DNA of 64,000 nucleotides from Candidatus Zixiibacteriota bacterium (GTDB lineage Bacteria; Zixibacteria; MSB-5A5; GN15; FEB-12): NCBI GenBank assembly GCA_034003725.1, contig JAVEYB010000006.1:1-64000 (forward strand). The letters are read 5' to 3'. The notes under the pieces are model-generated. The model was not told the origin of the DNA. It searched no databases and worked only from the letters and a program-made list of their open reading frames with translations. Of the stretch, positions 1 through 64,000 are shown piece by piece. The position numbers were made by a program, and so were the translations under genes. Position 1 is the stretch's first letter. Every line of letters starts with the position of its first letter.

Positions 1-59
1 GATCGATCTCACAACGGGAGCATCGGTGACACTCCTCCAACCGGTGCAGAAACAGAAAC

Positions 60-103
60 TGTAACCAATGTCCTGACACAATATGTAACACATGTCTTGA
101 CAC
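60..103. repeat. Two imperfect 20-bp direct repeats
   Basis: Positions 60-79 and 84-103 match except at a few bases (TGTAAC, then two variable bases, then ATGTC, one variable base, TGACAC), with a 4-bp spacer. The 24-bp period is close to two helical turns. The unit resembles terminal repeats seen at IS481-like element ends, but no transposase is present here. A remnant of a mobile-element end or a protein-binding array are both possible. Confidence 0.5.
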
Positions 104-109
104 CGTACA

Positions 110-126
110 CCGTCTTCGAACCCGCC
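110..126 (+). repeat. Partial copy of the GGCGG hairpin repeat family
   Basis: CCGTCTTCGAACCCGCC matches the 3' half of the longer repeats at 1083-1120, 1164-1201 and 1672-1705. It sits directly before the palindrome at 125-166, so the two elements overlap by two bases. Confidence 0.55.
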
Positions 127-166
127 GGCAGGTGTCGCGCGCCTGCGGCGCCCAAGCACCTGCCGG
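125..166. repeat. Palindromic element, 10-bp perfect arms
   Basis: CCGGCAGGTG at 125-134 is the exact reverse complement of CACCTGCCGG at 157-166, around a 22-nt GC-rich centre. It is one of two stem-loop elements lying side by side upstream of the exonuclease gene. There is no T-run, so it is not a typical terminator. Confidence 0.6.
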
Positions 167-179
167 AACTTCCACTGTT

Positions 180-226
180 CTGTCGGATGCTTCTCGTCCG
201 CCACGGCAAACGAGTACATCCGACAG
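180..226. repeat. Palindromic element, 10-bp perfect arms
   Basis: CTGTCGGATG at 180-189 is the exact reverse complement of CATCCGACAG at 217-226. Inner sequence (CTCG and CGAG) could extend the pairing. It may be a REP-like dispersed unit; no second copy is seen in this window. Confidence 0.6.
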
Positions 227-273
227 CCACAACCACCCTTGTCCTGTCCGACTATCATTCATATCTTGGACCT

Positions 274-1041
274 ATGAAAATCATAACCTGGAACGTCAAT
301 TCCATACGGAGCCGTCTCGCGAGACTGCTTGCCGTGCTGGAGCGTCATCAGCCCGATATCGTCTGCCTGCAGGAGCTGAAGACTATCGAAGACAACTTCC
401 CGCGCGATGAGATTTCCTCGGCCGGTTATCATGCCGCCGTGTTCGGGCAGAAGACATACAACGGGGTCGCGCTGCTGAGCAAATCGGAGCCGGGCGACAT
501 TCGCCGAGGGTTTGATGACGGCTCCGATGATCCGCAGGCACGGCTGATCTCCGCCGACATCGACGGCGTGCGCGTAATCTGCGGCTACTTCCCGAACGGC
601 GGGACGGTCGGCTCGGAGAAGTGGGAGTACAAGCTCGACTGGATGAAGCGGCTTCGCGCCAAACTCGACCGGGATTTTGATCCCTCGCAGCTTTTGCTGC
701 TGTGCGGCGACACCAATGTCGCGATCGACGATTCCGATGTCGCCAACCCGGTAAGCTGGGCCGATTCGGTCTTGTGCGCACCGCCCGCGCGTGACGCGCT
801 GGCGCGGATATGCGATTGGGGGCTGGTTGATGTCTTCCGTCGGAAGAGTCCCGACGGCGGCGTGTACTCGTGGTGGGACTATCGACAGTTGGCCTTCCCG
901 AAAAACGACGGCCTCCGGATCGACCACATCCTTGCGACCGCGTCGCTCGCGAAGACGTGCGTGGCGTCTCAGATCGACCGCGATGAGCGCAAGGGGCAGC
1001 AACCCTCCGATCACGCCCCGGTGATCGCCGTGTTTGAGTGA
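274..1041 (+). CDS. xth: Exodeoxyribonuclease III
   Basis: This 255-residue protein is a metal-dependent DNA repair nuclease of the exonuclease III/AP endonuclease family, expected to cut at abasic sites and trim 3' ends. It begins MKIITWNVNSIRSR, with the family Asn7 and the metal-binding Glu34 in LQELK. Later come GDTNVA (catalytic Asp/Asn), RIDHIL and PSDHAP (catalytic His), and the length is normal. The open frame continues upstream to 97, but residues before 274 resemble no family member and cover the palindromic repeats, so ATG 274 is chosen. The ribosome site is weak. No operon partner is evident. Confidence 0.93.
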   Translation: MKIITWNVNSIRSRLARLLAVLERHQPDIVCLQELKTIEDNFPRDEISSAGYHAAVFGQKTYNGVALLSKSEPGDIRRGFDDGSDDPQARLISADIDGVRVICGYFPNGGTVGSEKWEYKLDWMKRLRAKLDRDFDPSQLLLLCGDTNVAIDDSDVANPVSWADSVLCAPPARDALARICDWGLVDVFRRKSPDGGVYSWWDYRQLAFPKNDGLRIDHILATASLAKTCVASQIDRDERKGQQPSDHAPVIAVFE

Positions 1042-1082
1042 GATGTCGAACATGAACGTGCTGTCAGGCGACCCCGCCTGAC

Positions 1083-1120
1083 AGCCCCCGTAGGGCGGTT
1101 CCGTCTTCGAAACCGCCATG
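1083..1120 (+). repeat. Hairpin dispersed repeat, copy 1
   Basis: The unit runs AGCCCCCGTAGGGCGG, then CCGTCTTCG and AAACCGCC, so GGCGGTT and AACCGCC can pair around a 10-nt loop. A near-identical second copy follows about 81 bases downstream. Confidence 0.7.
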
Positions 1121-1163
1121 CCAATCTTTGTGCGTGGTGTACGTCCTCGTGCACCGCGCAACA

Positions 1164-1201
1164 AGCCCCCGTGGGGCGGTTCCGTCCTCGAAACCGCCAT
1201 G
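1164..1201 (+). repeat. Hairpin dispersed repeat, copy 2
   Basis: Differs from the copy at 1083-1120 at only two positions (GTGGGG for GTAGGG, and CCGTCCTCG for CCGTCTTCG). The two copies are head-to-tail. Confidence 0.7.
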
Positions 1202-1309
1202 TCGCACATCTCCCTGCAACAACTTCTTGACATCCAATCGGAGAAGTAACTTCCTGGGGGTATAGGCGGGGATCAAAGCGCAATCTGGGCGGGAGAGTGA
1301 AAACACAAC

Positions 1310-1379
1310 TTTTTCGTTGTACAAACGTGAATCGCCGACAGTTACGGGGAAATAGGTTCGTTTTGTCATTTTTAGGGGG
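1310..1379 (-). repeat. About 70-nt dispersed repeat, inverted relative to 6845-6915
   Basis: Read on the minus strand it contains AAAATGACAAAAC, ATTTCC, CGTAA, TTGTAC and ACGAAAAA in register with the plus-strand copy at 6845-6915, with no gaps needed. Both copies lie in gene-free DNA. A reading frame beginning Met-Thr-Lys is shared by both, but neither copy looks like a complete gene. Confidence 0.65.
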
Positions 1380-1671
1380 CCCCCATTTTTTGTTCTCCTT
1401 TTTTGGTGGCGCGGCGGCCATGCGGCACCGCAATCTCTACATAGGAGGAGGCGCCGTTTTTACCATCAAAGGTGTAGCGAAAGTGCGAGGGGATGGGTTT
1501 GAGGAAGCACGAGCGTCACGACCGAGAGGACGAGGGTCAAATCAGAGAACCCATAGCAGCTATGTGCGACCCCTGCCGGGCGGGAGGGTTGACGGGATCC
1601 CACCTGGAAGGTGGGCCACCCGGCCGAGGACAACGAGCTTAGTTAGCGATTGAAGCCAATCAGATCCCAGC

Positions 1672-1705
1672 GGCGGGTTCGAAGACGGACCCACCCTACA
1701 GGGCT
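1672..1705 (-). repeat. Hairpin dispersed repeat, copy 3 (inverted)
   Basis: On the minus strand this reads AGCCCTGTAGGGTGGG, then TCCGTCTTCGAACCCGCC, the same 34-nt unit as copies 1 and 2 with a few substitutions. It lies just beyond the 3' end of the minus-strand epimerase gene. Confidence 0.65.
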
Positions 1706-1728
1706 TGCGGCGCCGCACGTTTTCTTCC

Positions 1729-2787
1729 CTACAAAAACCTCTTCACCAACTTCAAAATACCCTGGTCCCAGCCGACGCGGTGCGACACGCCCGACTTCAC
1801 GTGCGCCAGTTCGTCCTTGTGTTCGAGGTACCACCTGTGCGACGCAATCAGCGCGTCCTGATTCGAGAAACGCGATTTCCAGCCGAGCCTTTCCTCGATC
1901 TTCTGCGTCGACACGTACGAGTCTTTGTCCGCCGTGCCGTACACCCATTTGTACAGCGGCGAAATCCGCAGAAATTCAAACACGGCCAGAGTCCCTTTCA
2001 CGAGCGCGGCCGGAGTGGGCTGCACCCGGGCGCCGTTGCCCGCGAAATCGCACAACGCCCCGACATCCGTTTTCACCTTGTCGAAATGCTGCGCGCCGAC
2101 ATTGAAGACGTCGTTGGCCAGCGCCGGATCGACCGACCCCGCAAGATAAATGGCATCGATCAGATCGGTGACCTCGAGCAGCTGGTACAGATTTTCGCCG
2201 CTGCCGATCACCGGGATGCGCTTGCCGGAGTCGACCCAGTCATACAGGATCTGAAACACCCCGAGCCGCGCGGTCCCGATAAAGGTCTTGGGCCGAATCA
2301 CCGGCACGCACATGCCGCGCTCCCGGTACTGCGCGCACATGCGCTCCGACTCGATCTTGGTCGTCCCGTACGCCCCGACACCGACCAGCGGGTCGGATTC
2401 CACCAGGGGGTGTTTGTCCGGGACCCCGTAGACCGCGGTCGACGAGATATAGATCACGCGTTCGACGGCGAGTTCGGCCGCCAGTTCCAGTACGTTGCGC
2501 GTGCCGTTGATATTGGTCGACATGATTTCCTGCCTGGGCCAGAGCGGCAGCGCCGCGGCGGCGTGCACGATGATGTCGATTTTGTTGTCGCGGATCAGCG
2601 CGCGCATCTTCTCCTTGTCGCGCACGTCGACATTGACCAGCAGGCTGCCTTCGGGGTATTCGTTTTCGAAAAACGGCGCGATATCGTTAAACGCCAAAAA
2701 CGCAACCCCTTTCGATGGGAGCTGCTGGGCGAGATGGTACCCGAGAAATCCGGCGCCGCCGGTGATAAGGACCCGCTTACCTTTCAT
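1729..2787 (-). CDS. NAD-dependent epimerase/dehydratase
   Basis: This 352-residue short-chain dehydrogenase/reductase of the extended class probably acts on a nucleotide sugar or similar substrate using a bound NAD(P). The Rossmann motif GGAGFLG lies at residues 10-16. An SSTAVYG stretch and the YxxxK pair (YGTTK) supply the usual Ser, Tyr and Lys catalytic residues. The C-terminal half is the variable substrate domain, and specificity cannot be read from sequence. The ATG has a purine-rich site (GAGAGGG) just upstream. The glutaredoxin-like gene ends about 110 bases upstream on the same strand, so cotranscription is possible. Confidence 0.85.
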   Translation of the reverse strand: MKGKRVLITGGAGFLGYHLAQQLPSKGVAFLAFNDIAPFFENEYPEGSLLVNVDVRDKEKMRALIRDNKIDIIVHAAAALPLWPRQEIMSTNINGTRNVLELAAELAVERVIYISSTAVYGVPDKHPLVESDPLVGVGAYGTTKIESERMCAQYRERGMCVPVIRPKTFIGTARLGVFQILYDWVDSGKRIPVIGSGENLYQLLEVTDLIDAIYLAGSVDPALANDVFNVGAQHFDKVKTDVGALCDFAGNGARVQPTPAALVKGTLAVFEFLRISPLYKWVYGTADKDSYVSTQKIEERLGWKSRFSNQDALIASHRWYLEHKDELAHVKSGVSHRVGWDQGILKLVKRFL

Positions 2788-2895
2788 CCGTCACCCTCTC
2801 TTAAAAATCCGGAAGCCGCCCGGAAAGCAAGAACGGCCGACCCGACCGGCAATATAGCGATTAACCTCTTGAAGAGAAAGCCGCGATCCGCCCGG

Positions 2896-3420
2896 TTATC
2901 GACGAGCCAGATACCGGCTCATGAGGGGAATACCGGGATTGAACAGCCGCGAGGTGTGTTCGAACTCGACGGTCGGCACGATCCGTCGCCCGCCGGACCA
3001 TCGTATCAGCCGGTCGGCGAGACCGTCGACGCGGTCGATATCGACGACGGTGAATTCGAGTCCGACCATGGCCAGCCAGCCGGTCAGCGCCCTGCAGCCG
3101 CCGCAGGTCGAGGTTGTGTAGATCGTCACGGCGCCGGAGGGAGCGGCCCGGTGGTCGATGGTATCGCCGAACAAGCGCACCAGCAGCGCGCCCCGTGGCG
3201 CAAAGAAGAAGCCTCGGATCTTTTCATCGCCGATACGAAGCAACGGCAGGTAGTCGCGCCTGTTGTCGACCCACTGCAAAACGTCGGCCTCGACCTGAGT
3301 CGTTTCCTTGAGATTGACAACCGCAAGGTCGAGCTTGTATTTCCGCGCGGTTTCGACAATATCAGTGACGCCCTCGGTCCGGTCCGGGTAGTAGTATAAA
3401 AACAGCTTTTCGTGCTGCAT
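2896..3420 (-). CDS. Glutaredoxin-like protein with duplicated thioredoxin-like halves
   Basis: The C-terminal half of this 174-residue protein has a strand-Cys pattern, TIYTTSTCGGCRALTGWL, with a CGGC redox site. The cis-Pro signature follows (RIVPTVEF), typical of glutaredoxin/thioredoxin-fold thiol oxidoreductases. The N-terminal half (residues 1-85) starts LFLYYYPD and continues with a similar strand-helix pattern but has no CxxC. This suggests a second, non-catalytic thioredoxin-like domain. The ATG at 3420 has GAGGA about 7 bases upstream. An in-frame ATG 30 bases earlier lacks such a site. It likely acts in cytoplasmic thiol reduction; partner unknown. Confidence 0.7.
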   Translation of the reverse strand: MQHEKLFLYYYPDRTEGVTDIVETARKYKLDLAVVNLKETTQVEADVLQWVDNRRDYLPLLRIGDEKIRGFFFAPRGALLVRLFGDTIDHRAAPSGAVTIYTTSTCGGCRALTGWLAMVGLEFTVVDIDRVDGLADRLIRWSGGRRIVPTVEFEHTSRLFNPGIPLMSRYLARR

Positions 3421-3620
3421 GGTTGATTCCTCGTTCGATTCCCGAAACACGCGGCGCGGTGTTTCGGTTCACAAACTCAACGTCCGCCACGGGAGAACCC
3501 CTGATAATTGTATCGGGTTTGCTGAAATAAACCCCACCGGGGAGCTACTGCTTTTCTCCGGTCAATTCTGCTTACTTTTATCAGCCGCTGCCCGGCCCGC
3601 GCCGCCGATTGACATTGGCG

Positions 3621-3650
3621 CTGGCAAAAGCGCGAGGCCCTGGCTACCTT
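3621..3650 (+). promoter_or_regulatory. Candidate promoter
   Basis: CTGGCA at 3621-3626, an 18-base spacer, then TACCTT followed by G at 3645-3651. This fits the TAxxTTG-type -10 seen elsewhere in the window. It lies just upstream of the gene at 3676. Confidence 0.3.
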
Positions 3651-3675
3651 GCATAGACAAAGGAGCAACACGAAC

Positions 3676-4194
3676 ATGAACCAATTGAGTGTTATCGGCC
3701 ATCGGACAGGAAAGAGTCGAGCGGCGATGGTTATCGCGGCTGCGGCGGTGGTATCGTTCTGCTCTCTCGCCGCGGCGTTTACCGGACCCAAACAGATTGC
3801 ACAGCTTCACTGGCTGGAGGGTCACTGGCGCGGCATGCTGGGGGAAAACGTCTTCGAGGCCATCTACACATCTCCCGAAGGCGGCCAGATTCTGAGTGTC
3901 AGCAAGGAGTTCCCGCCCGACCGGCCGGCGTTCGTGGAGTTCGAACGTTTCCACATGGTCGACAGTTTCGTGGTGATGACGCCGTATCCCGGCGGCCGGG
4001 AAAGCGTGTCATTCACGATGACGGCGTTCGATTCGGAGGCGCGTCTCGCGAAATTCAGCAATCCCGATCACGACTTCCCGAACGACATCATCTATCAGGC
4101 GATCGGCGGCGACAGCCTTGTGATCGAAGTGACCGGGGTCAAGGACGATGGAACGCGGACGGGCTTTACGGTGAATCTGAGGCGGATTCGGTAG
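3676..4194 (+). CDS. Exported DUF6265-like protein
   Basis: This 172-residue protein has an N-terminal signal segment (roughly residues 15-38, ending SLAAAF) and is probably exported to the periplasm or outside. The mature part begins with a conserved-looking LHWLEGHWRG segment and continues as a beta-rich domain containing FSNPDHDFP. This matches the pattern of DUF6265 proteins, whose function is unknown. AAAGGAG lies 10 bases before ATG 3676. An upstream in-frame ATG at 3649 would swallow that site, so it is not used. It converges with the permease gene, with only 15 bases between them. Confidence 0.75.
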   Translation: MNQLSVIGHRTGKSRAAMVIAAAAVVSFCSLAAAFTGPKQIAQLHWLEGHWRGMLGENVFEAIYTSPEGGQILSVSKEFPPDRPAFVEFERFHMVDSFVVMTPYPGGRESVSFTMTAFDSEARLAKFSNPDHDFPNDIIYQAIGGDSLVIEVTGVKDDGTRTGFTVNLRRIR

Positions 4195-4209
4195 GACAGA
4201 TCGGCGCGG

Positions 4210-5295
4210 CTACACCTCTTCGGCGTCCGGAGTCGAGGTCGCGGCATCAGGGTGAAGCTTGATTTCGAATATCCTCAGCAGCGTCACGAATATCGCCGCC
4301 ACAATGGGTCCGAGGATCACGCCGAGCAGCCCGAACATCGCAATCCCCCCCATGATGGAGAAAAACAGCAGCAGGGGGTGCATCGATGCTTTACCGGCGA
4401 TCAGCATCGGACGGAGGATATTGTCGATCTGGCTAATGACGATGGTGCCGAACGCGAGCACGATCAGTCCCTTACCCCACGCGCCGGTGAGCGCGAGTAT
4501 GAAGGCCGCCGGGATGAAGACGACAAACGCTCCGAGCACCGGGATGATCGATAGAAACGCCATCACCGCTCCCCAGAACACGGCCGACGGTATCCCGACC
4601 GCCCAGAACAGGATCCCGCCCAGCAGCCCCTGGATCAGCGCGACCACTATTCCCCCGTACATGGTCGCCTGAATGATGTCGTGCAACTGACGGAACGTTA
4701 TGTTGATCTGTGTCGACGTCAGCGGCATGAGACGGCGGACGCGCTCGATCAACTGCGCGCCGTCTTTGAAAAAGTAGTACATCGTAAACATCATCAGCAC
4801 GAAATAGAAGACCGCCTGCGCGCCGTTGGCGAGCAGGTTTCGGGTCTGCGCCACCAGTACGCTGGAGACCGCGTCGATCGCGTCCTTGGCGATTGCTTCG
4901 ATATTGATCGTGCTCACGTCATAGTACTTGCTGAGCTGTTCCTTGAGCCCCTGCATCCACGGCAGGTTGAATGAAAACATCTGGTTCAACTGCCCGGACT
5001 TGTACATCTCGTTGATATAGGTGACCGCGTCGCCGGCCTCGGACACCAGCGCCACTCCCAGGTAGCCCACCGGACCTATAATCAGCAGCAGAATCATGAT
5101 GCACATGATAAGCGACGCCACCCCCTTGCGGCGTACGCGTGGCAGCAGACGTTCGTACAGCGGGTAGAACAGGATCACAAACACGCCGGCCCAGCAGATC
5201 GGCACGAAAAACGGGACGATCACCCGGTAGAACAGGTAGAACGACGCAGCCGCAACGAGGAAGAACAGCGAAATGAGAACGTGTTCGCGTTTCAT
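4210..5295 (-). CDS. AI-2E family transporter (PerM/YdiK-like)
   Basis: This 361-residue integral membrane protein has about eight hydrophobic segments. The N-terminal pair is at residues 8-45, and a third follows near 60-85. An extracytoplasmic amphipathic region spans about 90-150, and a dense C-terminal helix bundle covers 155-345. The architecture and length are those of the AI-2E exporter/PerM family. Members have been linked to autoinducer-2 export and to sodium/proton antiport, so the substrate is uncertain. No partner gene lies on the same strand nearby. A 580-base gap separates its start from the next gene. Confidence 0.85.
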   Translation of the reverse strand: MKREHVLISLFFLVAAASFYLFYRVIVPFFVPICWAGVFVILFYPLYERLLPRVRRKGVASLIMCIMILLLIIGPVGYLGVALVSEAGDAVTYINEMYKSGQLNQMFSFNLPWMQGLKEQLSKYYDVSTINIEAIAKDAIDAVSSVLVAQTRNLLANGAQAVFYFVLMMFTMYYFFKDGAQLIERVRRLMPLTSTQINITFRQLHDIIQATMYGGIVVALIQGLLGGILFWAVGIPSAVFWGAVMAFLSIIPVLGAFVVFIPAAFILALTGAWGKGLIVLAFGTIVISQIDNILRPMLIAGKASMHPLLLFFSIMGGIAMFGLLGVILGPIVAAIFVTLLRIFEIKLHPDAATSTPDAEEV

Positions 5296-5547
5296 GATCT
5301 GTGTGATGATCTCGCCCTTTGCGGAATAAAGGATGCCGCCGTTGCCGGGGCAAGACTAAAACAGCACGGTGCGCCGCACGCGGTGGGGCGGGCGCTCGTG
5401 CGGTGGAAAGCGGCGGACGGCGCTACTGACCGATCGGGCCGTGCTAAATAATTGAACAAATTCCGCGCGTCGTTGCGGCGCGGTTCGGCGCGTCCCGGAG
5501 CGTGCGGTCTGTCCTGTCGGGTCCGGCCGGTGTCGGGGGTGGGCTGA

Positions 5548-5576
5548 TGGTCAACACGGACCTATATATCTATAAT
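5548..5576 (+). promoter_or_regulatory. Candidate sigma70-type promoter with long leader
   Basis: TGGTCA at 5548-5553, a 17-base spacer, then a perfect TATAAT at 5571-5576, inside a TA-rich run. The next strong ribosome site is 300 bases further on, implying a long 5' leader if this is the real start. Confidence 0.5.
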
Positions 5577-5787
5577 TACTCGCAAGTCATTGTCCTGCAA
5601 TACGAACGACTGTGTCGATGCGGTCCAACCACCGGATTGTCACGCGGCCGATTGGGGCCGCAGAGCGCCTGGAGCGGCTGTACCCGCTGGTCGGGTCCGG
5701 GGGACGACCGTGCGACCGGGGCCGGGGGTCCACTCGCAACGGCAAAAAAGGTAAGCGATTGCGGTCAAGGATTTTGCGGAGAGTCCG

Positions 5788-5853
5788 ATGAAATTCAGTA
5801 AGTTGATACAGCGGCCGCGGCTCCGAGGGGGAGGCGACGGCTGCATGCTTTAA
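5788..5853 (+). CDS. Possible 21-residue leader peptide
   Basis: ATG 5788 opens a 21-residue frame (MKFSKLIQ at the start, ending CML) closed by TAA. A GGAGAG site sits 5 bases upstream. It ends 22 bases before the start of the basic DNA-binding protein. It could be a translated leader that couples to or regulates that gene, or simply chance. No homology is claimed. Confidence 0.3.
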   Translation: MKFSKLIQRPRLRGGGDGCML

Positions 5854-5875
5854 CGACTCACAAAAGGAGTAACGC

Positions 5876-6268
5876 ATGGCTACCAAGAGAACCAGAACCG
5901 CTAAGCGCAGCACGCCCCGCAAGCAGTATGGGCGTCGCGGTGTTGCCGGTAAGCCGTGGAGCAGGGAAGAGATCGCGTTCATCCGCAAGTACTACCGCAA
6001 CAACGAGACGTCGTGGGTTGCTCGTCAGCTCGGTCGTTCGGTGTACTCCGTGCGCTACAAAGCCTGCGATCTGAACATCAAGAAGGCTAACCCGTCCGTG
6101 TGGAAGGGCAACAGCGGCGTCACGAAGACGAAGAAGTCCGCTCGTCGTCGCCCGGTTACCAGCCGCAAGGCCGTCAGCCGTCGTCAGGTCACGAAGCGCC
6201 GCTGGGCGTCCTCGCGCCGTCGCGTTGCTCGTCCGAGCACCCGTCGTCGCAGCTACCGTCGTCACTAA
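5876..6268 (+). CDS. Basic nucleoid-type protein: SANT/GcrA-like domain plus Arg-rich tail
   Basis: This 130-residue, very basic protein has three parts. The head is Lys/Arg/Thr-rich (residues 1-28). A compact helical domain at about 29-75 contains PWSREEIAFIRKYY, then ARQLGRSVYSVRYKA, like SANT/Myb-type or GcrA-type helix-turn-helix DNA-binding domains. The tail (about 80-130) is dominated by Arg, Lys and Ser, reminiscent of histone H1-like bacterial tails. It should bind DNA, with one specific-looking domain and one sequence-neutral tail, perhaps as a nucleoid protein or global regulator. AAAGGAG lies 6 bases before the ATG, one of the strongest ribosome sites here, and a strong terminator follows, so it is a well-expressed single gene. 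Confidence 0.75.
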   Translation: MATKRTRTAKRSTPRKQYGRRGVAGKPWSREEIAFIRKYYRNNETSWVARQLGRSVYSVRYKACDLNIKKANPSVWKGNSGVTKTKKSARRRPVTSRKAVSRRQVTKRRWASSRRRVARPSTRRRSYRRH

Positions 6269-6310
6269 GCGACCATCGCTGTGCGATTCTGACATCAATC
6301 GCTTGACATA

Positions 6311-6345
6311 AAAGACCCGTCCGCGTCCGCGCGACGGGTCTTTTT
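6311..6345 (+). terminator. Rho-independent terminator
   Basis: AAAGACCCGTC at 6311-6321 pairs perfectly with GACGGGTCTTT at 6333-6343 around an 11-nt loop, and is followed by a T-rich run. It ends the transcript of the basic DNA-binding protein. Confidence 0.92.
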
Positions 6346-6413
6346 GTTGCCCGTCAGGCGACTCATCTGATGCTGCTCTCTGTTCGCTGCGCACCCGAGC
6401 GCGCTCTCCCTGC

Positions 6414-6439
6414 TGTCATGCTGAGCGGAGTCGAAGCAT
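6414..6439. repeat. Short dispersed-repeat unit of the CTGAGCGGAGTCGAAG type
   Basis: The 26-nt stretch contains CTGAGCGGAGTCGAAGCAT preceded by TGTCATG. Intergenic elements of this pattern (CTGAGC, then GAGTCGAAG) are familiar from many environmental genomes. Only one copy is in this window, so repeat status rests on that resemblance. Confidence 0.45.
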
Positions 6440-6844
6440 AACCTCACCGCAAGGGGACGAGGCACGCTGCGGATCGGCGACACCAAGCACCAACCATGCG
6501 AGAATAACTTCGTGGTCGTCCCGTATCGCCGATATGATGTGTCCGGGGAGCTTCCTGAATCTCATCGGCGTCATACTGACCACGGTTGCGAGTGATACGA
6601 TCCGCCGTTTTTTTCGACATCAGCCCCGGGGTGTTTCCCCTCCGGGCCGGTCAGTAGCTGTCTCGTGGGCAGGGTGTCACACAGCGCAGCTGCAATCCGA
6701 CCGACGGTTTCACTGCAATCTTGAAGGGAAAAATGGATACGGCCCCTTACGTAGAGGGTGGTCGTCGGCACTCTAACCCTGTCCGGCGCCGGAGCTGCCC
6801 GGTCGCCCGGTTTGGTTCATCACAAGACGACGCATTGTCAGGGA

Positions 6845-6915
6845 ACCCCGAAAATGACAAAACAAAGCCATTTCCGCGTAAGACGCCGGCTGTCAATCTT
6901 GTACGACGAAAAATC
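6845..6915 (+). repeat. About 70-nt dispersed repeat, second copy
   Basis: Aligns without gaps to the minus strand of 1310-1379. Both ends are well conserved (AAAATGACAAAAC and TTGTAC, then ACGAAAAA) while the middle is divergent. Conserved ends with a variable middle are typical of a mobile or structured non-coding element. Confidence 0.65.
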
Positions 6916-6939
6916 CGGTCGGAACGACTCCCCCGAGCC

Positions 6940-7530
6940 TCAAAAGGCGCGCGGAAATCTCAGTTTCGGCGGCAGTTCGGTCTCGTGGTAGCTCATGGGA
7001 TGACCGTAGATGTCGCTCGGTTCTTTTTCGAGCGCGCTCAGGGCGGACAGCCTCCAACCTTTCGGGCTGGCGCGAAAGAGCAAAAACGTATAGCGGATAC
7101 GGTCCGGGCCGCTGCCCCAGTACCGTCCGCGTCCCACCAGCGTGACCCGGGCGTTGAGGCTGTCGTGCACGAGATCGGTAAGGATCAGCGTGTCGGGATT
7201 GGGCCAGTCCCCGGCGTGGTTATGCAGATAGGCCATGAGCGATTGAAACCCGTAATGCTGCGTTCGAAGCTGCAGTTCGCCGCGCGCATCGGGATGCAAA
7301 AACGCCTGGAATACATCGGGCCGGTTATGGGTCACCGCCACCGACATGCCCCGGAAGATATCGAGCAGGCTGTCGGCCAGCGGCGTGTCGACCCGGTTGA
7401 ACCGGGCCAACGGATCGTTCGTGATCGCAAGGCTGACCGTTTTGACGACCGGCGGCGGGCCGAACGTTTTCCAGTCCACCACCACCAGCGCCAAGACAAC
7501 GGCAAAATACGCAAGGATTCGTGTTCTCAT
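6940..7530 (-). CDS. Membrane-anchored hypothetical protein
   Basis: The 196 residues begin MRTRILAYFAVVLALVVVDW, a single N-terminal membrane anchor or uncleaved signal. A soluble domain of about 170 residues follows, with LLDIFRGMSVAVTHNRPDVFQAFLHPDARGEL-like helices and then a beta-rich part. The pattern recalls SnoaL/NTF2-like folds in anchored proteins, but I do not recognise the family. ATG 7530 has GGAAAG just upstream. Upstream in-frame sequence is positively charged and unlike a signal. The gene lies beyond the enolase terminator on the same strand, so it probably has its own promoter. Confidence 0.6.
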   Translation of the reverse strand: MRTRILAYFAVVLALVVVDWKTFGPPPVVKTVSLAITNDPLARFNRVDTPLADSLLDIFRGMSVAVTHNRPDVFQAFLHPDARGELQLRTQHYGFQSLMAYLHNHAGDWPNPDTLILTDLVHDSLNARVTLVGRGRYWGSGPDRIRYTFLLFRASPKGWRLSALSALEKEPSDIYGHPMSYHETELPPKLRFPRAF

Positions 7531-7602
7531 GGGCTTTCCGTGCTGTCTGTCTATGTATCGGCGTCGGCAAAGCCCGATCTTTATGAGAACGTCGATGGCG
7601 GG

Positions 7603-7637
7603 CAAAAAGAAGACCGGAAGCCATCGGGCTTCCGGTC
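7603..7637 (-). terminator. Rho-independent terminator of the enolase gene
   Basis: On the minus strand GACCGGAAGCC and GGCTTCCGGTC form a perfect 11-bp stem with a 4-nt loop, followed by TTCTTTTT. It lies 26 bases past the enolase stop codon. Confidence 0.92.
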
Positions 7638-7662
7638 GATCAAGCCGCGGAATTCGTTCGAC

Positions 7663-9030
<1,368 letters not shown>

Positions 9031-9055
9031 GTCCGATTTGAAGCGCATCGCGCCA

Positions 9056-9084
9056 TTGACGAACGGGGTCAAATGTTATATATT
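9056..9084 (+). promoter_or_regulatory. Candidate promoter of the RRM protein gene
   Basis: TTGACG at 9056-9061, a 17-base spacer, then TATATT at 9079-9084 followed by G. It is divergent from the enolase promoter, with 25 bases between the two -35 boxes. Confidence 0.62.
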
Positions 9085-9153
9085 GCGCTGCGCTGCGGAT
9101 CACTATCAGAATACCTTCATGTGTGCGTCCACGGGAATGAAGTTGACTGCGTT

Positions 9154-9417
9154 ATGAAACTGTACGTCGGAAACCTGGCAAGCGAGACAACCGAACGCGA
9201 TCTGTCTTTGCTGTTCTCGGCGCATGGTGACGTTCGTCATGTGGAGATCGTGCGCGACCAGCGCACGGGTGAATCGCGTCGATTCGCTTATGTCGAGATG
9301 GGCAGCCCGGCGGAGTCGACCGCGGCGATGACGGCGCTGGACGGCGCCCGGCTGCACGACCGTCCCCTGAAAATACTTCGCGGCTTCATTCCGCCCGAAC
9401 CGCCCCCCGTGAACTGA
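9154..9417 (+). CDS. RRM-domain RNA-binding protein
   Basis: This 87-residue protein is a single RNA recognition motif of the small bacterial glycine-rich/cold-shock-associated type. RNP2 is LYVGNL at residues 3-8 and RNP1 is RRFAYVEM at about 43-50, with the usual beta-alpha-beta spacing between them. A short proline-rich end (PPEPPPVN) replaces a long glycine tail. It should bind single-stranded RNA in the cytoplasm. The frame is open far upstream because it overlaps the antisense of enolase; ATG 9154 starts the domain exactly. A good promoter candidate precedes it. Confidence 0.9.
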   Translation: MKLYVGNLASETTERDLSLLFSAHGDVRHVEIVRDQRTGESRRFAYVEMGSPAESTAAMTALDGARLHDRPLKILRGFIPPEPPPVN

Positions 9418-9425
9418 GCCTTCTC

Positions 9426-9451
9426 GGCAGCCGGCGATATTTCCGGTTGCC
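9426..9451. other. Hairpin between the RRM and symporter genes
   Basis: GGCAGCCGG and CCGGTTGCC form a 9-bp stem with one G-T pair. There is no T-run, so it is either a weak terminator or an mRNA structure. Confidence 0.35.
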
Positions 9452-9485
9452 AATGGGCGGCCCGTATCGTATCTACCGATCATCC

Positions 9486-10907
9486 ATGGATCAGCTCAAC
9501 TACATCCTCGGCGAGATCTCCGGATTCGTGTGGGGGATCCCGATGGTCGGCTAGTTGCTCCTGACGGGCGTGGTGCTGACGGTCCGGATGCTATTCGTTC
9601 AGATCCGGGGATTCGCGCACGGCGTCGCCATCGCTTCGGGGCGATACGACGATCCCGACCACCAGGGTCAGTTGACGCACTTCCAGGCGTTGTCGGCGGC
9701 CCTCTCGGCAACCATCGGCATCGGCAATATCGCGGGTGTCGCAATCGCCATTTACTATGGTGGACCGGGAGCGGTATTCTGGATGTGGGTGTCGGCCTTT
9801 TTCGGCATGGCGATCAAGTATTCCGAGTGTACGCTGGCGATCATGTATCGGAAGATTGATCCCGACGGCAACGTGCGGGGCGGCCCGATGTATTACATTG
9901 AAATGGGCCTGGGCCGGCGCTTCAAGCCGCTGGCCTGGATGTTTGCGATTTGTACGGCGATCGCGGCGTTCGGCGCGGGCAACATGGTCCAGTCGAACAC
10001 GATGGCGCATTCACTGGTGGATGCACTCCAGATCTCTCCCGAATCGCAGGGCGCATTTCGACTGGCGATCGGATTCGTGGTGGCCGCCCTCGTGGGAAGC
10101 GTCATCATCGGGGGGATCAAGCGGATCGGCCATGTGGCCTCCTATCTTGTTCCCATCATGTCGATCGTCTATGTGGTATCGGCCCTGGTGATTCTCGCTA
10201 TCAACGCCGACCAGATCATTCCCGCCTTTGAGTTGATCTTTTATCACGCCGTCAATCCCACCGCCGTTGTCGGCGGTTCCGCGTCGGGCGTGACCGTGTG
10301 GATGACGATATCGTGGGGCCTTCGTCGCGGCCTGTTCTCCAACGAGGCCGGACAAGGATCGGCGGCAATGGCTCATTCGACCGCCAAGGTGGAAGAGCCG
10401 GTGCGCGAGGGGCTGGTGGCGATGCTGGGTCCGTTTATCGACACGATCGTGATCTGTTCAATGACCGGGCTGGTGATCGTCACATCGGGCGCCTGGGCTT
10501 CCGGGCAAACCGGCGCCGTCCTGACGATGGATGCGTTCAACGCCGCCCTGCCGGTATATGGCAGGTGGATGGTGGTGGTCGGTGTCATACTGTTTGCCTT
10601 CTCGACGGTTATCGCCTGGTCCTACTACGGCGAAAAGGGAATCGAATACGTCGCCGGGGACAAAGCCAAACTCCCCTACAAGTGGCTCTACATCGTATTC
10701 ACGCTGCTCGGCGCCTGGCTGGACCTGGAGGCTGTCTGGTCGTATGCCGATACCGCCAACGGATTGATGGCGGTGCCGAACCTGATCGCGCTGGTTGGCC
10801 TGTCCGGGGCGGTCGTGATGGTAACGCGCAAGTACATGGCGGAGAAAGCTCGAGGGCTGCATGTTCCGTACGCTCAGCGGACGAAGCAGCCGGTCCGCGG
10901 TTCCTGA
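9486..10907 (+). pseudogene. Alanine/glycine:cation symporter (AGCS) interrupted by an in-frame TAG
   Basis: Codons from ATG 9486 encode MDQLNYILGEISGFVWGIPM, the standard start of AGCS sodium:alanine/glycine symporters. TAG at 9552-9554 then interrupts the first membrane helix, where relatives carry a hydrophobic residue. Reading resumes in the same frame from 9555 (LLLTGVVLTVR) to a normal end. The total would be 473 residues with about 11 helices and family motifs such as SATIGIGNIAGVA, GPMYYIEMGLG and NEAGQGSAAMAHS. A T-to-A change of a Leu TTG codon would explain it. Alternatives are a sequencing or assembly error, TAG readthrough, or initiation at TTG 9555 giving a protein without the first half-helix. 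TAG ends other genes here, so genome-wide recoding is unlikely. Confidence 0.75.
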
Positions 10908-10969
10908 CGCAGATACGGGCCCGTCCGCCTTTCGTTGACATCATTGATCCTGCCTGGCATATTCCACTC

Positions 10970-11158
10970 ATGTATCAATCGTGGCGTTGCGCCTGTTGTG
11001 GCGAGTCGAACGAATCATGGATCGAAGCTCATACGGGGGACAGATTGTCGTTCGTCGAAGACTGCCGGGTCTGCTGCCGCCCGAACGTCATCACCGCCGT
11101 GTACAACGACCGTTCCCGACGCTTTGACATCTGCGTCTACCAGGAAGACAGGGGGTGA
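10970..11158 (+). CDS. CPXCG-motif cysteine-rich zinc protein
   Basis: This 62-residue protein has two Cys pairs: CACCGE near the start and EDCRVCCRPN in the middle. It matches the small CPXCG family predicted to bind one zinc as a ribbon. The function is unknown. ATG 10970 begins the domain; the longer upstream frame is antisense-like shadow of the symporter. The next gene starts only 5 bases after its stop, suggesting coupling. Confidence 0.82.
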   Translation: MYQSWRCACCGESNESWIEAHTGDRLSFVEDCRVCCRPNVITAVYNDRSRRFDICVYQEDRG

Positions 11159-11163
11159 GGGCG

Positions 11164-12600
11164 ATGACCCGCTATACCCGAGAAACGGCGCTGGTGATAC
11201 TCGCTGCGGTCGTGGCGCGACTGGGATTCGCCCTGTATACGGGCTTCACTGCCGACGACGCGTACATCACGTTTCGCTTTGCGGACAATATCGCGCGCGG
11301 GCTCGGTTTCGTGTACAACGAGGGTCAACGCGTTTTCGGAACCACCACCCCATTGTTCACGCTCTTGATGGCGCTTGCGGCGTTCTTTCGATTTCCTCTG
11401 CCGGCCGCGGCGCTCGTTGTTTCGATCGCCGCCTCGGCGGCGACGGCGGTCGTGGTCTATCGATTTGCCGTTGCTCTCCGGTTCCGGCTGCTCGCACTTG
11501 TGCCCGTGCTGTGCTACCTTCTTTGGCCGCGTTCGCTTCCGGGAGAGACATCGGGCATGGAGACGGCCGTATTCACGCTGCTGGTGACGTCGGCGTTGTA
11601 CTTCCGGTACCGCGTCTACGACTACTACGCCGTGGGCATGGCGACGCTGGCGACACTGACACGTCCGGAGGGAGCGCTCGTGCTGCTGCTGGTCGGAATC
11701 GCGATGTGGCGACGGTTTCCCCGACGCTGGTGGCATTACGGTCTGGTGGCGGTATCGCTGGTCGGTCCGTGGGTTGTTTTTGCGTGGGTCTATTTCGGCA
11801 GTCCCCTCCCCCATACCATTTCTGCAAAGATTGCATTATACAGCCACTTCGGCACAATGCCGTTTTTTCAATCGCTGGAATACCTGCTCGCCCTGCATTC
11901 ACCGTTTGGCTGGGTTCTTCTGGCGGCGGCAGTGGGTGGGGCGGTCTGGCTGTATCGGAGCCAACGGTTCGGTCGGCTCGAGCTGCTGTGGCTGGCGGCG
12001 ATGTTTGCGTTTTATCTGTTCAGCGGCAGCAGGCTGTTTTTCTGGTATGTGGTGCCGATCTATCCGGTGTATCTGTTGTTTGCGGCGGCCGCGCTGGTCC
12101 CGCTGTGGAATCGGCTACCGGCCAACGTTCAACATGCATCAGGCGTGCGGGTCGCGCTCGCGATCCTGATTTTGATTTTGCTGTGCGCCGGGGCGTATCG
12201 GCCCGCGATGTATTACCGAGAGTACCAGAAGTCGCTCGAGTCGATGCACCGGCAGGTCGGGTATTTCCTTTATGCCGAAGCGAAGCCGGAAGAAGTGGTC
12301 GCGGCGGAAGATATCGGCTATATCGGTTACTATTCTCAGCGCACGATTCTTGACCGCGACGGGTTGATTTCGCCGGAGGCGGTTCCGTACAACCGCGCCG
12401 GCACTTACCTTCAATTCGTTCTCGACTACCGGCCGGCCTGGGTTGTCGCTGCCGATCCCAGTCCGACAAGCCCGTTTCTCGATCGGGAGGAATTTGTCGC
12501 GCACTATCGCGAAGTGCGTTCATTCTCGACCGGCGAGTCCTCGTATCGCATCTTTCGCAGACAGCCTGACCCTGATACCGCATCGATTCCGCCGGAGTGA
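11164..12600 (+). CDS. GT-C family membrane glycosyltransferase
   Basis: This 478-residue polytopic protein has about ten membrane helices. After the first helix comes FTADDAYITFRFADNIARG, the acidic loop expected of GT-C enzymes (ArnT/PMT/GT39-like). These transfer sugars from polyprenyl-phosphate donors on the outer face of the membrane. A GTTTPLFTLL segment follows. The C-terminal 130 residues form a soluble extracytoplasmic domain (EDIGYIGYYSQRTILDRDGL). ATG 11164 lies within a purine-rich site next to the zinc-protein stop; a GTG nine bases earlier is the alternative. It pairs with the following GT-C gene, 6 bases downstream. The acceptor is unknown. Confidence 0.75.
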   Translation: MTRYTRETALVILAAVVARLGFALYTGFTADDAYITFRFADNIARGLGFVYNEGQRVFGTTTPLFTLLMALAAFFRFPLPAAALVVSIAASAATAVVVYRFAVALRFRLLALVPVLCYLLWPRSLPGETSGMETAVFTLLVTSALYFRYRVYDYYAVGMATLATLTRPEGALVLLLVGIAMWRRFPRRWWHYGLVAVSLVGPWVVFAWVYFGSPLPHTISAKIALYSHFGTMPFFQSLEYLLALHSPFGWVLLAAAVGGAVWLYRSQRFGRLELLWLAAMFAFYLFSGSRLFFWYVVPIYPVYLLFAAAALVPLWNRLPANVQHASGVRVALAILILILLCAGAYRPAMYYREYQKSLESMHRQVGYFLYAEAKPEEVVAAEDIGYIGYYSQRTILDRDGLISPEAVPYNRAGTYLQFVLDYRPAWVVAADPSPTSPFLDREEFVAHYREVRSFSTGESSYRIFRRQPDPDTASIPPE

Positions 12601-12606
12601 TACCTC

Positions 12607-14064
12607 GTGAGAGGGGCTGTTCGAACTATCGCCGGTTTCGTCCTCGCTGTCGTGGGACTGACGGCTCTAGTCGTCTTCGACGGTCTTATTGCCCCGTGGC
12701 TCCCGCCGGGACCTGATGGTTCGGTCCACTCGTACACACTGCTGCAGGTGAGGGTTATCCTGATAGCTTTGCTCGTGCCCGGCCTTGCGCTGCTCGCGTC
12801 GCCGGCAATCGACTATTGGCGGCGACGTTCACAGCGAGTGGTGATGCGTCCGCCGGTTGACCGGTTTCTTCTGCGATGGCTGCTGGTGGCGTTGGTCATA
12901 CGGGTGGCCTACCTGCTGGTGGTCGATATTCCGATTGCCAGCGACGCCGCGGAATACGATCGACTCGCGAGGACGCTGAATCAAACCGGCTGTTATTGTG
13001 TCGGCTCGATTCCGACCGCTTACCGCCCAATCGGGTATCCCGCGTTCCTTGCAGCGATCTACGGCATATTCGGCCCGTCTCCCATCGTCGGCGCAGTAGC
13101 CAACCTCCTGCTGAGTCTGGTGACCTGTATATTGGGCTATCGGCTCGCCGAGGCGTTGATCTCGGTGAAGGCAGCGAGAGTGACAGTGATCATGCTGGCG
13201 TTGTTGCCGTCGCACTGGTTGTGGACCAACATGCTGATGAGCGAGGTGTTGTATACGCTTCTTTTGCTCGCGGCGCTGGTATTCGCCACGCGCCGGTCGT
13301 TCGCGGCGACGACGGCGGCAGGAGTGTTGCTCGGCCTAGCCGCGCTCACCCGCCCCATAACGCTTCTTGTTCCGGTTGCGCTGGTCGGTTACTGGTGGGC
13401 CACGCACCGTCGCGCCGTGCCCACGGCGACCAGATTGATTATCGCCGTGCTTTTCATGGTCGCGACGACGACACCGTGGATGATTCGCAATGCGCGACAG
13501 GTGGGATCACCGACGATCGCAACCAGCGGCGGCGTGAACTTCTATATCGGTAATCACGCGGACGCCTCTTTCGGATACCAGGCGCCCGATCCGTCGTTGT
13601 TTCCGCTCGACGATCCCGCTCGCGAAGCGGAGCTGGACCGGCTCGGGTACCGTCTCGGCGTCCGGAACGTGCTGGATGATCCGGGAGCTTTTGTCGTTCG
13701 TGGACTTCTCAAAGTAGTCTGGTTGTTTGCGTTTGATCCGGAGCCATTGCAGTATGAGTTGCTTTCGGCGTCACGCGACCGGCGTGATATCGCCCTTGCC
13801 GGCGCTGTGGCTGCACAGGGCCTGTATATGCTGCTTCTGGCGGCCGCCGCACGGGGGATGTGGCTCAGTATCCGCCGTCGCGACTATCGGCTGCTTGCGA
13901 GTATCGGCGCAATAATCGTCTACTGGGCGGCTGTTCATTTCGTGTTTTTCGGCGGTGGTCGTTTCCATGCGCCGATTATTCCGCTGCTTGTCATCATGGC
14001 GGCAGCGTGGATCACTCATGACTGGTACCGCGACACCCCTCGCCGCATACGCAGTGCGAGGTGA
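12607..14064 (+). CDS. GT-C family (GT39-like) membrane glycosyltransferase
   Basis: The 485-residue protein has about twelve membrane helices. The diagnostic loop SDAAEYDRLARTLNQTG sits after the second or third helix, followed by AYRPIGYPAFLAAIY, as in dolichyl-phosphate-mannose-protein mannosyltransferase-like (GT39/ArnT) enzymes. A soluble segment near 300-345 (YIGNHADASFGY) resembles the periplasmic part of the family. The start is GTG 12607 with GGAGTGA 6-8 bases before it, overlapping the previous stop, which indicates translational coupling. With its neighbour it probably glycosylates a lipid-linked glycan or protein outside the cytoplasm. Confidence 0.78.
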   Translation: MRGAVRTIAGFVLAVVGLTALVVFDGLIAPWLPPGPDGSVHSYTLLQVRVILIALLVPGLALLASPAIDYWRRRSQRVVMRPPVDRFLLRWLLVALVIRVAYLLVVDIPIASDAAEYDRLARTLNQTGCYCVGSIPTAYRPIGYPAFLAAIYGIFGPSPIVGAVANLLLSLVTCILGYRLAEALISVKAARVTVIMLALLPSHWLWTNMLMSEVLYTLLLLAALVFATRRSFAATTAAGVLLGLAALTRPITLLVPVALVGYWWATHRRAVPTATRLIIAVLFMVATTTPWMIRNARQVGSPTIATSGGVNFYIGNHADASFGYQAPDPSLFPLDDPAREAELDRLGYRLGVRNVLDDPGAFVVRGLLKVVWLFAFDPEPLQYELLSASRDRRDIALAGAVAAQGLYMLLLAAAARGMWLSIRRRDYRLLASIGAIIVYWAAVHFVFFGGGRFHAPIIPLLVIMAAAWITHDWYRDTPRRIRSAR

Positions 14065-14437
14065 CAATCACGGTCGTCACTTACTGCGCGACTGCCGCCT
14101 GGATTGTTCTCGTTATTCCATGTCTGTTGCCTTCATTGAGCACACCCACCCTGGTGGAACGGCTCCGGACGGAAATCTGGAACGCATCGTTCCAGATAGA
14201 CCGGGTCCGGTCCTTCCCAACTGACCTCCGGCTGAACGCCTGCGCTGTATCGTGTTTGAGCATTTGATCGCTCGTTGAACACAAAACGGCTGAACTGTCG
14301 GGGTTTCCCCATACCGGTGTTTCACGAAACGTGCTGTGAAACAGCGTCTTGTGAAAAGTGGAACATTCGGCCCGCAATTTGTACTAGCTGCTGCGGACGC
14401 ACTCGGAAGTATGGAGAAGTATGGAAAGGAAGATGGA
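14065..14437. other. Intergenic region with a structured palindrome
   Basis: 373 bases without a convincing gene. The main feature is a strong inverted repeat at 14164-14211. I see no clear promoter boxes. A small frame starting GTG 14061 has a hydrophobic start but no other support. Confidence 0.5.
14164..14211. repeat. Nested palindrome, operator or RNA hairpin
   Basis: ATCTGGAACG at 14175-14184 and CGTTCCAGAT at 14188-14197 are perfect 10-bp arms around CAT. Outer CCGGAC (14165-14170) and GTCCGG (14206-14211) can extend the stem across an internal loop. There is no T-run. It lies between a glycosyltransferase gene and a secreted-protein gene. Confidence 0.5.
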
Positions 14438-15490
14438 ATGACCTCAATGAGCACGCACAAACACGGGATGACCACTCTGTGGACGATTCTTTTCGCGCTG
14501 GTGGTGAGCGCGTCGATCGCTGGATCGGTGCAGGCTGCAGGTGACGCGAGCGTCACGCTGACCTGGACTGCGCCGGGCGATGACGGATCCACGGGAACCG
14601 CGGCAGTGTATGACATTCGTTACTCGACGTCGCCCATCAACGAGGGCAATTGGAACGCGGCTACACAGGTAACGGGCGAACCGGCGCCGCAGGCTGCGGG
14701 CAGCTCCGAATCTGTCACCGTTACGGGCCTGGAATGGTCGACCACGTACTATTTCGCGATCAAGGCGGCGGACGAAGCCGACAACTGGTCGGCCCTGTCC
14801 AACGTCGCCAGTTTCACGACCGCTCCGGACGAGGTTCCGCCGTCGGCCGTAACCGACTTGCAGGCCAGCACCGGCACATCGTCGGGGCAGGTGGTGATCC
14901 ACTGGACGGCGCCGGGCGACGACGGCAGCGACGGGATAGCTGCGGCGTATGACATCCGGTACGACACCGACTCGATCACGCCGGCCACCTGGAACTCCGC
15001 GACCATGTTCACCTCAGCTCCCGAACCGGCCGGAGCCGGCGCGGCTGAGTCCGCGGTCATTTCGGGGCTGACCCCCGGTACCCTGTACTATATCGGGATC
15101 ATAACGTACGACGACGCCAGTAATCCGTCGGCATTGTCGAACGTGTCGTCGGCCGAGGCGTACTTCGAATTCTCGACCGACATCGATGACGAGGGCAACA
15201 CGTCGCTGCCGACGCATTTTGCGCTGGCCCAGAATTATCCCAACCCGTTTAATCCGACCACGCAGATCGACTACGCCGTGCCACAGCGTTCGAACGTGCG
15301 GATCGACGTCTTCAACGTGCAAGGACAGCTGGTACGCACGCTGGTCGATCAGATGAAGGCACCGGGATACCACTCGGTCGAGTGGGATGGACGGGACAAC
15401 GGCAACACGGACGTTGCCTCAGGGATATATTTCTATCGCATCGCGGCGGGCGATTTTCACGAATCCCGAAAGATGGTCATGCTGAAGTAG
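14438..15490 (+). CDS. Secreted FN3-repeat protein with C-terminal sorting domain
   Basis: The 350 residues start with a signal peptide (about 1-33, ending VQAAGDA). Two fibronectin type III-like domains follow (about 35-130 and 135-240), each containing the WTAPGDDG and DIRY signatures. The C-terminal 85 residues (PTHFALAQNYPNPFNPTTQ onward, ending KMVMLK) are the FlgD-like/type A sorting module, found on proteins exported by type IX-like secretion. No catalytic domain is present, so a structural or adhesive surface role is likely. AAGGA lies about 8 bases before ATG 14438; an earlier in-frame ATG at 14336 gives no signal peptide. A strong terminator follows. Confidence 0.82.
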   Translation: MTSMSTHKHGMTTLWTILFALVVSASIAGSVQAAGDASVTLTWTAPGDDGSTGTAAVYDIRYSTSPINEGNWNAATQVTGEPAPQAAGSSESVTVTGLEWSTTYYFAIKAADEADNWSALSNVASFTTAPDEVPPSAVTDLQASTGTSSGQVVIHWTAPGDDGSDGIAAAYDIRYDTDSITPATWNSATMFTSAPEPAGAGAAESAVISGLTPGTLYYIGIITYDDASNPSALSNVSSAEAYFEFSTDIDDEGNTSLPTHFALAQNYPNPFNPTTQIDYAVPQRSNVRIDVFNVQGQLVRTLVDQMKAPGYHSVEWDGRDNGNTDVASGIYFYRIAAGDFHESRKMVMLK

Positions 15491-15550
15491 TCCCCCTATC
15501 TCGTGCTTAGCTGTCACCACACCCGCCGGTGCGGCGGGCGTGTCGCGAGT

Positions 15551-15595
15551 AACGTGGCCGGTTCTCCCTCCTCTATCCGGCCACGTTTCTTTTTC
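15551..15595 (+). terminator. Rho-independent terminator
   Basis: AACGTGGCCGG at 15551-15561 pairs perfectly with CCGGCCACGTT at 15577-15587, followed by TCTTTTT. A second GC-rich hairpin (15519-15543) precedes it. Confidence 0.93.
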
Positions 15596-15618
15596 ACCTG
15601 ATGAGGGTCAACACCTCT

Positions 15619-17652
15619 TTAGAACCCGATCCATCGCCAGTACCCGAAAAACGCCCAGCCCCAGAGGACGACAAACGAAAGGATCAGCACGAAGAACCCG
15701 TGCTTGAAGAAATCGCCCAGGGTCACGAGTTGTTCGCCGGTGAGCGGGTCGCGGGCGAGCGCATAGGCGATGGCGTTATTCGGCGTACCGATGATCAGCA
15801 TATGGGCAAACGAGGAGGCAAATGCCGTCGCAAAGCCGACCATCCACGGCGGCGTACCTGAAATCAGCGCCATGGGAACGGTGATGGGACCGATTGCCGA
15901 TACCGTCGCACCATCGGACATGAACTGCGTGGTGATTCCCGTAAAGAGGCTGGTGGCCACGGCGAGGCCCTCGCCGGTGCGAAGCGCCTCGGGCAGCAGC
16001 GCCACGAACGCATCGGCCACGTAAAGCGCGGCGCCGGTGTCGGCCAGTCCTTTGCCCAGGGCGCACGCGCTCGCATAGAGGGCAACCACGTCCCACGGAA
16101 TTCCGGCCATGTCACGCCAGCGGATCACGCGCAATACGTTCAGCGCCACCAGGCACAAGATTGCCGGTCCGCCCATACCGAAGCGGTCGCTGAGCGTAAT
16201 CCACAAGACCACCAGCATGACCAGACTGCCGGCGACGACGTATTCATCGCGGTGCATGGGGCCGATTCGTTCGCTTGCGTGACGGACAATGGCGCCGACA
16301 TTCAGCGTCCGGACTGCGATGCGACGCCGGAACACGAAGTAGAAGTAGCCGGCCACTACCAGAGCGGCCACGGGTACGAACGGCAGGCCGTAGAGGACCC
16401 AATGCCCGAACGTGGGCGCCGCGCCATAATCGCCGAGAATCCCGAGCATGATGGCATTTCGTCCGCCGGCCGCGGGGGAACCCGGGCCACCGATGTTAGC
16501 GGCAAAGCAAATTGAGAGGACAAACATCACGGCAAGGGCCCGGTCCCGGCGCATACCAACTGCCGTCACCGAGCTGACGTAGATCATCATAAACAGCGGC
16601 ATGAGAAACGCGACAAACGCGTGCTCGGAGATGAACGAACAGCCGATCGCCAGCAACGGCAAGAAAATGAACAGGAGACGGGGCAGGTTCGATGCCGGGC
16701 CGAGCAACAGCAGGCCGATTCGGCGATCGAGACCGGATTTGCCGATCGCCGCCGCGATGGCGAGCACGCCGAATATAAAAATCACCGCGTCCTTGGCGTA
16801 CGCCTGCGCGATGGCGTCGGGTTTCATTACCCCGAGGAAGTACATCAGCACACCCACGAGCAGGGCGGTCACGCCCACCGGGACAGCGCCCGTGGCCCAG
16901 AACAGGGCGGCAACCACCAGTGTCGCGAGCATGACCTGCGCCTTGAACGCGACGTCCTCAGCCGGCAGCGAAACAGTCCGGGGGAGGCCGTTGTGTCCGG
17001 TCTCTGACTGAGCGAAACCGTGCAGGCGGCTGTAGTAGGAGGCGATCGTCTCGCCGTGGGCCATCTTGCGATACCCCGCATAGCCGAGATTCAGATCGCT
17101 GATGTTGTCTGACTTGGGCGCCGACAGCAGGACGAGCAGACGGTCCGGCGGCGGCATAAATACCAGCAGCGCAAGCAGGACCATGCCGAGCATGACGACC
17201 CCCGGCCGGGAACCGTTGGATCCGACCAGCCAGCGCATCACCGATCCGGAAAAGCGGTGCGGGATTTCGTGGCGCGCCATGGCGTTCGCCTGATCTGCGC
17301 GCGCTTCACCGATTACGGAGACCAGATCATCGATACTGCAGGGTTTCTCGAGATAGGAGAATGCATCGAGACGTCCGCTCTCCACCGCGGAGCGATAGCT
17401 GCCGTGGGCGGTCAGCATGACGACATGCACGGCGGGACGGAAAGACTTGATCTCTTTGAGCAACTGCTCACCGCTCATGCCGGGGAGATTCCGGTCCAGA
17501 ACGACGACGTCGATGTCACTCGAGGCGCGGACGATTCGGAGGGCATCTTCGCCTCGATCGGTGTCGACGACCGCAAGGCCGCGCTCGGTCAGCGCCGACG
17601 CGATGCGCGTACGGTCGGGCGTGTCCTGATCGACTAACAGCACTCGTGCCAT
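15619..17652 (-). CDS. Receiver domain fused to SLC13/DASS-type anion transporter
   Basis: This 677-residue fusion has two parts. Residues 1-120 are a complete CheY-like receiver: acidic pair Asp8/Asp10, phospho-acceptor Asp53 in VVLDRNLPGMSG, Thr81, Tyr100 and Lys103 in LEKP. After a short linker, residues 150-677 form a multi-helix transporter of the sodium:sulfate/dicarboxylate (DASS, SLC13) type. This has an extracytoplasmic insert near 180-235 and two pseudo-symmetric halves. The repeated signatures are NIGGPGSPAAGGRNAI and ITTQFMSDGATVSAIGP, with a late IIGTPNNAIAYA. The sequence suggests phosphorylation-controlled anion uptake, though the family does not normally carry a receiver. It starts one base after the CBS gene stop, so the two are coupled. 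No histidine kinase is in the window. Confidence 0.88.
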   Translation of the reverse strand: MARVLLVDQDTPDRTRIASALTERGLAVVDTDRGEDALRIVRASSDIDVVVLDRNLPGMSGEQLLKEIKSFRPAVHVVMLTAHGSYRSAVESGRLDAFSYLEKPCSIDDLVSVIGEARADQANAMARHEIPHRFSGSVMRWLVGSNGSRPGVVMLGMVLLALLVFMPPPDRLLVLLSAPKSDNISDLNLGYAGYRKMAHGETIASYYSRLHGFAQSETGHNGLPRTVSLPAEDVAFKAQVMLATLVVAALFWATGAVPVGVTALLVGVLMYFLGVMKPDAIAQAYAKDAVIFIFGVLAIAAAIGKSGLDRRIGLLLLGPASNLPRLLFIFLPLLAIGCSFISEHAFVAFLMPLFMMIYVSSVTAVGMRRDRALAVMFVLSICFAANIGGPGSPAAGGRNAIMLGILGDYGAAPTFGHWVLYGLPFVPVAALVVAGYFYFVFRRRIAVRTLNVGAIVRHASERIGPMHRDEYVVAGSLVMLVVLWITLSDRFGMGGPAILCLVALNVLRVIRWRDMAGIPWDVVALYASACALGKGLADTGAALYVADAFVALLPEALRTGEGLAVATSLFTGITTQFMSDGATVSAIGPITVPMALISGTPPWMVGFATAFASSFAHMLIIGTPNNAIAYALARDPLTGEQLVTLGDFFKHGFFVLILSFVVLWGWAFFGYWRWIGF

Positions 17653-17653
17653 A

Positions 17654-18226
17654 TCAGTCTCCGGCCCCCGCGTCGGCGTGCCCGGCTATCACCAGCACGG
17701 TCCTGGACAGCTCGGCAAACAAGTCGGGCAGACGGAGAAGCCCGACGATATCCCCCTCGCGATTCACGGGGACGGAGAGCGCCTCCCACGTGATGAGTTT
17801 GTGGATGGCTTCGTTAAGCGACATGTTCTCGTCGATGTTTTCAGAGACGGGATGCATGATACTTTTCGCGGGAATGTTGAGCGCGGCCCGACACAGGTCG
17901 GAGAGCCGGTCCTGGAAAAACTCGTAGTGATCCATAATCGACAACAGAAATTGTTCGTTGACTCCGGCGCCGGGCACGGCGTCGAGCCCGGCGAGCATCG
18001 TGTATTTCGGTTCGAGCGCGCGGAGCATCGCGAGCTGCCCGATCTTTCCAACGACCCGTCGCCGGCGGTCCGTGACAAGCACTGTCTGGTACGGATGGCG
18101 GCCGGGCGGCAGGTTTTTCTGAGCCCGGTCGAGGGCACGGAAGATCTCCGCGAAGCTCGCGTCCTCGGACACAACCGCACACGCATCTAGCGGAACCATA
18201 ACGTCTTTGACGAGTTTGTCGTCCAT
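17654..18226 (-). CDS. Tandem CBS-domain protein
   Basis: The 190 residues contain two CBS domains. The first spans about residues 4-70 (DVMVPLDACAVVSEDASFAE to GKIGQLAMLRAL) and the second about 115-175 (KSIMHPVSENIDENMSLNEA to GLLRLPDLFAEL). CBS pairs bind adenosine nucleotides and commonly regulate transporters or enzymes. Here the stop is one base from the start of the receiver-transporter fusion, so it is likely a nucleotide-sensing partner of that protein. AAGGGG lies 8 bases before ATG 18226; the open frame upstream to 18292 lacks family similarity. A possible -10 (TATACT on the minus strand, near 18283-18288) lies upstream. Confidence 0.85.
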   Translation of the reverse strand: MDDKLVKDVMVPLDACAVVSEDASFAEIFRALDRAQKNLPPGRHPYQTVLVTDRRRRVVGKIGQLAMLRALEPKYTMLAGLDAVPGAGVNEQFLLSIMDHYEFFQDRLSDLCRAALNIPAKSIMHPVSENIDENMSLNEAIHKLITWEALSVPVNREGDIVGLLRLPDLFAELSRTVLVIAGHADAGAGD

Positions 18227-18487
18227 TGGAAAACCCCTTGTGTAGCCCGGCGGCCCGACCTGCCGGAGGAATCGTCGGGACCAGTATAGCACACTTTTTC
18301 GCCGGAATGGAAAAAAACCGAACCGGATTTTGCCGCCCCGGCCTATATTATTTGCCCGATCGAGTCGGCGGGCACCCGATCGATCGGGTTAACAACCATC
18401 CAGTCGGTTGCGCATTAAAGTCACATTCTTACGGGGCACTTATCTCAACAAGAAGTTGCCGATTGCCTCCAAGGGGTAGTTGCAGTT

Positions 18488-18676
18488 ATGTCTCGTCTAC
18501 TTGTCATACTGGCCTGCATAATACTCGCCGTTACATCTCTGTTCCCGGCGTCCAAACAGGACCCGCCAACGGGAAGCACGGAGCCACCAGCAACGACGGC
18601 CTCCTCGGTCGACCTGCCGGATTCGCTGACGTGCGGTCCGAAGAAGAACGCCGACGCGTCTATTTCGCTTCGGTGA
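18488..18676 (+). CDS. Small exported peptide, hypothetical
   Basis: 62 residues with a clear hydrophobic signal (MSRLLVILACIILAVTSLFPA), then a Pro/Thr/Ser-rich short tail containing one Cys. AAGGGG lies 11 bases before the ATG, further than usual. Cys10 within ILAC could be a lipobox-like position but is poorly placed. No family is recognised, and the gene could be spurious. Confidence 0.4.
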   Translation: MSRLLVILACIILAVTSLFPASKQDPPTGSTEPPATTASSVDLPDSLTCGPKKNADASISLR

Positions 18677-18699
18677 GGCGGTCCGGGGACGCTTTTGGG

Positions 18700-18727
18700 T
18701 TGACAACGTTTGAAAGAACCGTACTCT
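18700..18727 (+). promoter_or_regulatory. Candidate promoter of the GT2 gene
   Basis: A perfect TTGACA at 18700-18705, a 16-base spacer, then TACTCT at 18722-18727 followed by TG. The start codon is about 45 bases downstream. Confidence 0.5.
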
Positions 18728-18773
18728 TGGGCAGAGTCGTCCGACACCCGGAATACATCTACAGAGGAGTTGC

Positions 18774-19853
18774 ATGTCCGAAACGCTTCCGATTATCTCG
18801 GTCGTCATACCGATTCGCAACGAAGAGCGGTTTATCGCCCGGACCATACGCTACCTGCTGGAGCAGGACTACCCGGCCGACCGGATGGAAGTGCTGGTCG
18901 TCGACGGGGAATCCGACGATCGGACGGTGGAAATCGTGACGGCAATCGCCAAAGAAGATTCCCGCGTCAGGCTGCTGCATAACCCCCGGCGACTGTCCTC
19001 GGCGGCGCGCAATGTCGGCTCACGGGCGGCTCGCGGGGAGATCATAACGTTCGTTGACGGCCACACGTATATCGACAACCGGCACCTTCTGCGCAACACC
19101 GCCCGGTTGATGGCGGAAAAAGACGTTCAAGTGCTGTCTCGACCCCAGTTTCTTGAAACGCTGGAAAATACCGAATTCCAGACGGCGGTCGCGCTGGCCC
19201 GACGGTCCACGATCGGCCACGGGCTGGACTCGACAATCTATACGTCGCGGGACGCCTACGTCAATCCGACGTCGTCGGGCGCGACTTACCACCGCGACGT
19301 ATTCAACGACGTGGGATATTTCGATGAGCGATTCGACGCCTGCGAAGACGTCGAATTCAACTATCGCGTCCACCTCAGCGGCCGCAGTGCCTTTACCTCG
19401 CTGAAAGTGGCGGTCTACTATTACCCGCGCGAGAGTGTCGGCCGCCTGTTCACCCAGATGAAGCGCTATGGGACAGGGCGCTTTCGACTGGCGCGTAAAC
19501 ACCCGGCCACGCTGGCCCCGGGCACGCTTATTCCGGCGCTGTTCACGGCCGGTCTGTTCGGTCTGCTGTTCCTGTCGCTTCTCCTGCCCCATGTCGGATG
19601 GATCCTTTTGGGACTGTATGGACTTTATGCGTTCATGATTTTCTTGTCCTCGGCTACGATCGCGGGGCGTCACGGTTCTCACCTGCTTGCCGACCTGCTG
19701 GTGATATATCCAACCATTCATCTCGGGCTGGGATGGGGCTTTCTGTCCGAACTGGTGCGGACGATGATGGGCAAAGGGGTGGACATGTCGGCCGCAGTGG
19801 TTGACGAGTCGGCCGATGCCGGGAAGCAGGCGCCATCAATCAGCGAGCGGTGA
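18774..19853 (+). CDS. Family 2 glycosyltransferase (ExoA-like) with C-terminal membrane helices
   Basis: The 359 residues begin with an inverting GT2 domain: ISVVIPIRNEERFI at 8-21, the nucleotide Asp in VLVVDGESDD at about 41-50, and a DGHTY metal site near 96 in place of DxD. A downstream acidic region (FDERFDACEDVEFNYR, about 182-197) carries the catalytic base. Three hydrophobic helices follow at about 245-325. It resembles succinoglycan ExoA-type enzymes that add sugars to a lipid-linked glycan at the inner membrane. GAGGAG lies just before ATG 18774. It heads the sulfation gene group. Confidence 0.88.
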   Translation: MSETLPIISVVIPIRNEERFIARTIRYLLEQDYPADRMEVLVVDGESDDRTVEIVTAIAKEDSRVRLLHNPRRLSSAARNVGSRAARGEIITFVDGHTYIDNRHLLRNTARLMAEKDVQVLSRPQFLETLENTEFQTAVALARRSTIGHGLDSTIYTSRDAYVNPTSSGATYHRDVFNDVGYFDERFDACEDVEFNYRVHLSGRSAFTSLKVAVYYYPRESVGRLFTQMKRYGTGRFRLARKHPATLAPGTLIPALFTAGLFGLLFLSLLLPHVGWILLGLYGLYAFMIFLSSATIAGRHGSHLLADLLVIYPTIHLGLGWGFLSELVRTMMGKGVDMSAAVVDESADAGKQAPSISER

Positions 19854-19936
19854 GGGTCCGATGAGACGACGAGGCCGCAACCGGCAACCGAGGCAATCCT
19901 GACTGAAACACAATACTTTTGAATACAGGTGATCAC

Positions 19937-21676
19937 GTGAAAACTCGTGTACTGAGCCACCTCATAGCTCCTCACGGTGATGAGCTGGTCGATCTGATAG
20001 TAGATGATACCCGGGCTGCCGAGCTCAAGGCACAGTCCCGGGACTGGCTTTCGTGGGATTTGCAGCCGCATCAGGCGGCCGATCTCGAACTGCTGATCAG
20101 CGGCGCCTATTCGCCGTTGCGGGGATTTCTGGTTCGAAAAGATTATGACGCCGTCTGTTCGTCGATGGCGCTCGCCGACGGCACGCTGTGGCCCGTGCCC
20201 GTGGTACTCGATGTCACCCCGGTTTTCGGAGAGAAGGTGACCCCGGGGACATCAATCTCCTTGCGTGACGCGGAGGGAGTCATGCTGGCCGCCCTGCATG
20301 TCGAGGACGTGTGGCAGCCGGACCGGGAGTCGGATGCAAAGAAGGTGTATGGAACGGCTTCGAAGGAACACGCCGGGGTGGCGCGATTCACCGGGTCGAT
20401 GAACCCGGTGTTTCTCGGAGGACGGATCGAGGCGCTGCAGGCGCCGGTACATTACGATTTTCCATCGCTCCGTCATACGCCGCTGGTTCTTCGCGAGGAA
20501 TTCGCGCGGCTCGGTTGGCGACGGATGGTAGCCTATCAGAGCAACCGTTTCATGCACCGGGCGGAGCGGGAATTCACGTACCGCGCATCGCTTGAGGCCA
20601 AGGCTAACCTGCTTTTGCAGCCGATCGTGGATTCGGCCCGTCCCGAGAACAAAGACTATTTCACGCGGATTCGCTGTTATCGCGAGATGGAGAAGTTCTA
20701 CCCTCAGCAGACAATCCGCATGTCGCTTCTGCCGTTGTATCCGCGCTTTGCCGGGCCGCGAGAAGCGCTGTGGCACGGCATCATCAACAAGAACTACGGC
20801 TGCACCCACTTCATCGGTGATTCGTCTCTCACCAATCCTCCCGGAACCAAACAGGCGTACAAGGATTCGGCGTATGCCGAGTTGTGGGAGAAAAATCTGG
20901 ACCGGCTCGGGGTGACCATGATTCCGTATGAGACGCTGCAGTATGTTGAGGATCTCGACGAGTATCGCGGCCGGAAAGACGTCCCGAAAGACACCCGGGT
21001 ATTGGCCATGTCTGAGGCGGACCTGCAGGAACGTCTGGATCACGGTCGGGATATTCCGGAGTGGTTCACCTATCCGGAGATTGCCGCGCACCTTCGCCAG
21101 GCCCACCGCCCCCGCTACGAACAGGGATTCACGGTGTTTTTCACGGGGCTTTCCGGCGCCGGCAAGTCAACGATCGCAAACGTCCTTTTGGTGAAGCTGC
21201 TGCAACTGGGCGGACGGCCGGTGACGCTGCTCGACGGTGATATCGTTCGTAAACACCTGTCGTCCGAGTTGGGATTCTCGAAGGAACATCGGGACATCAA
21301 CATTCGCCGTATCGGCTTCGTGGCGTCCGAGATCACCAAGAACGGCGGCATCGCCATCTGCGCGCCGATCGCGCCGTACAACGCCGTTCGCAAGGAAGTG
21401 CGCCGGATGGTGCAACCCGGGGGCGGCTTCATACTCGTCCATGTAGCCACACCGCTGGAGACGTGCGAGCAACGTGACCGAAAGGGTCTCTACGAGAAGG
21501 CGCGGGCCGGCCTGATTAAGGAGTTTACGGGAATCTCCGATCCGTACGAAGTACCGGACGATGCCGAGCTTCGGCTCGACACCACCGAGCTGGCCCCTGA
21601 AGAGGCCGTCTGGGAGATTCTCATGCACCTCGAACGCGAAGGCTATATTGGGGTCAAACCGCACGACGTACAGTAG
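19937..21676 (+). CDS. Fused ATP sulfurylase-like / adenylylsulfate kinase protein
   Basis: This 579-residue protein is built like bifunctional Sat-CysC enzymes that make PAPS. Residues 1-390 are the sulfurylase-like part and about 400-579 the APS kinase. The kinase is intact: P-loop GLSGAGKST, LLDGDIVRKHLS, and INIRRIGFV. The sulfurylase part keeps the fold and segments such as GPREALWHGIINKNYG. But the catalytic QxRNxxHRxHE motif reads QSNRFMHRAERE at 201-212, with Glu210 for the second His, and the GRDHAG loop reads GDSSLTNPPG. It may thus be inactive or altered as a sulfurylase. GTG 19937 is preferred, after ACAGGTGA. CysQ-like phosphatase and sulfotransferase genes follow. Confidence 0.85.
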   Translation: MKTRVLSHLIAPHGDELVDLIVDDTRAAELKAQSRDWLSWDLQPHQAADLELLISGAYSPLRGFLVRKDYDAVCSSMALADGTLWPVPVVLDVTPVFGEKVTPGTSISLRDAEGVMLAALHVEDVWQPDRESDAKKVYGTASKEHAGVARFTGSMNPVFLGGRIEALQAPVHYDFPSLRHTPLVLREEFARLGWRRMVAYQSNRFMHRAEREFTYRASLEAKANLLLQPIVDSARPENKDYFTRIRCYREMEKFYPQQTIRMSLLPLYPRFAGPREALWHGIINKNYGCTHFIGDSSLTNPPGTKQAYKDSAYAELWEKNLDRLGVTMIPYETLQYVEDLDEYRGRKDVPKDTRVLAMSEADLQERLDHGRDIPEWFTYPEIAAHLRQAHRPRYEQGFTVFFTGLSGAGKSTIANVLLVKLLQLGGRPVTLLDGDIVRKHLSSELGFSKEHRDINIRRIGFVASEITKNGGIAICAPIAPYNAVRKEVRRMVQPGGGFILVHVATPLETCEQRDRKGLYEKARAGLIKEFTGISDPYEVPDDAELRLDTTELAPEEAVWEILMHLEREGYIGVKPHDVQ

Positions 21677-21707
21677 ACCGTGGAATCACGCCACCGCAGG
21701 AGACGAC

Positions 21708-22514
21708 ATGGCCGATCGCAGCGACATCATGCACCGTATACAGCAGGCGTTGGACGCCGCTGTCGCGATTTTCGAACGATTCACCCCGGGAACGATCCAT
21801 GCGGACGACAAGGGAGGCGGAGATCCGGTCACCGAAGCGGATCGTGCCGTCAACAATGCGCTGAAGGAGCTGCTGCATCGCGACGGCGAGGGCTGGCTGT
21901 CGGAGGAGACACGGGATAATCCCGACCGCCTGACGCACGCCCGGGTTTGGATTGTCGATCCGCTCGACGGTACGCGCGAATTCGTGAAGGGGATTCCGGA
22001 GTGGTGTGTGTCGATCGGACTGGTCGAAAACGGTCGGGCGGTGGCGGGCGGTATCTGCAACCCGGCCACGCGCGAGACGATTGTCGGCTCTCTTGAAACC
22101 GGGGTGACGTACAACGGTCTGCCGGCACAACCGTCACAGCGGGTGACGCTCGATGGGGCGGTCGTCCTGGCAAGCCGGAGTGAAATCAAGCGCGGTGAGT
22201 GGGAGCGGTTTGCCGACGCACCGTTCGAAGTTCGGCCCACCGGCTCGGTCGCCTACAAACTCGGACTGGTAGCCGCCGGCCGTTGCGACACCACCTGGAC
22301 ACTGGCGCCGAAAAACGAGTGGGACGTCGCCGCAGGCGTCGCCCTCGTGCTGGCCGCCGGAGGTTTTGCGGAGACTCCCGACGGCGCCGCGCCGACGTTC
22401 AATAACCCGTCGACGTTGCTGCCGGGGCTGATTGTGGGGCCGGCAGGACTCAGAGCGGAGATACGGCGTGTCCTCTCCCCCGTTCTTGCAGAAATGAAAA
22501 CGGCCCGCTCGTAG
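21708..22514 (+). CDS. cysQ: CysQ-like 3'(2'),5'-bisphosphate nucleotidase
   Basis: The 268-residue inositol-monophosphatase superfamily enzyme has the metal motifs GDPVTEADRAVN at about 43-54, LSEET near 66-70, WIVDPLDGTREF at about 81-92 and NEWDVAAGVALVLAAGG near 203. Position beside an APS kinase and a sulfotransferase argues for removal of PAP, the by-product of sulfotransfer. An inositol phosphatase role cannot be excluded from sequence. GCAGGAG lies 6 bases before ATG 21708. It begins 31 bases after the PAPS synthase-like gene, in the same operon. Confidence 0.85.
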   Translation: MADRSDIMHRIQQALDAAVAIFERFTPGTIHADDKGGGDPVTEADRAVNNALKELLHRDGEGWLSEETRDNPDRLTHARVWIVDPLDGTREFVKGIPEWCVSIGLVENGRAVAGGICNPATRETIVGSLETGVTYNGLPAQPSQRVTLDGAVVLASRSEIKRGEWERFADAPFEVRPTGSVAYKLGLVAAGRCDTTWTLAPKNEWDVAAGVALVLAAGGFAETPDGAAPTFNNPSTLLPGLIVGPAGLRAEIRRVLSPVLAEMKTARS

Positions 22515-22520
22515 CGGGCC
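22496..22520 (-). terminator. Terminator of the sulfotransferase gene, inside the end of cysQ
   Basis: On the minus strand GGCCCGCT and AGCGGGCC form an 8-bp stem with a 3-nt ACG loop, followed by GTTTT. The structure overlaps the last codons and stop of the convergent cysQ-like gene. Confidence 0.75.
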
Positions 22521-22546
22521 GACAGTCCGGCAGGGGAACCTGCTCG

Positions 22547-23404
22547 CTACTTCCAGAAATCCTTCCCGTAGCGCTCTTCCATCTTGCTGACGAGGCGGTC
22601 GTTCTTGTCCTCGACTTCCGCCATGTCGACGGTCTTTTTCTTCAACTCGGTCTTTGTGTTAACCCGTGACCCGACGAGGGCATCGAGCCTCCCCTGGTCG
22701 TAAACAACGCCGAGGCCTTCAAACATGGCCACCAGGGCCTCTTTGTCGTTGAGCTGTTCGGTCTTCATGGAGTGCCAGCGAACCTGCGGATGTCGTGTGC
22801 GGGCCGTCTTGACCCGAGTCTCGATCTCGTACCAGTACCAGAGACACTTGTACAGATCATCTTCGAACTGGGGGTCGCCAAGCAGCAGATCGCTGATCTG
22901 AATCTGATTGTCCTTCTGATCGGGATACAGAAGATAATCGCGACCGGTGCGTGTCTTGCCAGGAATGGAGTTGATCGCGAAAAACGATGCCGCCACTTTC
23001 AGGGGATCTCGGGCGATATGCAGCACGCGAAGTTTCTCTCCGAATTCCTCGACAGCCAGCTCGGCGAAGTTTTTGATGAACTGGTGATTCGTCTCGACAT
23101 AGTAGCGGTGGCCCGCGGCTGAGCGTTTGATATTGATCCGTTTGCGGGTATGGAACAGGTGCCGAAAGTAGGCGTCTTTGGTATCCCGGTTGGGGTAGTC
23201 GGAGGCCATGATCGGATAGGGCTCGTGGAAACACACGGCATCATCGGCTGCCTGGAAGATCTTGCTGAGGCTCTGGGAGCCGCTCCGACCGGTTGTCGCC
23301 ACAAACACGTAACCGTCGACCGATCCGCACTTACCGTCGAGAATCGAATCGTACAACGCAACGACCAGCGGGTTGTACTTTATGAATTCGGTCAATCCGG
23401 GCAT
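22547..23404 (-). CDS. Sulfotransferase
   Basis: The 285-residue protein has the two PAPS-binding signatures of the P-loop sulfotransferase family: FVATTGRSGSQSL at about 33-45 (5'-phosphosulfate loop) and RVLHIARDPLKVAASFF near 125-141 (3'-phosphate site). It is cytoplasmic or membrane-associated, with no signal peptide. The acceptor is probably a glycan or glycolipid from the neighbouring clusters, but it cannot be named. It faces the CysQ-like gene with its terminator inside that gene, and its 5' side faces the beta-propeller gene. With the kinase and CysQ-like genes it makes a minimal sulfation cassette. Confidence 0.87.
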   Translation of the reverse strand: MPGLTEFIKYNPLVVALYDSILDGKCGSVDGYVFVATTGRSGSQSLSKIFQAADDAVCFHEPYPIMASDYPNRDTKDAYFRHLFHTRKRINIKRSAAGHRYYVETNHQFIKNFAELAVEEFGEKLRVLHIARDPLKVAASFFAINSIPGKTRTGRDYLLYPDQKDNQIQISDLLLGDPQFEDDLYKCLWYWYEIETRVKTARTRHPQVRWHSMKTEQLNDKEALVAMFEGLGVVYDQGRLDALVGSRVNTKTELKKKTVDMAEVEDKNDRLVSKMEERYGKDFWK

Positions 23405-23540
23405 TCGTACGGTTCCTTATCAGTTTGGTGTTTGCCGGTGGTACCGGGATTCGACAAATCTGGATCGTCGCACTCCAAGAATCGGCAGAATCGAGGCCGA
23501 TGTCAATGGCGTAAAGGCTCCGGAAACAACTATCGGCGAT

Positions 23541-23574
23541 AAGCCTGAAAAAGCTTGATTTTTCGGGCTTTTTG
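23541..23574 (+). terminator. Terminator-like hairpin upstream of the propeller gene
   Basis: AAGCCTGAAAAA (23541-23552) pairs with TTTTTCGGGCTT (23559-23570), one mismatch, 6-nt loop, then TTT. It lies between divergent genes, so it is either an attenuator or the remnant end of a lost gene. Confidence 0.5.
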
Positions 23575-23583
23575 AATTAAACT
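23555..23583 (+). promoter_or_regulatory. Candidate promoter overlapping the hairpin
   Basis: TTGATT at 23555-23560, a 17-base spacer, then TAAACT at 23578-23583. If used, transcription would start after the hairpin and give a leader of about 200 bases. Confidence 0.4.
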
Positions 23584-23791
23584 GGGAGGAAGTAGCCTTC
23601 ACCCGTACCTCACGTGAACCTACAAGACCGGATGCGCCATAGGAAACACGTTTAACGACCGTCAAGCGTAATCGTTCCGGAACCGTGCCACGACTGGTCG
23701 TGTTGCATTCGGGAAACTGAAGTTTCCGAATCTCGGCCCGGCGGGGGGAGCCAGATGGTCGTACGGTTTCGGGCATACACGGGAAGGTACT

Positions 23792-25867
23792 GTGACGCAT
23801 CGTATCATACGTCGGATCGCACTTCACCTGCGGGTTCTCACAATTGTCGGCATCGCCTGTGTACTCGGTACCGGCGGTCATGCCGGGGCCGAAGAGGTCA
23901 CCCTGCCAGTTTATGTCGCATCGTCGGGGGCGAACCGCCCCACGCTCGGCATTCCCCGGTGGAAGGGATACATGCATGAATCCAACCCCAACGTTTTCTG
24001 GATCAGTTATGCCAGCCAGTCATCGAGCGGCAGCGAACTCTCCTATACGCTCGACGCCGGTCAGAGCTGGAGCACCGAGCCGATACAGATAAGCAACAAC
24101 GGGTACATGGACTTTCACCTCTCGTTGTTCGGCTACAACGGGGAGTTGTATTTCACTTTTCCGGGAGTAGATTTCCGGAAGTTCAGCAGCCCCGCCCAGG
24201 GCGAAGAGGATCGCGGTCCGCTGGTGGAGCTGGTGGGGACGGCGCCGTCATTTCGCTCCAACATCATGGTGGACGGAAACGGGAGAATCTGGATATTCAC
24301 GCGGGACGGTGACAACTCGTCGGAGAATGTCCGCTTCCAATATTCCGACAACAATGGGTCTTCGTGGACCCGCGGTGTGGCCGCCGCGACCGGGTCTCCC
24401 AATGTACGGATCGGTTCGATGCCGTATGTGGGTGGTCGTCCTGCGCTGGTGGTGTTGCATCTCGATAATCCTCGGGGCTACGAGTACTTTTTGTGGAACG
24501 GCAGTCAGTTCGAGGCTCGCCCGGACCACTCGATTCACGCGCAGGATGTCGGGTACAGCCGATCGTTCAGTCACAACGTGGTCGCGGATACAGTCATGCA
24601 TGTGTTCTTCAGCAACGGCAACGACCTGCACCACGTGTGGAAGAACTACAACAACGGATCGGGCGAATGGAATCGTGAGGTGATCGAGACCTCCCCGTAC
24701 ACCTCCGATATGGACTGGTCTCCGGCGAGTACGGTTCGCGGAAACGATCTCTATTTGTTTTATTCGAAGAAGACGTCGTCGTCCGACGCCTCGTCGCAGA
24801 TTTTCTACAAAAAGTGGTCTCAGAATACGCACAGCTGGACGGCTCCGGTGCAGATTTCCGGGGGGTTGTCGAACGCGTACAATTTTGACCCCAACACGTC
24901 CTTCCGGGTGCCCTCGAGTTCGCCGTATATCCCGGTTTTCTGGCATTCCGGAGTCTCGGACCACGACATCTACTTCGCAAAGATTGTGCTCGACAGCGCC
25001 GCACACGATGTAACCCCGCCCACAACCGTTTCAAACCTGACAGCCGCGCCGGGAAGCACCCATGGCATGTATCGACTGCAATGGACTGCTCCGGGAGACG
25101 ACGGCATGACCGGGAAGGCATCGCAGTACGTTATCAAATACGGCGCGCAGCCGATAACGGCGGCTAATTGGAACTCCGCAGTGACCTATCCAAATCCTCC
25201 GGCGCCGCTTGCTGCAGGGCAAACGCAGAGCCTGACGATTAGCGGCCTGACGGCCGGTGGCACCTATTACGCCGCCATTCGCGCTTTTGATGATGCGGGA
25301 AACCAGTCGGGGGTCTCCAACTCTCCATCGGGTTTTGCCGCCGGAATCCGCGTTCCCGGAGTTGTAGGGAGCGCAGTGGACACGACCCTGATGCGATTGA
25401 CCGCCACCGCAAACCAGGTGAGTTCATACTACACGGTCGAATACCAGTTTGCGTTGGATACCACCAGTGCCTTCAGTCAGCCGGCTCTCAAGATCGGCCA
25501 GAAGAGCGGTTCGACGGCGTCCGTGGTGTTCAGTCAGCTTGAAAACGGCAGGAGCTATTTCTGGCGAGTCCGGGCCCGCGCTGTCGGCGTGGCGGATTCC
25601 AGCGCCTGGACGGCCCCGGTGCAGGTGTCGGTGGGGAGTTGCTGCGAGGGGACGGCCGGTAACGTGGACTACGATGCCTCACAATATGTCGACCTTTCCG
25701 ACATGGTCTTTCTTGCCAACCACCTCTTTCTCGGCGGACCGGTTCCTCCCTGCCGGGCCGAAGCGAACATCGATGGAGATGATAATGGTCATGTGGATTT
25801 GAGTGACCTTATTTATCTCGCCAATTACCTTTTCGTAAGCGGACCACTGCCGTCCGCCTGCGAATAG
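23792..25867 (+). CDS. Secreted beta-propeller protein with FN3 and dockerin-like end
   Basis: The 691 residues start with a signal peptide (about 1-33). A sialidase-like propeller region (about 35-405) carries repeated blade motifs such as YTLDAGQSWS, YSDNNGSSW and RGNDLYLFYSKK. An FN3 domain (about 410-510, WTAPGDDGMTGKA) and a second FN3-like domain (about 512-615) follow. The last 70 residues hold two EF-hand-like loops (NVDYDASQYVDLSD and NIDGDDNGHVDLSD), a dockerin-like calcium-binding pair. No classic sialidase catalytic set (RIP motif) is visible, so glycan binding or hydrolysis is unproven. The start is GTG 23792 after GGAAGGT. A paralog follows at 26062. Confidence 0.78.
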   Translation: MTHRIIRRIALHLRVLTIVGIACVLGTGGHAGAEEVTLPVYVASSGANRPTLGIPRWKGYMHESNPNVFWISYASQSSSGSELSYTLDAGQSWSTEPIQISNNGYMDFHLSLFGYNGELYFTFPGVDFRKFSSPAQGEEDRGPLVELVGTAPSFRSNIMVDGNGRIWIFTRDGDNSSENVRFQYSDNNGSSWTRGVAAATGSPNVRIGSMPYVGGRPALVVLHLDNPRGYEYFLWNGSQFEARPDHSIHAQDVGYSRSFSHNVVADTVMHVFFSNGNDLHHVWKNYNNGSGEWNREVIETSPYTSDMDWSPASTVRGNDLYLFYSKKTSSSDASSQIFYKKWSQNTHSWTAPVQISGGLSNAYNFDPNTSFRVPSSSPYIPVFWHSGVSDHDIYFAKIVLDSAAHDVTPPTTVSNLTAAPGSTHGMYRLQWTAPGDDGMTGKASQYVIKYGAQPITAANWNSAVTYPNPPAPLAAGQTQSLTISGLTAGGTYYAAIRAFDDAGNQSGVSNSPSGFAAGIRVPGVVGSAVDTTLMRLTATANQVSSYYTVEYQFALDTTSAFSQPALKIGQKSGSTASVVFSQLENGRSYFWRVRARAVGVADSSAWTAPVQVSVGSCCEGTAGNVDYDASQYVDLSDMVFLANHLFLGGPVPPCRAEANIDGDDNGHVDLSDLIYLANYLFVSGPLPSACE

Positions 25868-25932
25868 GCCGGTCATGGCCCTCGTGTTTAATGAATTGTA
25901 TATCAAGAGGTTATGGGCAGCGGTGCCCTGTA

Positions 25933-25963
25933 GACTGTTTCCAGAAAACATTCAGAAACAGTC
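25933..25963. repeat. 9-bp inverted repeat in the leader of the second propeller gene
   Basis: GACTGTTTC (25933-25941) and GAAACAGTC (25955-25963) are perfect arms around 13 bases. No T-run follows. It could be an operator or a weak terminator for the preceding gene. Confidence 0.4.
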
Positions 25964-26061
25964 AATCCCGTGCCGATATCAAGAGTAAGCAGGACAATTA
26001 GCTTGCTAAGACAATTGTGATCCTCTATGACTGTGACTGGACCGACGAAGGGATACGATAT

Positions 26062-27912
26062 ATGGCACGTTCCAAAGCCCGAATTCGGGTGCTGACGATA
26101 CTTGCGACTGCTCTGCTCGGGTCGGCCGGGCAGATTCCGGCCCAGACCATTACGCCTCCGATTGAAATCGCGGCCTCGGGCTCGCGCAACTCGACCCTGG
26201 GGATTCCGCGCTGGAAGGCGTATGTCTCTCCGAGCAATCCCAACAACATCTGGCTCGGATATGCAAGTTCCGGCTCCAGCGCGTCATCGATGACCTACAG
26301 CACCGATGCGGGGGCCAATTGGAGCACGTCGACTATCCAGATCGGCGCGAACGGCTACATGGACTTTCACCTGTCCCTGTTCGGATATGCCGGGGAGCTC
26401 TATTACACGTTTCCGGGAGTCGATTTCCGGAAGTTCGATGCGCCGGCGCAAAGCGAGTCCGACCGCGGGCCGCTGGTGGAACTCAGCGGTACGACAGGGG
26501 CGCACAGATCGAACGTGATGGTGGACGGGAACGGTCGTATCTGGGTATTTACGCGCGACGGTGAGAACGCATCCGAGAATGTCCGGTACCAGTATTCAGA
26601 TAATGACGGGGCGAGTTGGACGACCGGCATCGCCTACGCGACCGGCACGTCGAACGTGCGAATCGGGTCGATGCCTTTTCTCGACGGCCGCGCGTGCCTG
26701 GTCATTTTGCATCTGGAAAGCAGCAAGGGGTACGAATATTACCTCTGGAACGGCAGTTCATTTGAGGCGAGGCCCGACCATTCCATCTACGCCGCCAACA
26801 TGGGTTACGAACGGGCCTTCACGCACAACGTCATCAACGATACGACCATGCATCTGGTGTTCGGCAACAACAACACCATGCACCATCTGTGGAAGCACTA
26901 CAACAACGGTAACGGTACGTGGAACTATCAGACGCTCGAGAATTCCGCGTACACCGACGGCATGGAGTGGGGTCCCCATTCCACGGTCCGGGGCAACGAC
27001 CTGTATCTGTTCTACTCGAAGAAGTCTAATGCCGATGCATCGTCATCAATGATCTACTACATGAAGTGGTCGCAGGCGTCCCAGAGCTGGTCGTCGCCGC
27101 AGCTGGTCTCGGCCGGGCTGAACGGCCAGTACAACGTGTGTCCGAATACGACGTTTCAGGTACCGGACGGCGGCAACTACATTCCCGTCTTCTGGACGAC
27201 CGGCAATGACCCGTACTCCGTGTATTTTTCGAAAATCCTGCTCGGCGGGTCCGGAGCGGTCGATACTACAGCGCCGGGCTGGATTGACGATCTCGATGCG
27301 TCGACCGGATCCGTCGAAGGACAGATCGATCTGGACTGGACGGCTCCCGGCGATGACGGCGCTTTGGGGCAAGCCGATTACTACGACATCCGTTATAGAG
27401 CCGGCGAGTTGTCCGAACAAAACTGGACTCAGGCCACGCGCGTACTACCGTCGCCTGCCCCCGCCCCGGCCGGCTCGGAAGAAGAGTTGACAATCTCGGG
27501 TCTGATACCCGGGACGACGTATTACGTCGGCATTCGAGCGTACGACGAAGCAGGCAACAGCCCGGGCCTGTCCGTGATCGATTCGGCCGAGGCAAAGGTC
27601 GATCTGGGCACGGGGACCGGCGAAGTCCTCCCGGTCGACTTCACGCTGTTCCAGAACTATCCCAATCCCTTCAACCCGTCGACGGTAATCGAATACTACC
27701 TGCCGCGAACCAGTCATGTTACTCTTGCGGTGTTTAATATCATGGGGCAGCGGGTGCGGACACTGGTCGACGACACGCGCGCGGCTGGTCGGCACTCGGT
27801 CGTCTGGGACGGCACGGATGACAGCGGCAGATCGGTTGCGACGGGCGTCTATTTCTCCTCACTTTCCTCGGATCAGACGGAAAACCGCGCGAAAATGGTC
27901 TTGCTCAAGTAA
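26062..27912 (+). CDS. Secreted beta-propeller paralog with FN3 and sorting domain
   Basis: This 616-residue protein is closely similar to the preceding gene product through the propeller (both share NGYMDFHLSLFGY, FPGVDFRKF and RGNDLYLFYSKK). It has an N-terminal signal peptide, one FN3 domain (about 425-520) and then the FlgD-like/type A sorting module (NYPNPFNPSTVIEYYLP onward, ending KMVLLK). It lacks the dockerin-like loops of its paralog. ATG 26062 gives a proper signal peptide; the frame extends 45 bases upstream to another possible start. A surface or secreted glycan-interacting role is likely. No enzymatic residues could be assigned. Confidence 0.78.
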   Translation: MARSKARIRVLTILATALLGSAGQIPAQTITPPIEIAASGSRNSTLGIPRWKAYVSPSNPNNIWLGYASSGSSASSMTYSTDAGANWSTSTIQIGANGYMDFHLSLFGYAGELYYTFPGVDFRKFDAPAQSESDRGPLVELSGTTGAHRSNVMVDGNGRIWVFTRDGENASENVRYQYSDNDGASWTTGIAYATGTSNVRIGSMPFLDGRACLVILHLESSKGYEYYLWNGSSFEARPDHSIYAANMGYERAFTHNVINDTTMHLVFGNNNTMHHLWKHYNNGNGTWNYQTLENSAYTDGMEWGPHSTVRGNDLYLFYSKKSNADASSSMIYYMKWSQASQSWSSPQLVSAGLNGQYNVCPNTTFQVPDGGNYIPVFWTTGNDPYSVYFSKILLGGSGAVDTTAPGWIDDLDASTGSVEGQIDLDWTAPGDDGALGQADYYDIRYRAGELSEQNWTQATRVLPSPAPAPAGSEEELTISGLIPGTTYYVGIRAYDEAGNSPGLSVIDSAEAKVDLGTGTGEVLPVDFTLFQNYPNPFNPSTVIEYYLPRTSHVTLAVFNIMGQRVRTLVDDTRAAGRHSVVWDGTDDSGRSVATGVYFSSLSSDQTENRAKMVLLK

Positions 27913-28109
27913 GCGTTTTGACGTACGATTGGCCGAGCAGCCATGCGGCGGTCGCGATCCACGCGGATTTTCACTACCAGAGCCAAGTTTTCTGCATCCG
28001 GGCGGAGAGACAAGACTGTTCGGTGGGCGGCTTCCGGTGAAAGAGGTTCGCGGGTATTGAATAGTTGATTCGCGGCCGATAAACAGCACGAGCGGAGTCA
28101 CGTACAGCA

Positions 28110-29618
28110 ATGAACACTTCAGTCAGCGGCGAAGTCAAGCTGCTCGCCCGCCACGGCTCTATCTACGGCCTGGCCAACGTCATGGACCGGCTCGTCAGCT
28201 TCCTCATGATACCGATTTACACTCGGTATCTGACCCCCTCCGATTACGGCGTTCTCGAATTGATCTACATGACGTCGAACCTGATCGCCATGGTTATCGG
28301 TATGCGTATCGAAAACGCGGTCAGCCGCTTCTATTTCGATTACGAAGATCAGGCGAACAGGAACAAGGTCATCAGTTCGGGATTTTTGGGCTACGGGGGG
28401 CTGGCTGTTCTGCTGGTCCTCGCGCTGGTGCCGTTTTCCGGCGTTTTCGCCAGGCTGATTCTCGACTCAACGGATTACGCGTCGTATTTCACGGTGTCGC
28501 TGCTGACGCTGGCGATCGGTATGGTCATCCCGATCGGCAACGCGTATTTCCGCACGCGCATGGAGTCCAAGCTGTTTTTGTTCTACCGGCTTTTGAGTAC
28601 GGTGCTGACGCTTGGTCTCAATATCTACTTCGTGGTCGTTGTCGAGTGGGGCGTGTATGGGATACTCGTTGCGACACTGCTTGCGCAGGTGATCGTGGGC
28701 GTCATCATGAGCGTCCAGATACTGGGCAGGACGGGACTCGCGGTTGATTTCAAACTGGTCTGGGAGATGGTGAAGTTCGGCCTGCCGCTCATTCCATCGA
28801 ACATCTCCGCCTATATCGTCCACGCATCGGATCGGTACTTCATCAAGGAGTACGTGAACATAGGGTCTGCCGGTTTGTATTCTCTCGGGTACAAGATAGG
28901 CGGTCTCGTGAACCAGTTCGTCACCGCGCCGTTCAATCTGGTGTGGACACCGCGACGGTTCGAGACATTCAGCCGCGCCGATTCCGAACGGATTTACGCC
29001 CGGATCTTCACCTACTTCGTCACCACTGCATTGTTCATGGGGCTGATGATCTCGGTGCTGGCGAAAGAGATCATCAAGATCATGGCGACTGAGCCGTTCT
29101 GGCCGGCGTACAAGGTCGTGCCGGTGATCGTTCTCGCGTACACCATCTTCTCCTTCCATTACCACTTCAACATCGGCATCATGATGGAGAAGAAGACGAA
29201 ATACCTGGCCTACGTGAACGTTTCAAACGGCGCGCTCAACCTTGCGTTGAATTTCGCTCTCATACCGCCCTTCGGCATATGGGGAGCGGCGTGGGCAACG
29301 GTCCTGTGTTTCGTGTTCAAAGTCTGGATGACCCACTACTACTCAAACCGGTTCTTTCCGATTCAGGTGGAGTGGCGGCGCGTGATTACGCTGTTCGGCA
29401 CCGCTATCAGCCTGTACCTGATCACGCTGTTGATCGACACCGGGTCAATCTATCTCGATGGGGCAATCAAGGCGGCTATAGGCCTGTGCTATGCGGCTAT
29501 TCTCTGGTTTACGTCGTTTTTCAGCGCCGAAGAAAAAAAGACGCTTCGCCGCATGCTGAAAAAGCGCAAGCTCGAAGTCGAGATGGTGGCGCAGCAGAAG
29601 CGGGAACCGCTCGGGTGA
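28110..29618 (+). CDS. Polysaccharide flippase (Wzx/MATE-like)
   Basis: The 502-residue polytopic protein has about twelve to fourteen membrane helices. The N-terminus (GSIYGLANVMDRLVSFLMIP, then YTRYLTPSDYGVLEL) is typical of the polysaccharide biosynthesis flippase family in the MOP superfamily. These move lipid-linked repeat units across the inner membrane. It ends in a basic cytoplasmic tail (TLRRMLKKRKLEVEM). The next gene, encoding an asparagine-synthase-like protein, converges on it. It is the only flippase in the window, so it is the natural partner of the O-antigen polymerase-like protein at 47412-48869. Confidence 0.88.
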   Translation: MNTSVSGEVKLLARHGSIYGLANVMDRLVSFLMIPIYTRYLTPSDYGVLELIYMTSNLIAMVIGMRIENAVSRFYFDYEDQANRNKVISSGFLGYGGLAVLLVLALVPFSGVFARLILDSTDYASYFTVSLLTLAIGMVIPIGNAYFRTRMESKLFLFYRLLSTVLTLGLNIYFVVVVEWGVYGILVATLLAQVIVGVIMSVQILGRTGLAVDFKLVWEMVKFGLPLIPSNISAYIVHASDRYFIKEYVNIGSAGLYSLGYKIGGLVNQFVTAPFNLVWTPRRFETFSRADSERIYARIFTYFVTTALFMGLMISVLAKEIIKIMATEPFWPAYKVVPVIVLAYTIFSFHYHFNIGIMMEKKTKYLAYVNVSNGALNLALNFALIPPFGIWGAAWATVLCFVFKVWMTHYYSNRFFPIQVEWRRVITLFGTAISLYLITLLIDTGSIYLDGAIKAAIGLCYAAILWFTSFFSAEEKKTLRRMLKKRKLEVEMVAQQKREPLG

Positions 29619-29692
29619 GCATGGTCGGGCCGGGATCGATCGGGCCCCGTATCCCCTGGTTTCACCGTCGATACAAAAGCGCAGTTGCCTGA

Positions 29693-31549
29693 CTACCGGT
29701 CCACAAACTGTCTGAAAAAGCTCTCCAGTGACGACATGGCCGACAGCGCGCCGAAGTTGTTGCCGCCGCGCCACTGCCATGACAGCAGTTCCTCGAGCCC
29801 CTTCCTGTCCACATAGCCGCGGTCCAGCGTTCGTTTGTCCAGCAGCAGCGACGTGACCATATCGCGGATCGGCCGGTGCATCCGGAACCACTGGTCGTAT
29901 TGGTAGTACGTGTTGAGGTCGTAGAAATTGATCAACCCCTGAGACAAGCGACCCGCGTAATACCGGAGGTCGGTATTCCAGCGACGGAGTTTTGTCCGCA
30001 GGGGCGACGGTGTCTGGTACAGATTGACGCCCGTTCCCTGGTACGTAATCCGGGCCAGATGGGGCAGCTTCGCCTTAAAGTACTCCGAGAAGAACTTGCG
30101 CGAGCACTTGATCCGGGCGGGGAGCCGGATGTAGAAATCGACGAGGGCATCATCGTAGAGCGCGAAATGATCGTGCCAGAGATACCGGTTGCAGTCGACC
30201 TGGTTCATGAAGCGGGTGAGGCGGTTGCGAATGAAGAAAATGTCTTTCTGGTGATGGAACCGGTCGGAGACTCCCGTAAATTTCGAGAATTCTTCCTCGA
30301 GACTGACGCCGTACTGCTTCTGTGCGAACAGCCGGAAAGCCGGCGCGAATTTCTCGTAGGATTGTTCGGTGGCCAGATCGCCGAACAACGACCGGCGAAG
30401 GTTTCTGAGCTGGTCTTCGTAACTGATATGATCGACAATATCGTAGGCGCGGAAGTACGAGCCGCCAAAATTCGTGGGGCCACCGAAGATGCCGTTGGCG
30501 AAGTGTGTGGTCCGCGCCGGCATGCCGTACCGTGACCCGATACCCAGCAACATGCACGGATTCGCGTTGACCATCCCGTCGGTCAGGTACACGAACCGGT
30601 CATGGTTATCGACGAACCAGAGCGGATCGATATCGATGAACGTGTGTTCGAGTTTCAGGACGCGTGCGATTTGTCGCGCAATCTTCAAGTCCATACACCC
30701 GGGCACGCCGTGCGTAAAACAGCGCGGCTGGAGTCCGAGGTTCAGGATATGCGAGGCAATGAAACGGGAGTCAAGGCCGCCCGACAGCGGCAGGATGACG
30801 TCCGTGGCGCCGTCGAGTTGCTTGCGAATCACCCCCCGGTATATCGTATCGGCCTCTTCGACCAATTCCGGGATGGAGGCGGTCGATTCGTCGCCGAATC
30901 GAAAATCCCAATACCGCGTGAACCTGGTTTCGGTCGGCGTGAGCGTAAGGATGTGGCTGCCGGGAAGGCGCTTGACACGCTCAAAGAAGGTCCGGTCTCC
31001 GAGACAGTAGCTGAAATTGAAATAGTCGGCAATCGCACGCTGGTCGATGGCACGATCGAACTGCTCGTACGCCAAAAACGCCTTGAGCTCACCGGAAAAC
31101 AGGAAGTAAGAGTCATCTTCGTAGTAATACATCTGGCGATGACCCATGCGGTCGTTGCCGATGGTGATTCGTTTCCCTGCGATGTCGACGACGACCGCGT
31201 TGAAGGACCCGTCGATTTTTTCGATGCACTTTTCTCCGACCGCCCGGTATATCGCAAGGAGTCGGCCCGCCTTGTCGGAGGTCTCGGCGGCTTTTTCGGC
31301 GGTCGAATCCTTCCACCCGTAGATGTACCCCGAGAATGCCGCCGCGCCGCCGTTGGATATATCAACCACCAACCGTCGCTCGCCGGCCCGGGGCAGACCG
31401 ATCGTGCCGATTGCACACCAGTCCGAAGCCCAGGCCGAGCCTTCGTAATCTTCGTTATGGGACAACCGCGCCATCATGGCGTCGATCAACCGCTGGTTCG
31501 CAGCGGCGTCATAGTGTCGCTTGCAGATAAAACCGAAAATGCCAGGCAT
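29693..31549 (-). CDS. Asparagine-synthase-like protein without the glutaminase Cys
   Basis: This 618-residue protein has the two-domain plan of class II asparagine synthetases. The N-terminal Ntn-type domain begins MPGIFGF, so Pro replaces the catalytic Cys2, and the FNGEIYN loop is altered to FSGYIYG. The C-terminal synthetase-like domain keeps the ATP PP-loop (LPLSGGLDSRFIAS near 265-278). It therefore cannot hydrolyse glutamine in the usual way. It might use free ammonia or another amine, or adenylate and modify a sugar or uronic acid, as relatives in polysaccharide loci are thought to do. GGGAGA lies just before ATG 31549. It is encoded beside the flippase. Confidence 0.8.
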   Translation of the reverse strand: MPGIFGFICKRHYDAAANQRLIDAMMARLSHNEDYEGSAWASDWCAIGTIGLPRAGERRLVVDISNGGAAAFSGYIYGWKDSTAEKAAETSDKAGRLLAIYRAVGEKCIEKIDGSFNAVVVDIAGKRITIGNDRMGHRQMYYYEDDSYFLFSGELKAFLAYEQFDRAIDQRAIADYFNFSYCLGDRTFFERVKRLPGSHILTLTPTETRFTRYWDFRFGDESTASIPELVEEADTIYRGVIRKQLDGATDVILPLSGGLDSRFIASHILNLGLQPRCFTHGVPGCMDLKIARQIARVLKLEHTFIDIDPLWFVDNHDRFVYLTDGMVNANPCMLLGIGSRYGMPARTTHFANGIFGGPTNFGGSYFRAYDIVDHISYEDQLRNLRRSLFGDLATEQSYEKFAPAFRLFAQKQYGVSLEEEFSKFTGVSDRFHHQKDIFFIRNRLTRFMNQVDCNRYLWHDHFALYDDALVDFYIRLPARIKCSRKFFSEYFKAKLPHLARITYQGTGVNLYQTPSPLRTKLRRWNTDLRYYAGRLSQGLINFYDLNTYYQYDQWFRMHRPIRDMVTSLLLDKRTLDRGYVDRKGLEELLSWQWRGGNNFGALSAMSSLESFFRQFVDR

Positions 31550-32448
31550 AGAGTCTCCCTGAATTGGGCCAATGTGTGTTATGTCGCTCGAATGTGCAAT
31601 CAAAAAGGACGGCGGTTACAGCGAGCGTGGAATCGCGCTTCCGGGGTGGCAGGAGGTCTTGAGCGGCCTCGCAGCCGACAACACCGGCGCTGCACGAAAA
31701 CCGTGAATTGCCGTTCTGTTGGGGAAACAACGACCGAGTCAGGCCATGTTTGACAATTCGAGTCGGTCCCGGTTCAGGTCCCGGCGGGTTTTTGGGGTCT
31801 TTTTGCTGCGCAAGGGACAAACAGGGCAGCATACCGGATGGACCGGGTGTACCGTGTTGAATAACAATAGATTAGATGCATTTTCGGGTTGTCGGTATAG
31901 AATTCGCACAAAACTCCGCATTCAGAGCCGGGTGACGCCACCTAACTTGTTGTACTGCAATATGATTTGTGACAAATCAGTGGTACGATGTTTGCTTTCA
32001 ATGAAGACCTGGATTGAAATGCCAACGCTGATGATGCGGAAATTTTGACCCACTTCAAACTGGTTTTTATTGTGACGGTTATTCATATTGCCGCAAGGAT
32101 GGGGTTTGACGTACCTACCGGCCGTACCCAGACTTCCGACTACTTCCCCGGGGAGCGACATCAGGTCCGGACGGTGGGAATCGCCTGGTCACATCTCACC
32201 TGCTGATAGATAGAGAGAAAACGGATACATCGACTGACGGCAACTGGAGGATGCAATCCAAGAAATACCCGACCAAAACACGATGCATTAGTGAGCAAAA
32301 CTGCCGACTAGAGACTATAACAGGTTATGGTCTTGAACCCCGGCCGCAATAGGACGGCCGACCTCACGGGTGTCGTGACTTGACCGGAATACCACTACCG
32401 AGAGCGGCTCGTAACGGAGGTGTCCGCTTTCCCAAGGAGGCATTGTAC
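31550..32448. other. Long gene-free region, relatively AT-rich centre
   Basis: About 900 bases between divergent genes with no credible coding frame. The middle (about 31850-32100) is visibly richer in A and T than its surroundings. A short inverted repeat (CGGCC/GGCCG) lies near 32341-32360 and AAGGAGG sits at 32434-32440 for the next gene. I cannot place promoters with confidence. Confidence 0.45.
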
Positions 32449-35400
32449 ATGCGATGGATCTTCATACTCGGACCAGGTAGGACTGCCCTAATTGCGCTGC
32501 TGGCGGTGGCGTGTGTGCTCGGCGCAAACGTCGAAGCCCGGCAGATAGCGATTACGTCGCTGCCGTTCACCTATTCCGCGAGCGACCAGACACCGGGCGT
32601 GGTGGACACGCTTTACATTCAGGGCACGAAGCTGACGTCGACGGGCAACGGTATTTCGCTGATGTCGTCCACGTCAACGGCGCTTAATAACGTCGTCCTG
32701 AATCTCGGCACCGACACGGTGGTGTTCGGGACGGCCGGTACGCCCGCGACGGGCCTGACCGTCAACGGACCGGTGTCCAACCGTCCCCGCAACATTCGGA
32801 TTCTCGGCGGCCATATTCTGCACCAGCCGTCGGATACCGCCGTTCTTGACTGCCGGGGCGTCCAGTTGAACGGACACGAGATCATCATGGATGGCACGCA
32901 CGTGGTCATTCGGGGGATCGATGGCAAGGCAATGGTCGGCGGCGGGACGAACATCTACAACGTGACGGTCCGCAATTGCCGATTCGCCAGCCTCGTGACC
33001 GCCTACTACCGGCGGGACTACTACACCGGCGCGTGTATCCATTTCGACAACTGCCGGAGTACGACGATCAACACCGACTACAACGGCTCGATTGACGACT
33101 TCTTCCACCTGATCTTCGAGAATAACGTCATCGAGACGTGCCCGCATGCGGCGATGGTGCTGTATGGTCGCAGCGAGGACGGCGACTACCTGAAGATCAA
33201 GGTGCTGAACAACTCGATTACGGTCGACGCCCGCAACGACTACTACACGTACCCGAGCGGAAACATCTACTACGGAACGTCGAACGCCTACGGTATCGTC
33301 ACGACCTTTCTGACGGGCGGCAGCGAGATCAGCGGCAATACGATCCGCAGCGGCACCAACCACGAAGGCGGTCGCGGCCTGTATATCGGGTCGATGCGTC
33401 TTGACGTAATGGATACGGTCAAGATCTACAACAACGACATCGACGTTCACCAGGGTCCCGGCGACTACTACCGGCCGATGCCGGCGCACGGTCTTCGTGT
33501 CCGCCAGTCCGATATCGCGAATCTGCATATCAAGGGCAACACGATCACGGCGCGATCGGACAACAACCCGGCCACGATTCACACCGACCAGATCGCGATG
33601 GCGTTCCGCTGGAGCCCATACCAGGGGTCGAGCTTCAACAACGTGGTTGAAGGCAACACCTTCAGGGCTATCGGCAACGGTACCGGCACGACCGCGGCAG
33701 TGTGTCTCGACGCGGCGATTATCGGCGGCGACGGACTCACGTTCCGCAACAACGTGCTGGAGTCGAGCGGCGCGATTATCAAGTGGGGCGAGGGCAACGC
33801 CGGTGCGCCGAACCACCTGTTCGAGCAGGACACGCTGCGGTTCATAGCGCCCGACAACGGCCACATCACCTATGATCTGGGCCATCTCGGCAATAACTGG
33901 GACTGTTCCAACAACCGGGTCCGTGACATGGTGTACCAGAACGGCACGTCCGATACCGACATACGGTTTGCGGTCGACGGTGACCTCGAATTGACCGTGG
34001 AGCGCACGCTTCAGGTCCGCGTGCTGGGCAACAACGGACTGCCGGTGTCCGGCGCCGCGGTAACCGTGCTCAACAACTATGGTCAGACGGTGCTGAGCGG
34101 GCTGACCGACGGCAACGGTCGACGCAATGGGGCGGTCTCGTACCTCTACCGGTCGCGGACGGGCGGCGACTCGACCAATTTCAACAGCTTCTCGATCAAG
34201 GTCAAAAAGGGTACCGACAGCACGATGATCACGCATACGGTCAACGCGACCTCGCAGGTGCCCGCGATGACTTTGCAGAACACGACCGGTGAAGAGGGAA
34301 CCGAGGACGTCATACCGCCGGCGGCGATCGATGATTTGGGCGCGCTGCCGGGCGACGAGCACGGCGACATAACGCTGAGCTGGACCGCGCCGGGCGACGA
34401 CGACAATGCCGGCCAGGCCGACCGGTATGAAGTCCGTTACAGTCTCAATCCGATTACCACGATGAACTGGAGCCAGGCAAGCCTGGCTCCGGCTCCTCCG
34501 ACGCCGGCGACCGCAGGAACGAGCGAGAGCTTCGTGGTTTCGAACCTCAATCCCGGCGTGCGCTACTACGTAGCGGTGCGGTCCTATGATGAATCCGAAA
34601 ACGCCTCACCGGTCTCCAACGGACCGCAGAGTTTTGCTGCCGGAATCGCATCGCCGGCCCCGCAGAATACGTCGGTCGATGACGATGCCGGTTCGGTGGT
34701 GGTAGCCGCCGGGCTGGTAGCGTCGTACTACTCGCTTCGCTACGAATTCGCGCTGGACACGGCCTCGGCATTCACGACCGCGACTTTTGCCACCGGGCTC
34801 GCGTCCGGCAGTCAGGCCACCGCGACGTTCGACAATCTGGAAGAGGACATTTTGTACTTCTGGCGCTGCCGCGCCATCGCCACCGACAATAGCGATACCA
34901 GCGCCTGGTCCCAGTCGGTCAGTTTCGACATCTCTACCGGAGTGGTGGCGACCCTGACCGAGTCGGATATGGCCTATCCGCTCGACGGCGCCGTCGTCAG
35001 CACGGCGTTGCCTTCGTTACACGTTCGCGACGTCGCCGGCGTGACCACTGTCTACTTCCAGCTTGCCGACAACGCGGCATTCGACGATGCGGTTGAATCA
35101 GGGGCTGTCGCAACCACGGCCGGACAGCAGACGGTCTGGGAAGTCCCGGACTCGTTGATGGATGACGTCACCTACTACTGGCGCATAAGCCCGGACAACG
35201 CCGTGTGGACCGGGGCAGCAACATTTACGTACGACGCTGCATCCGCGGTTGCCGCGGCTCCGGATATCCACCCATATCCTAATCCGTTCCGCCCGAGTGA
35301 CGGACACACCGACGTGACGTTTACGAATCTGCTGGAGGATTCGAAACTGACGATAATGACGGTTTCCGGGACGCTGGTGTTGGTGAAGGACAACCTGCCG

Positions 35401-35523
35401 GCGGGCGACTGGACGTGGGATGGTCGTAACGACAGCGGCTCGGAAGTTTCCACCGGCGCTTACTTCTATTACGTCAGTTATCCGAGTGGAACGGCATCCG
35501 GGAAGCTGCTCATTATTCGGTAA
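32449..35523 (+). CDS. Large secreted beta-helix surface protein with sorting domain
   Basis: The 1024 residues begin with a signal peptide (about 1-30, MRWIFILGPG onward). A right-handed parallel beta-helix region (about 60-520) shows repeated NN-ladder turns such as FENNVIET, VLNNSITV and GNTIRSGT. An Ig-like/Big domain lies near 535-615 (VSGAAVTVLNNYG), and an FN3 domain near 635-730 (LSWTAPGDDD). Two more FN3/Ig-like segments extend to about 940. The final 80 residues (HPYPNPFRPSDG, then ending KLLIIR) are the FlgD-like sorting module. Beta-helix proteins of this size often bind or cleave polysaccharides; no active site could be assigned. AAGGAGG precedes ATG 32449 by 8 bases. Confidence 0.8.
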   Translation: MRWIFILGPGRTALIALLAVACVLGANVEARQIAITSLPFTYSASDQTPGVVDTLYIQGTKLTSTGNGISLMSSTSTALNNVVLNLGTDTVVFGTAGTPATGLTVNGPVSNRPRNIRILGGHILHQPSDTAVLDCRGVQLNGHEIIMDGTHVVIRGIDGKAMVGGGTNIYNVTVRNCRFASLVTAYYRRDYYTGACIHFDNCRSTTINTDYNGSIDDFFHLIFENNVIETCPHAAMVLYGRSEDGDYLKIKVLNNSITVDARNDYYTYPSGNIYYGTSNAYGIVTTFLTGGSEISGNTIRSGTNHEGGRGLYIGSMRLDVMDTVKIYNNDIDVHQGPGDYYRPMPAHGLRVRQSDIANLHIKGNTITARSDNNPATIHTDQIAMAFRWSPYQGSSFNNVVEGNTFRAIGNGTGTTAAVCLDAAIIGGDGLTFRNNVLESSGAIIKWGEGNAGAPNHLFEQDTLRFIAPDNGHITYDLGHLGNNWDCSNNRVRDMVYQNGTSDTDIRFAVDGDLELTVERTLQVRVLGNNGLPVSGAAVTVLNNYGQTVLSGLTDGNGRRNGAVSYLYRSRTGGDSTNFNSFSIKVKKGTDSTMITHTVNATSQVPAMTLQNTTGEEGTEDVIPPAAIDDLGALPGDEHGDITLSWTAPGDDDNAGQADRYEVRYSLNPITTMNWSQASLAPAPPTPATAGTSESFVVSNLNPGVRYYVAVRSYDESENASPVSNGPQSFAAGIASPAPQNTSVDDDAGSVVVAAGLVASYYSLRYEFALDTASAFTTATFATGLASGSQATATFDNLEEDILYFWRCRAIATDNSDTSAWSQSVSFDISTGVVATLTESDMAYPLDGAVVSTALPSLHVRDVAGVTTVYFQLADNAAFDDAVESGAVATTAGQQTVWEVPDSLMDDVTYYWRISPDNAVWTGAATFTYDAASAVAAAPDIHPYPNPFRPSDGHTDVTFTNLLEDSKLTIMTVSGTLVLVKDNLPAGDWTWDGRNDSGSEVSTGAYFYYVSYPSGTASGKLLIIR

Positions 35524-35551
35524 AGTAACGGCGTATTCGGTAGTATATGAG

Positions 35552-35576
35552 AGGCCGCCGTCATAAAGTGCGGCCT
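35552..35576. other. Hairpin between convergent genes
   Basis: AGGCCGC (35552-35558) and GCGGCCT (35570-35576) form a 7-bp stem overlapping the stop codon of the minus-strand gene. It may act as a weak bidirectional terminator; there is no clear T-run. Confidence 0.4.
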
Positions 35577-36336
35577 AGTGTGATTTCGACGAATCCTCGG
35601 TAATCGCGGACCGGATCGCATCGGAAATGATTCGATAGCCTTCCTGGTTCGGGATTATCCCGCCGTCCGCCAAATCCACCCGAATGGCGTTATTCTCTCC
35701 CGCCATCAGCGCGTGCACGTCCACCAGTGTAAACTGATGCTGTTTCGCGTAGGCCCGCAGCCAGGTGTTGAACACCGCAAGGCTGTCGAAAACGGCGTAG
35801 TCGCTCTCGTAGGGCTCGTAGCCCCCGGTGGGAGGGATCAGCGTGGTCAAAATCGGTTTGATGCCGTGATAGTCAGCCAGCTCCGCCATGTCGGCGATGT
35901 ACTCGGTCAGTTCCTCGAGCGAGTTCGGCTCGCGCAAGTTGTAGGAACTGGTTTCGATCACCACCCATTCGGGCATCAGGCGAATAACATCGGATCGAAA
36001 CCGAAGCGGCATTCCGGCCAGCCGTTGCATCGCCACGCCACGGTTGATCGCTTCGTAGTCGGGAAAGAACTTTTCTACCGGCCATGTTTGCGTGACCGTC
36101 ATGCCGAAAAAGACAATCCTTCCCGGCACGATCGTTTTTGACGTAAGGCGTGTGTTGTCCCGGAGATAGGTCGATCGGCTGGAGAACTCCTCGACGACAT
36201 GGGTGTATTTGTACAGAAATTCGTTTATGTGGGCACGGTATTCGAGCGCCTTGATCGACGCGTAGATGCAAACCGCGACCAGCACCACGTTGATCGCCAG
36301 AGAGACCCTGAAGCGCTTGTAGTTTTTCGTGGGCAT
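35575..36336 (-). CDS. Membrane-anchored degenerate SGNH-like protein
   Basis: The 253 residues have one N-terminal membrane anchor (about 12-32, SLAINVVLVAVCIYASI). An SGNH/GDSL-fold domain follows. It aligns to the family blocks but lacks their catalytic residues: block I reads VFFGMTVTQTW where a GDS would be expected, block III reads IETSSYNL instead of GxND, and the final block reads IIPNQEGY with no DxxH. It is probably a non-hydrolytic relative, perhaps a binding or scaffolding protein in glycan modification. ATG 36336 lies 17 bases after the glycosyltransferase stop. It is the last gene of the long leftward series. Confidence 0.65.
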   Translation of the reverse strand: MPTKNYKRFRVSLAINVVLVAVCIYASIKALEYRAHINEFLYKYTHVVEEFSSRSTYLRDNTRLTSKTIVPGRIVFFGMTVTQTWPVEKFFPDYEAINRGVAMQRLAGMPLRFRSDVIRLMPEWVVIETSSYNLREPNSLEELTEYIADMAELADYHGIKPILTTLIPPTGGYEPYESDYAVFDSLAVFNTWLRAYAKQHQFTLVDVHALMAGENNAIRVDLADGGIIPNQEGYRIISDAIRSAITEDSSKSH

Positions 36337-36352
36337 ACTGATTATACCCTTC

Positions 36353-37492
36353 TCACTTCTCCCGTCCGAGAATCCTGTAGTAGAAGTCTTCGTGTTGCTT
36401 GAGCATCGCTTCACGCGAGTACGCGGTACGGGCCGTATCCTGCGCCTGTCGGCCGAGTTTTTGCGCCAGTTCCCTATCTGTGATAAGGCGCCGGAGCGAC
36501 TCGGTCAGCAGATCGTCCCGGTCGATGGGATAGAGCAGACCCGTCCGTTCGTGGTCAATTGCCTCGCGATTACCACCCACATCGGAGGCGACAATGGGCA
36601 ATCCGGCGGCCATATATTCAACCAGTGAATTGGAGAAACTCTCGGACGTCGAGCACAACACGCCGATATCGAAGCCTGAAAGGGCGCGGACGACGTCTTC
36701 GGTGCCGCCCGGAAAATGAAACCGGCCCTGGAGACCCATCTCATCGACCAACTGCAAGTAATGCTCATGCTCTCCGCCGAAGCCCTTGCCGCACCAGACA
36801 AACACGAGGTTATCGTGTTCTTTGACGAGGGTTACCGCGGCGCGCATGAGCGATTCGATGTTTTTGACTTTGCGAAGATTCGCGACCGCCCCGACGACTA
36901 TGTCATTCGGCCCGACGCCCCACTGCTCCCGCTGTGTCGCGCGCAATTCAGGCGACGTACGCGAGAATTGATCCAGATCGAGTCCGTTGCGGATCACCGT
37001 TATCCGTTCGGCGGGAACGCCCTCGGTCTCAACGGTTTTCTCCACGGCAGCCATCGAATTGGCCAGATAGTGCGTCGTCCAGCGGCGCAAAAAGCGAAGC
37101 ATCGCGACCTGCGCGGAATCGTGCCAGTAGCCGATATTGCGTCGACTCGAAAGAATCACCCGGCACCCGGCATAATGAGCGGCGATAGTGCCAAATACGT
37201 TGGCATCGATAAACAGCGTCTGGACGATATCGAATCGTTCTCGCTGGTGCAGTTTTCGGAAGGCCCTGAGCCCGCCGACAAAACCCGGCGAAACCAGTTT
37301 GCCGACCGGAATCTTCGTGACCGGAAAACCAAAGCGGGTGTTCGTCAGAAACTCGGTATCGCGCAGATAGACCAGATGCGGGGTGAAGCGGGCGCGATCG
37401 AGGCCGTTCAATAACATCAGCAGCTGACGCTCGGTGCCGCCTTCGGGGCTGTAGATCCAGTCGATAACGTAGGCGATCTTTATCACGGTCAC
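36353..37492 (-). CDS. Family 4-type glycosyltransferase
   Basis: This 379-residue GT-B retaining enzyme starts with the Gly-rich donor-site segment YSPEGGTERQLLMLLNGL. Later family motifs are VIRNGLDLDQF, VGAVANLRKVKN and the E(x7)E-type ESFSNSLVEYMAAGLPIVASD near 300-320. It transfers a sugar from a nucleotide donor during repeat-unit assembly on the cytoplasmic face. The precise donor is unknown. It lies 10 bases downstream of the FemAB-GNAT gene stop and 17 bases upstream of the SGNH-like gene start, in an operon. Confidence 0.9.
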   Translation of the reverse strand: MTVIKIAYVIDWIYSPEGGTERQLLMLLNGLDRARFTPHLVYLRDTEFLTNTRFGFPVTKIPVGKLVSPGFVGGLRAFRKLHQRERFDIVQTLFIDANVFGTIAAHYAGCRVILSSRRNIGYWHDSAQVAMLRFLRRWTTHYLANSMAAVEKTVETEGVPAERITVIRNGLDLDQFSRTSPELRATQREQWGVGPNDIVVGAVANLRKVKNIESLMRAAVTLVKEHDNLVFVWCGKGFGGEHEHYLQLVDEMGLQGRFHFPGGTEDVVRALSGFDIGVLCSTSESFSNSLVEYMAAGLPIVASDVGGNREAIDHERTGLLYPIDRDDLLTESLRRLITDRELAQKLGRQAQDTARTAYSREAMLKQHEDFYYRILGREK

Positions 37493-37502
37493 TGCCTCTC
37501 TG

Positions 37503-39260
37503 TCACGCCTTGAACACTTCTTTTCCGAACAGGCGCAACGACCGCACCTTGCCGGTCACCACCCCTCCGCTCTTGCGAAGCACAGGGAAAACCGACTCGT
37601 TGGTGGACATGGTGAACGACAGCGTCTTGTATCCAGCGTTCCACCAGTCACGCATTGCTACGCCCAGCATCGCCGGCTGAACGCTGTACCCCCGGAACTG
37701 CGGCAGCGTTATACCATCGACAAGGGCGATTTCATCGTCTTTGAGCCGGTACGTCTTATCAATCTCGTACAGGTACGAACTTTTGTACTCGCCCCAGAGG
37801 ATGCCCACGATAATGTCGTTATGAATGCCGACATAGCAGTCGGCGCGCTGCTCGAAACGATCCTGCAAAACCTGGTATTTGCGGGTTTTGGGTTCGGCCC
37901 CATAGAAGGCCGCCACCCGGTCGAGTTCATCAGCCGTCATCTTGCGAACCGTGAGAGGTATTTTCGCCTGGCGGGCCGGCTGCGGTTCTCCCAGCGTCCA
38001 GACCAGGATGACGCGGTATTCGAAGATTCGCTTCCAGATTCTCCCCGGGAGCGCCTTGAGCAGCCCGGACAAACCGTACTGCCGTTTCATAGACGCCAGC
38101 TGCAATTGAATGTTCTTCAGGGTCGCGTTTCCGACCAGCGAGCGGCCGAGCGGCGTTTGCTTGAATCGATAATAGGCGCCGATCATGCGGTGCTTGAGCC
38201 CGCTGCTGTAGACCGAAATGCGGAAGTTGCTGTAGGCCCGGTTGGTCAGCCGGCCTTTGTATTGCTCGCCGCCGCGAAGGTAATCAACCGCTTCACGGCC
38301 CCGGCGGATGTAGTTGTCCGTGATCTGATAGTACAACACGATGCCGGGCGACTTTTTGTTGTAGAACACGTCGAGCGCCGAGGTATACAGATAGATCGAG
38401 TTCTTGTAATCAAAGGCGTAGACATAGGCAACCGGGGTGTCGCCCATGAACAGAGTCTCGAGCCGGGCTATATTGAGCGGTGCAAATACACGGGTGATCT
38501 GATAGTAGAAGTCGCAGTCCGCCTGATTGAGGAATTTGCTCGGGGTCGGCGTGTCTTTCCACCGCAACCAGTGGAACTTGATCAACTGCGGCAGGCGAAA
38601 CTCGATGGCGTCGCAATCAGTCAGCGACTCGTAGGACATGCCTCCGTTTTTATTGAAGTAGTTGACGGAATTGCGGAGGTTGCGGTAGTTACCGAGCCCG
38701 GCGTCGAATGACTCACGGCCCTCTTCCGGTCCCTCGTACGTATACGCATAACATTGCTCAATCTCGTCGATTCGAAACCGCAGCCCGGCATCGGGAAGAA
38801 GCCCGCGCATCAGCCCGACCGTCGTCGATCGCTCGGTAACCTGGCTGAGGACGATGTCGACCCAGTCCGAGCGGTGGCGTGCGAGATAATCAACAACAGC
38901 CGCGAGAACGTTGCGCTTGGCGGTCTTATCGGCGATGATATCGGCATAGTCGGTGTTGCCCGCGCCGATGAACTCAATCGTTCCGGGGCCGGTATCGCCC
39001 GAAACCATGAACGGCGCGATGCCTACGGTCGTGTCGCCGTCGCGGACATCGAGTATATACAGCCGTCTCCCCGCCCCAAAGACACTCCACCAGGTTCGAT
39101 ACCATTGGTGCATCTGGAAAACGGTGTCGAACTCGGTGCGCTCGAGCAATTGGTTCCAGGTCTGCTCCAGCCCGTGAAATCCGGCTTCGGTGTCAATCTT
39201 GTTTACGGTAAGCACGTGTGCGTGGTGTTCCCTTGTGTTGCAGGTTGCCGGAGGTGTCAT
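37503..39260 (-). CDS. FemAB/CelD-like acyltransferase fused to a GNAT domain
   Basis: The 585-residue protein joins two acyltransferase-type regions. Residues about 15-370 look like the FemAB/CelD (BcsL-type) double-GNAT domain used to add amino acids or acyl groups to cell-surface polymers (DTVFQMHQWYRTWWSVFG, then GQ-like HWLRWKDTPTPSKF and PVAYVYAFDYKNSIYLY). Residues about 430-585 form a further GNAT-like domain (MTADELDRVAAFYGAEPKTR, then DEIALVDGITLPQFRGYSVQ). The start overlaps the deacetylase stop as ATGA, marking translational coupling. A role in acylating or aminoacylating the exopolysaccharide is inferred from this context. Confidence 0.72.
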   Translation of the reverse strand: MTPPATCNTREHHAHVLTVNKIDTEAGFHGLEQTWNQLLERTEFDTVFQMHQWYRTWWSVFGAGRRLYILDVRDGDTTVGIAPFMVSGDTGPGTIEFIGAGNTDYADIIADKTAKRNVLAAVVDYLARHRSDWVDIVLSQVTERSTTVGLMRGLLPDAGLRFRIDEIEQCYAYTYEGPEEGRESFDAGLGNYRNLRNSVNYFNKNGGMSYESLTDCDAIEFRLPQLIKFHWLRWKDTPTPSKFLNQADCDFYYQITRVFAPLNIARLETLFMGDTPVAYVYAFDYKNSIYLYTSALDVFYNKKSPGIVLYYQITDNYIRRGREAVDYLRGGEQYKGRLTNRAYSNFRISVYSSGLKHRMIGAYYRFKQTPLGRSLVGNATLKNIQLQLASMKRQYGLSGLLKALPGRIWKRIFEYRVILVWTLGEPQPARQAKIPLTVRKMTADELDRVAAFYGAEPKTRKYQVLQDRFEQRADCYVGIHNDIIVGILWGEYKSSYLYEIDKTYRLKDDEIALVDGITLPQFRGYSVQPAMLGVAMRDWWNAGYKTLSFTMSTNESVFPVLRKSGGVVTGKVRSLRLFGKEVFKA

Positions 39261-40300
39261 GTTCGTCCCAGGATGCGCGCGATCAGTGTATACGTTCCAG
39301 AGAGGCAGAGCTTGAATTCCCACAGGGGCATGTCGGCGCCAATGCCGATACGCCGCAGCTCATAACGGTCGGTCGCGGCATCATTGAGCCCCTCGACGGT
39401 GGAAACGGCGCACGAATATCGTTCGGCAACAACTTCTTTGATCTCATCGTTAAAGTCGTCTTTCGTTCCGTTTGGATAAGCAAACAGGGCCGGCAGGCAA
39501 CCGGTTTCGGTCTGAATAACGGCCTGAGAAGTGCTGATTTCTTCTATCATACGGTCGCGCGGCAGTCTCGTCAAGATTGGATGTTCTACGGTATGAGCGC
39601 CGATCGCAATGAGCGGCTCCCGGGCTATCTGCCTGACCTCGTCCCAACTCATCGGCGCGAATACGGCGGCATCCTCGGGGCGAACTCCGTTGCCGCACCG
39701 GTGTGCCAATGCGGTCAGGGCCTGCTGCCGTTCGGCGTCGGGAAGCCGCTTGAGAGCGCCGCAGATTGCCTTTTTGGCCGAGCCCCGTGACCTCCTGTCT
39801 GTAAGCTCAAAACTGCCCAATTCGTGGTCGGTGAGGTCGATGGTACTTCTATCGGTAGCCAGCAGCAGGGCATACACGTAGTCGGTCCAGATCAGCCCGT
39901 CGAAGCGATTTTGACCGTCGATGAATGACGTGGTGACATAGATTGTCGCTGGCACGCTGTGGCGTTTCAGCACCGGAAGGGCATTCGTCAGGTTGTTGTG
40001 GAAACCGTCATCGAAGGTCACCGCGGCAGCATACGCGGGCAGCGTTCGGTCATAAAGACGAGTTACGGCGGTTTCAAGATCCGCCGGGGCGTACCGCGCC
40101 CTGAGATATGCCATCTGCTCCTCAAATGCGGCGGTCCCTACCTGTGTCCAGACACCCGGGGCACCATCGCTGACCCCGTGGTACATGAGAATCACGAGCC
40201 TGTTTCTATTTGCCCAGCGCACGAGCAGCCATAGTCGGCTCAGGTACAGGCAGTAGAGAAGCGCTCTTTTCAAAGGATTTGGCACGTATGGGTAATCCAC
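39257..40300 (-). CDS. Polysaccharide deacetylase (NodB/CE4)
   Basis: The 347 residues contain the NodB homology domain. Motif 1 AVTFDDGFHNN near 92-102 carries the catalytic base and metal Asp. Motif 2 IGAHTVEHPILTRL near 235-248 supplies the two metal His residues. FAYPNGTKDDF near 277-287 follows. A hydrophobic N-terminus (about 12-30) may hold it at the membrane. It is predicted to remove N- or O-acetyl groups from a sugar of the polymer. The start codon is GTG 40300, directly abutting the TAA of the upstream glycosyltransferase; the stop overlaps the next gene as ATGA. Confidence 0.88.
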   Translation of the reverse strand: MDYPYVPNPLKRALLYCLYLSRLWLLVRWANRNRLVILMYHGVSDGAPGVWTQVGTAAFEEQMAYLRARYAPADLETAVTRLYDRTLPAYAAAVTFDDGFHNNLTNALPVLKRHSVPATIYVTTSFIDGQNRFDGLIWTDYVYALLLATDRSTIDLTDHELGSFELTDRRSRGSAKKAICGALKRLPDAERQQALTALAHRCGNGVRPEDAAVFAPMSWDEVRQIAREPLIAIGAHTVEHPILTRLPRDRMIEEISTSQAVIQTETGCLPALFAYPNGTKDDFNDEIKEVVAERYSCAVSTVEGLNDAATDRYELRRIGIGADMPLWEFKLCLSGTYTLIARILGRT

Positions 40301-41416
40301 TTATTGATTATCGGCCGCCAGACTGTCGTAAACCACCCGCAGGTCGGCCATTTGCCGTTCAAAAGAGAAGGTGCTGCGAATGGTTTCCATCGCCGTCTCC
40401 GCGAGTCGTCGCCGTAACTCCGAATCGCCCGCGAGCCGCAGGAGCGCCGACGTCATTGCGGCGGGATCCGACGGGGGTACCAGAATACCGCTGATGCCGT
40501 TTTCAATGAGTTCCGGCACTCCGCCGACATCGGTCGCAATTACTGCCACCCGGAGCGCCATACCCTCCAGAACGATATTGGGAAGGCCCTCGGACAGCGA
40601 CGGATTGATCAGCATGTCGGCGCCTTTTATACAACCGATCAGATTCTTTTCATGACCGGGACACAGCACATACCGGTCGAGCTTCAATTCCGCAATGCGG
40701 TGAGTGGCGGCTGCCAGATCGGGACCGCCGCCAAAGAGCACGAACCGAAGGCGGTCGTCGTGCGCGATCGCCCGACGGGCCGCTTCAATGAGGTCCAGCT
40801 GACCTTTCTCGGGACTGAACCGTCCACCGGCAACGGCCACCAGGCTGTCGGGGGGGAATCCGAAGCGGGCGCGAAGGTCCACCGGGGGCATATCATCGAA
40901 GAAATCCGGGTGTATCGAGTTGTAGGCCACCGAGACTTTCGACGACGGTACCATGAGACGAACGAGCTTGTGTTTCTGGGCGCCGCTGACCGCCACGATA
41001 TGGTCCGCAAACCGGACAATGACCTTATCAATCGCATGGTAGGCTCTGACCTTGAGGTTCTCCCAGGTCCAGCCCCGGGAGAACGCCACCCAGGCCGTTC
41101 GAAGTCCCCGGGTCGCCGCCAATCCGATGACGTGAGTGCGGTAATCGTGCGTACAGAGGATGTCGACCGAATTTTCCCTGAGGTACGCACGGACTATTTT
41201 CACGGCCTGGGGATCGTAGGGGCTTTCTATATCGAAGACATGCGTTTTGATACTGTCGGCTTTGATTACCTCGATGAACTCCGGTGACCGCCCTTTCTCC
41301 ACGAAGGAACTTACGGTCAGCACGTACGGCGTACCGAGCGCCTCGCGCGCATGGAGATGGAGTTGTCGTTCGGGTCCCCCGTAGAAGTTGGAGGCCCGCA
41401 GGTGTAATATGTTCAT
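40301..41416 (-). CDS. Family 4-type glycosyltransferase
   Basis: This 371-residue GT-B enzyme starts MNILHLRASNFYGGPERQLHL. The donor-binding half includes GGRFSPEKGQLDLIEAA, VLCPGHEKNL and the E(x7)E motif in LSEGLPNIVLEGMALRVAVIA. No signal peptide or membrane helix; cytoplasmic. ATG 41416 overlaps the upstream gene stop as ATGA. The frame is open upstream to 41545 but that part is inside the upstream gene and unlike the family. It acts in repeat-unit assembly; the donor sugar cannot be told. Confidence 0.9.
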   Translation of the reverse strand: MNILHLRASNFYGGPERQLHLHAREALGTPYVLTVSSFVEKGRSPEFIEVIKADSIKTHVFDIESPYDPQAVKIVRAYLRENSVDILCTHDYRTHVIGLAATRGLRTAWVAFSRGWTWENLKVRAYHAIDKVIVRFADHIVAVSGAQKHKLVRLMVPSSKVSVAYNSIHPDFFDDMPPVDLRARFGFPPDSLVAVAGGRFSPEKGQLDLIEAARRAIAHDDRLRFVLFGGGPDLAAATHRIAELKLDRYVLCPGHEKNLIGCIKGADMLINPSLSEGLPNIVLEGMALRVAVIATDVGGVPELIENGISGILVPPSDPAAMTSALLRLAGDSELRRRLAETAMETIRSTFSFERQMADLRVVYDSLAADNQ

Positions 41417-42612
41417 GCTCGTTTGAGAATCGTTTGCAGATATTCGTTGTAGCGGCGCCCCAGTTCCTCCCACCGATATCGCTGTTCGACCAGGCGCCTG
41501 CCGCGACCGCCCAAAGACTCGTAGGCCGGCAGATTGGCCATGCACTCCAGTATCTGGCGGGCCAGCGCCTCGGAGCCGTCGCGTATCAATAAATGCTCAC
41601 CGTCGACCACTTCCAGCCCCTCCGCCCCTACCGAAGTCGACACCACCACCTTGCTCATCGCCATGGCCTCAAGAATTTTCAAGCGTGACCCGCCGCCGAT
41701 CCGCAGCGGGACAATGTAAACGCCGGCCCGCTCGATATACGGCCGGACGTCATCGACCGTCCCGGTTACGGTAATGCCGTCGCGGAGCCCGAGTTCCCGT
41801 ATCTGGATCGGCGGATTCCGCCCGACAACGTACACGTTGGCCCCCGGACGTTCGGCCCGGATTCGCGGGAACACGTCGTCAGCGAAGTAGGCGACCGCAT
41901 CCTGATTGGGCCGCCAATCCATGGAGCCGGTGAACACCAGCGTATCGGGGTCGGGAGAGATACCGCCCGGACGGAAGTACTCGGTGTCGACGCCGTTATC
42001 GATGACGGCTACCGGGTACGGTACGCCGAAGCGGGCGATCGTGTCCGCCTCGTGGCGTGACACCGCGGTGGCGCCGGCCGCCCACAAGAAACAGGAACGT
42101 TCAAAACGTTCCACCTTGCGGAACTGCAGCGCGATATAGGCCCGTTTCAGCGGATTCGTTTCGTTCTCGAGGTAACGACGCCAGATCGAGGCTTCTATGT
42201 TGTGTGCGACCACTACCGAAGGTATTTCGGTGAGGTTCCTGACAAAACGAGCGTAGGGAGACCACTCACAGATGACGATGTCAAAATCACCTGTCGATGA
42301 CCGTCGCGATACCTCCCGGGCAAAACGCCGAGTGTAATGGTGGGCGACTATATACGGATACGGGGAGAAGAGGTTGGCCAGCAGCCTGAGATAGAACCGG
42401 GGGCCGGACTTTTTTCGGCCGAGTTCGCCGACCGCAATGGGTGTTATTCCGGCGCTCTCCAAATGGGCGCAACCGTTCGACCCCTGCTCGCCGTAGGCGA
42501 GATAGGATACTCGGTTCTCCCGGCTGAGGGCGTGCGCAAGGTTAAAGGATCGAATGCGCTTACCGGTATTCAGCGGGTACGGGAACTCTTCGTCGATAAT
42601 CAGAATATTCAT
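41413..42612 (-). CDS. GT-B glycosyltransferase, EPS-type (Stp1-like)
   Basis: The 399-residue protein begins MNILIIDEEFPYPLNTGKRIRSF. It contains VVVAHNIEASIWRRYL, VIDNGVDTEYFRP, FTGSMDWRPNQDAVAYFADD and VPLRIGGGSRLKILEAMAM. This pattern matches the sugar transferases found in exosortase-associated EPS loci. ATG 42612 starts the fold; a possible start 18 bases earlier adds MAPDAA. Its stop overlaps the next glycosyltransferase start (ATGA). It follows the CapK-like gene by 51 bases on the same strand. Confidence 0.88.
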   Translation of the reverse strand: MNILIIDEEFPYPLNTGKRIRSFNLAHALSRENRVSYLAYGEQGSNGCAHLESAGITPIAVGELGRKKSGPRFYLRLLANLFSPYPYIVAHHYTRRFAREVSRRSSTGDFDIVICEWSPYARFVRNLTEIPSVVVAHNIEASIWRRYLENETNPLKRAYIALQFRKVERFERSCFLWAAGATAVSRHEADTIARFGVPYPVAVIDNGVDTEYFRPGGISPDPDTLVFTGSMDWRPNQDAVAYFADDVFPRIRAERPGANVYVVGRNPPIQIRELGLRDGITVTGTVDDVRPYIERAGVYIVPLRIGGGSRLKILEAMAMSKVVVSTSVGAEGLEVVDGEHLLIRDGSEALARQILECMANLPAYESLGGRGRRLVEQRYRWEELGRRYNEYLQTILKRA

Positions 42613-42663
42613 AGCTGCGTCAGGCGCCAATATATCGCCACAACGCCACTACGAAAAGTCAAA

Positions 42664-44061
42664 TCATTGCCCTAGTGGACCTTCGGCGGCTTCCTCCGGA
42701 CTCGACCCCGGAGCTGCCAGCCGCGATACGATGTAGGGGAATTTGCCCGACGGCGAGCGGCGGATCGTCTCGACGCGGCGTAAGTCAACCGAGGTATTCT
42801 CTCCCATGAGTCCGCGCAGCAGCCGCTTAAGTGATGCGACCTGGGCGGCGTGTTCGGTTGGATCGGCGGCAATGTTTACAATTACCTGCCCGATGGTCTC
42901 CTGAACCACTTGAATTTTGGCGCAAATCCGTGAATGTCTCACCGCATCTAATACCGCCGAACCATGCACGCAACTCCCATCGGGGCGTTGCAGGACCTCG
43001 ATCGTTCTCCCGCGCAGATCGACCAGTCGTGGCGATTCCAGTCCGCAGGGGCAGCGAGTTGTATCGATCCGCCCGAGATCTCCAATATCGTATCGGATGA
43101 GCGGCATTGCCGTGTTGCGGAGATCGGTCACGAGAAGCTTCCCAACCTCTCCGGGCATTCCTTTTACCGGCTCGATTTCGCAATAGACACTTTCGGAGAA
43201 CAGGTGATATCCGTTTCGCTCGGAGCATTCGATCCCCGCCGTGCCGAATTCCCGCGCGCCGTACCGCGACAGGCAGCGATCGGCGAGAATCCGTTCGATC
43301 GTATCGCGCTGCGTTTCGGAGAGAGGTTCGGCGGAGCATACCACCAGAGGGACGCGGACCGCAGGCACACGGCCTTCGGAGATACGGACCGCCAAATCAT
43401 ACGCAAGTGTGGCATAGGCGCCGACCAGGGTCGGCCGGTGCGCGCGAGTCTGACGCACGAATCGTGCATACGTTTCATCGGTCAGGTAGGTGGTATCGGC
43501 GAAATAGAGACGGGTGGCGAGAAGCTGCACGAGTCGTGTTTTCAGATTTGAAGGATGCACGGCATCAACTGCCGCACCCCACAGCCAGCCCTGCCACTCA
43601 CCATCGCGCCACCCATAATACCGGCTGAGCGCCAGATCAATACCGCGGCGGTAAAGCTGGCACCTGATGTCTCTGTAGAATTCCAGGGGCTGCCCGGTCG
43701 TACCCCCGGTTGAGGTACGGATGATATGTCCGAGACCGGGCGCTGTCGATACCGCCTTCGAGTCGGCAGCGATCAAATCTGCCTTGGTCACCGGCGGCAA
43801 AAACCGAAGATCATCGAACGAACGCAGATCGCCGGGCTGGAATCCGATTTGCTGAAACCTCTGGCGATAGAACGGCGTGTACCGGGAGGCCAGCTCGACT
43901 ATCATGCGGAGCCTCTGAAGCTGCCGCTCCCGCTGCACCTCCAACGGCTGATGGATCGATTCGTGTACGTCTTCGGCATGGCGGTATTTCGGCCATTCGC
44001 CGCGATGAAAATCAAGCAGTCGAACGGCCAGTCGGCCTGCTAGTCGAGATGCCACCAACAT
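42664..44061 (-). CDS. CapK/PaaK-like adenylate-forming enzyme (copy 1)
   Basis: The 465 residues resemble phenylacetate-CoA ligase-type AMP-forming enzymes and the capsule protein CapK. Key parts are the P-loop-like IIRTSTGGTTGQPLEFYR, the acyl-binding YGAREFGTAGIECSE, a Cys-pair CPCGLESPRLV after DIGDLGRID, and SGKFPYIVSR near the end. In polysaccharide loci such proteins are thought to activate an acid for transfer, but the substrate is unknown and CoA use is unproven. GGGGAGG lies 5 bases before ATG 44061. It is one of three paralogs in a row, all on the same strand. Confidence 0.78.
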   Translation of the reverse strand: MLVASRLAGRLAVRLLDFHRGEWPKYRHAEDVHESIHQPLEVQRERQLQRLRMIVELASRYTPFYRQRFQQIGFQPGDLRSFDDLRFLPPVTKADLIAADSKAVSTAPGLGHIIRTSTGGTTGQPLEFYRDIRCQLYRRGIDLALSRYYGWRDGEWQGWLWGAAVDAVHPSNLKTRLVQLLATRLYFADTTYLTDETYARFVRQTRAHRPTLVGAYATLAYDLAVRISEGRVPAVRVPLVVCSAEPLSETQRDTIERILADRCLSRYGAREFGTAGIECSERNGYHLFSESVYCEIEPVKGMPGEVGKLLVTDLRNTAMPLIRYDIGDLGRIDTTRCPCGLESPRLVDLRGRTIEVLQRPDGSCVHGSAVLDAVRHSRICAKIQVVQETIGQVIVNIAADPTEHAAQVASLKRLLRGLMGENTSVDLRRVETIRRSPSGKFPYIVSRLAAPGSSPEEAAEGPLGQ

Positions 44062-44191
44062 TAATCCTCCCCGAGAGGCAGTCTTGTGCCTGACCGCAAT
44101 GTTGCCCGGGATAAGCACGGATGCTCGAACGCAACTCCCGAAGGCGACATCGGTGCGAAAGTCGACGCGGGTCGGTCGGGCGGATAGCCCG

Positions 44192-44416
44192 TTACCGAGG
44201 CCTCACCGAGTCAAATTCCTCAGCAGTCAGCCACCGAATCTCACCGACGGTCTGGGCAAAATACAGACACAGCCCACGGTAGACGATCTCCAGCCGACCG
44301 CGATTTCGGTCACTGGCGTTGAGGCGGGCCCACAACTCACCGTTGCGGTCGGCGCATACGACTTCCGTTTCGGTCTCAATCAGATGCAGTGGAAACGAAG
44401 GAACAGCTACCGGCAT
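44192..44416 (-). CDS. Small conserved-looking hypothetical between CapK-like genes
   Basis: A 74-residue protein (MPVAVPSFPLHLIETETEVVC at the start) with no membrane segment, two Cys residues and a mixed charged tail. GGGGAGG lies 5 bases before the ATG, identical in quality to the neighbouring CapK-like genes. That is the main reason to believe it is translated. I recognise no family. It sits between two CapK-like genes, 130-140 bases from each, so it may be a helper or carrier for them. Confidence 0.5.
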   Translation of the reverse strand: MPVAVPSFPLHLIETETEVVCADRNGELWARLNASDRNRGRLEIVYRGLCLYFAQTVGEIRWLTAEEFDSVRPR

Positions 44417-44555
44417 GACTACCTCCCCAAAGAGATTGGTTGAATTGCCAATCCATTATGTGGGGTAGAAACGCCATCTCATGACTGTTAGCGGCGGAAA
44501 AACTGCACGTTAATGGCGACCGGTTGCAGAAGCGATGGCAGGGCGCCCGGTCTGA

Positions 44556-45917
44556 TCAGGAGGGAATTTCGCACTTGAAGTAGCGCAATTTGCCGGACTT
44601 TTCGGGAGGGATGTCATCGACGATTTCTATGGAGACTGTCACTGCCTCGCCGATGAGGTTCTTTATACAGGTCCGGATGTGTTCCTGCAGCTCGGGAGTG
44701 GCCGGCGGGTCGTTGGTGATTTTCACGTGCCAGTCGGTCAGTGTCCGCTGGATGATCTGCGTCTTTCCCATCGGAGGTCCGGTTTCAGTGATCTGGACGC
44801 CGAGGACGAGTCCGGACCGACGGGTGCCGTCGAGCGCGACGTAAAAGTCCGACAGACGGCCGACACCGGCGGTCATCAGCGGAAGACTGCGACCGCATGA
44901 ACATGTAGCTTCGAGAGGACGTCCGACGTCACTCAATTCATAGCGAATCATCGGAAATCCGTAGTTGGTCAAGTCCGTGACGAGTATCTCGCCGTCTTCA
45001 CCGGGACCGACCGGTATTCCATCGCGTACGAATTCGACGACCGCGATCTCCGCGGCGATATGGTGACCTTCGTGCGCCCTGCATTCGCACGACGTATTTC
45101 CGACCTCGCGCGAACCGTACATATCATAGACGGGGGCCTGATACGCGCGTTCGAACAGCTCGCGCATGGATGGATACAGCATCTCGCCGGTTGACATGAT
45201 CCCCTTGACTTTCTCCAGCGGGAGCTGCCGGGCGAGAGCGTACTCGGTAAATGCCAGGAGGCCGCCGGGAAAGCACTTGATGTAGCGCGGGCCAAATGAG
45301 CGGAAGTCCCGGTAGAAACGCTCCAGCGTATCGGCAGTGGCTCCCCCGGTATAAAACAACTGCATACGCTGCAGGTAGCGGTCTTTAACGTGCGTCAGCC
45401 AGGAATGATGGTGGTGAAAATCGATGTGGGGCGGCCAGAAAATCGAGACTTTGTCGCCCGGCATCTGCCCCATAAATCCCTCAAACCGCCAGGCCACGGC
45501 CTGTTTCATGGTTGCACCGATCTTGTCACGATACAGCGTGAGGCGACGCGTGGTGGTACCGCCGGTGCCGAATACCTGCAGGTGCTCCTCGGTGAATTTC
45601 GACGAGATGAGATCGGTGCGATGGGCGTCGATCAAATCACGCGTCAGGACGGGGAGTTTCCGGAGGTCGTCCACCGACTTGAATGAGTCGGGCGTCAGCC
45701 CGCGTTCGTCGAACACGCGCCGGTAGTACGCTGTCGTATCGTAGGCATGTTTGAGCATCTCCGACAACCGCTGCCACTGATAGTCCAGCAGGCGCTGGCG
45801 CGGCCAGTACTGGCTTTTCAACAGGAACTTCCATTGCGCCATCGCGGCATGCTTTTGTTCCCGCACCAGCAGCAGCCGCTGCGCCGTGTTGCGCAGCAGA
45901 GTCGAGTACAACGACAT
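44556..45917 (-). CDS. CapK/PaaK-like adenylate-forming enzyme (copy 2)
   Basis: The 453 residues share the copy 1 plan: FGTGGTTTRRLTLYRDK (ATP loop), MYGSREVGNTSCECRAHEG, then CSCGRSLPLM, and a C-terminal IPPEKSGKLRYFKCE carrying the expected lysine. The Cys-rich segments suggest bound metal, as in the family. Substrate unknown. AAGG lies just before the ATG. It lies 29 bases after copy 3 in the same direction. The middle of the protein has a His run (FHHHHSW) not seen in the others. Confidence 0.78.
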   Translation of the reverse strand: MSLYSTLLRNTAQRLLLVREQKHAAMAQWKFLLKSQYWPRQRLLDYQWQRLSEMLKHAYDTTAYYRRVFDERGLTPDSFKSVDDLRKLPVLTRDLIDAHRTDLISSKFTEEHLQVFGTGGTTTRRLTLYRDKIGATMKQAVAWRFEGFMGQMPGDKVSIFWPPHIDFHHHHSWLTHVKDRYLQRMQLFYTGGATADTLERFYRDFRSFGPRYIKCFPGGLLAFTEYALARQLPLEKVKGIMSTGEMLYPSMRELFERAYQAPVYDMYGSREVGNTSCECRAHEGHHIAAEIAVVEFVRDGIPVGPGEDGEILVTDLTNYGFPMIRYELSDVGRPLEATCSCGRSLPLMTAGVGRLSDFYVALDGTRRSGLVLGVQITETGPPMGKTQIIQRTLTDWHVKITNDPPATPELQEHIRTCIKNLIGEAVTVSIEIVDDIPPEKSGKLRYFKCEIPS

Positions 45918-45946
45918 CCTTGTTTCCCTGTCCGTGAATTCCCGTG

Positions 45947-47323
45947 CTACTTCAAATGGGCGACCGGGTCGATTTCCGAAATACTGAAGCGGTATTTTCC
46001 CGACGCTTCAACCGGAATCGAATCTACCTGTTCAATCTCGTACTTCATCAGCGGGCCGAAAAAGCGATTGACCGACTCGGCAATCATCCGCTTCGAATCC
46101 TCGCCGAACGATTGATCGACAGCCAGTCGCAGCAGAAGGAAGTCTTTTTTCTTCTGCACAAGCTGCGCCTGCACGATTCCAGGCACGCGCGCGATGAAAT
46201 AGATCGTCATGGCGGCGCCCGAAACGACAGCTCCTTCGGGTGTGACCAAAAAGTCCGTGACGCGCCCGCCCACGATTTCCATCATCGGCAAGGTTCTTCC
46301 GCATGAGCACCCGGTCTCAAGAAGCATCCCCATATCTTCGATCCGATACCGGATGAACGGCAGCGCGTAGTTGTGCAGATCCGTGATTACGATCTGCCCC
46401 AGCTCGCCCGGACGGCACGCCCGGTCATTGCGGATAATCTCAACCAGGAGCGTATCGGCGGCAATATGCAGACCGCGATGCGCCTCGCATTCCGACGCGA
46501 TCACACTGAATTCCCGGCTGCCGTAGCGGTTGAACACCGGGCAGCCGAAGACATCCTCCAGCAGGCGCCGCTGATCGTCGGTCAGGACCTCCGCGGAGGT
46601 AATGATGCTTTTCGGGCGGTGGTAACCGGTGATTCCCCGCTCCTTGATGAAACGCGCGATCAGGTAAATCGCGTTGGCGTATGCCACATAGGTCGACGGT
46701 TTCTCTTTGTTGAGGCGCTCGACAAACCGAGCCAGTTTCTCTTCCGTGATCTCGCTGGTATCGAGGATCACGCGGCGGGAGAAAAACCGGTCGCGAAGGT
46801 TGTCCATGGTAGAGCGGGGAGCGTTCAGGTCGCGACGGTGGCCCCAGATAGCCGCTCCTTTGTGATAGGGCTCGAGTCCGGCCCAGCGGTCGTGCCTGAT
46901 CGTATTGGCGATACGTCGGTAGACGCTGTCCGGGCTCATGAAGAACCGGAGGGGCGACCCGGTAGAGCCGCCGGTCTGGTTCGGGATGCGGTCAGAAATC
47001 GGCAGGCTGGCAGCCGTCAGTTCGTCCCGATGTTGCTGGATATCGCTTTTGGTGAGGACCGGCAGACGTTCGATATCACGAAGAGACTGCACCGCGACCG
47101 GATCGAACCCTGCCTCGGCAAACCGGCGGGCGTAAAAGGGGCAGTTTTTCGCGGCGTGCGACAGCAGAGCCTTCAGGCGCGTCAGTTGCAACTGCTGCAA
47201 TTGCTCGGGCGGTAACCACTGAGTACGTTCGGCCTCGCGAACGAACTTCATGTCAGTGTGCCGATTTCTGATCCCCATCAAGGGGATAACTACATACCGC
47301 GCCAGTGGTTGAATCCAGTCCAT
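45947..47323 (-). CDS. CapK/PaaK-like adenylate-forming enzyme (copy 3)
   Basis: The 458 residues again show the adenylate-forming pattern: RIPNQTGGSTGSPLRFFMSP, the RYGSREFSVIASECEAH segment, CSCGRTLPMM and the terminal VEASGKYRFSISE. The N-terminus (about 1-16) is hydrophobic and may touch the membrane. ATG 47323 is preferred over the GTG at 47425, which would overlap the polymerase gene without family similarity. It follows the O-antigen ligase-like gene by 88 bases. Confidence 0.78.
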   Translation of the reverse strand: MDWIQPLARYVVIPLMGIRNRHTDMKFVREAERTQWLPPEQLQQLQLTRLKALLSHAAKNCPFYARRFAEAGFDPVAVQSLRDIERLPVLTKSDIQQHRDELTAASLPISDRIPNQTGGSTGSPLRFFMSPDSVYRRIANTIRHDRWAGLEPYHKGAAIWGHRRDLNAPRSTMDNLRDRFFSRRVILDTSEITEEKLARFVERLNKEKPSTYVAYANAIYLIARFIKERGITGYHRPKSIITSAEVLTDDQRRLLEDVFGCPVFNRYGSREFSVIASECEAHRGLHIAADTLLVEIIRNDRACRPGELGQIVITDLHNYALPFIRYRIEDMGMLLETGCSCGRTLPMMEIVGGRVTDFLVTPEGAVVSGAAMTIYFIARVPGIVQAQLVQKKKDFLLLRLAVDQSFGEDSKRMIAESVNRFFGPLMKYEIEQVDSIPVEASGKYRFSISEIDPVAHLK

Positions 47324-47411
47324 GATTACGAGTGCTCCATTTCGGGCGTGCCCGGTACGGTCGGGCTTTTGATCCCGCGTGCCGCATTCCGGGTCTAACG
47401 ATGTATCGGCA

Positions 47412-48869
47412 TCAGGTGCCTGCACCTTCGGTTATCGGACGCGATTGGTTCGCCGAAACGGCGGTGTCGCCGGTTTGTTCCTGAAGCGCCGTTTTGACGT
47501 AGATGGCCGCCATGGCTCCGATCAGGCCGGCATACATGTACCAATTCCAGCGGAAAAAGTTGTGCGCCGTGCCACCGTTGACCAGCATCGCCAGCATGGA
47601 GGCGACAAATGCCTCTTTATGCGCATGATACCACCGCACCAGGTCCGGATCTTTCGGGGGGGAGTGGAGTCGGCGCGGGGTCGTCAGCACCTGGTGGAAC
47701 GCGCTCGCGAGGAAAATGAAAAAGGCAAAAAATCCCACGATGCCCAACTCGGCGAGCAGCTGGACGTACAGAGAATGCGGGCTCATGAAAATCTCCGGTC
47801 CGTACTTGCCGGACCCGCTGGCCGGCGCAAATGCTCCGGAGCCACAGCCGAGAATGGGTCGGTCGGCAAAAATACGCATGCCGTTTTCCCAGATCGCCAC
47901 GCGGTTGGTGCTGATCTCATTCACATCGCCTCCGCTGACCAGGGTTTCATACCGCCCCTGGTATTGCTCCGGAAGCAGGAACCAGGCGATCAGCAGAAAC
48001 GCAGCTGCGCCGAGCGCCCCCGCAAGTCGGTATTTGCTGTACCAGACCGTAACGCCGACCACGGTCAGTGTAGCAAGCAGACCGCCACGCGATCCGGTGT
48101 TGACAATCATCAGGAGGAACATGAAGAGTACGCCCAGAAGAATCGTGCGGGGGATCTTTCCGCGAAAGTACTTGATCCAGGCGATGAGGAACGGCAGCGT
48201 AAAGGCGAGCGTGGCGGCGAGCGTATTGGCGCCGCTTCCAAATGAACCTCGGCCTGTCGCCCGCTGAATACCCATACGAATAACCGCACCGCCACCGTAA
48301 TAATCGCGAAACGACAAAAACATCTCGCGGAACATCAAAAACAGGAAGACTCCCATGAAGATGTTCCACTTGGTCCTGGTGTCGACGGTATACACGATGA
48401 TCATGTAGAAGACGATCAGTTTGAGGAAGTTCTCGATAGACTCCTCGGTCCTGACGGGATCGAAACTGACACCCCAGGAGATGATGATAACCGCCCAGAG
48501 TCCCAGCATCGTAATGAAGGGCATGTCGTGAGGCAGTCCAAATGACCCGTGGCGTTTCTTGTGCGCGAGGATGGCAGCGAGAAGCACGCCGATGCCGATG
48601 ACCCGTTCCAGCGATAATGCATCCAGCGCCGGAAACATCTCCCCCGGACGAATCACGAATGTCACGAAATAGAGCAGTAACCCGACATAGGGAAATCGCA
48701 CCAGCAGTACTATACCGATAGTGAGCCCGGCCAGCGCGATGAAGATCACCGGTTTCAGAAACAGCGAGCAGACCCCGACAACGAGGCTGATGAGGACGAT
48801 TGTCGCCCACAGCAGATGCCGCTGGGAGACCATGCCCCGGCCGCTGAATTCCTGATAGCGATGGTTCAC
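47412..48869 (-). CDS. O-antigen ligase/polymerase-like membrane protein
   Basis: The 485-residue protein has about eleven to twelve membrane helices. A periplasmic loop (about 285-355) holds NRVAIWENGMRIFADRPILG, the conserved O-antigen ligase (WaaL/Wzy) block, followed by SPHSLYVQLLAELGIVG. Family members join polymer to lipid A or polymerise lipid-linked repeats on the outer face of the inner membrane. Which of the two occurs here cannot be told. It lies 36 bases after the UDP-sugar dehydrogenase gene in the same operon. Confidence 0.85.
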   Translation of the reverse strand: MNHRYQEFSGRGMVSQRHLLWATIVLISLVVGVCSLFLKPVIFIALAGLTIGIVLLVRFPYVGLLLYFVTFVIRPGEMFPALDALSLERVIGIGVLLAAILAHKKRHGSFGLPHDMPFITMLGLWAVIIISWGVSFDPVRTEESIENFLKLIVFYMIIVYTVDTRTKWNIFMGVFLFLMFREMFLSFRDYYGGGAVIRMGIQRATGRGSFGSGANTLAATLAFTLPFLIAWIKYFRGKIPRTILLGVLFMFLLMIVNTGSRGGLLATLTVVGVTVWYSKYRLAGALGAAAFLLIAWFLLPEQYQGRYETLVSGGDVNEISTNRVAIWENGMRIFADRPILGCGSGAFAPASGSGKYGPEIFMSPHSLYVQLLAELGIVGFFAFFIFLASAFHQVLTTPRRLHSPPKDPDLVRWYHAHKEAFVASMLAMLVNGGTAHNFFRWNWYMYAGLIGAMAAIYVKTALQEQTGDTAVSANQSRPITEGAGT

Positions 48870-48905
48870 GTATCCGCCTTTTTGCCGGCGCGTTCTCAGC
48901 CCCGG

Positions 48906-50207
48906 TCAGGATCGCCCGGTAGCCACGTACTTGAAGCCGATTTCCTTGAGCGCCTTTGGGTTATAGATGTTACGCGTGTCGTATACGATCGGCGTTCGCA
49001 CTAACGACTTGATTTTCCTGAAGTCCAGGTCGCGGAATTCGTTCCATTCCGTGGCTATAATCACGATATCCGCACCGGTCACCGCATCATATGCATTCTT
49101 ATGGTATTTGATACCCTCGATATTCTTTTTCGCTTCATCCATCGCGGCCGGATCAAACGCGTTTACGGTCGCCCCCTGCTCCATCAGGCGGCGGGCGATA
49201 TAGATTGCCGGAGCCTCCCGGACGTCATCGGTATTCGGCTTAAACGACAGCCCGAGCAGACCAATCACCTTTCCCGGTACCGATCCGAGTGCGGCTACCG
49301 CTTTCTGAACGGCGAGTTCCCGCTGGCGGGCGTTAACCTCGATAACGGCCCGGGCAAGCTTGAAATCATAGCCGACATCCTCGGACAATCTCGCCAGCGC
49401 CGAGACATCTTTGGGAAAGCACGAGCCGCCGTAGCCGGGACCCGGATGCAGGAATTTCGGACCGATCCGTTTGTCCATGCCGAGCGCCTTCGACACCTGG
49501 TAGACGTCGGCGCCGACAATATCGCAGAGATTGGCGATTTCATTTACGAACGAGATGCGCACGGCGAGCATCGTATTCGACGCATACTTGATGACCTCGG
49601 CCGTCTCGTTGGTGGTGCTGACGATCGGCGTCTCCAGCAGGAACAGGGGTCGGTAGATATCGCGCATGATGGCGAGGGCGCGCTCGGAATCGCAGCCGAG
49701 AATGACCCGGTCCGGCCGAAGGAAATCGTTGACGGCCGCTCCCTCGCGCAGGAACTCCGGATTTGACACGACATCAAACTCCACGTCGGAGCTGGCGGTC
49801 TCCCGAATCATCTGACGAAGCCGCCGGGCCGTGCCGACCGGAACGGTGCTTTTGATCGCGATAATCTTGTACTCGGTCATGTACCCGGCCACTTCCTTCG
49901 CGACCGCTTCGATCTGGCTCAGGTCGGCGTATCCGTCGGGGCGCTCAGGTGTGCCGACGGCAAGAAACACCACGAGGCTGCGATCAACCGCCTGCTTCAG
50001 GTCGGTTGTGAAGTGGAGCCGGTCGAGTTTCACGTTGCGCTGGATCAGTTCGCCGAGGCCGAGTTCGTAAATCGGAACCTCGCCCCGGTTGAGCATATCG
50101 ATTTTTTCTTTGACCTTGTCGACACAGACGACATTCATGCCGAAATCGGACAGGCACGTGCCTGCCACCAGACCGACATAGCCGGTTCCCACGACGCACA
50201 CATTCAT
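48906..50207 (-). CDS. ugd: UDP-glucose 6-dehydrogenase family protein
   Basis: The 433-residue enzyme begins MNVCVVGTGYVGLVAG, the NAD Rossmann motif. It contains IKSTVPVGTAR, the SNPEFLREGAAV stretch and the catalytic Cys loop PGPGYGGSCFPKDV near 250-263, and ends with the C-terminal UDP-binding domain. It oxidises a UDP-hexose (probably UDP-glucose to UDP-glucuronate) in two NAD-dependent steps. The start overlaps the epimerase stop as ATGA (50204-50207). UDP-glucuronate made here would feed the adjacent 4-epimerase. Confidence 0.93.
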   Translation of the reverse strand: MNVCVVGTGYVGLVAGTCLSDFGMNVVCVDKVKEKIDMLNRGEVPIYELGLGELIQRNVKLDRLHFTTDLKQAVDRSLVVFLAVGTPERPDGYADLSQIEAVAKEVAGYMTEYKIIAIKSTVPVGTARRLRQMIRETASSDVEFDVVSNPEFLREGAAVNDFLRPDRVILGCDSERALAIMRDIYRPLFLLETPIVSTTNETAEVIKYASNTMLAVRISFVNEIANLCDIVGADVYQVSKALGMDKRIGPKFLHPGPGYGGSCFPKDVSALARLSEDVGYDFKLARAVIEVNARQRELAVQKAVAALGSVPGKVIGLLGLSFKPNTDDVREAPAIYIARRLMEQGATVNAFDPAAMDEAKKNIEGIKYHKNAYDAVTGADIVIIATEWNEFRDLDFRKIKSLVRTPIVYDTRNIYNPKALKEIGFKYVATGRS

Positions 50208-51166
50208 TGTTGTTCCTGCTTGTTGATATACCATCGAGCAAAGCGCATCAGCCCGTCATCGATCGACACTTTGGGCGCAAACCCACAGAGGCGACTCGCC
50301 CTGGTGATGTCGGCGTAGGTCTGGTCGACATCTCCCGGCTGCGGCGGCAGCTTTCGCATGATCGCGCGTTTGCCCAGCTTCTGTTCTATCTTGCTGATGA
50401 GATCGCGGAGCGTAACCGTGTCCGAACGGCCGAGATTGAGTATCTCGTAGTCGAATCGGGACTGCCGAACCGCCATGATACCATCCACGATATCATCAAT
50501 AAACGTATAATCCCTTCTGCTGTCGCCCTCGCCAAACATTGTTATCTCCTCGCCGCGCCAGATTTTCGCGGTGAACAAATGTATGGCCATCTCCGGCCGC
50601 TGACGGGGGCCGTACACGGTGAAAAACCGCAGGCAGGCGGTCGGAAAACCGTAGAGGTGGTGATAGGTGTAGGCCATCAACTCCCCGGCTTTCTTGGTAG
50701 CCGCGTACGGTGAAATCGGGTGATCGACGGAATCGTCTTCCGAAAACGGCACCTTTCGGTTGTTCCCATAGACCGAGGACGACGACGCAAACAGGTAGCG
50801 TCCGACGCCGTGTCTGCGACACGCCTCGAGCACGTTCATGGTACCGACCAGGTTGACTTCCTGATAGAGTACCGGGTTTTTGATCGACGGGCGCACGCCT
50901 GCCATGGCCGCCAGATGAATCACCTCGCCGACCGGTCCATCGGCAAAACACCGCTCGACGGCATTGGGATCTCGAATATCACCTTCAACGAGACGGTAGC
51001 CGGCCTGTTCCAGGTGGCGCCGGCAGTTGACTCGCTTGATTGCCGGGTCGTAGAAATCGTTGAAATTGTCAATTACCGTGACCCGGTGTCCGGCGGCTAG
51101 CAGCCGGTCGACCAGGTGCGACCCGATGAACCCGGCTCCCCCTGTTACCACGATCGACTCAGGCAT
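50204..51166 (-). CDS. UDP-glucuronate/glucose 4-epimerase-like SDR
   Basis: The 320 residues are an extended SDR epimerase: TGGAGFIGSHLVDRL at the N-terminus, HLAAMAGVRPSI, SSSSVYGNN and the YAATKKAGE catalytic Tyr/Lys, then FFTVYGPRQRPEMA and RRDYTFIDDIVDGI. These match UDP-glucuronate 4-epimerases, and the pairing with the dehydrogenase supports UDP-galacturonate synthesis. UDP-glucose 4-epimerase is the alternative. AAGGGG lies 4 bases before ATG 51166. It is the first gene of the leftward series. Confidence 0.85.
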   Translation of the reverse strand: MPESIVVTGGAGFIGSHLVDRLLAAGHRVTVIDNFNDFYDPAIKRVNCRRHLEQAGYRLVEGDIRDPNAVERCFADGPVGEVIHLAAMAGVRPSIKNPVLYQEVNLVGTMNVLEACRRHGVGRYLFASSSSVYGNNRKVPFSEDDSVDHPISPYAATKKAGELMAYTYHHLYGFPTACLRFFTVYGPRQRPEMAIHLFTAKIWRGEEITMFGEGDSRRDYTFIDDIVDGIMAVRQSRFDYEILNLGRSDTVTLRDLISKIEQKLGKRAIMRKLPPQPGDVDQTYADITRASRLCGFAPKVSIDDGLMRFARWYINKQEQQ

Positions 51167-51203
51167 TGAGCCCCTTCTCACAACTTTCGTTTCGGAATGA
51201 CGA

Positions 51204-51232
51204 ACGTAACCGGTCGCCCGTCGCTTTGTCAA
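51204..51232 (-). promoter_or_regulatory. Weak promoter candidate for the leftward operon
   Basis: On the minus strand: TTGACA at 51232-51227, a 17-base spacer, then TTACGT, a poor -10. It is placed 38 bases before the first gene of the leftward series. Tentative. Confidence 0.25.
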
Positions 51233-51461
51233 CAATTACGACCCGCGGAGCCCGACGAAATGCGGGATATGAGCCCGGGCCAAAAGCGGAGCGATACGAT
51301 CCATTATCGACCGGCCGTTCCAGCGGCTTCCGTGGCATCGACGCAGCCACTCTGTAGCTTGTATCGGCAGAATCGACCCCAAGCCGGGTATTTCGAACGG
51401 TGCATAATCCGAGAATAATCGCCGCGGCCGGTCAATACTTTCAACGGCATGTTTTCTTTGG

Positions 51462-51491
51462 TTGATATAGCGGCGATCCCTCCGATATATT
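51462..51491 (+). promoter_or_regulatory. Candidate promoter of the rightward operon
   Basis: TTGATA at 51462-51467, an 18-base spacer, then TATATT at 51486-51491 followed by G. It would give a leader of about 60 bases before the acyltransferase gene. Confidence 0.55.
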
Positions 51492-51556
51492 GACAAAGCG
51501 GCTGCTTTACTCTCCGACGGCGGCAGCCGAATCACGTTACGGGATTGACAGGTTTC

Positions 51557-52144
51557 ATGCTAATTCGAGAGATAGTTCGAGCCATTTTCAACAGACAGCA
51601 GCGGTTCCGCTTCCGCTATCACCTCGTTCGCAATCTCCCCGGGGAGTACGGTTTTATTCTCCGTCGTCGGGTACTGGCGAAGTGGTTTGGATCGTTGGGG
51701 AAGAATCTGAAGGTGCACGAGGGGTTCCGTTTCCGTAATATCGAGTTGATCCGTTGCGGGAGCCACGTAAACATCGGGGTTGATGCATTCATTCAGGCGG
51801 GCGGCGGCGTGGAGATCGGCGACTACGCGATTCTTGGCCCGGGCGTCAAGGTCTGGACGCAGAATCACGCGTCCGCCCGGACGGATATCCCCATCCAACA
51901 GCAGGGGGCCGAATACAAGCCCGTGGTGATCGGGCGCGACGTATGGATTGGCGCCAATGCCTTTATCATGCCCGGGGTTACGCTGGGCGAAGGCTGTGTC
52001 GTGGCTGCCGGCGCGGTGGTCGGCGCAAAGAACTACCCCCCGTACAAGATTCTGGCCGGCAATCCTGCGCGGGTAATCGGCACACGCGAAAACAGCGAAA
52101 GTGCACCGACCGCCGCTCCGGACCCGTCGAGGGAGTCCGACTAG
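51557..52144 (+). CDS. Hexapeptide-repeat acyltransferase
   Basis: The 195 residues form a left-handed beta-helix acyltransferase of the CatB/WbbJ/maltose acetyltransferase type. Repeating hexapeptides run from IGVDAFIQAGGGVEIGDYAILGPG (about 79-102) through VVIGRDVWIGANAFIMPGVTLGEG to VVAAGAVVGAK (about 153-163). A catalytic His in TQNHASAR lies near 108. The end, ILAGNPARVIG, is the family signature. It probably O-acetylates a sugar of the polymer using acetyl-CoA. ATG 51557 is chosen over TTG 51545. It precedes a glycosyltransferase gene by 31 bases. Confidence 0.88.
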   Translation: MLIREIVRAIFNRQQRFRFRYHLVRNLPGEYGFILRRRVLAKWFGSLGKNLKVHEGFRFRNIELIRCGSHVNIGVDAFIQAGGGVEIGDYAILGPGVKVWTQNHASARTDIPIQQQGAEYKPVVIGRDVWIGANAFIMPGVTLGEGCVVAAGAVVGAKNYPPYKILAGNPARVIGTRENSESAPTAAPDPSRESD

Positions 52145-52175
52145 TGGATCAGGTCGTTCACTCCGGAAACCGCAC

Positions 52176-53540
52176 ATGACATCATCGCCCAATAAAAAAG
52201 TCCTGATCGTCTCGTACGCCTTTCCCCCGTCGGCTGCGGTCGGCGTGTATCGAGTCATCAAGTTCTGCAAGTATCTGCCGCAGTTTGGATGGGATCCGGT
52301 GATACTGACGGTCCAGGAAGCCGTGAGTTTCAGCCGCGACGAGTCTCTGCTCGAGCAGCTCCCCCGCGACCTGAAGGTGTACCGGTCGAAAGACGCATCG
52401 CCGGTGACATGGTACGAGAAAAAGACCGGACGCGGGCCGCTGGAGCCGGTGGCAGCGCCAACAGCAGATCCGTCTGCCGGAAAAACCCCCGCCACCACGC
52501 CCGTGTCGCCGTCGCTGCCGGGGCGGATCAAAGGCTACATACGCCGCTCACTCTTTACACCGGATGACAACGTCTTCTGGGTTCCGTATGGAGTATCTGC
52601 CGGACTGAAGGCGATTAAGCAGGAACGTATCGACGTCATTTTTACAACCTCGCCGCCGGCGTCGGCACATCTCGTGGGATACTGGCTGTCGGTTCTCACC
52701 GGCACGCCGCTGGTGATCGACTTCCGCGATCTGTGGACACAGAATGCCGGCTATCGGCAAAAGAACAAGCCCGCTCCCGCGCGCCTCTACGACCGGTTCC
52801 TCGAGAAGCGCTGCATGAAGCGGAGTCGATTCATCGTGACGGCCACCGAAGGGTTCACGGACCTCGTTCGCGGCAAGAACCCGTACAAGCCGGCCGACAG
52901 AATCGTCACCATCACCAACGGACTCGATCCCGATGACTTTGCGTCGGTGGAGTTTCCAAGCGCGAAAAATGAGCGGTTCACGATACTCTATCTCGGCAGC
53001 TTGTACGGCGCCCGCAACCCGTTTTTCTTCTTCGAGGCGCTGGAGCATTTCCTGGATCGTCGCCCGGAGGCGCGTGACAACATACGGGTGGACTTTGTTG
53101 GCGGCGCCAAAGGGTATGAGCATGCGACCAAAGGCAACCGATTGGAGAAGATTGTACGGTGGCTCGGACACGTGCCGCAAAAGCAGGCGCTGTCGCTGCT
53201 GTGGCAGGCTGATGTCCTCCTGCTGCTTCTGGGTTTCGGTGAAACCCACACGACCGTCATCCCTGCCAAGCTCTTCGAATACATCGCCACCGGACGGCCG
53301 ATCCTTGCGTTTGTGCCGGAAGGTCAGTCGAGCGCATTGATCGAGAAATACAACCGCGGACTCGCAGTAACCTCGCCGGACAAAGACAGAGTCGCTGACT
53401 TCATAGCGTCACGCTATGACGCTTGGGTCACACAGGATGGTCCGCTGCCGTCGAAGATCGACCTGCCCGAGGAGTTTGACCGTCGAGCGAAGACGAGACA
53501 CTTGTCCGAAGTGTTCGAACGGGCCCGCCAAACGCGCTGA
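52176..53540 (+). CDS. GT-B glycosyltransferase (family 4-like)
   Basis: The 454 residues start KVLIVSYAFPPSAAVGVYRV, a donor-side GT-B opening, with a low-complexity linker near residues 90-125. The C-terminal half holds VTITNGLDPDDF, ILYLGSLYGARNP, VRWLGHVPQKQALSLLWQAD and PAKLFEYIATGRPILAFVPEG, the E-rich donor site. Cytoplasmic; donor unknown. The open frame extends 75 bases upstream inside the acyltransferase gene, but ATG 52176 fits the fold. It follows the hexapeptide acyltransferase gene and precedes the ACP-ligase module after a 270-base gap. Confidence 0.87.
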   Translation: MTSSPNKKVLIVSYAFPPSAAVGVYRVIKFCKYLPQFGWDPVILTVQEAVSFSRDESLLEQLPRDLKVYRSKDASPVTWYEKKTGRGPLEPVAAPTADPSAGKTPATTPVSPSLPGRIKGYIRRSLFTPDDNVFWVPYGVSAGLKAIKQERIDVIFTTSPPASAHLVGYWLSVLTGTPLVIDFRDLWTQNAGYRQKNKPAPARLYDRFLEKRCMKRSRFIVTATEGFTDLVRGKNPYKPADRIVTITNGLDPDDFASVEFPSAKNERFTILYLGSLYGARNPFFFFEALEHFLDRRPEARDNIRVDFVGGAKGYEHATKGNRLEKIVRWLGHVPQKQALSLLWQADVLLLLLGFGETHTTVIPAKLFEYIATGRPILAFVPEGQSSALIEKYNRGLAVTSPDKDRVADFIASRYDAWVTQDGPLPSKIDLPEEFDRRAKTRHLSEVFERARQTR

Positions 53541-53577
53541 TTGCGCGATTTTCCGTCACTTTTCGGCTCCTCTCCCC

Positions 53578-53606
53578 TTGACAAACATAGGCTCGTAAAG
53601 TACATT
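53578..53606 (+). promoter_or_regulatory. Candidate promoter of the carrier-protein operon
   Basis: A perfect TTGACA at 53578-53583, a 17-base spacer, then TACATT at 53601-53606. The ACP start codon is about 200 bases downstream, implying a long leader. Confidence 0.5.
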
Positions 53607-53814
53607 ATTGACCACGATACGCCGGAACGGATGTGCCGCTGTGACTGCCCGGCCCATCCGGAAGGACTCTCCTTCACTCCGGCCGCGCCCGGATGAACGG
53701 GCGCCGTTTGGGGCGGCATGCATCGACAACTCGACATCGCCAATTCGGTACCTGCCTCACGTACCCGTAGGTTGACACTGTACGTTTATCAAAACCTAAC
53801 GAAGCGGAATCTCT

Positions 53815-54054
53815 ATGTATCAGGGGATCCAACAAGAGATTGTGGCAGTCATTCGAGATGTGGGAAATCTGTCCGGCGATATTCCCTCAGACAAGGATTT
53901 GTACTCTGAACTCGGAGTTGAATCGGTCAACTCGATCCATTTGCTGCTGGCTCTGGAAGACAAATTCGGCGTGTCAATCGATGATACGCAGTTTGTCCGG
54001 GCGCGCACGGTTGCCGGGCTCACCAACCTGATTGCGGATTTGCGGGGGAGCTGA
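53815..54054 (+). CDS. Acyl/aminoacyl carrier protein
   Basis: The 79 residues are a carrier protein: four-helix pattern, acidic, with the phosphopantetheine attachment segment LGVESVNSIHLLLALEDKFGV. The site reads Glu36-Ser37-Val38 where typical ACPs have Asp-Ser-Leu, and a second Ser follows at 40. Ser37 is the likely carrier of the arm. It abuts the next gene exactly (stop TGA 54052-54054, ATG 54055), so the pair is translationally coupled. By family knowledge, stand-alone carrier proteins next to class II aaRS-like ligases are loaded with an amino acid. Confidence 0.85.
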   Translation: MYQGIQQEIVAVIRDVGNLSGDIPSDKDLYSELGVESVNSIHLLLALEDKFGVSIDDTQFVRARTVAGLTNLIADLRGS

Positions 54055-55245
54055 ATGACCGTTATTGCTATCGAGCTTCCCAACAACATACCGTCCGATG
54101 TCGCGATTGAAATTGCGAAGCGCGCGTGTTACTGCGACAGTCGTATCACGGACAGCCGATTTGATGCCGAGCAGCGTCGACTTGAAATCCGCTGTGAGAA
54201 TGGCGACGGTTCGTCCGATGTCGCGGACAAGGTGCGGCTGCTGATCGACAAGATGAAAACCGAGCGGCTCGCCGTGCAGTCGAAAGTGCTGCGATCGCGA
54301 CAGGGTGGGTCGACCGATTTCGATGCCGACGTGTTTCGCTCGTTGGAGGGGGCCGGAGACGTATTTACCGAAGGTATCGGCGTCATCAGCCGAGGCGGCA
54401 CGTTTCTGTCGCTGTTGATGCGGGTCGACCGGCTGCTTGAACGTATCGCCACCGACCTGTTCGGCGCTGCGACGAAGAGCTACAATACGCTGATTCCGGC
54501 CGACTGGCTCCGCCGGGCCGGCTATTTTTCTTCTTTCGCGCATTCGATCACCTTCGCGACCCATCTCTCTGAGGACTTCCATCGCATCGAACGGTTTGCC
54601 GCCCGCCACAAGAACGGGCGGCCCCTGCACTTCGAAACACTCGATGAAATCGCCACACCCGAGTACTGCCTGTCTCCCGCAGTCTGTTATCATACCTATG
54701 GAAGTATGGCCGCCATGACGTTTGGAGATACTGACGAGGGTCTGAGAACCGTCACAGCGGCAGGCCGGTGTTTCCGATACGAATCGAAAAACCTTACCGC
54801 GCTCGATCGCCTGTGGGAGTTTTCGATGCGGGAGATTGTCTTTGTCGGCGAGAAGCGACACGTGCTCGATGCGCGACAGCGGGCGGTCGATACCGTCTGG
54901 CGTTTGGTGGAGATTCTCGATCTGCACGCGACCCTCGAAACAGCCTCCGATCCGTTTTTTGCCACGGATTTCCGCTCGCTGCGGTTTTTCCAACTGGCCA
55001 ACGAACTGAAATATGAGCTTCGCCTTCCGGTGGAACCGAACCGGTCGATCGCGGCAGCATCGTTCAACTATCACGAGAGCTTTTTCGGAGACGGATTCGC
55101 GATTCGCACCGCTGAGGGCGCGGCGGCGCACACCGGATGCGCAGCGTTCGGCCTCGAGCGGCTTGTATTCGCCGCGCTCGCACAAATCGGAGCGGAGGCG
55201 CTTCTGTCGCGTTTAGGTGAAGCTGAGAAAGAGTTGACACGGTAA
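54055..55245 (+). CDS. Amino acid:[carrier protein] ligase (class II aaRS-like)
   Basis: The 396 residues match the aa:CP ligase family, shortened homologs of the seryl-tRNA synthetase catalytic domain. These load an amino acid on the phosphopantetheine arm of a carrier protein rather than on tRNA. Visible parts are RAGYFSSFAHSITFATHL, LSPAVCYHTY, class II motif 2 GRCFRYES with RLWEFSMREIVFVG, and motif 3 GCAAFGLERLV. Cys211, Glu260 and Cys362 are plausible zinc ligands by analogy (inferred). There is no tRNA-binding arm. The carrier protein immediately upstream is the expected substrate. The amino acid cannot be predicted reliably; relatives use small ones. The N-terminal 140 residues are a divergent region. 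Confidence 0.85.
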   Translation: MTVIAIELPNNIPSDVAIEIAKRACYCDSRITDSRFDAEQRRLEIRCENGDGSSDVADKVRLLIDKMKTERLAVQSKVLRSRQGGSTDFDADVFRSLEGAGDVFTEGIGVISRGGTFLSLLMRVDRLLERIATDLFGAATKSYNTLIPADWLRRAGYFSSFAHSITFATHLSEDFHRIERFAARHKNGRPLHFETLDEIATPEYCLSPAVCYHTYGSMAAMTFGDTDEGLRTVTAAGRCFRYESKNLTALDRLWEFSMREIVFVGEKRHVLDARQRAVDTVWRLVEILDLHATLETASDPFFATDFRSLRFFQLANELKYELRLPVEPNRSIAAASFNYHESFFGDGFAIRTAEGAAAHTGCAAFGLERLVFAALAQIGAEALLSRLGEAEKELTR

Positions 55246-55269
55246 CCGATGGAGAAAGGGGCAACGATC

Positions 55270-56274
55270 ATGCAGCCCGCAGACGGGTTTTCGTTTGTTT
55301 TTGGGCCGGACCTCGGACAGGTATCGGAGTTGATCTGCCGCACGTGGGCGCGGCCGTGCTGGCATTACGATGTCGGCCTGTTGCAGCTGCACATCATGCG
55401 GCCGTCGGGCGACCCGGAGTTGACGGTTGGACAGGTTTCCGCCGATGGCCGGCTGGCCTCGTTTCAAGCGTATATGCCGTTTGACGTGGAGTACTATGGC
55501 CGTCGCTATCGAGCCGTCTTTGCCAGTTTTCTGACCGTGTCGTCCGATTTTCACGGCAAGGGTCTGGCCGGACCCCAGCAGGGAAAGCTGATCGAAAAGG
55601 CTATAGATAAAGACTACGACCTGTACATAACGATGTGCGAGGTGGGGGCAGCCTCGAACCGGGCGGTCGAGAAAATCTTCACGAGCAAGGGACTGGACGT
55701 CAAAGTCGTCAACGTCCTGCAATACTCCGCGGCGCTGCGCGAGCTGGTAGACCCGATCCTCCCCACCCAACCGAGCGGTCATACGCGACCCTATCGCGCG
55801 GAAGATCGGTCGCTCATTCTTCCGCTCGTGCGAAACCTCGGCGGAAGCGTTCCGCTCAAAAAGATCATCCCGGACGACGACATCGACTTCCTCATGATGA
55901 CTCGTCCGCACACGCGCTCGTATGTATGGGAGGAGGACGGGCGCGTTCGCGCGCTGGCCAATCTGTTGCTGCTCGAAGTGATCGAGCCCGATGAATCGAG
56001 ACGCCTGCACGCGTACTTCGACAACGTGTCGTTCGGGGACTTGAGCTCGGAAGCACAGACGGTGTTCATTGCGGACATCATGATGGCGCTGCGGGAGACG
56101 AATTACACGACGGCGTTCATGCCGAATATCGGCTACGTCGCCGCCGATCCGTTCCGCAAGAACCGGTTCCGGACGGCGCCCCGTCAGATCAACCTCTATA
56201 TCGCGCCGTTGCGTCCGAAAGTTCTCCCGGACGGCATAAAGCCGGTCGACGGGTTTTATCTCGATGTGTACTGA
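55270..56274 (+). CDS. GNAT-superfamily transferase of the aminoacyl-carrier module
   Basis: The 334 residues contain a GNAT-type core near 85-130. The acyl-CoA/phosphopantetheine loop is FHGKGLAGPQQGKLIEKA and a following strand is ITMCEVGAASNRAVEKIF. The C-terminal half (about 180-330) looks like a second, partial GNAT domain (DRSLILPLVRNLG onward). Coming directly after the carrier-protein ligase, it could take the amino acid or acyl group from the loaded carrier protein and place it on a sugar. That is inference from context. ATG 55270 has GAAAGGGG 8 bases upstream; ATG 55249 does not. Confidence 0.7.
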   Translation: MQPADGFSFVFGPDLGQVSELICRTWARPCWHYDVGLLQLHIMRPSGDPELTVGQVSADGRLASFQAYMPFDVEYYGRRYRAVFASFLTVSSDFHGKGLAGPQQGKLIEKAIDKDYDLYITMCEVGAASNRAVEKIFTSKGLDVKVVNVLQYSAALRELVDPILPTQPSGHTRPYRAEDRSLILPLVRNLGGSVPLKKIIPDDDIDFLMMTRPHTRSYVWEEDGRVRALANLLLLEVIEPDESRRLHAYFDNVSFGDLSSEAQTVFIADIMMALRETNYTTAFMPNIGYVAADPFRKNRFRTAPRQINLYIAPLRPKVLPDGIKPVDGFYLDVY

Positions 56275-56292
56275 TATCGGCCGGGGTCGGGG

Positions 56293-56976
56293 GTGAAAGA
56301 AGTGCTGAAATACACGGTGTATCTGGTCGGAACGCTGTGCGGCGGTCTGATCGGATTCCCGCTGGGCCTGCTGGCCTTCGTGGAGAAGTGGACTATTCGC
56401 ACCGAGGGCGTCTACCTTTTCGGGGCGCAGCTGGTCGCCTTGTTCCCCGGCTGGCCGGGCAATTTCATTCGGTCGGCGTACTACCTGATTGCGCTCGATT
56501 CTTTTCACATCACCGCGATTATCAGTTTCGGGACTTATTTTTCGAACCGCGCGTCGCGTGTCAGGCAAGCAGCCGGAACCGGCGCATACTGCATTATCGG
56601 CATGACCGATATCGGGGAAAGCGTCCGAATCGCCAGTCGTGTGTCAATCACGTCGGGAATCCACCAGCACGGGTCGTCGGCTACGATTGGTTCTTCAAGT
56701 TCAGCGGCCGGACATCGCCGACGAGTTTCAATCGGCCGTGGGGCGTGGATCGGTGAAGGCGCCGTGATTGGTGCGGATATCGGAGCGGGGGCGGTAGTCG
56801 CCATGGGGGCGGTAGTCACGAAGCCGGTTCCCCCGTATGCTATGGCGATGGGAAATCCCGCCCGGTTGATGCCGACCGTGTCGGTAACCGCTCCCGGTCA
56901 GGTATCGGCTTCCGCCGACCTCGAGCAGCGGACTCCCCGCGAAGTTAATCCACCCGCCCGCGAATCAACCGCTTGA
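56293..56976 (+). CDS. Hexapeptide-repeat protein with hydrophobic N-terminus
   Basis: The 227 residues begin with hydrophobic segments at about 8-30 and 40-80 (membrane association), then a left-handed beta-helix from about 100 (AYCIIGMTDIGESVRIASRVSI onward) to GNPARLMP near 195. It is likely an acyltransferase of the LbH class acting at the membrane. Start GTG 56293 is uncertain; another GTG lies 9 bases later. The last 32 bases overlap the 3' end of the convergent deacetylase gene. Confidence 0.7.
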   Translation: MKEVLKYTVYLVGTLCGGLIGFPLGLLAFVEKWTIRTEGVYLFGAQLVALFPGWPGNFIRSAYYLIALDSFHITAIISFGTYFSNRASRVRQAAGTGAYCIIGMTDIGESVRIASRVSITSGIHQHGSSATIGSSSSAAGHRRRVSIGRGAWIGEGAVIGADIGAGAVVAMGAVVTKPVPPYAMAMGNPARLMPTVSVTAPGQVSASADLEQRTPREVNPPARESTA

Positions 56977-58018
56977 GCGCCAGCTTACCGACGTACGAAA
57001 ATACTTCAGGTCGATTGTCGCCGTTGATGGTGAGGCGCGGGAGAGCATAACGCGCCGGGCCGGCGAGCGGATAGGTCGGGACGCCGAGTTGCGTGGTAAA
57101 GCCGACCGAGTAACCGCAGGATGGCGCTATATCAAGGACCTTTTCGCTGAACGACCCTGCCGGGTAGCAGATCGCCGTCACGGTTGCGTTCAGGTGCTTC
57201 TCGAGGTCCTGCCTGGAGCCAATCAGTTCGTCGCGAATCTCATCGGCTTTCAATAACGCGAGCTTACGATGGTTGACGGTGTGGGACTGGAAGTCGATTC
57301 TCGATGTCTGCAACGAACGCATAGTCTCCCAGCTCATGCAGCCGACCCCGATCGCATACGTCTGGTCCACATGCCGCTCGAGCTGGGCAACTGCACGATC
57401 GATCATCTCCTGCGGCTGATCGTCGAGCAGCCGGCACAGCGCTCGTCCCAGCGCCCGGCGCTCCTCGTACGTCGCCACGGAAGCGCGAGCGATGAGAGTT
57501 CTCACATCATCGGGGACGGCTCCGGGATCGGCTTTCATTCGTTCCAGAGCCGGCGTGTCGAGCTTGGTGACGACGTTGGTGATGCGCAGGTGCCAGAACC
57601 GTCTCTCGGTATCGACATAGGCGGTCGGCACGAAGACCACGGCCGGGAAATTGTGACGACGGAGCGCCGGCAGGGCGTAGTCTGCAAAATCGCTGTCGGC
57701 GTCGTCAAATGTGATCAGCGCCGTGCGTCGCTCGATAGTTTTCTTGCCGTCCAGAATATCGATGAACGCGGGTAGATCGACAACGTCGAAATACCTCCCG
57801 ATAGCATCGAGATGATCGGCGAACAGCCGGTAATCGAGCCCCCAGTCGTATCCGAGGAAGCCGACTTTGCCCTTGTCGTGGTCGACCACGCGATGATAGG
57901 TGAAAACGACCAGCATGGGCTCCGACGGAAATCGCAGTCTCTCGAGAGCGAATGCGAGTCGCCAGAGTCCGCAGCGTTGTCCGATACGGTCGATGAGTTG
58001 TGCCAGCATCCCTGCCAT
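56945..58018 (-). CDS. Polysaccharide deacetylase (NodB/CE4)
   Basis: The 357-residue enzyme has NodB motif 1 as LITFDDADSDF near 102-112 (catalytic base and metal Asp present; Ala replaces the usual Gly of TFDDG). Motif 2 is DFQSHTVNHRKL near 240-251 with both metal His. CYPAGSFSEKV follows. No clear signal peptide: it has one hydrophobic segment near 34-45. A role in removing acetyl groups from polymer or lipid-linked sugars is expected. ATG 58018 is chosen among near-equal starts. It lies 27 bases after the GNAT gene stop on the same strand. Confidence 0.85.
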   Translation of the reverse strand: MAGMLAQLIDRIGQRCGLWRLAFALERLRFPSEPMLVVFTYHRVVDHDKGKVGFLGYDWGLDYRLFADHLDAIGRYFDVVDLPAFIDILDGKKTIERRTALITFDDADSDFADYALPALRRHNFPAVVFVPTAYVDTERRFWHLRITNVVTKLDTPALERMKADPGAVPDDVRTLIARASVATYEERRALGRALCRLLDDQPQEMIDRAVAQLERHVDQTYAIGVGCMSWETMRSLQTSRIDFQSHTVNHRKLALLKADEIRDELIGSRQDLEKHLNATVTAICYPAGSFSEKVLDIAPSCGYSVGFTTQLGVPTYPLAGPARYALPRLTINGDNRPEVFSYVGKLALKRLIRGRVD

Positions 58019-58045
58019 CAAACTACGTTGGTTGCGTGCCGCGGG

Positions 58046-59098
58046 CTATACGTCGTTGTCGCCGTTGGTGAAGTGCCACTGCTCGGACGAGTACGCCAGT
58101 TCCCGGTACGGCGCTCCCTGATCGGCATACACGATTACCTTGATTCGATCATCAGCGCGCATTTTGAAACCGAACTCCTCGAATTTCGCGTACATGGCCG
58201 GATTGCCGAAGAAGAAGAAGGTCAGGGTATCGATTCGTTCGGCGCGCGACCAGAGGATGAATTCTCCGATCAGCGGCTCAAGTACGGTCCGGTTGTCGAC
58301 AGTGAAAATGTCGTTGATGCTGATGTCGTTGTCACTCGTGCGAAAAACGATGTAGCCGAGCAGCCGCGACGCTTTCGCGTCGCTGAGGGCGAACACCCGA
58401 TAAGACTTGTAGGGACACTCGGCAAACCGCCAGTTCAGAAAGCGACTGGAGCGCGCGGCAACCATGGCATACTGCCGTGATCCTTCCTCGCTGAGGGTAT
58501 CGAAGCGACCATCGAACTCGGTAAGGATTTCGTAGCGATACATGCCGTTATCACGGTATTTCCGCTCCTTTGACGCCAGGGCCATAACACCATCGACGGG
58601 TTTCGCCAGAAGCCCGGACAACGCGCCGATTTTCACCACGCGCTGGACATAGGATCGGGCGTGTAACACTTTGACCATGCGTTTCAGGCCGCCGATGATC
58701 GTATACCCTGCCCGCTCCGTGATGCGGGCCGAATTGGCGTTGGGAGTGCCCACCAGAAAGGGGTACCCCGCGACGTCCTTGTGCGCAATCATCGCCTTCC
58801 GCAGGGCGAGGGCCAGTCCCTGGCGACGATGCTCGCTGTTGACGCCGAGGTCGCCGCCGAGGCCAATCATGACTCGCGTGCCGCCGATAATCATCTGCTT
58901 CGGAAAACAGGCGATCGACCCGACTATCGTGTTGTCTTTCGGCTCGCGGACGATCCAGCAATCACCGGGTCCCGCAGGATTATCCTGATAGAACCATTTG
59001 AATTTCTTTACCGGCCAGCCGTGAAACTGGGTATCCCAGAATCGGACGATGTCTGCGCCGTCTTTGGCCAGGTCAGCTCTGAGGATTTTGTATTCCAT
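58046..59098 (-). CDS. GNAT N-acyltransferase
   Basis: The 350 residues have a clear GNAT domain in the first half: IGLGGDLGVNSEHRRQGLALALRKAM (about 78-103, the acyl-CoA pyrophosphate loop), then FLVGTPNANSARITERAGY. The second half (about 200-340) resembles another GNAT-like domain (LLGYIVFRTSDNDISINDIF). Such proteins are common in polysaccharide loci and may acylate amino sugars. Substrate unknown. It precedes the deacetylase gene in the same orientation, suggesting exchange of acyl groups on the same sugar. Confidence 0.83.
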   Translation of the reverse strand: MEYKILRADLAKDGADIVRFWDTQFHGWPVKKFKWFYQDNPAGPGDCWIVREPKDNTIVGSIACFPKQMIIGGTRVMIGLGGDLGVNSEHRRQGLALALRKAMIAHKDVAGYPFLVGTPNANSARITERAGYTIIGGLKRMVKVLHARSYVQRVVKIGALSGLLAKPVDGVMALASKERKYRDNGMYRYEILTEFDGRFDTLSEEGSRQYAMVAARSSRFLNWRFAECPYKSYRVFALSDAKASRLLGYIVFRTSDNDISINDIFTVDNRTVLEPLIGEFILWSRAERIDTLTFFFFGNPAMYAKFEEFGFKMRADDRIKVIVYADQGAPYRELAYSSEQWHFTNGDNDV

Positions 59099-59202
59099 AT
59101 CGCCGTATGCTTTCGCAAGTAGTCAACGTCTCCGAGTAATACCGGTTGTCATTTCCGTGTATCGACAGAATCTCTGGACGGCTGAGAGCCGCCCGCATTG
59201 CC

Positions 59203-60108
59203 TCAGGATTGCGCGTGGACCGCGGACCACTGGGGCCAAAGCGCGCGGAACATGGTCATAAACGCGGCAACCGCGGCCTTTGCGCCTTTCTCGTTGGGAT
59301 GACTGTCGCCGGTCAGTCCTAAACGGTATTCGGCTTTCAGAAACCCCTTGTCATCGGCCAGCGTGCTGAACAAGTCGAAGACGTAGAAATTGTCCCGGCC
59401 GGTCTCACGCTGGTAGGCCGGCTGGAACTCGTTGACCAGCCAGTCGTTGAACGCCCGCGCCCGAGCCGCCATCTCGGCGGTCGTCGCTTCGGGCACGCGA
59501 GGCGGAGCCGTCATGTAAACGAAAAGCTTGCCCGGATGCGCAGCCATCAACGGTCGTATGTGATTGAACGTTGCCTTGTAGTTGGCGATGGTCTGCTCGA
59601 CACCGTACGGATCGCCCGGCGGGGTCCCGTCTCCGACGATATCGCTGTTGGGGTAGCAGGGTTTGAACAGCACGATGTCGTTGGTTGTCCCGTCCTTGTG
59701 ATAGCGATTGCCGGCGGAACTGAATTCGAGGATATCCTGCATGCTGCTGTCGAACTTGCCAGCCCAATGGCAGATGTCGGTGTGTTCGCCGATCTCGTCG
59801 CCGTAGGTTGCGCTCTTCACGAGAACCCCCATGGCCAGAAGCTCGTTGCGCAGGCCGCCTTCGTTAAGTAGGCGCCGCCCCACCGAGTGATGCAGGTAGA
59901 CCATGCGGGCACCGTCATGCTTGTCCAGTTCGGCGGTGAGTTCGTTAACGGAGGCCGTGAGGCCGCGGTTGGCCGCCGCGCAATCAGCCTGTTTGGCCTG
60001 CCCTTCGGCAAACCAGGTGCGAAGGTTCATATATTTATAGACAACGTACGCGCCCACCGCGTTGCCAATCAACGACAACACGAGCAGCACTACAAGAGCG
60101 GTATTCAT
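59203..60108 (-). CDS. Membrane-anchored SGNH/GDSL-type hydrolase
   Basis: The 301 residues start with a membrane anchor (MNTALVVLLVLSLIGNAVGAY) and a short coiled segment. The domain then shows VYLHHSVGRRLLNEGG near 70-85 (nucleophile Ser in HHS), FKPCYPNSDI near 150-160 and LTGDSHPNEKGA near 268-279 (catalytic Asp and His). This matches an SGNH hydrolase with an HHSxG block I. Unlike the protein at 35575, it keeps its catalytic residues. It may act as an esterase on acylated polysaccharide outside the membrane. AAAGGG precedes ATG 60108. Confidence 0.72.
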   Translation of the reverse strand: MNTALVVLLVLSLIGNAVGAYVVYKYMNLRTWFAEGQAKQADCAAANRGLTASVNELTAELDKHDGARMVYLHHSVGRRLLNEGGLRNELLAMGVLVKSATYGDEIGEHTDICHWAGKFDSSMQDILEFSSAGNRYHKDGTTNDIVLFKPCYPNSDIVGDGTPPGDPYGVEQTIANYKATFNHIRPLMAAHPGKLFVYMTAPPRVPEATTAEMAARARAFNDWLVNEFQPAYQRETGRDNFYVFDLFSTLADDKGFLKAEYRLGLTGDSHPNEKGAKAAVAAFMTMFRALWPQWSAVHAQS

Positions 60109-60335
60109 GCCCTTTCTCCCACCGGTTGTTACGGTCATAAGTCAGGTCCTTTCGTTGGAGCCGAAAGAATTCGCGCCATATGATGGTACATTTATCGGGT
60201 TCGGTCAAGTTTCCTCCATGCCAACGTCGGTCACGCTGGAACAACCGCCCCGGACCCGTGGTTTCTCAAACATCGATCTGTTCAGTCTTTGTACATTGTC
60301 ACGACAAACCGGTGCCGTGCACCAGGAGACCATAA

Positions 60336-60944
60336 ATGACCCGATTGTACTTTGCGTTCGTCATACTGCTGTCGGCCACCGGCCCCGCGATTGCGGTCGC
60401 TGCGGACAGCGCACAGCAGACTTCCCCAGGAAATACGGAGAACTCACCCATGAAGACCGCCACGTATACATCCATTCCTTTCGAGACAATCACCGGCGAA
60501 AAGACCAGTCTCGATGCTTACCGTGGGAAAGTGATTCTGATAGTCAACACCGCAAGCAAGTGCGGGTATACGCCACAGTATGACGGTTTGGAGAGGCTTT
60601 ACCGTGAATACAAGGATTCCGGTTTGGTTGTAATCGGATTTCCGGCCAACAACTTCGGCGCCCAGGAACCGGGGACGAACGAGCAGATCATCGAGTTCTG
60701 TCAGACGACATTTGACGTGACGTTTCCGATGATGGCCAAGGTGAGCGTGAAGGGCGACGACAAGCACCCGCTCTTCAAGTACTTAACCGAGGAGTCTTCG
60801 TTGCCGGGAGAAATCGCCTGGAATTTCAACAAGTTCCTTCTCGACCGCGACGGCTGCCTTATAGCGCGGTATGAATCCAAAGTGACGCCGCAAAGTGACG
60901 AGTTGGTGGAGAAAGTCAGAGAGCTGATTCGAAAAGAAGGGTAG
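60336..60944 (+). CDS. Glutathione peroxidase family protein, exported
   Basis: The 202 residues begin with a signal peptide (about 1-23, AIAVAADS). A thioredoxin-fold peroxidase domain follows, with VNTASKCGYTPQYDGL (peroxidatic Cys76 in place of selenocysteine), FPANNFGAQEPGTNEQI (Gln) and WNFNKFLLDRDG (Trp/Asn). These complete the catalytic set. Bacterial members often use thioredoxin rather than glutathione. Export suggests defence of the periplasm against peroxides. It is a single gene between two leftward groups. Confidence 0.9.
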   Translation: MTRLYFAFVILLSATGPAIAVAADSAQQTSPGNTENSPMKTATYTSIPFETITGEKTSLDAYRGKVILIVNTASKCGYTPQYDGLERLYREYKDSGLVVIGFPANNFGAQEPGTNEQIIEFCQTTFDVTFPMMAKVSVKGDDKHPLFKYLTEESSLPGEIAWNFNKFLLDRDGCLIARYESKVTPQSDELVEKVRELIRKEG

Positions 60945-61066
60945 GCAGTCTCACCGAGAAGGGTATTGGTTGCCGAAATGCCGTAGACGTGTCATTGGGC
61001 GAGGTGACCTGATGACGTCATCTGTATCCTGTTTGTTGCTTATTCAGCCGGGCACGTCCCACCGGC

Positions 61067-63067
61067 CTATACGTTGCGCCCTGTCGCAGCGGACTCGTCA
61101 TGCCACACGGTAAATGCCTCGCGCAGAGCCGGCTCCGGTCGGCGATAGGCATGGATGTAATGATGCGCCAGCAATTGGGTCGACAGAATCCCCACAAAAG
61201 ACATGTTATCCTTGAAAGACAGGTGCTTCCCTGCCGACCGTCGGCATTTCGCCACCAATCGCTCGACACTGGGCGCATGGAACAGACCCGTCTTTTCCAG
61301 CGCTTCTCGCGAGAGCAGTTCCGCGACATATGCCGGCGAGTCATCCTGCACAAAGCAGTTTGAATCCGGCGCCATGTACGGCTGTTTTACGCGTTTCGTG
61401 ATTTCGGGCGGAAGCTCTCGCGCCATCGCCTTCTTGAGCACGTATTTTTCGTTCAGGCCGAAGATCTTGTAACCGGGCGGAATCGTGGCGGCAAATTCCG
61501 CGACGCGGTGATCCAGAAACGGATACCGCCCCTCGATGGAATTCCCGGCGCACACCCGGTCTCCCTGCGACGACAACAGATAGCCCGACAGCAGCGAGCG
61601 TGCCTCGAGATACTGCGCTTTCGCGAGGTGGTGCCAGCGGTCGAACCCGTCCGGCAGATCCGATTGAAACGCCCGAAGGGCGTCGTGATCGTCCACAGCC
61701 GCTTTCACGTCGCCGCTGAAGAAGTCCTTGATCTTGGTGGTCGTACTGATACGGGGCAAATGCGAGAAACAGTACGTGTCCGGCTGGTCGAGCCCGATCT
61801 TGTAAAACTGTTCGAGGTAGAACCCCGCCTGCGGCCCCTGGCCGGGAAGAGTCGGGTAGAGCTTTCGAAGCAGCGCGGGCCGCCACTTGGAGTCGGGATT
61901 TTTCGCCCAGAAGGCGCGGATGATCGTTTCCTTGAACAAATCGTATCCCGCCAGCATTTCATCGGAGCCTTCGCCGGTCAGCACGACCTTGAAATCGGTC
62001 CGTCGTACCAGGTCCGACAGCAGATACAAAGGCGTCGGCGCCGTGCGCACGACCGGCCGCTCGGTGTGCCAGATCACCCGGGGAAATGCCTCGGCAATCG
62101 AGCGATAGGTCGCACAGACGGTGTGATGATTGGTTCCCAGATACTCCGCCATTTGATTCTGATATGCGGATTCGTCAAACGCCTTGTCATCAAACGTCAC
62201 CGAGAAAGTCTCGATCCGGTTCGGCGTGAAATGCTTCACCAGTGCGGTCGTGACGGATGAATCCAGTCCGCCCGACAAGTAGGCCCCCACCGGGACGTCG
62301 GCACGCAGTTGCAGCCGGACGGCATCGACCAGCAGCGCATGAAGCTCTTCGGCGTACGAATCCACAGGCCGGGAGTAGTCAAACGTGGTCGGAAACAGCA
62401 TCGACCAGTACCGTCCGGTCCGAAGCTTGCCGTGCTCGATTTCGAGCGAGCAACCGGCTTCGAGTTCGTTGATATTTTCGAACAAGGTTCGCGGCGGTGC
62501 GGAGGTCCACCAGGTGAACGTTTCGTCCAGTCCTTTCAAATCAAACCGTCGCGGCACGTTCGGATCGCAAAAGATCGCCTTGATCTCCGACGCGAAGTAG
62601 AAGCGGCCGTCGCAGACGGTGTAGAACATCGGGCGGATGCCCAGACGATCACGCGCGGCGAAGATTTTTGCATTGCGCTTGTCGTAAATGACGAACGCAA
62701 ACTGGCCGTTGAAGTGCTGCACGCAGTCGGTCCCGTATTCCTCGTACGCATGCACGATTACTTCGGTATCCGAATGGGTGCGGAAGCGGTGGCCGCGTCG
62801 TTCCAGTTCGGGTCGGAGCTCGAGGTAATTGAAGATTTCGCCGTTGAAGGTCACCCACACCGAGCCGTCTTCGTTGCACAGCGGCTGCGAGCCGCCGGAC
62901 AAATCGATAATCGACAGCCGGGCCTGCCCGAGCGCACAGCGGTTGTCGAAGTAGGCGCCGAATTCATCGGGCCCGCGATGCTTGATCGCGTTGACCATGC
63001 GGGCGATCAATTCGTGATCGGGCGCGGCCGGTTCGGTCATCTGGAAGTAGCCGGCTATTCCGCACAT
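61067..63067 (-). CDS. asnB: Asparagine synthetase B (glutamine-hydrolysing)
   Basis: The 666-residue protein has an intact class II glutaminase domain beginning MCGIAGYF with catalytic Cys2, FNGEIFNYLELRPEL and AARDRLGIRPMFY. The synthetase domain has GAYLSGGLDSSVTTAL near 239-254. It converts aspartate (or a related acid) to an amide using glutamine and ATP. The C-terminal extension is longer than in primary asparagine synthetases, as in versions tied to exopolysaccharide loci. It begins 33 bases after the acyl-CoA ligase stop, in the same operon, which hints at a role in modifying the polymer. Confidence 0.9.
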   Translation of the reverse strand: MCGIAGYFQMTEPAAPDHELIARMVNAIKHRGPDEFGAYFDNRCALGQARLSIIDLSGGSQPLCNEDGSVWVTFNGEIFNYLELRPELERRGHRFRTHSDTEVIVHAYEEYGTDCVQHFNGQFAFVIYDKRNAKIFAARDRLGIRPMFYTVCDGRFYFASEIKAIFCDPNVPRRFDLKGLDETFTWWTSAPPRTLFENINELEAGCSLEIEHGKLRTGRYWSMLFPTTFDYSRPVDSYAEELHALLVDAVRLQLRADVPVGAYLSGGLDSSVTTALVKHFTPNRIETFSVTFDDKAFDESAYQNQMAEYLGTNHHTVCATYRSIAEAFPRVIWHTERPVVRTAPTPLYLLSDLVRRTDFKVVLTGEGSDEMLAGYDLFKETIIRAFWAKNPDSKWRPALLRKLYPTLPGQGPQAGFYLEQFYKIGLDQPDTYCFSHLPRISTTTKIKDFFSGDVKAAVDDHDALRAFQSDLPDGFDRWHHLAKAQYLEARSLLSGYLLSSQGDRVCAGNSIEGRYPFLDHRVAEFAATIPPGYKIFGLNEKYVLKKAMARELPPEITKRVKQPYMAPDSNCFVQDDSPAYVAELLSREALEKTGLFHAPSVERLVAKCRRSAGKHLSFKDNMSFVGILSTQLLAHHYIHAYRRPEPALREAFTVWHDESAATGRNV

Positions 63068-63100
63068 GATGTCATTCGTCACGCCCCGGCGGGATCGGTT

Positions 63101-64000
63101 CTATACCACACCCGACGCGTGCTGTTCCTTCAAAAGCAGTTTGTTCACTTTGCCGGATTGCAGTTTTGGCAGGCTGTCGACAAAGACCACGAAACGGGGG
63201 ATCTTGTGAACGGCCAGCGTTTTCTGGCAGTGCGTCTGGATATCTTTTTCGCTGAGCGTACCGCCGTTTTTCGTGACAATGACGGCCTTAATCGCTTCGC
63301 CGAGGATGTTGTCGGGAACGCCGAAGACGGCAACCTCGGCGACCCTTTCGTGCTCCAGAATGCGCTCCTCGACTTCCTTGGCGCTCACCCGGTTGCCGCC
63401 CGATTTGATAATCTCCCGGCGTCGGCCGGTGATGAAGTAATAGCCGTCCTCGTCTTTGCGTGCCAAATCACCGGTATACAGCTTGCCGCCCTTGAGTACC
63501 TGGGCTGTCTCCTCGGGCTGTTTGAAATATCCCATCATCACGTTGGGGCCGCTGACGACCAGTTCGCCGGTCTGGTTGACCGGGACCGGCATGCCTGACT
63601 CGTCGAGAATCTCCACGGTGACGCCGGGCACTTCGACACCGATCGATCCAAGTTTGTCAACCAGGCGCTCGGGCGGAAGCCAGGTCACGCGTGGAGCGGC
63701 CTCGGTCTGGCCGTACATGATGAAAATCTCCTTGTGACCGAAGGCGTCGATAAGCTGACGGATCACCTCGGGCGCCATGGCGCCGCCTGCCTGTGTGAAA
63801 TAGCGAAGGTGCTCGAGTTTTCGCTTCACGAAGGATGAGCCGTTGAGCAGGATCATGAAATGCGAGGGGACCCCGGAGAATCCGGTGGCCTGATGCTCCT
63901 CCATCGCATCTAGTACGACTTCGGGATACATGAAGCGGTTGTCGATAATCAGCGACCCGCCGCACGCCACGTGGGTCAGCAGCAACGAATTGCCGTAGAT
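63101..64000 (-). CDS. AMP-forming acyl-CoA ligase, partial (5' end beyond the window)
   Basis: The last 299 or so residues of a class I adenylate-forming ligase; the frame stays open to the right edge, so the N-terminus is missing. Visible parts are the MYGQTEAAPRVTWLPPERL substrate/AMP motif, YTGDLARKDEDGYYFITGR with the hinge Asp, IIKSGGNRVSAKEVEERI and the catalytic Lys region LPKLQSGKVNKLLL. It activates an acyl or amino acid, perhaps to load CoA or a carrier protein. Neighbour AsnB and the exopolysaccharide setting fit an exosortase-type EPS locus, but the ends of that locus are not visible. Confidence 0.85.
   Translation of the reverse strand: MYGNSLLLTHVACGGSLIIDNRFMYPEVVLDAMEEHQATGFSGVPSHFMILLNGSSFVKRKLEHLRYFTQAGGAMAPEVIRQLIDAFGHKEIFIMYGQTEAAPRVTWLPPERLVDKLGSIGVEVPGVTVEILDESGMPVPVNQTGELVVSGPNVMMGYFKQPEETAQVLKGGKLYTGDLARKDEDGYYFITGRRREIIKSGGNRVSAKEVEERILEHERVAEVAVFGVPDNILGEAIKAVIVTKNGGTLSEKDIQTHCQKTLAVHKIPRFVVFVDSLPKLQSGKVNKLLLKEQHASGVV

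Follow-up and report, generated by a model that had tools for sequence, protein, structure and literature searches.

A four-gene cassette in Zixibacteria coupling an aminoacyl-carrier ligase to a tandem-GNAT protein that resembles N-myristoyltransferase

Described systems and the layout of the locus

Ligases that resemble class II aminoacyl-tRNA synthetases (aaRSs) have been shown to load amino acids onto carrier proteins, while the acceptors downstream of them are mostly just predicted. N-myristoyltransferase (NMT) is described as a eukaryotic enzyme, and its catalytic base is its own C-terminal carboxylate. What is new here is that the fixed partner of one branch of the aaRS-like ligases is a tandem-GNAT protein resembling NMT; this branch of the family thereby gains an enzymatic partner, which bears on the question of how the loaded amino acid is used downstream.

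Several described systems resemble parts of this arrangement. Bll0957 of Bradyrhizobium (PDB 3MEY, 4H2W) shares the class II aaRS core, the C/E/C pattern of zinc ligands, an adjoining carrier and the loss of most of the tRNA-binding part, whereas the ligase described here has ~100 additional N-terminal residues and different partner genes. Plasmid-borne homologs in Rhizobium and Azospirillum, unlike the cassette, are partnered by acyl-CoA dehydrogenase, DUF1839 and GH2 genes. The StRS-Atu2574 (DUF1839) pathway of Iyer et al. 2010 (PMC2922099) has in common the ligase superfamily, a carrier and the predicted formation of an amide bond; however, no DUF1839 gene is adjacent to the cassette, and DUF1839, which is papain-like (PMC10318531), is not homologous to the GNAT protein, an HHalign probability of 0.2% ruling this out. 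The DltABCD and AlmEFG systems likewise combine a ligase, a carrier and an acyltransferase that moves an amino acid, but DltA and AlmE are adenylate-forming rather than class II aaRS-like, and their transferases (MBOAT or AlmG-type) are unrelated to NMT, in contrast to the GNAT transferase of the cassette.

The cassette occupies positions 53815-56976 (+ strand) of the window, by which we mean the whole 64,000-nucleotide stretch of a Zixibacteria genome that was analysed. Its genes and the relevant neighbouring features are as follows.

53578..53606, + strand: promoter-like site TTGACA-N17-TACATT, 5' of the carrier gene, matching 10/12 consensus positions
53815-54054, + strand: dedicated carrier protein, 79 aa (PF00550, E 7e-11)
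54055-55245, + strand: class II aaRS-like amino acid:[carrier protein] ligase, 396 aa (NF005479, E 1.5e-41; PDB Bll0957)
55249-56274, + strand: predicted NMT-like tandem-GNAT N-acyltransferase, 341 aa (AlphaFold fold, Foldseek, 18-member profile)
56293-56976, + strand: hexapeptide (left-handed beta-helix) acyltransferase, 227 aa, membrane-anchored (PF14602, over cut-off)
37503-39323: gene with GNAT domain PF13480
42664, 44556 and 45947: three CapK-like genes, mutually homologous
61067-63082: AsnB gene

The four genes of the cassette, each found where the initial annotation had placed it, are arranged head to tail, and the ligase start follows the carrier stop codon with no gap. The promoter-like site is a weak call, as three such sites were observed in the region against 1.3 expected. 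The FemAB-GNAT (PF13480), AsnB and CapK-like genes that had been reported from the same region are likewise real. A further GNAT gene lies near the cassette, at 58046.

The carrier, its ligase and their coupling

The genes for the carrier, the ligase and the GNAT protein occur in an identical set of 6 of the 132 genomes of the phylum and are adjacent in every one, a coupling far above chance that bears out what had been proposed from the single locus. On a broader scale, the ligase-GNAT pair was found at 16 loci of the collection, under four phylum names (Zixibacteria and three others). The hexapeptide gene is a conserved part of the cassette as well, and mirror-tree correlations among the ligase, GNAT and hexapeptide proteins (r 0.92-0.96) indicate that the three have evolved in parallel.

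The phosphopantetheine (Ppant) serine of the carrier, already recognised by the initial annotation, is Ser37 within the motif GVES (codon 53923-53925) and is invariant in all six orthologs. Nine cassette loci, all in other phyla, have no adjacent carrier; a dedicated carrier is encoded elsewhere in each of the seven such genomes tested (E <= 5e-29). The carrier is dedicated to the ligase. In Proteobacteria, the unlinked carrier gene has a response-regulator/GGDEF gene and a Kdo hydroxylase gene as neighbours, and no clear acceptor pathway was found beside it.

The assignment of the second gene to the amino acid:[carrier protein] ligase lineage is supported by several lines of evidence. The NCBIfam model NF005479 ('amino acid--[acyl-carrier-protein] ligase') matches with E 1.5e-41; the score of 142 bits falls under the model cut-off of 357, and the ligase is a sister branch to that equivalog, outside the group for which the model was built. 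Bll0957 is the best solved relative (E 2.9e-28 with the ligase alone, 8e-82 with a ligase profile), and the aaRS motifs that had been noticed in the single sequence hold across the family: the zinc-ligand equivalents Cys211, Glu260 and Cys362 and the motif 3 Arg369 are invariant in 23 homologs and align with Bll0957. The core is also homologous to archaeal-type SerRS, with an alignment that begins ~150-175 residues into SerRS, so that most of the SerRS N-terminal part is missing from the ligase; ~100 N-terminal residues remain beyond the SerRS- and Bll0957-like core. Judging from its relatives, the ligase is likely to load Gly, Ser or Ala.

The tandem-GNAT protein and the hexapeptide acyltransferase

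The third gene, for which the family start codon is more likely 55270, encodes a protein that as a single sequence has no match in Pfam and none in the PDB at E <= 10. Its AlphaFold model is a confident tandem GNAT (pLDDT 92.8). A Foldseek search with this model returned NMTs for all of the top 50 matches listed (TMq ~0.76 over 330-350 columns), a result that alone does not establish fold specificity. A profile of 18 members, by contrast with the single sequence, matches NMT in the PDB with 5e-9 and across both domains, the next GNAT being at 0.15; a control profile of similar depth, built from another tandem-GNAT family, gave 9e-4 for a GNAT and 2e-3 for NMT. In sequence searches of the PDB, the relation to NMT is visible only through the profile. 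The Pfam NMT models PF01233 and PF02799 give weak matches below cut-off in 9 and 4 of the 18 members, respectively, and none in the window protein; run over the genomes of the phylum, the Pfam NMT model was too insensitive and missed the window genome.

At the level of residues, the family shares with eukaryotic NMT not only the tandem GNAT fold and the profile match but also a C-terminus at a fixed position: all 18 proteins end at the same position, in LDV[YF] or MDVY (LDVY in the window protein). A review of GNAT enzymes describes the use of the C-terminal carboxylate in catalysis as unique to NMT (PMC4964394). In the profile alignment, the family conserves counterparts of Tyr192 and of the oxyanion-hole Phe-Leu of NMT (residue roles from PMC7048800), and Tyr40 and Phe94 are invariant in the family. 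The cassette enzyme differs from eukaryotic NMT in being bacterial, in its linkage to aminoacyl-carrier genes, in scoring under the Pfam cut-offs, and in the equivalents of the active-site residues Asn246 and Thr282, which are changed to Ser93 and Glu131 (Val in Proteobacteria). The protein resembles NMT, and NMTs are its closest solved relatives. The initial annotation was right to call it a GNAT coupled to carrier and ligase, a coupling that proves to be strict, and overlooked this resemblance. Bacterial NMT homologs were not found in the open-access literature, which does not prove their absence.

The Zixibacteria proteins keep a CoA pyrophosphate-loop pattern, Q/H-G-x-G-L-A/G, which favours an acyl-CoA as donor and the amine of the aminoacyl-carrier as acceptor. 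Most members outside Proteobacteria keep this loop; the Proteobacteria branch has an altered version and one paralog has lost it, changes that leave room for carrier-bound donors.

The fourth protein fits its earlier description as a membrane-associated hexapeptide acyltransferase, with PF14602 over cut-off and a hydrophobic N-terminal segment at about residues 8-30. Its nearest solved relative is maltose O-acetyltransferase (5e-15). An LpxA/LpxD-like, ACP-dependent activity is unsupported; acetyl-CoA-dependent sugar acetyltransferases of the maltose-acetyltransferase type are closer.

A proposed pathway and its alternatives

The reading that we tentatively prefer, at somewhat less than even confidence, is that the four genes form a self-contained accessory cassette in which an NMT-like, amide-forming enzyme takes the aminoacyl-carrier as one of its substrates, probably for N-acylation of the carrier-bound amino acid. 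The ligase would activate the amino acid and transfer it as a thioester to the dedicated carrier. The NMT-like enzyme would then make an amide bond, its C-terminal carboxylate serving as general base in the manner of NMT; most likely an acyl-CoA would acylate the amino acid on its free alpha-amine while it is bound to the carrier, the phosphopantetheine arm taking the place of the peptide that NMT grips. Finally, the membrane-anchored hexapeptide enzyme could pass the N-acyl-aminoacyl group to a membrane or small-molecule acceptor, or finish such a product. The direction of the GNAT reaction, the acceptor, the hexapeptide role and the identity of the amino acid are what we infer in this scheme.

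Such a scheme points to an undescribed route to amino-acid conjugates rather than to the decoration of a sugar polymer. A bolder version, speculative and on balance unlikely, is that a bacterial NMT-like enzyme finds its natural amine substrate in an amino acid that an aaRS-like ligase has placed on a carrier protein as a thioester. If so, bacteria would possess a lipo-amino-acid pathway that stands alone, apart from the NRPS, OlsB and FeeM types, and eukaryotic protein N-myristoylation might have a prokaryotic relative. Because the cassette consists of four small genes, both acceptor and chemistry can be tested directly in vitro.

Alternatively, the aminoacyl-carrier could be the donor, with the NMT-like enzyme attaching the amino acid to an amine or hydroxyl group on a protein, on a lipid or on a core envelope glycan other than the local exopolysaccharide, and the hexapeptide enzyme capping or acylating the product. 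This is possible, if rather unlikely: GNAT-fold enzymes of the Fem/MprF/VlmA kind take amino acids from tRNA (PMC2922099), Dlt and Alm systems decorate envelope polymers and lipids with amino acids taken from a carrier (PMC12930378), several cassette loci adjoin envelope genes (lpxD, ompH, bamA, yidC), and in a Myxococcota relative the carrier and ligase are paired with an MBOAT-like protein; however, NMT, the closest relative, acylates amines using acyl-CoA, and most members outside Proteobacteria retain the CoA-type loop.

That the local exopolysaccharide receives the amino acid on one of its sugars, as the initial annotation proposed, is improbable. Iyer et al. 2010 (PMC2922099) had already predicted that amino acid:[carrier protein] ligases join an amino acid to the amino group of a surface sugar, in Rhizobium-type pathways, so the idea of such a job for the family is not new; deacetylases encoded nearby could expose amines. 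In one genus the cassette lies inside the polysaccharide cluster, and in one further genus ~7-10 kb separate it from the orthologous cluster, an association explained by an ancestral location close to the cluster. Against transfer to the exopolysaccharide, a genome of the same genus (G063) has nearly the whole cluster, minus one CapK-like paralog, and no cassette, and 11 of the 16 genomes that carry the orthologous cluster (an ortholog of the CapK gene) lack the cassette. Conversely, no glycan genes flank the cassette in a second family of Zixibacteria or in Krumholzibacteriota, Myxococcota and Proteobacteria; outside one family it is surrounded by housekeeping genes (rpoH-ftsX-ftsY, lpxD-bamA, yidC). 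The cassette is independent of the glycan cluster and its link to glycans is weak: in this lineage the sugar cluster persists where the cassette is absent, and the cassette is an accessory next to it.

That the cassette provides a specialised metabolite with an aminoacyl-carrier building block, comparable to the aminomalonyl-ACP made by way of ZmaJ-type seryl-ACP ligases (PMC6395733), is very improbable. The ligase shares full-length similarity (34-35% identity, residues 1-381) with Streptomyces homologs in PKS/NRPS clusters, where the carrier is likewise near the ligase and is accompanied by acyl-CoA dehydrogenase and 3-hydroxyacyl-CoA dehydrogenase genes, but no dehydrogenase, PKS or NRPS gene is found among the annotated neighbours of the cassette. 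Charging of tRNA by the ligase, with a tRNA-dependent GNAT, is extremely improbable despite the SerRS homology of the core, given that the SerRS match starts so far into that protein, that every cassette genome examined for one has a dedicated carrier, and that the nearest solved relative is itself an amino acid:[carrier protein] ligase.

The cassette and its distribution

Four genes lie head to tail in the window, which belongs to a Zixibacteria genome; a promoter-like site precedes them.

53578-53606, ahead of the cassette: promoter-like TTGACA-N17-TACATT, a weak pattern
53815-54054, plus strand: carrier protein, first gene
54055-55245, plus strand: amino acid:[carrier protein] (aa:CP) ligase, second gene
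55249-56274, plus strand: GNAT, third gene
56293-56976, plus strand: hexapeptide protein, fourth gene

A terminator-like site follows the glycosyltransferase gene upstream, and the two sites, both weak sequence patterns, are placed as for a separate transcription unit. The coupling of the four genes at 53815-56976, noticed in the initial annotation, is real and strict. When ligase, GNAT and carrier were searched separately in 132 genomes of the phylum, the same six were recovered each time, with the genes adjacent. A scan of a species-representative genome collection located the ligase-GNAT pair in 16 loci (five of them in phylum genomes already among the six), labelled in the genome records as Zixibacteria, Krumholzibacteriota, Myxococcota and Proteobacteria. 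The hexapeptide gene comes next on the same strand in 15 of the 16 loci; the Krumholzibacteriota locus has a weak homolog on the other strand. An adjacent carrier is missing from nine Proteobacteria loci, and all seven of these genomes tested encode a cassette-type carrier elsewhere (E 5e-29 or better), with a second, far weaker match (about 2e-6) that is presumably the fatty-acid carrier. The ligase, GNAT and hexapeptide-protein trees correlate strongly (r 0.92-0.96); the cassette is a co-inherited functional unit.

Among acid-environment Proteobacteria (L064-L070), the stand-alone cassette-type carrier gene adjoins a response-regulator/GGDEF gene and lies near a Kdo hydroxylase gene in 7/7 genomes compared. 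In the Proteobacteria loci L020-L029, the gene directly upstream of the ligase on the same strand is conserved and encodes a lipoprotein-like product of about 500 aa.

The ligase, its carrier and an NMT-like GNAT

Class II aaRS-like aa:CP ligases are already known. The window ligase matches the NCBIfam amino acid--[acyl-carrier-protein] ligase model at E 1.5e-41, under the curated cut-off. As a single sequence it finds structures of Bll0957, a Bradyrhizobium aa:CP ligase, at 3e-28 and SerRS more weakly, while the family profile finds them at 8e-82 and 5e-37, respectively. The claimed aaRS motifs and carrier serine hold up: the motif 3 arginine is invariant in 23 ligase homologs, together with Cys211, Glu260 and Cys362, which align with what we take to be the zinc ligands of Bll0957, and carrier Ser37 is invariant in the context GVES. 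Similarity to SerRS starts about 150-175 residues into that protein, so most of the SerRS N-terminal part is absent; about 100 N-terminal residues are left in the ligase. By its family, the ligase would form an aminoacyl-S-carrier.

Judged by predicted fold, profile and C-terminus, the GNAT is N-myristoyltransferase (NMT)-like. Its AlphaFold model is confident (pLDDT 92.8, pTM 0.90), and in a Foldseek search of the PDB every one of the best 50 of 446 significant matches is an NMT (E about 1e-22, TM 0.74-0.80 by query length); with so many significant matches and the best 50 examined, this result alone is non-specific. Sequence comparison is more specific. A profile built from 18 members hits NMTs across both domains at 5e-9, the next GNAT scoring 0.15, whereas a 15-member profile of a tandem-GNAT control family, taken from the same cluster, yields a mixed list (GNAT 9e-4, NMT 2e-3). 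Pfam NMT models match weakly in 9/18 and 4/18 members. In the residue mapping made here, the NMT oxyanion-hole Phe-Leu aligns to Phe94-Leu/Phe95 and active-site Tyr192 to the invariant Tyr40, and the equivalents of Asn246 and Thr282 are not kept (for residue roles in NMT, see PMC7048800). Most telling is the C-terminus, [LM]DV[YF], which ends at the same residue in 18/18 proteins, unlike the variable C-termini of ligase and hexapeptide protein. The terminal carboxylate of NMT serves as the catalytic base (PMC7048800), a mode of catalysis unique to NMT according to a GNAT review (PMC4964394).

One locus (L009:5440-6450, the same as L015:10214-11224) holds a second NMT-like paralog in tandem, at 32% identity, which has lost the CoA loop and kept the C-terminal LDVY.

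Direction of transfer and known pathways

Fold and C-terminus suggest that the NMT-like enzyme would make an amide bond. We tentatively favour the aminoacyl-carrier as amine acceptor and acyl-CoA as donor, because most members outside the Proteobacteria have a CoA-type loop and because this is NMT's own chemistry. The thioester link implies that the carboxyl group must in the end be transferred; the membrane-anchored hexapeptide enzyme would be the candidate for this step, although maltose O-acetyltransferases are the closest solved proteins to it. That the aminoacyl-carrier instead donates its aminoacyl group to an amine is less likely given the same loop and chemistry, but the loop is altered in Proteobacteria and lost from one paralog, which keeps this direction alive.

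Plasmid-borne ligase homologs (Rhizobium, Azospirillum) lie beside acyl-CoA dehydrogenase, DUF1839 and GH2 genes, and those of Streptomyces belong to an aminomalonyl-ACP-like gene set within PKS/NRPS clusters (ZmaJ is described in PMC6395733); neither DUF1839 nor dehydrogenase genes stand beside the cassette. Sugar aminoacylation had been put forward as a new job for the ligase family, but Iyer et al. 2010 (PMC2922099) already proposed an Agrobacterium pathway in which an amino acid is joined to a sugar amine via the Atu2574 protein, a putative DUF1839 protein judging by where it sits in the Rhizobium gene order. The DUF1839 family is papain-like (PMC10318531) and unrelated to the GNAT. The Dlt and Alm systems fulfil a comparable role with DltA/AlmE-type ligases (PMC12930378). 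No description of a bacterial NMT relative or of the cassette was found in the open-access papers searched. What sets the cassette apart among aminoacyl-carrier pathways is its NMT-like partner.

Three Myxococcota/Deltaproteobacteria loci (L030:642-3344, L031:124-1977, L033:2296-4985) carry a distant ligase (31-32% identity) after genes for a carrier and for a membrane protein that resembles MBOAT (weak PF03062/PF13813 matches in 2/3), an arrangement that is Dlt-like, with an aaRS-like ligase where Dlt has DltA.

Relation to the glycan cluster

In the window genus the cassette lies within a cluster of glycosyltransferase, Wzy-type ligase, UDP-glucose dehydrogenase, epimerase, CapK-like and deacetylase genes. 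Three genomes from another genus in its family have it about 7-10 kb beyond the end of an orthologous cluster.

Other window features
19919-21676, plus strand: fused ATP-sulfurylase and APS kinase
42664-47425, minus strand: three consecutive CapK/PaaK-like proteins, homologous to one another, polysaccharide cluster
51545-52144, plus strand: another hexapeptide acyltransferase gene
51560-52531, minus strand: 323-aa ORF, antisense overlap with the preceding gene

The proposal that the aminoacyl group passes to the local exopolysaccharide is weakened by comparison across genomes. In G063, from the window's own genus, the cluster keeps the same order (63-88% protein identity) and lacks only one CapK-like paralog (window 42664); the cassette is missing, and its slot, flanked by the same two genes, is filled otherwise. 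This genome is 78% complete, yet the slot is occupied, on a 351 kb contig. The slot is a variable insertion site. An orthologous CapK gene (E < 1e-130) occurs in 16 phylum genomes, only five of which carry the cassette, and housekeeping flanks prevail elsewhere, namely ssb, NAD synthase and lpxD-ompH-bamA in the phylum genome G068, phoH and yidC in Myxococcota, a D-Ala-D-Ala ligase gene in Krumholzibacteriota and rpoH-ftsX-ftsY in Proteobacteria, with no window-type glycan genes found beside the cassette in these loci. Cluster and cassette can therefore each persist without the other, and the acceptor is unlikely to be the local polymer.

The G063 slot (L079/L080, G063:C3 about 49.9-52.7 kb) is taken up by genes for a lipoprotein-like and a transglutaminase-like protein and by an RHS-like fragment. 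In the window, the minus-strand ORF at 51560-52531 is probably no gene, and the fused ATP-sulfurylase/APS kinase could point to sulfated products.
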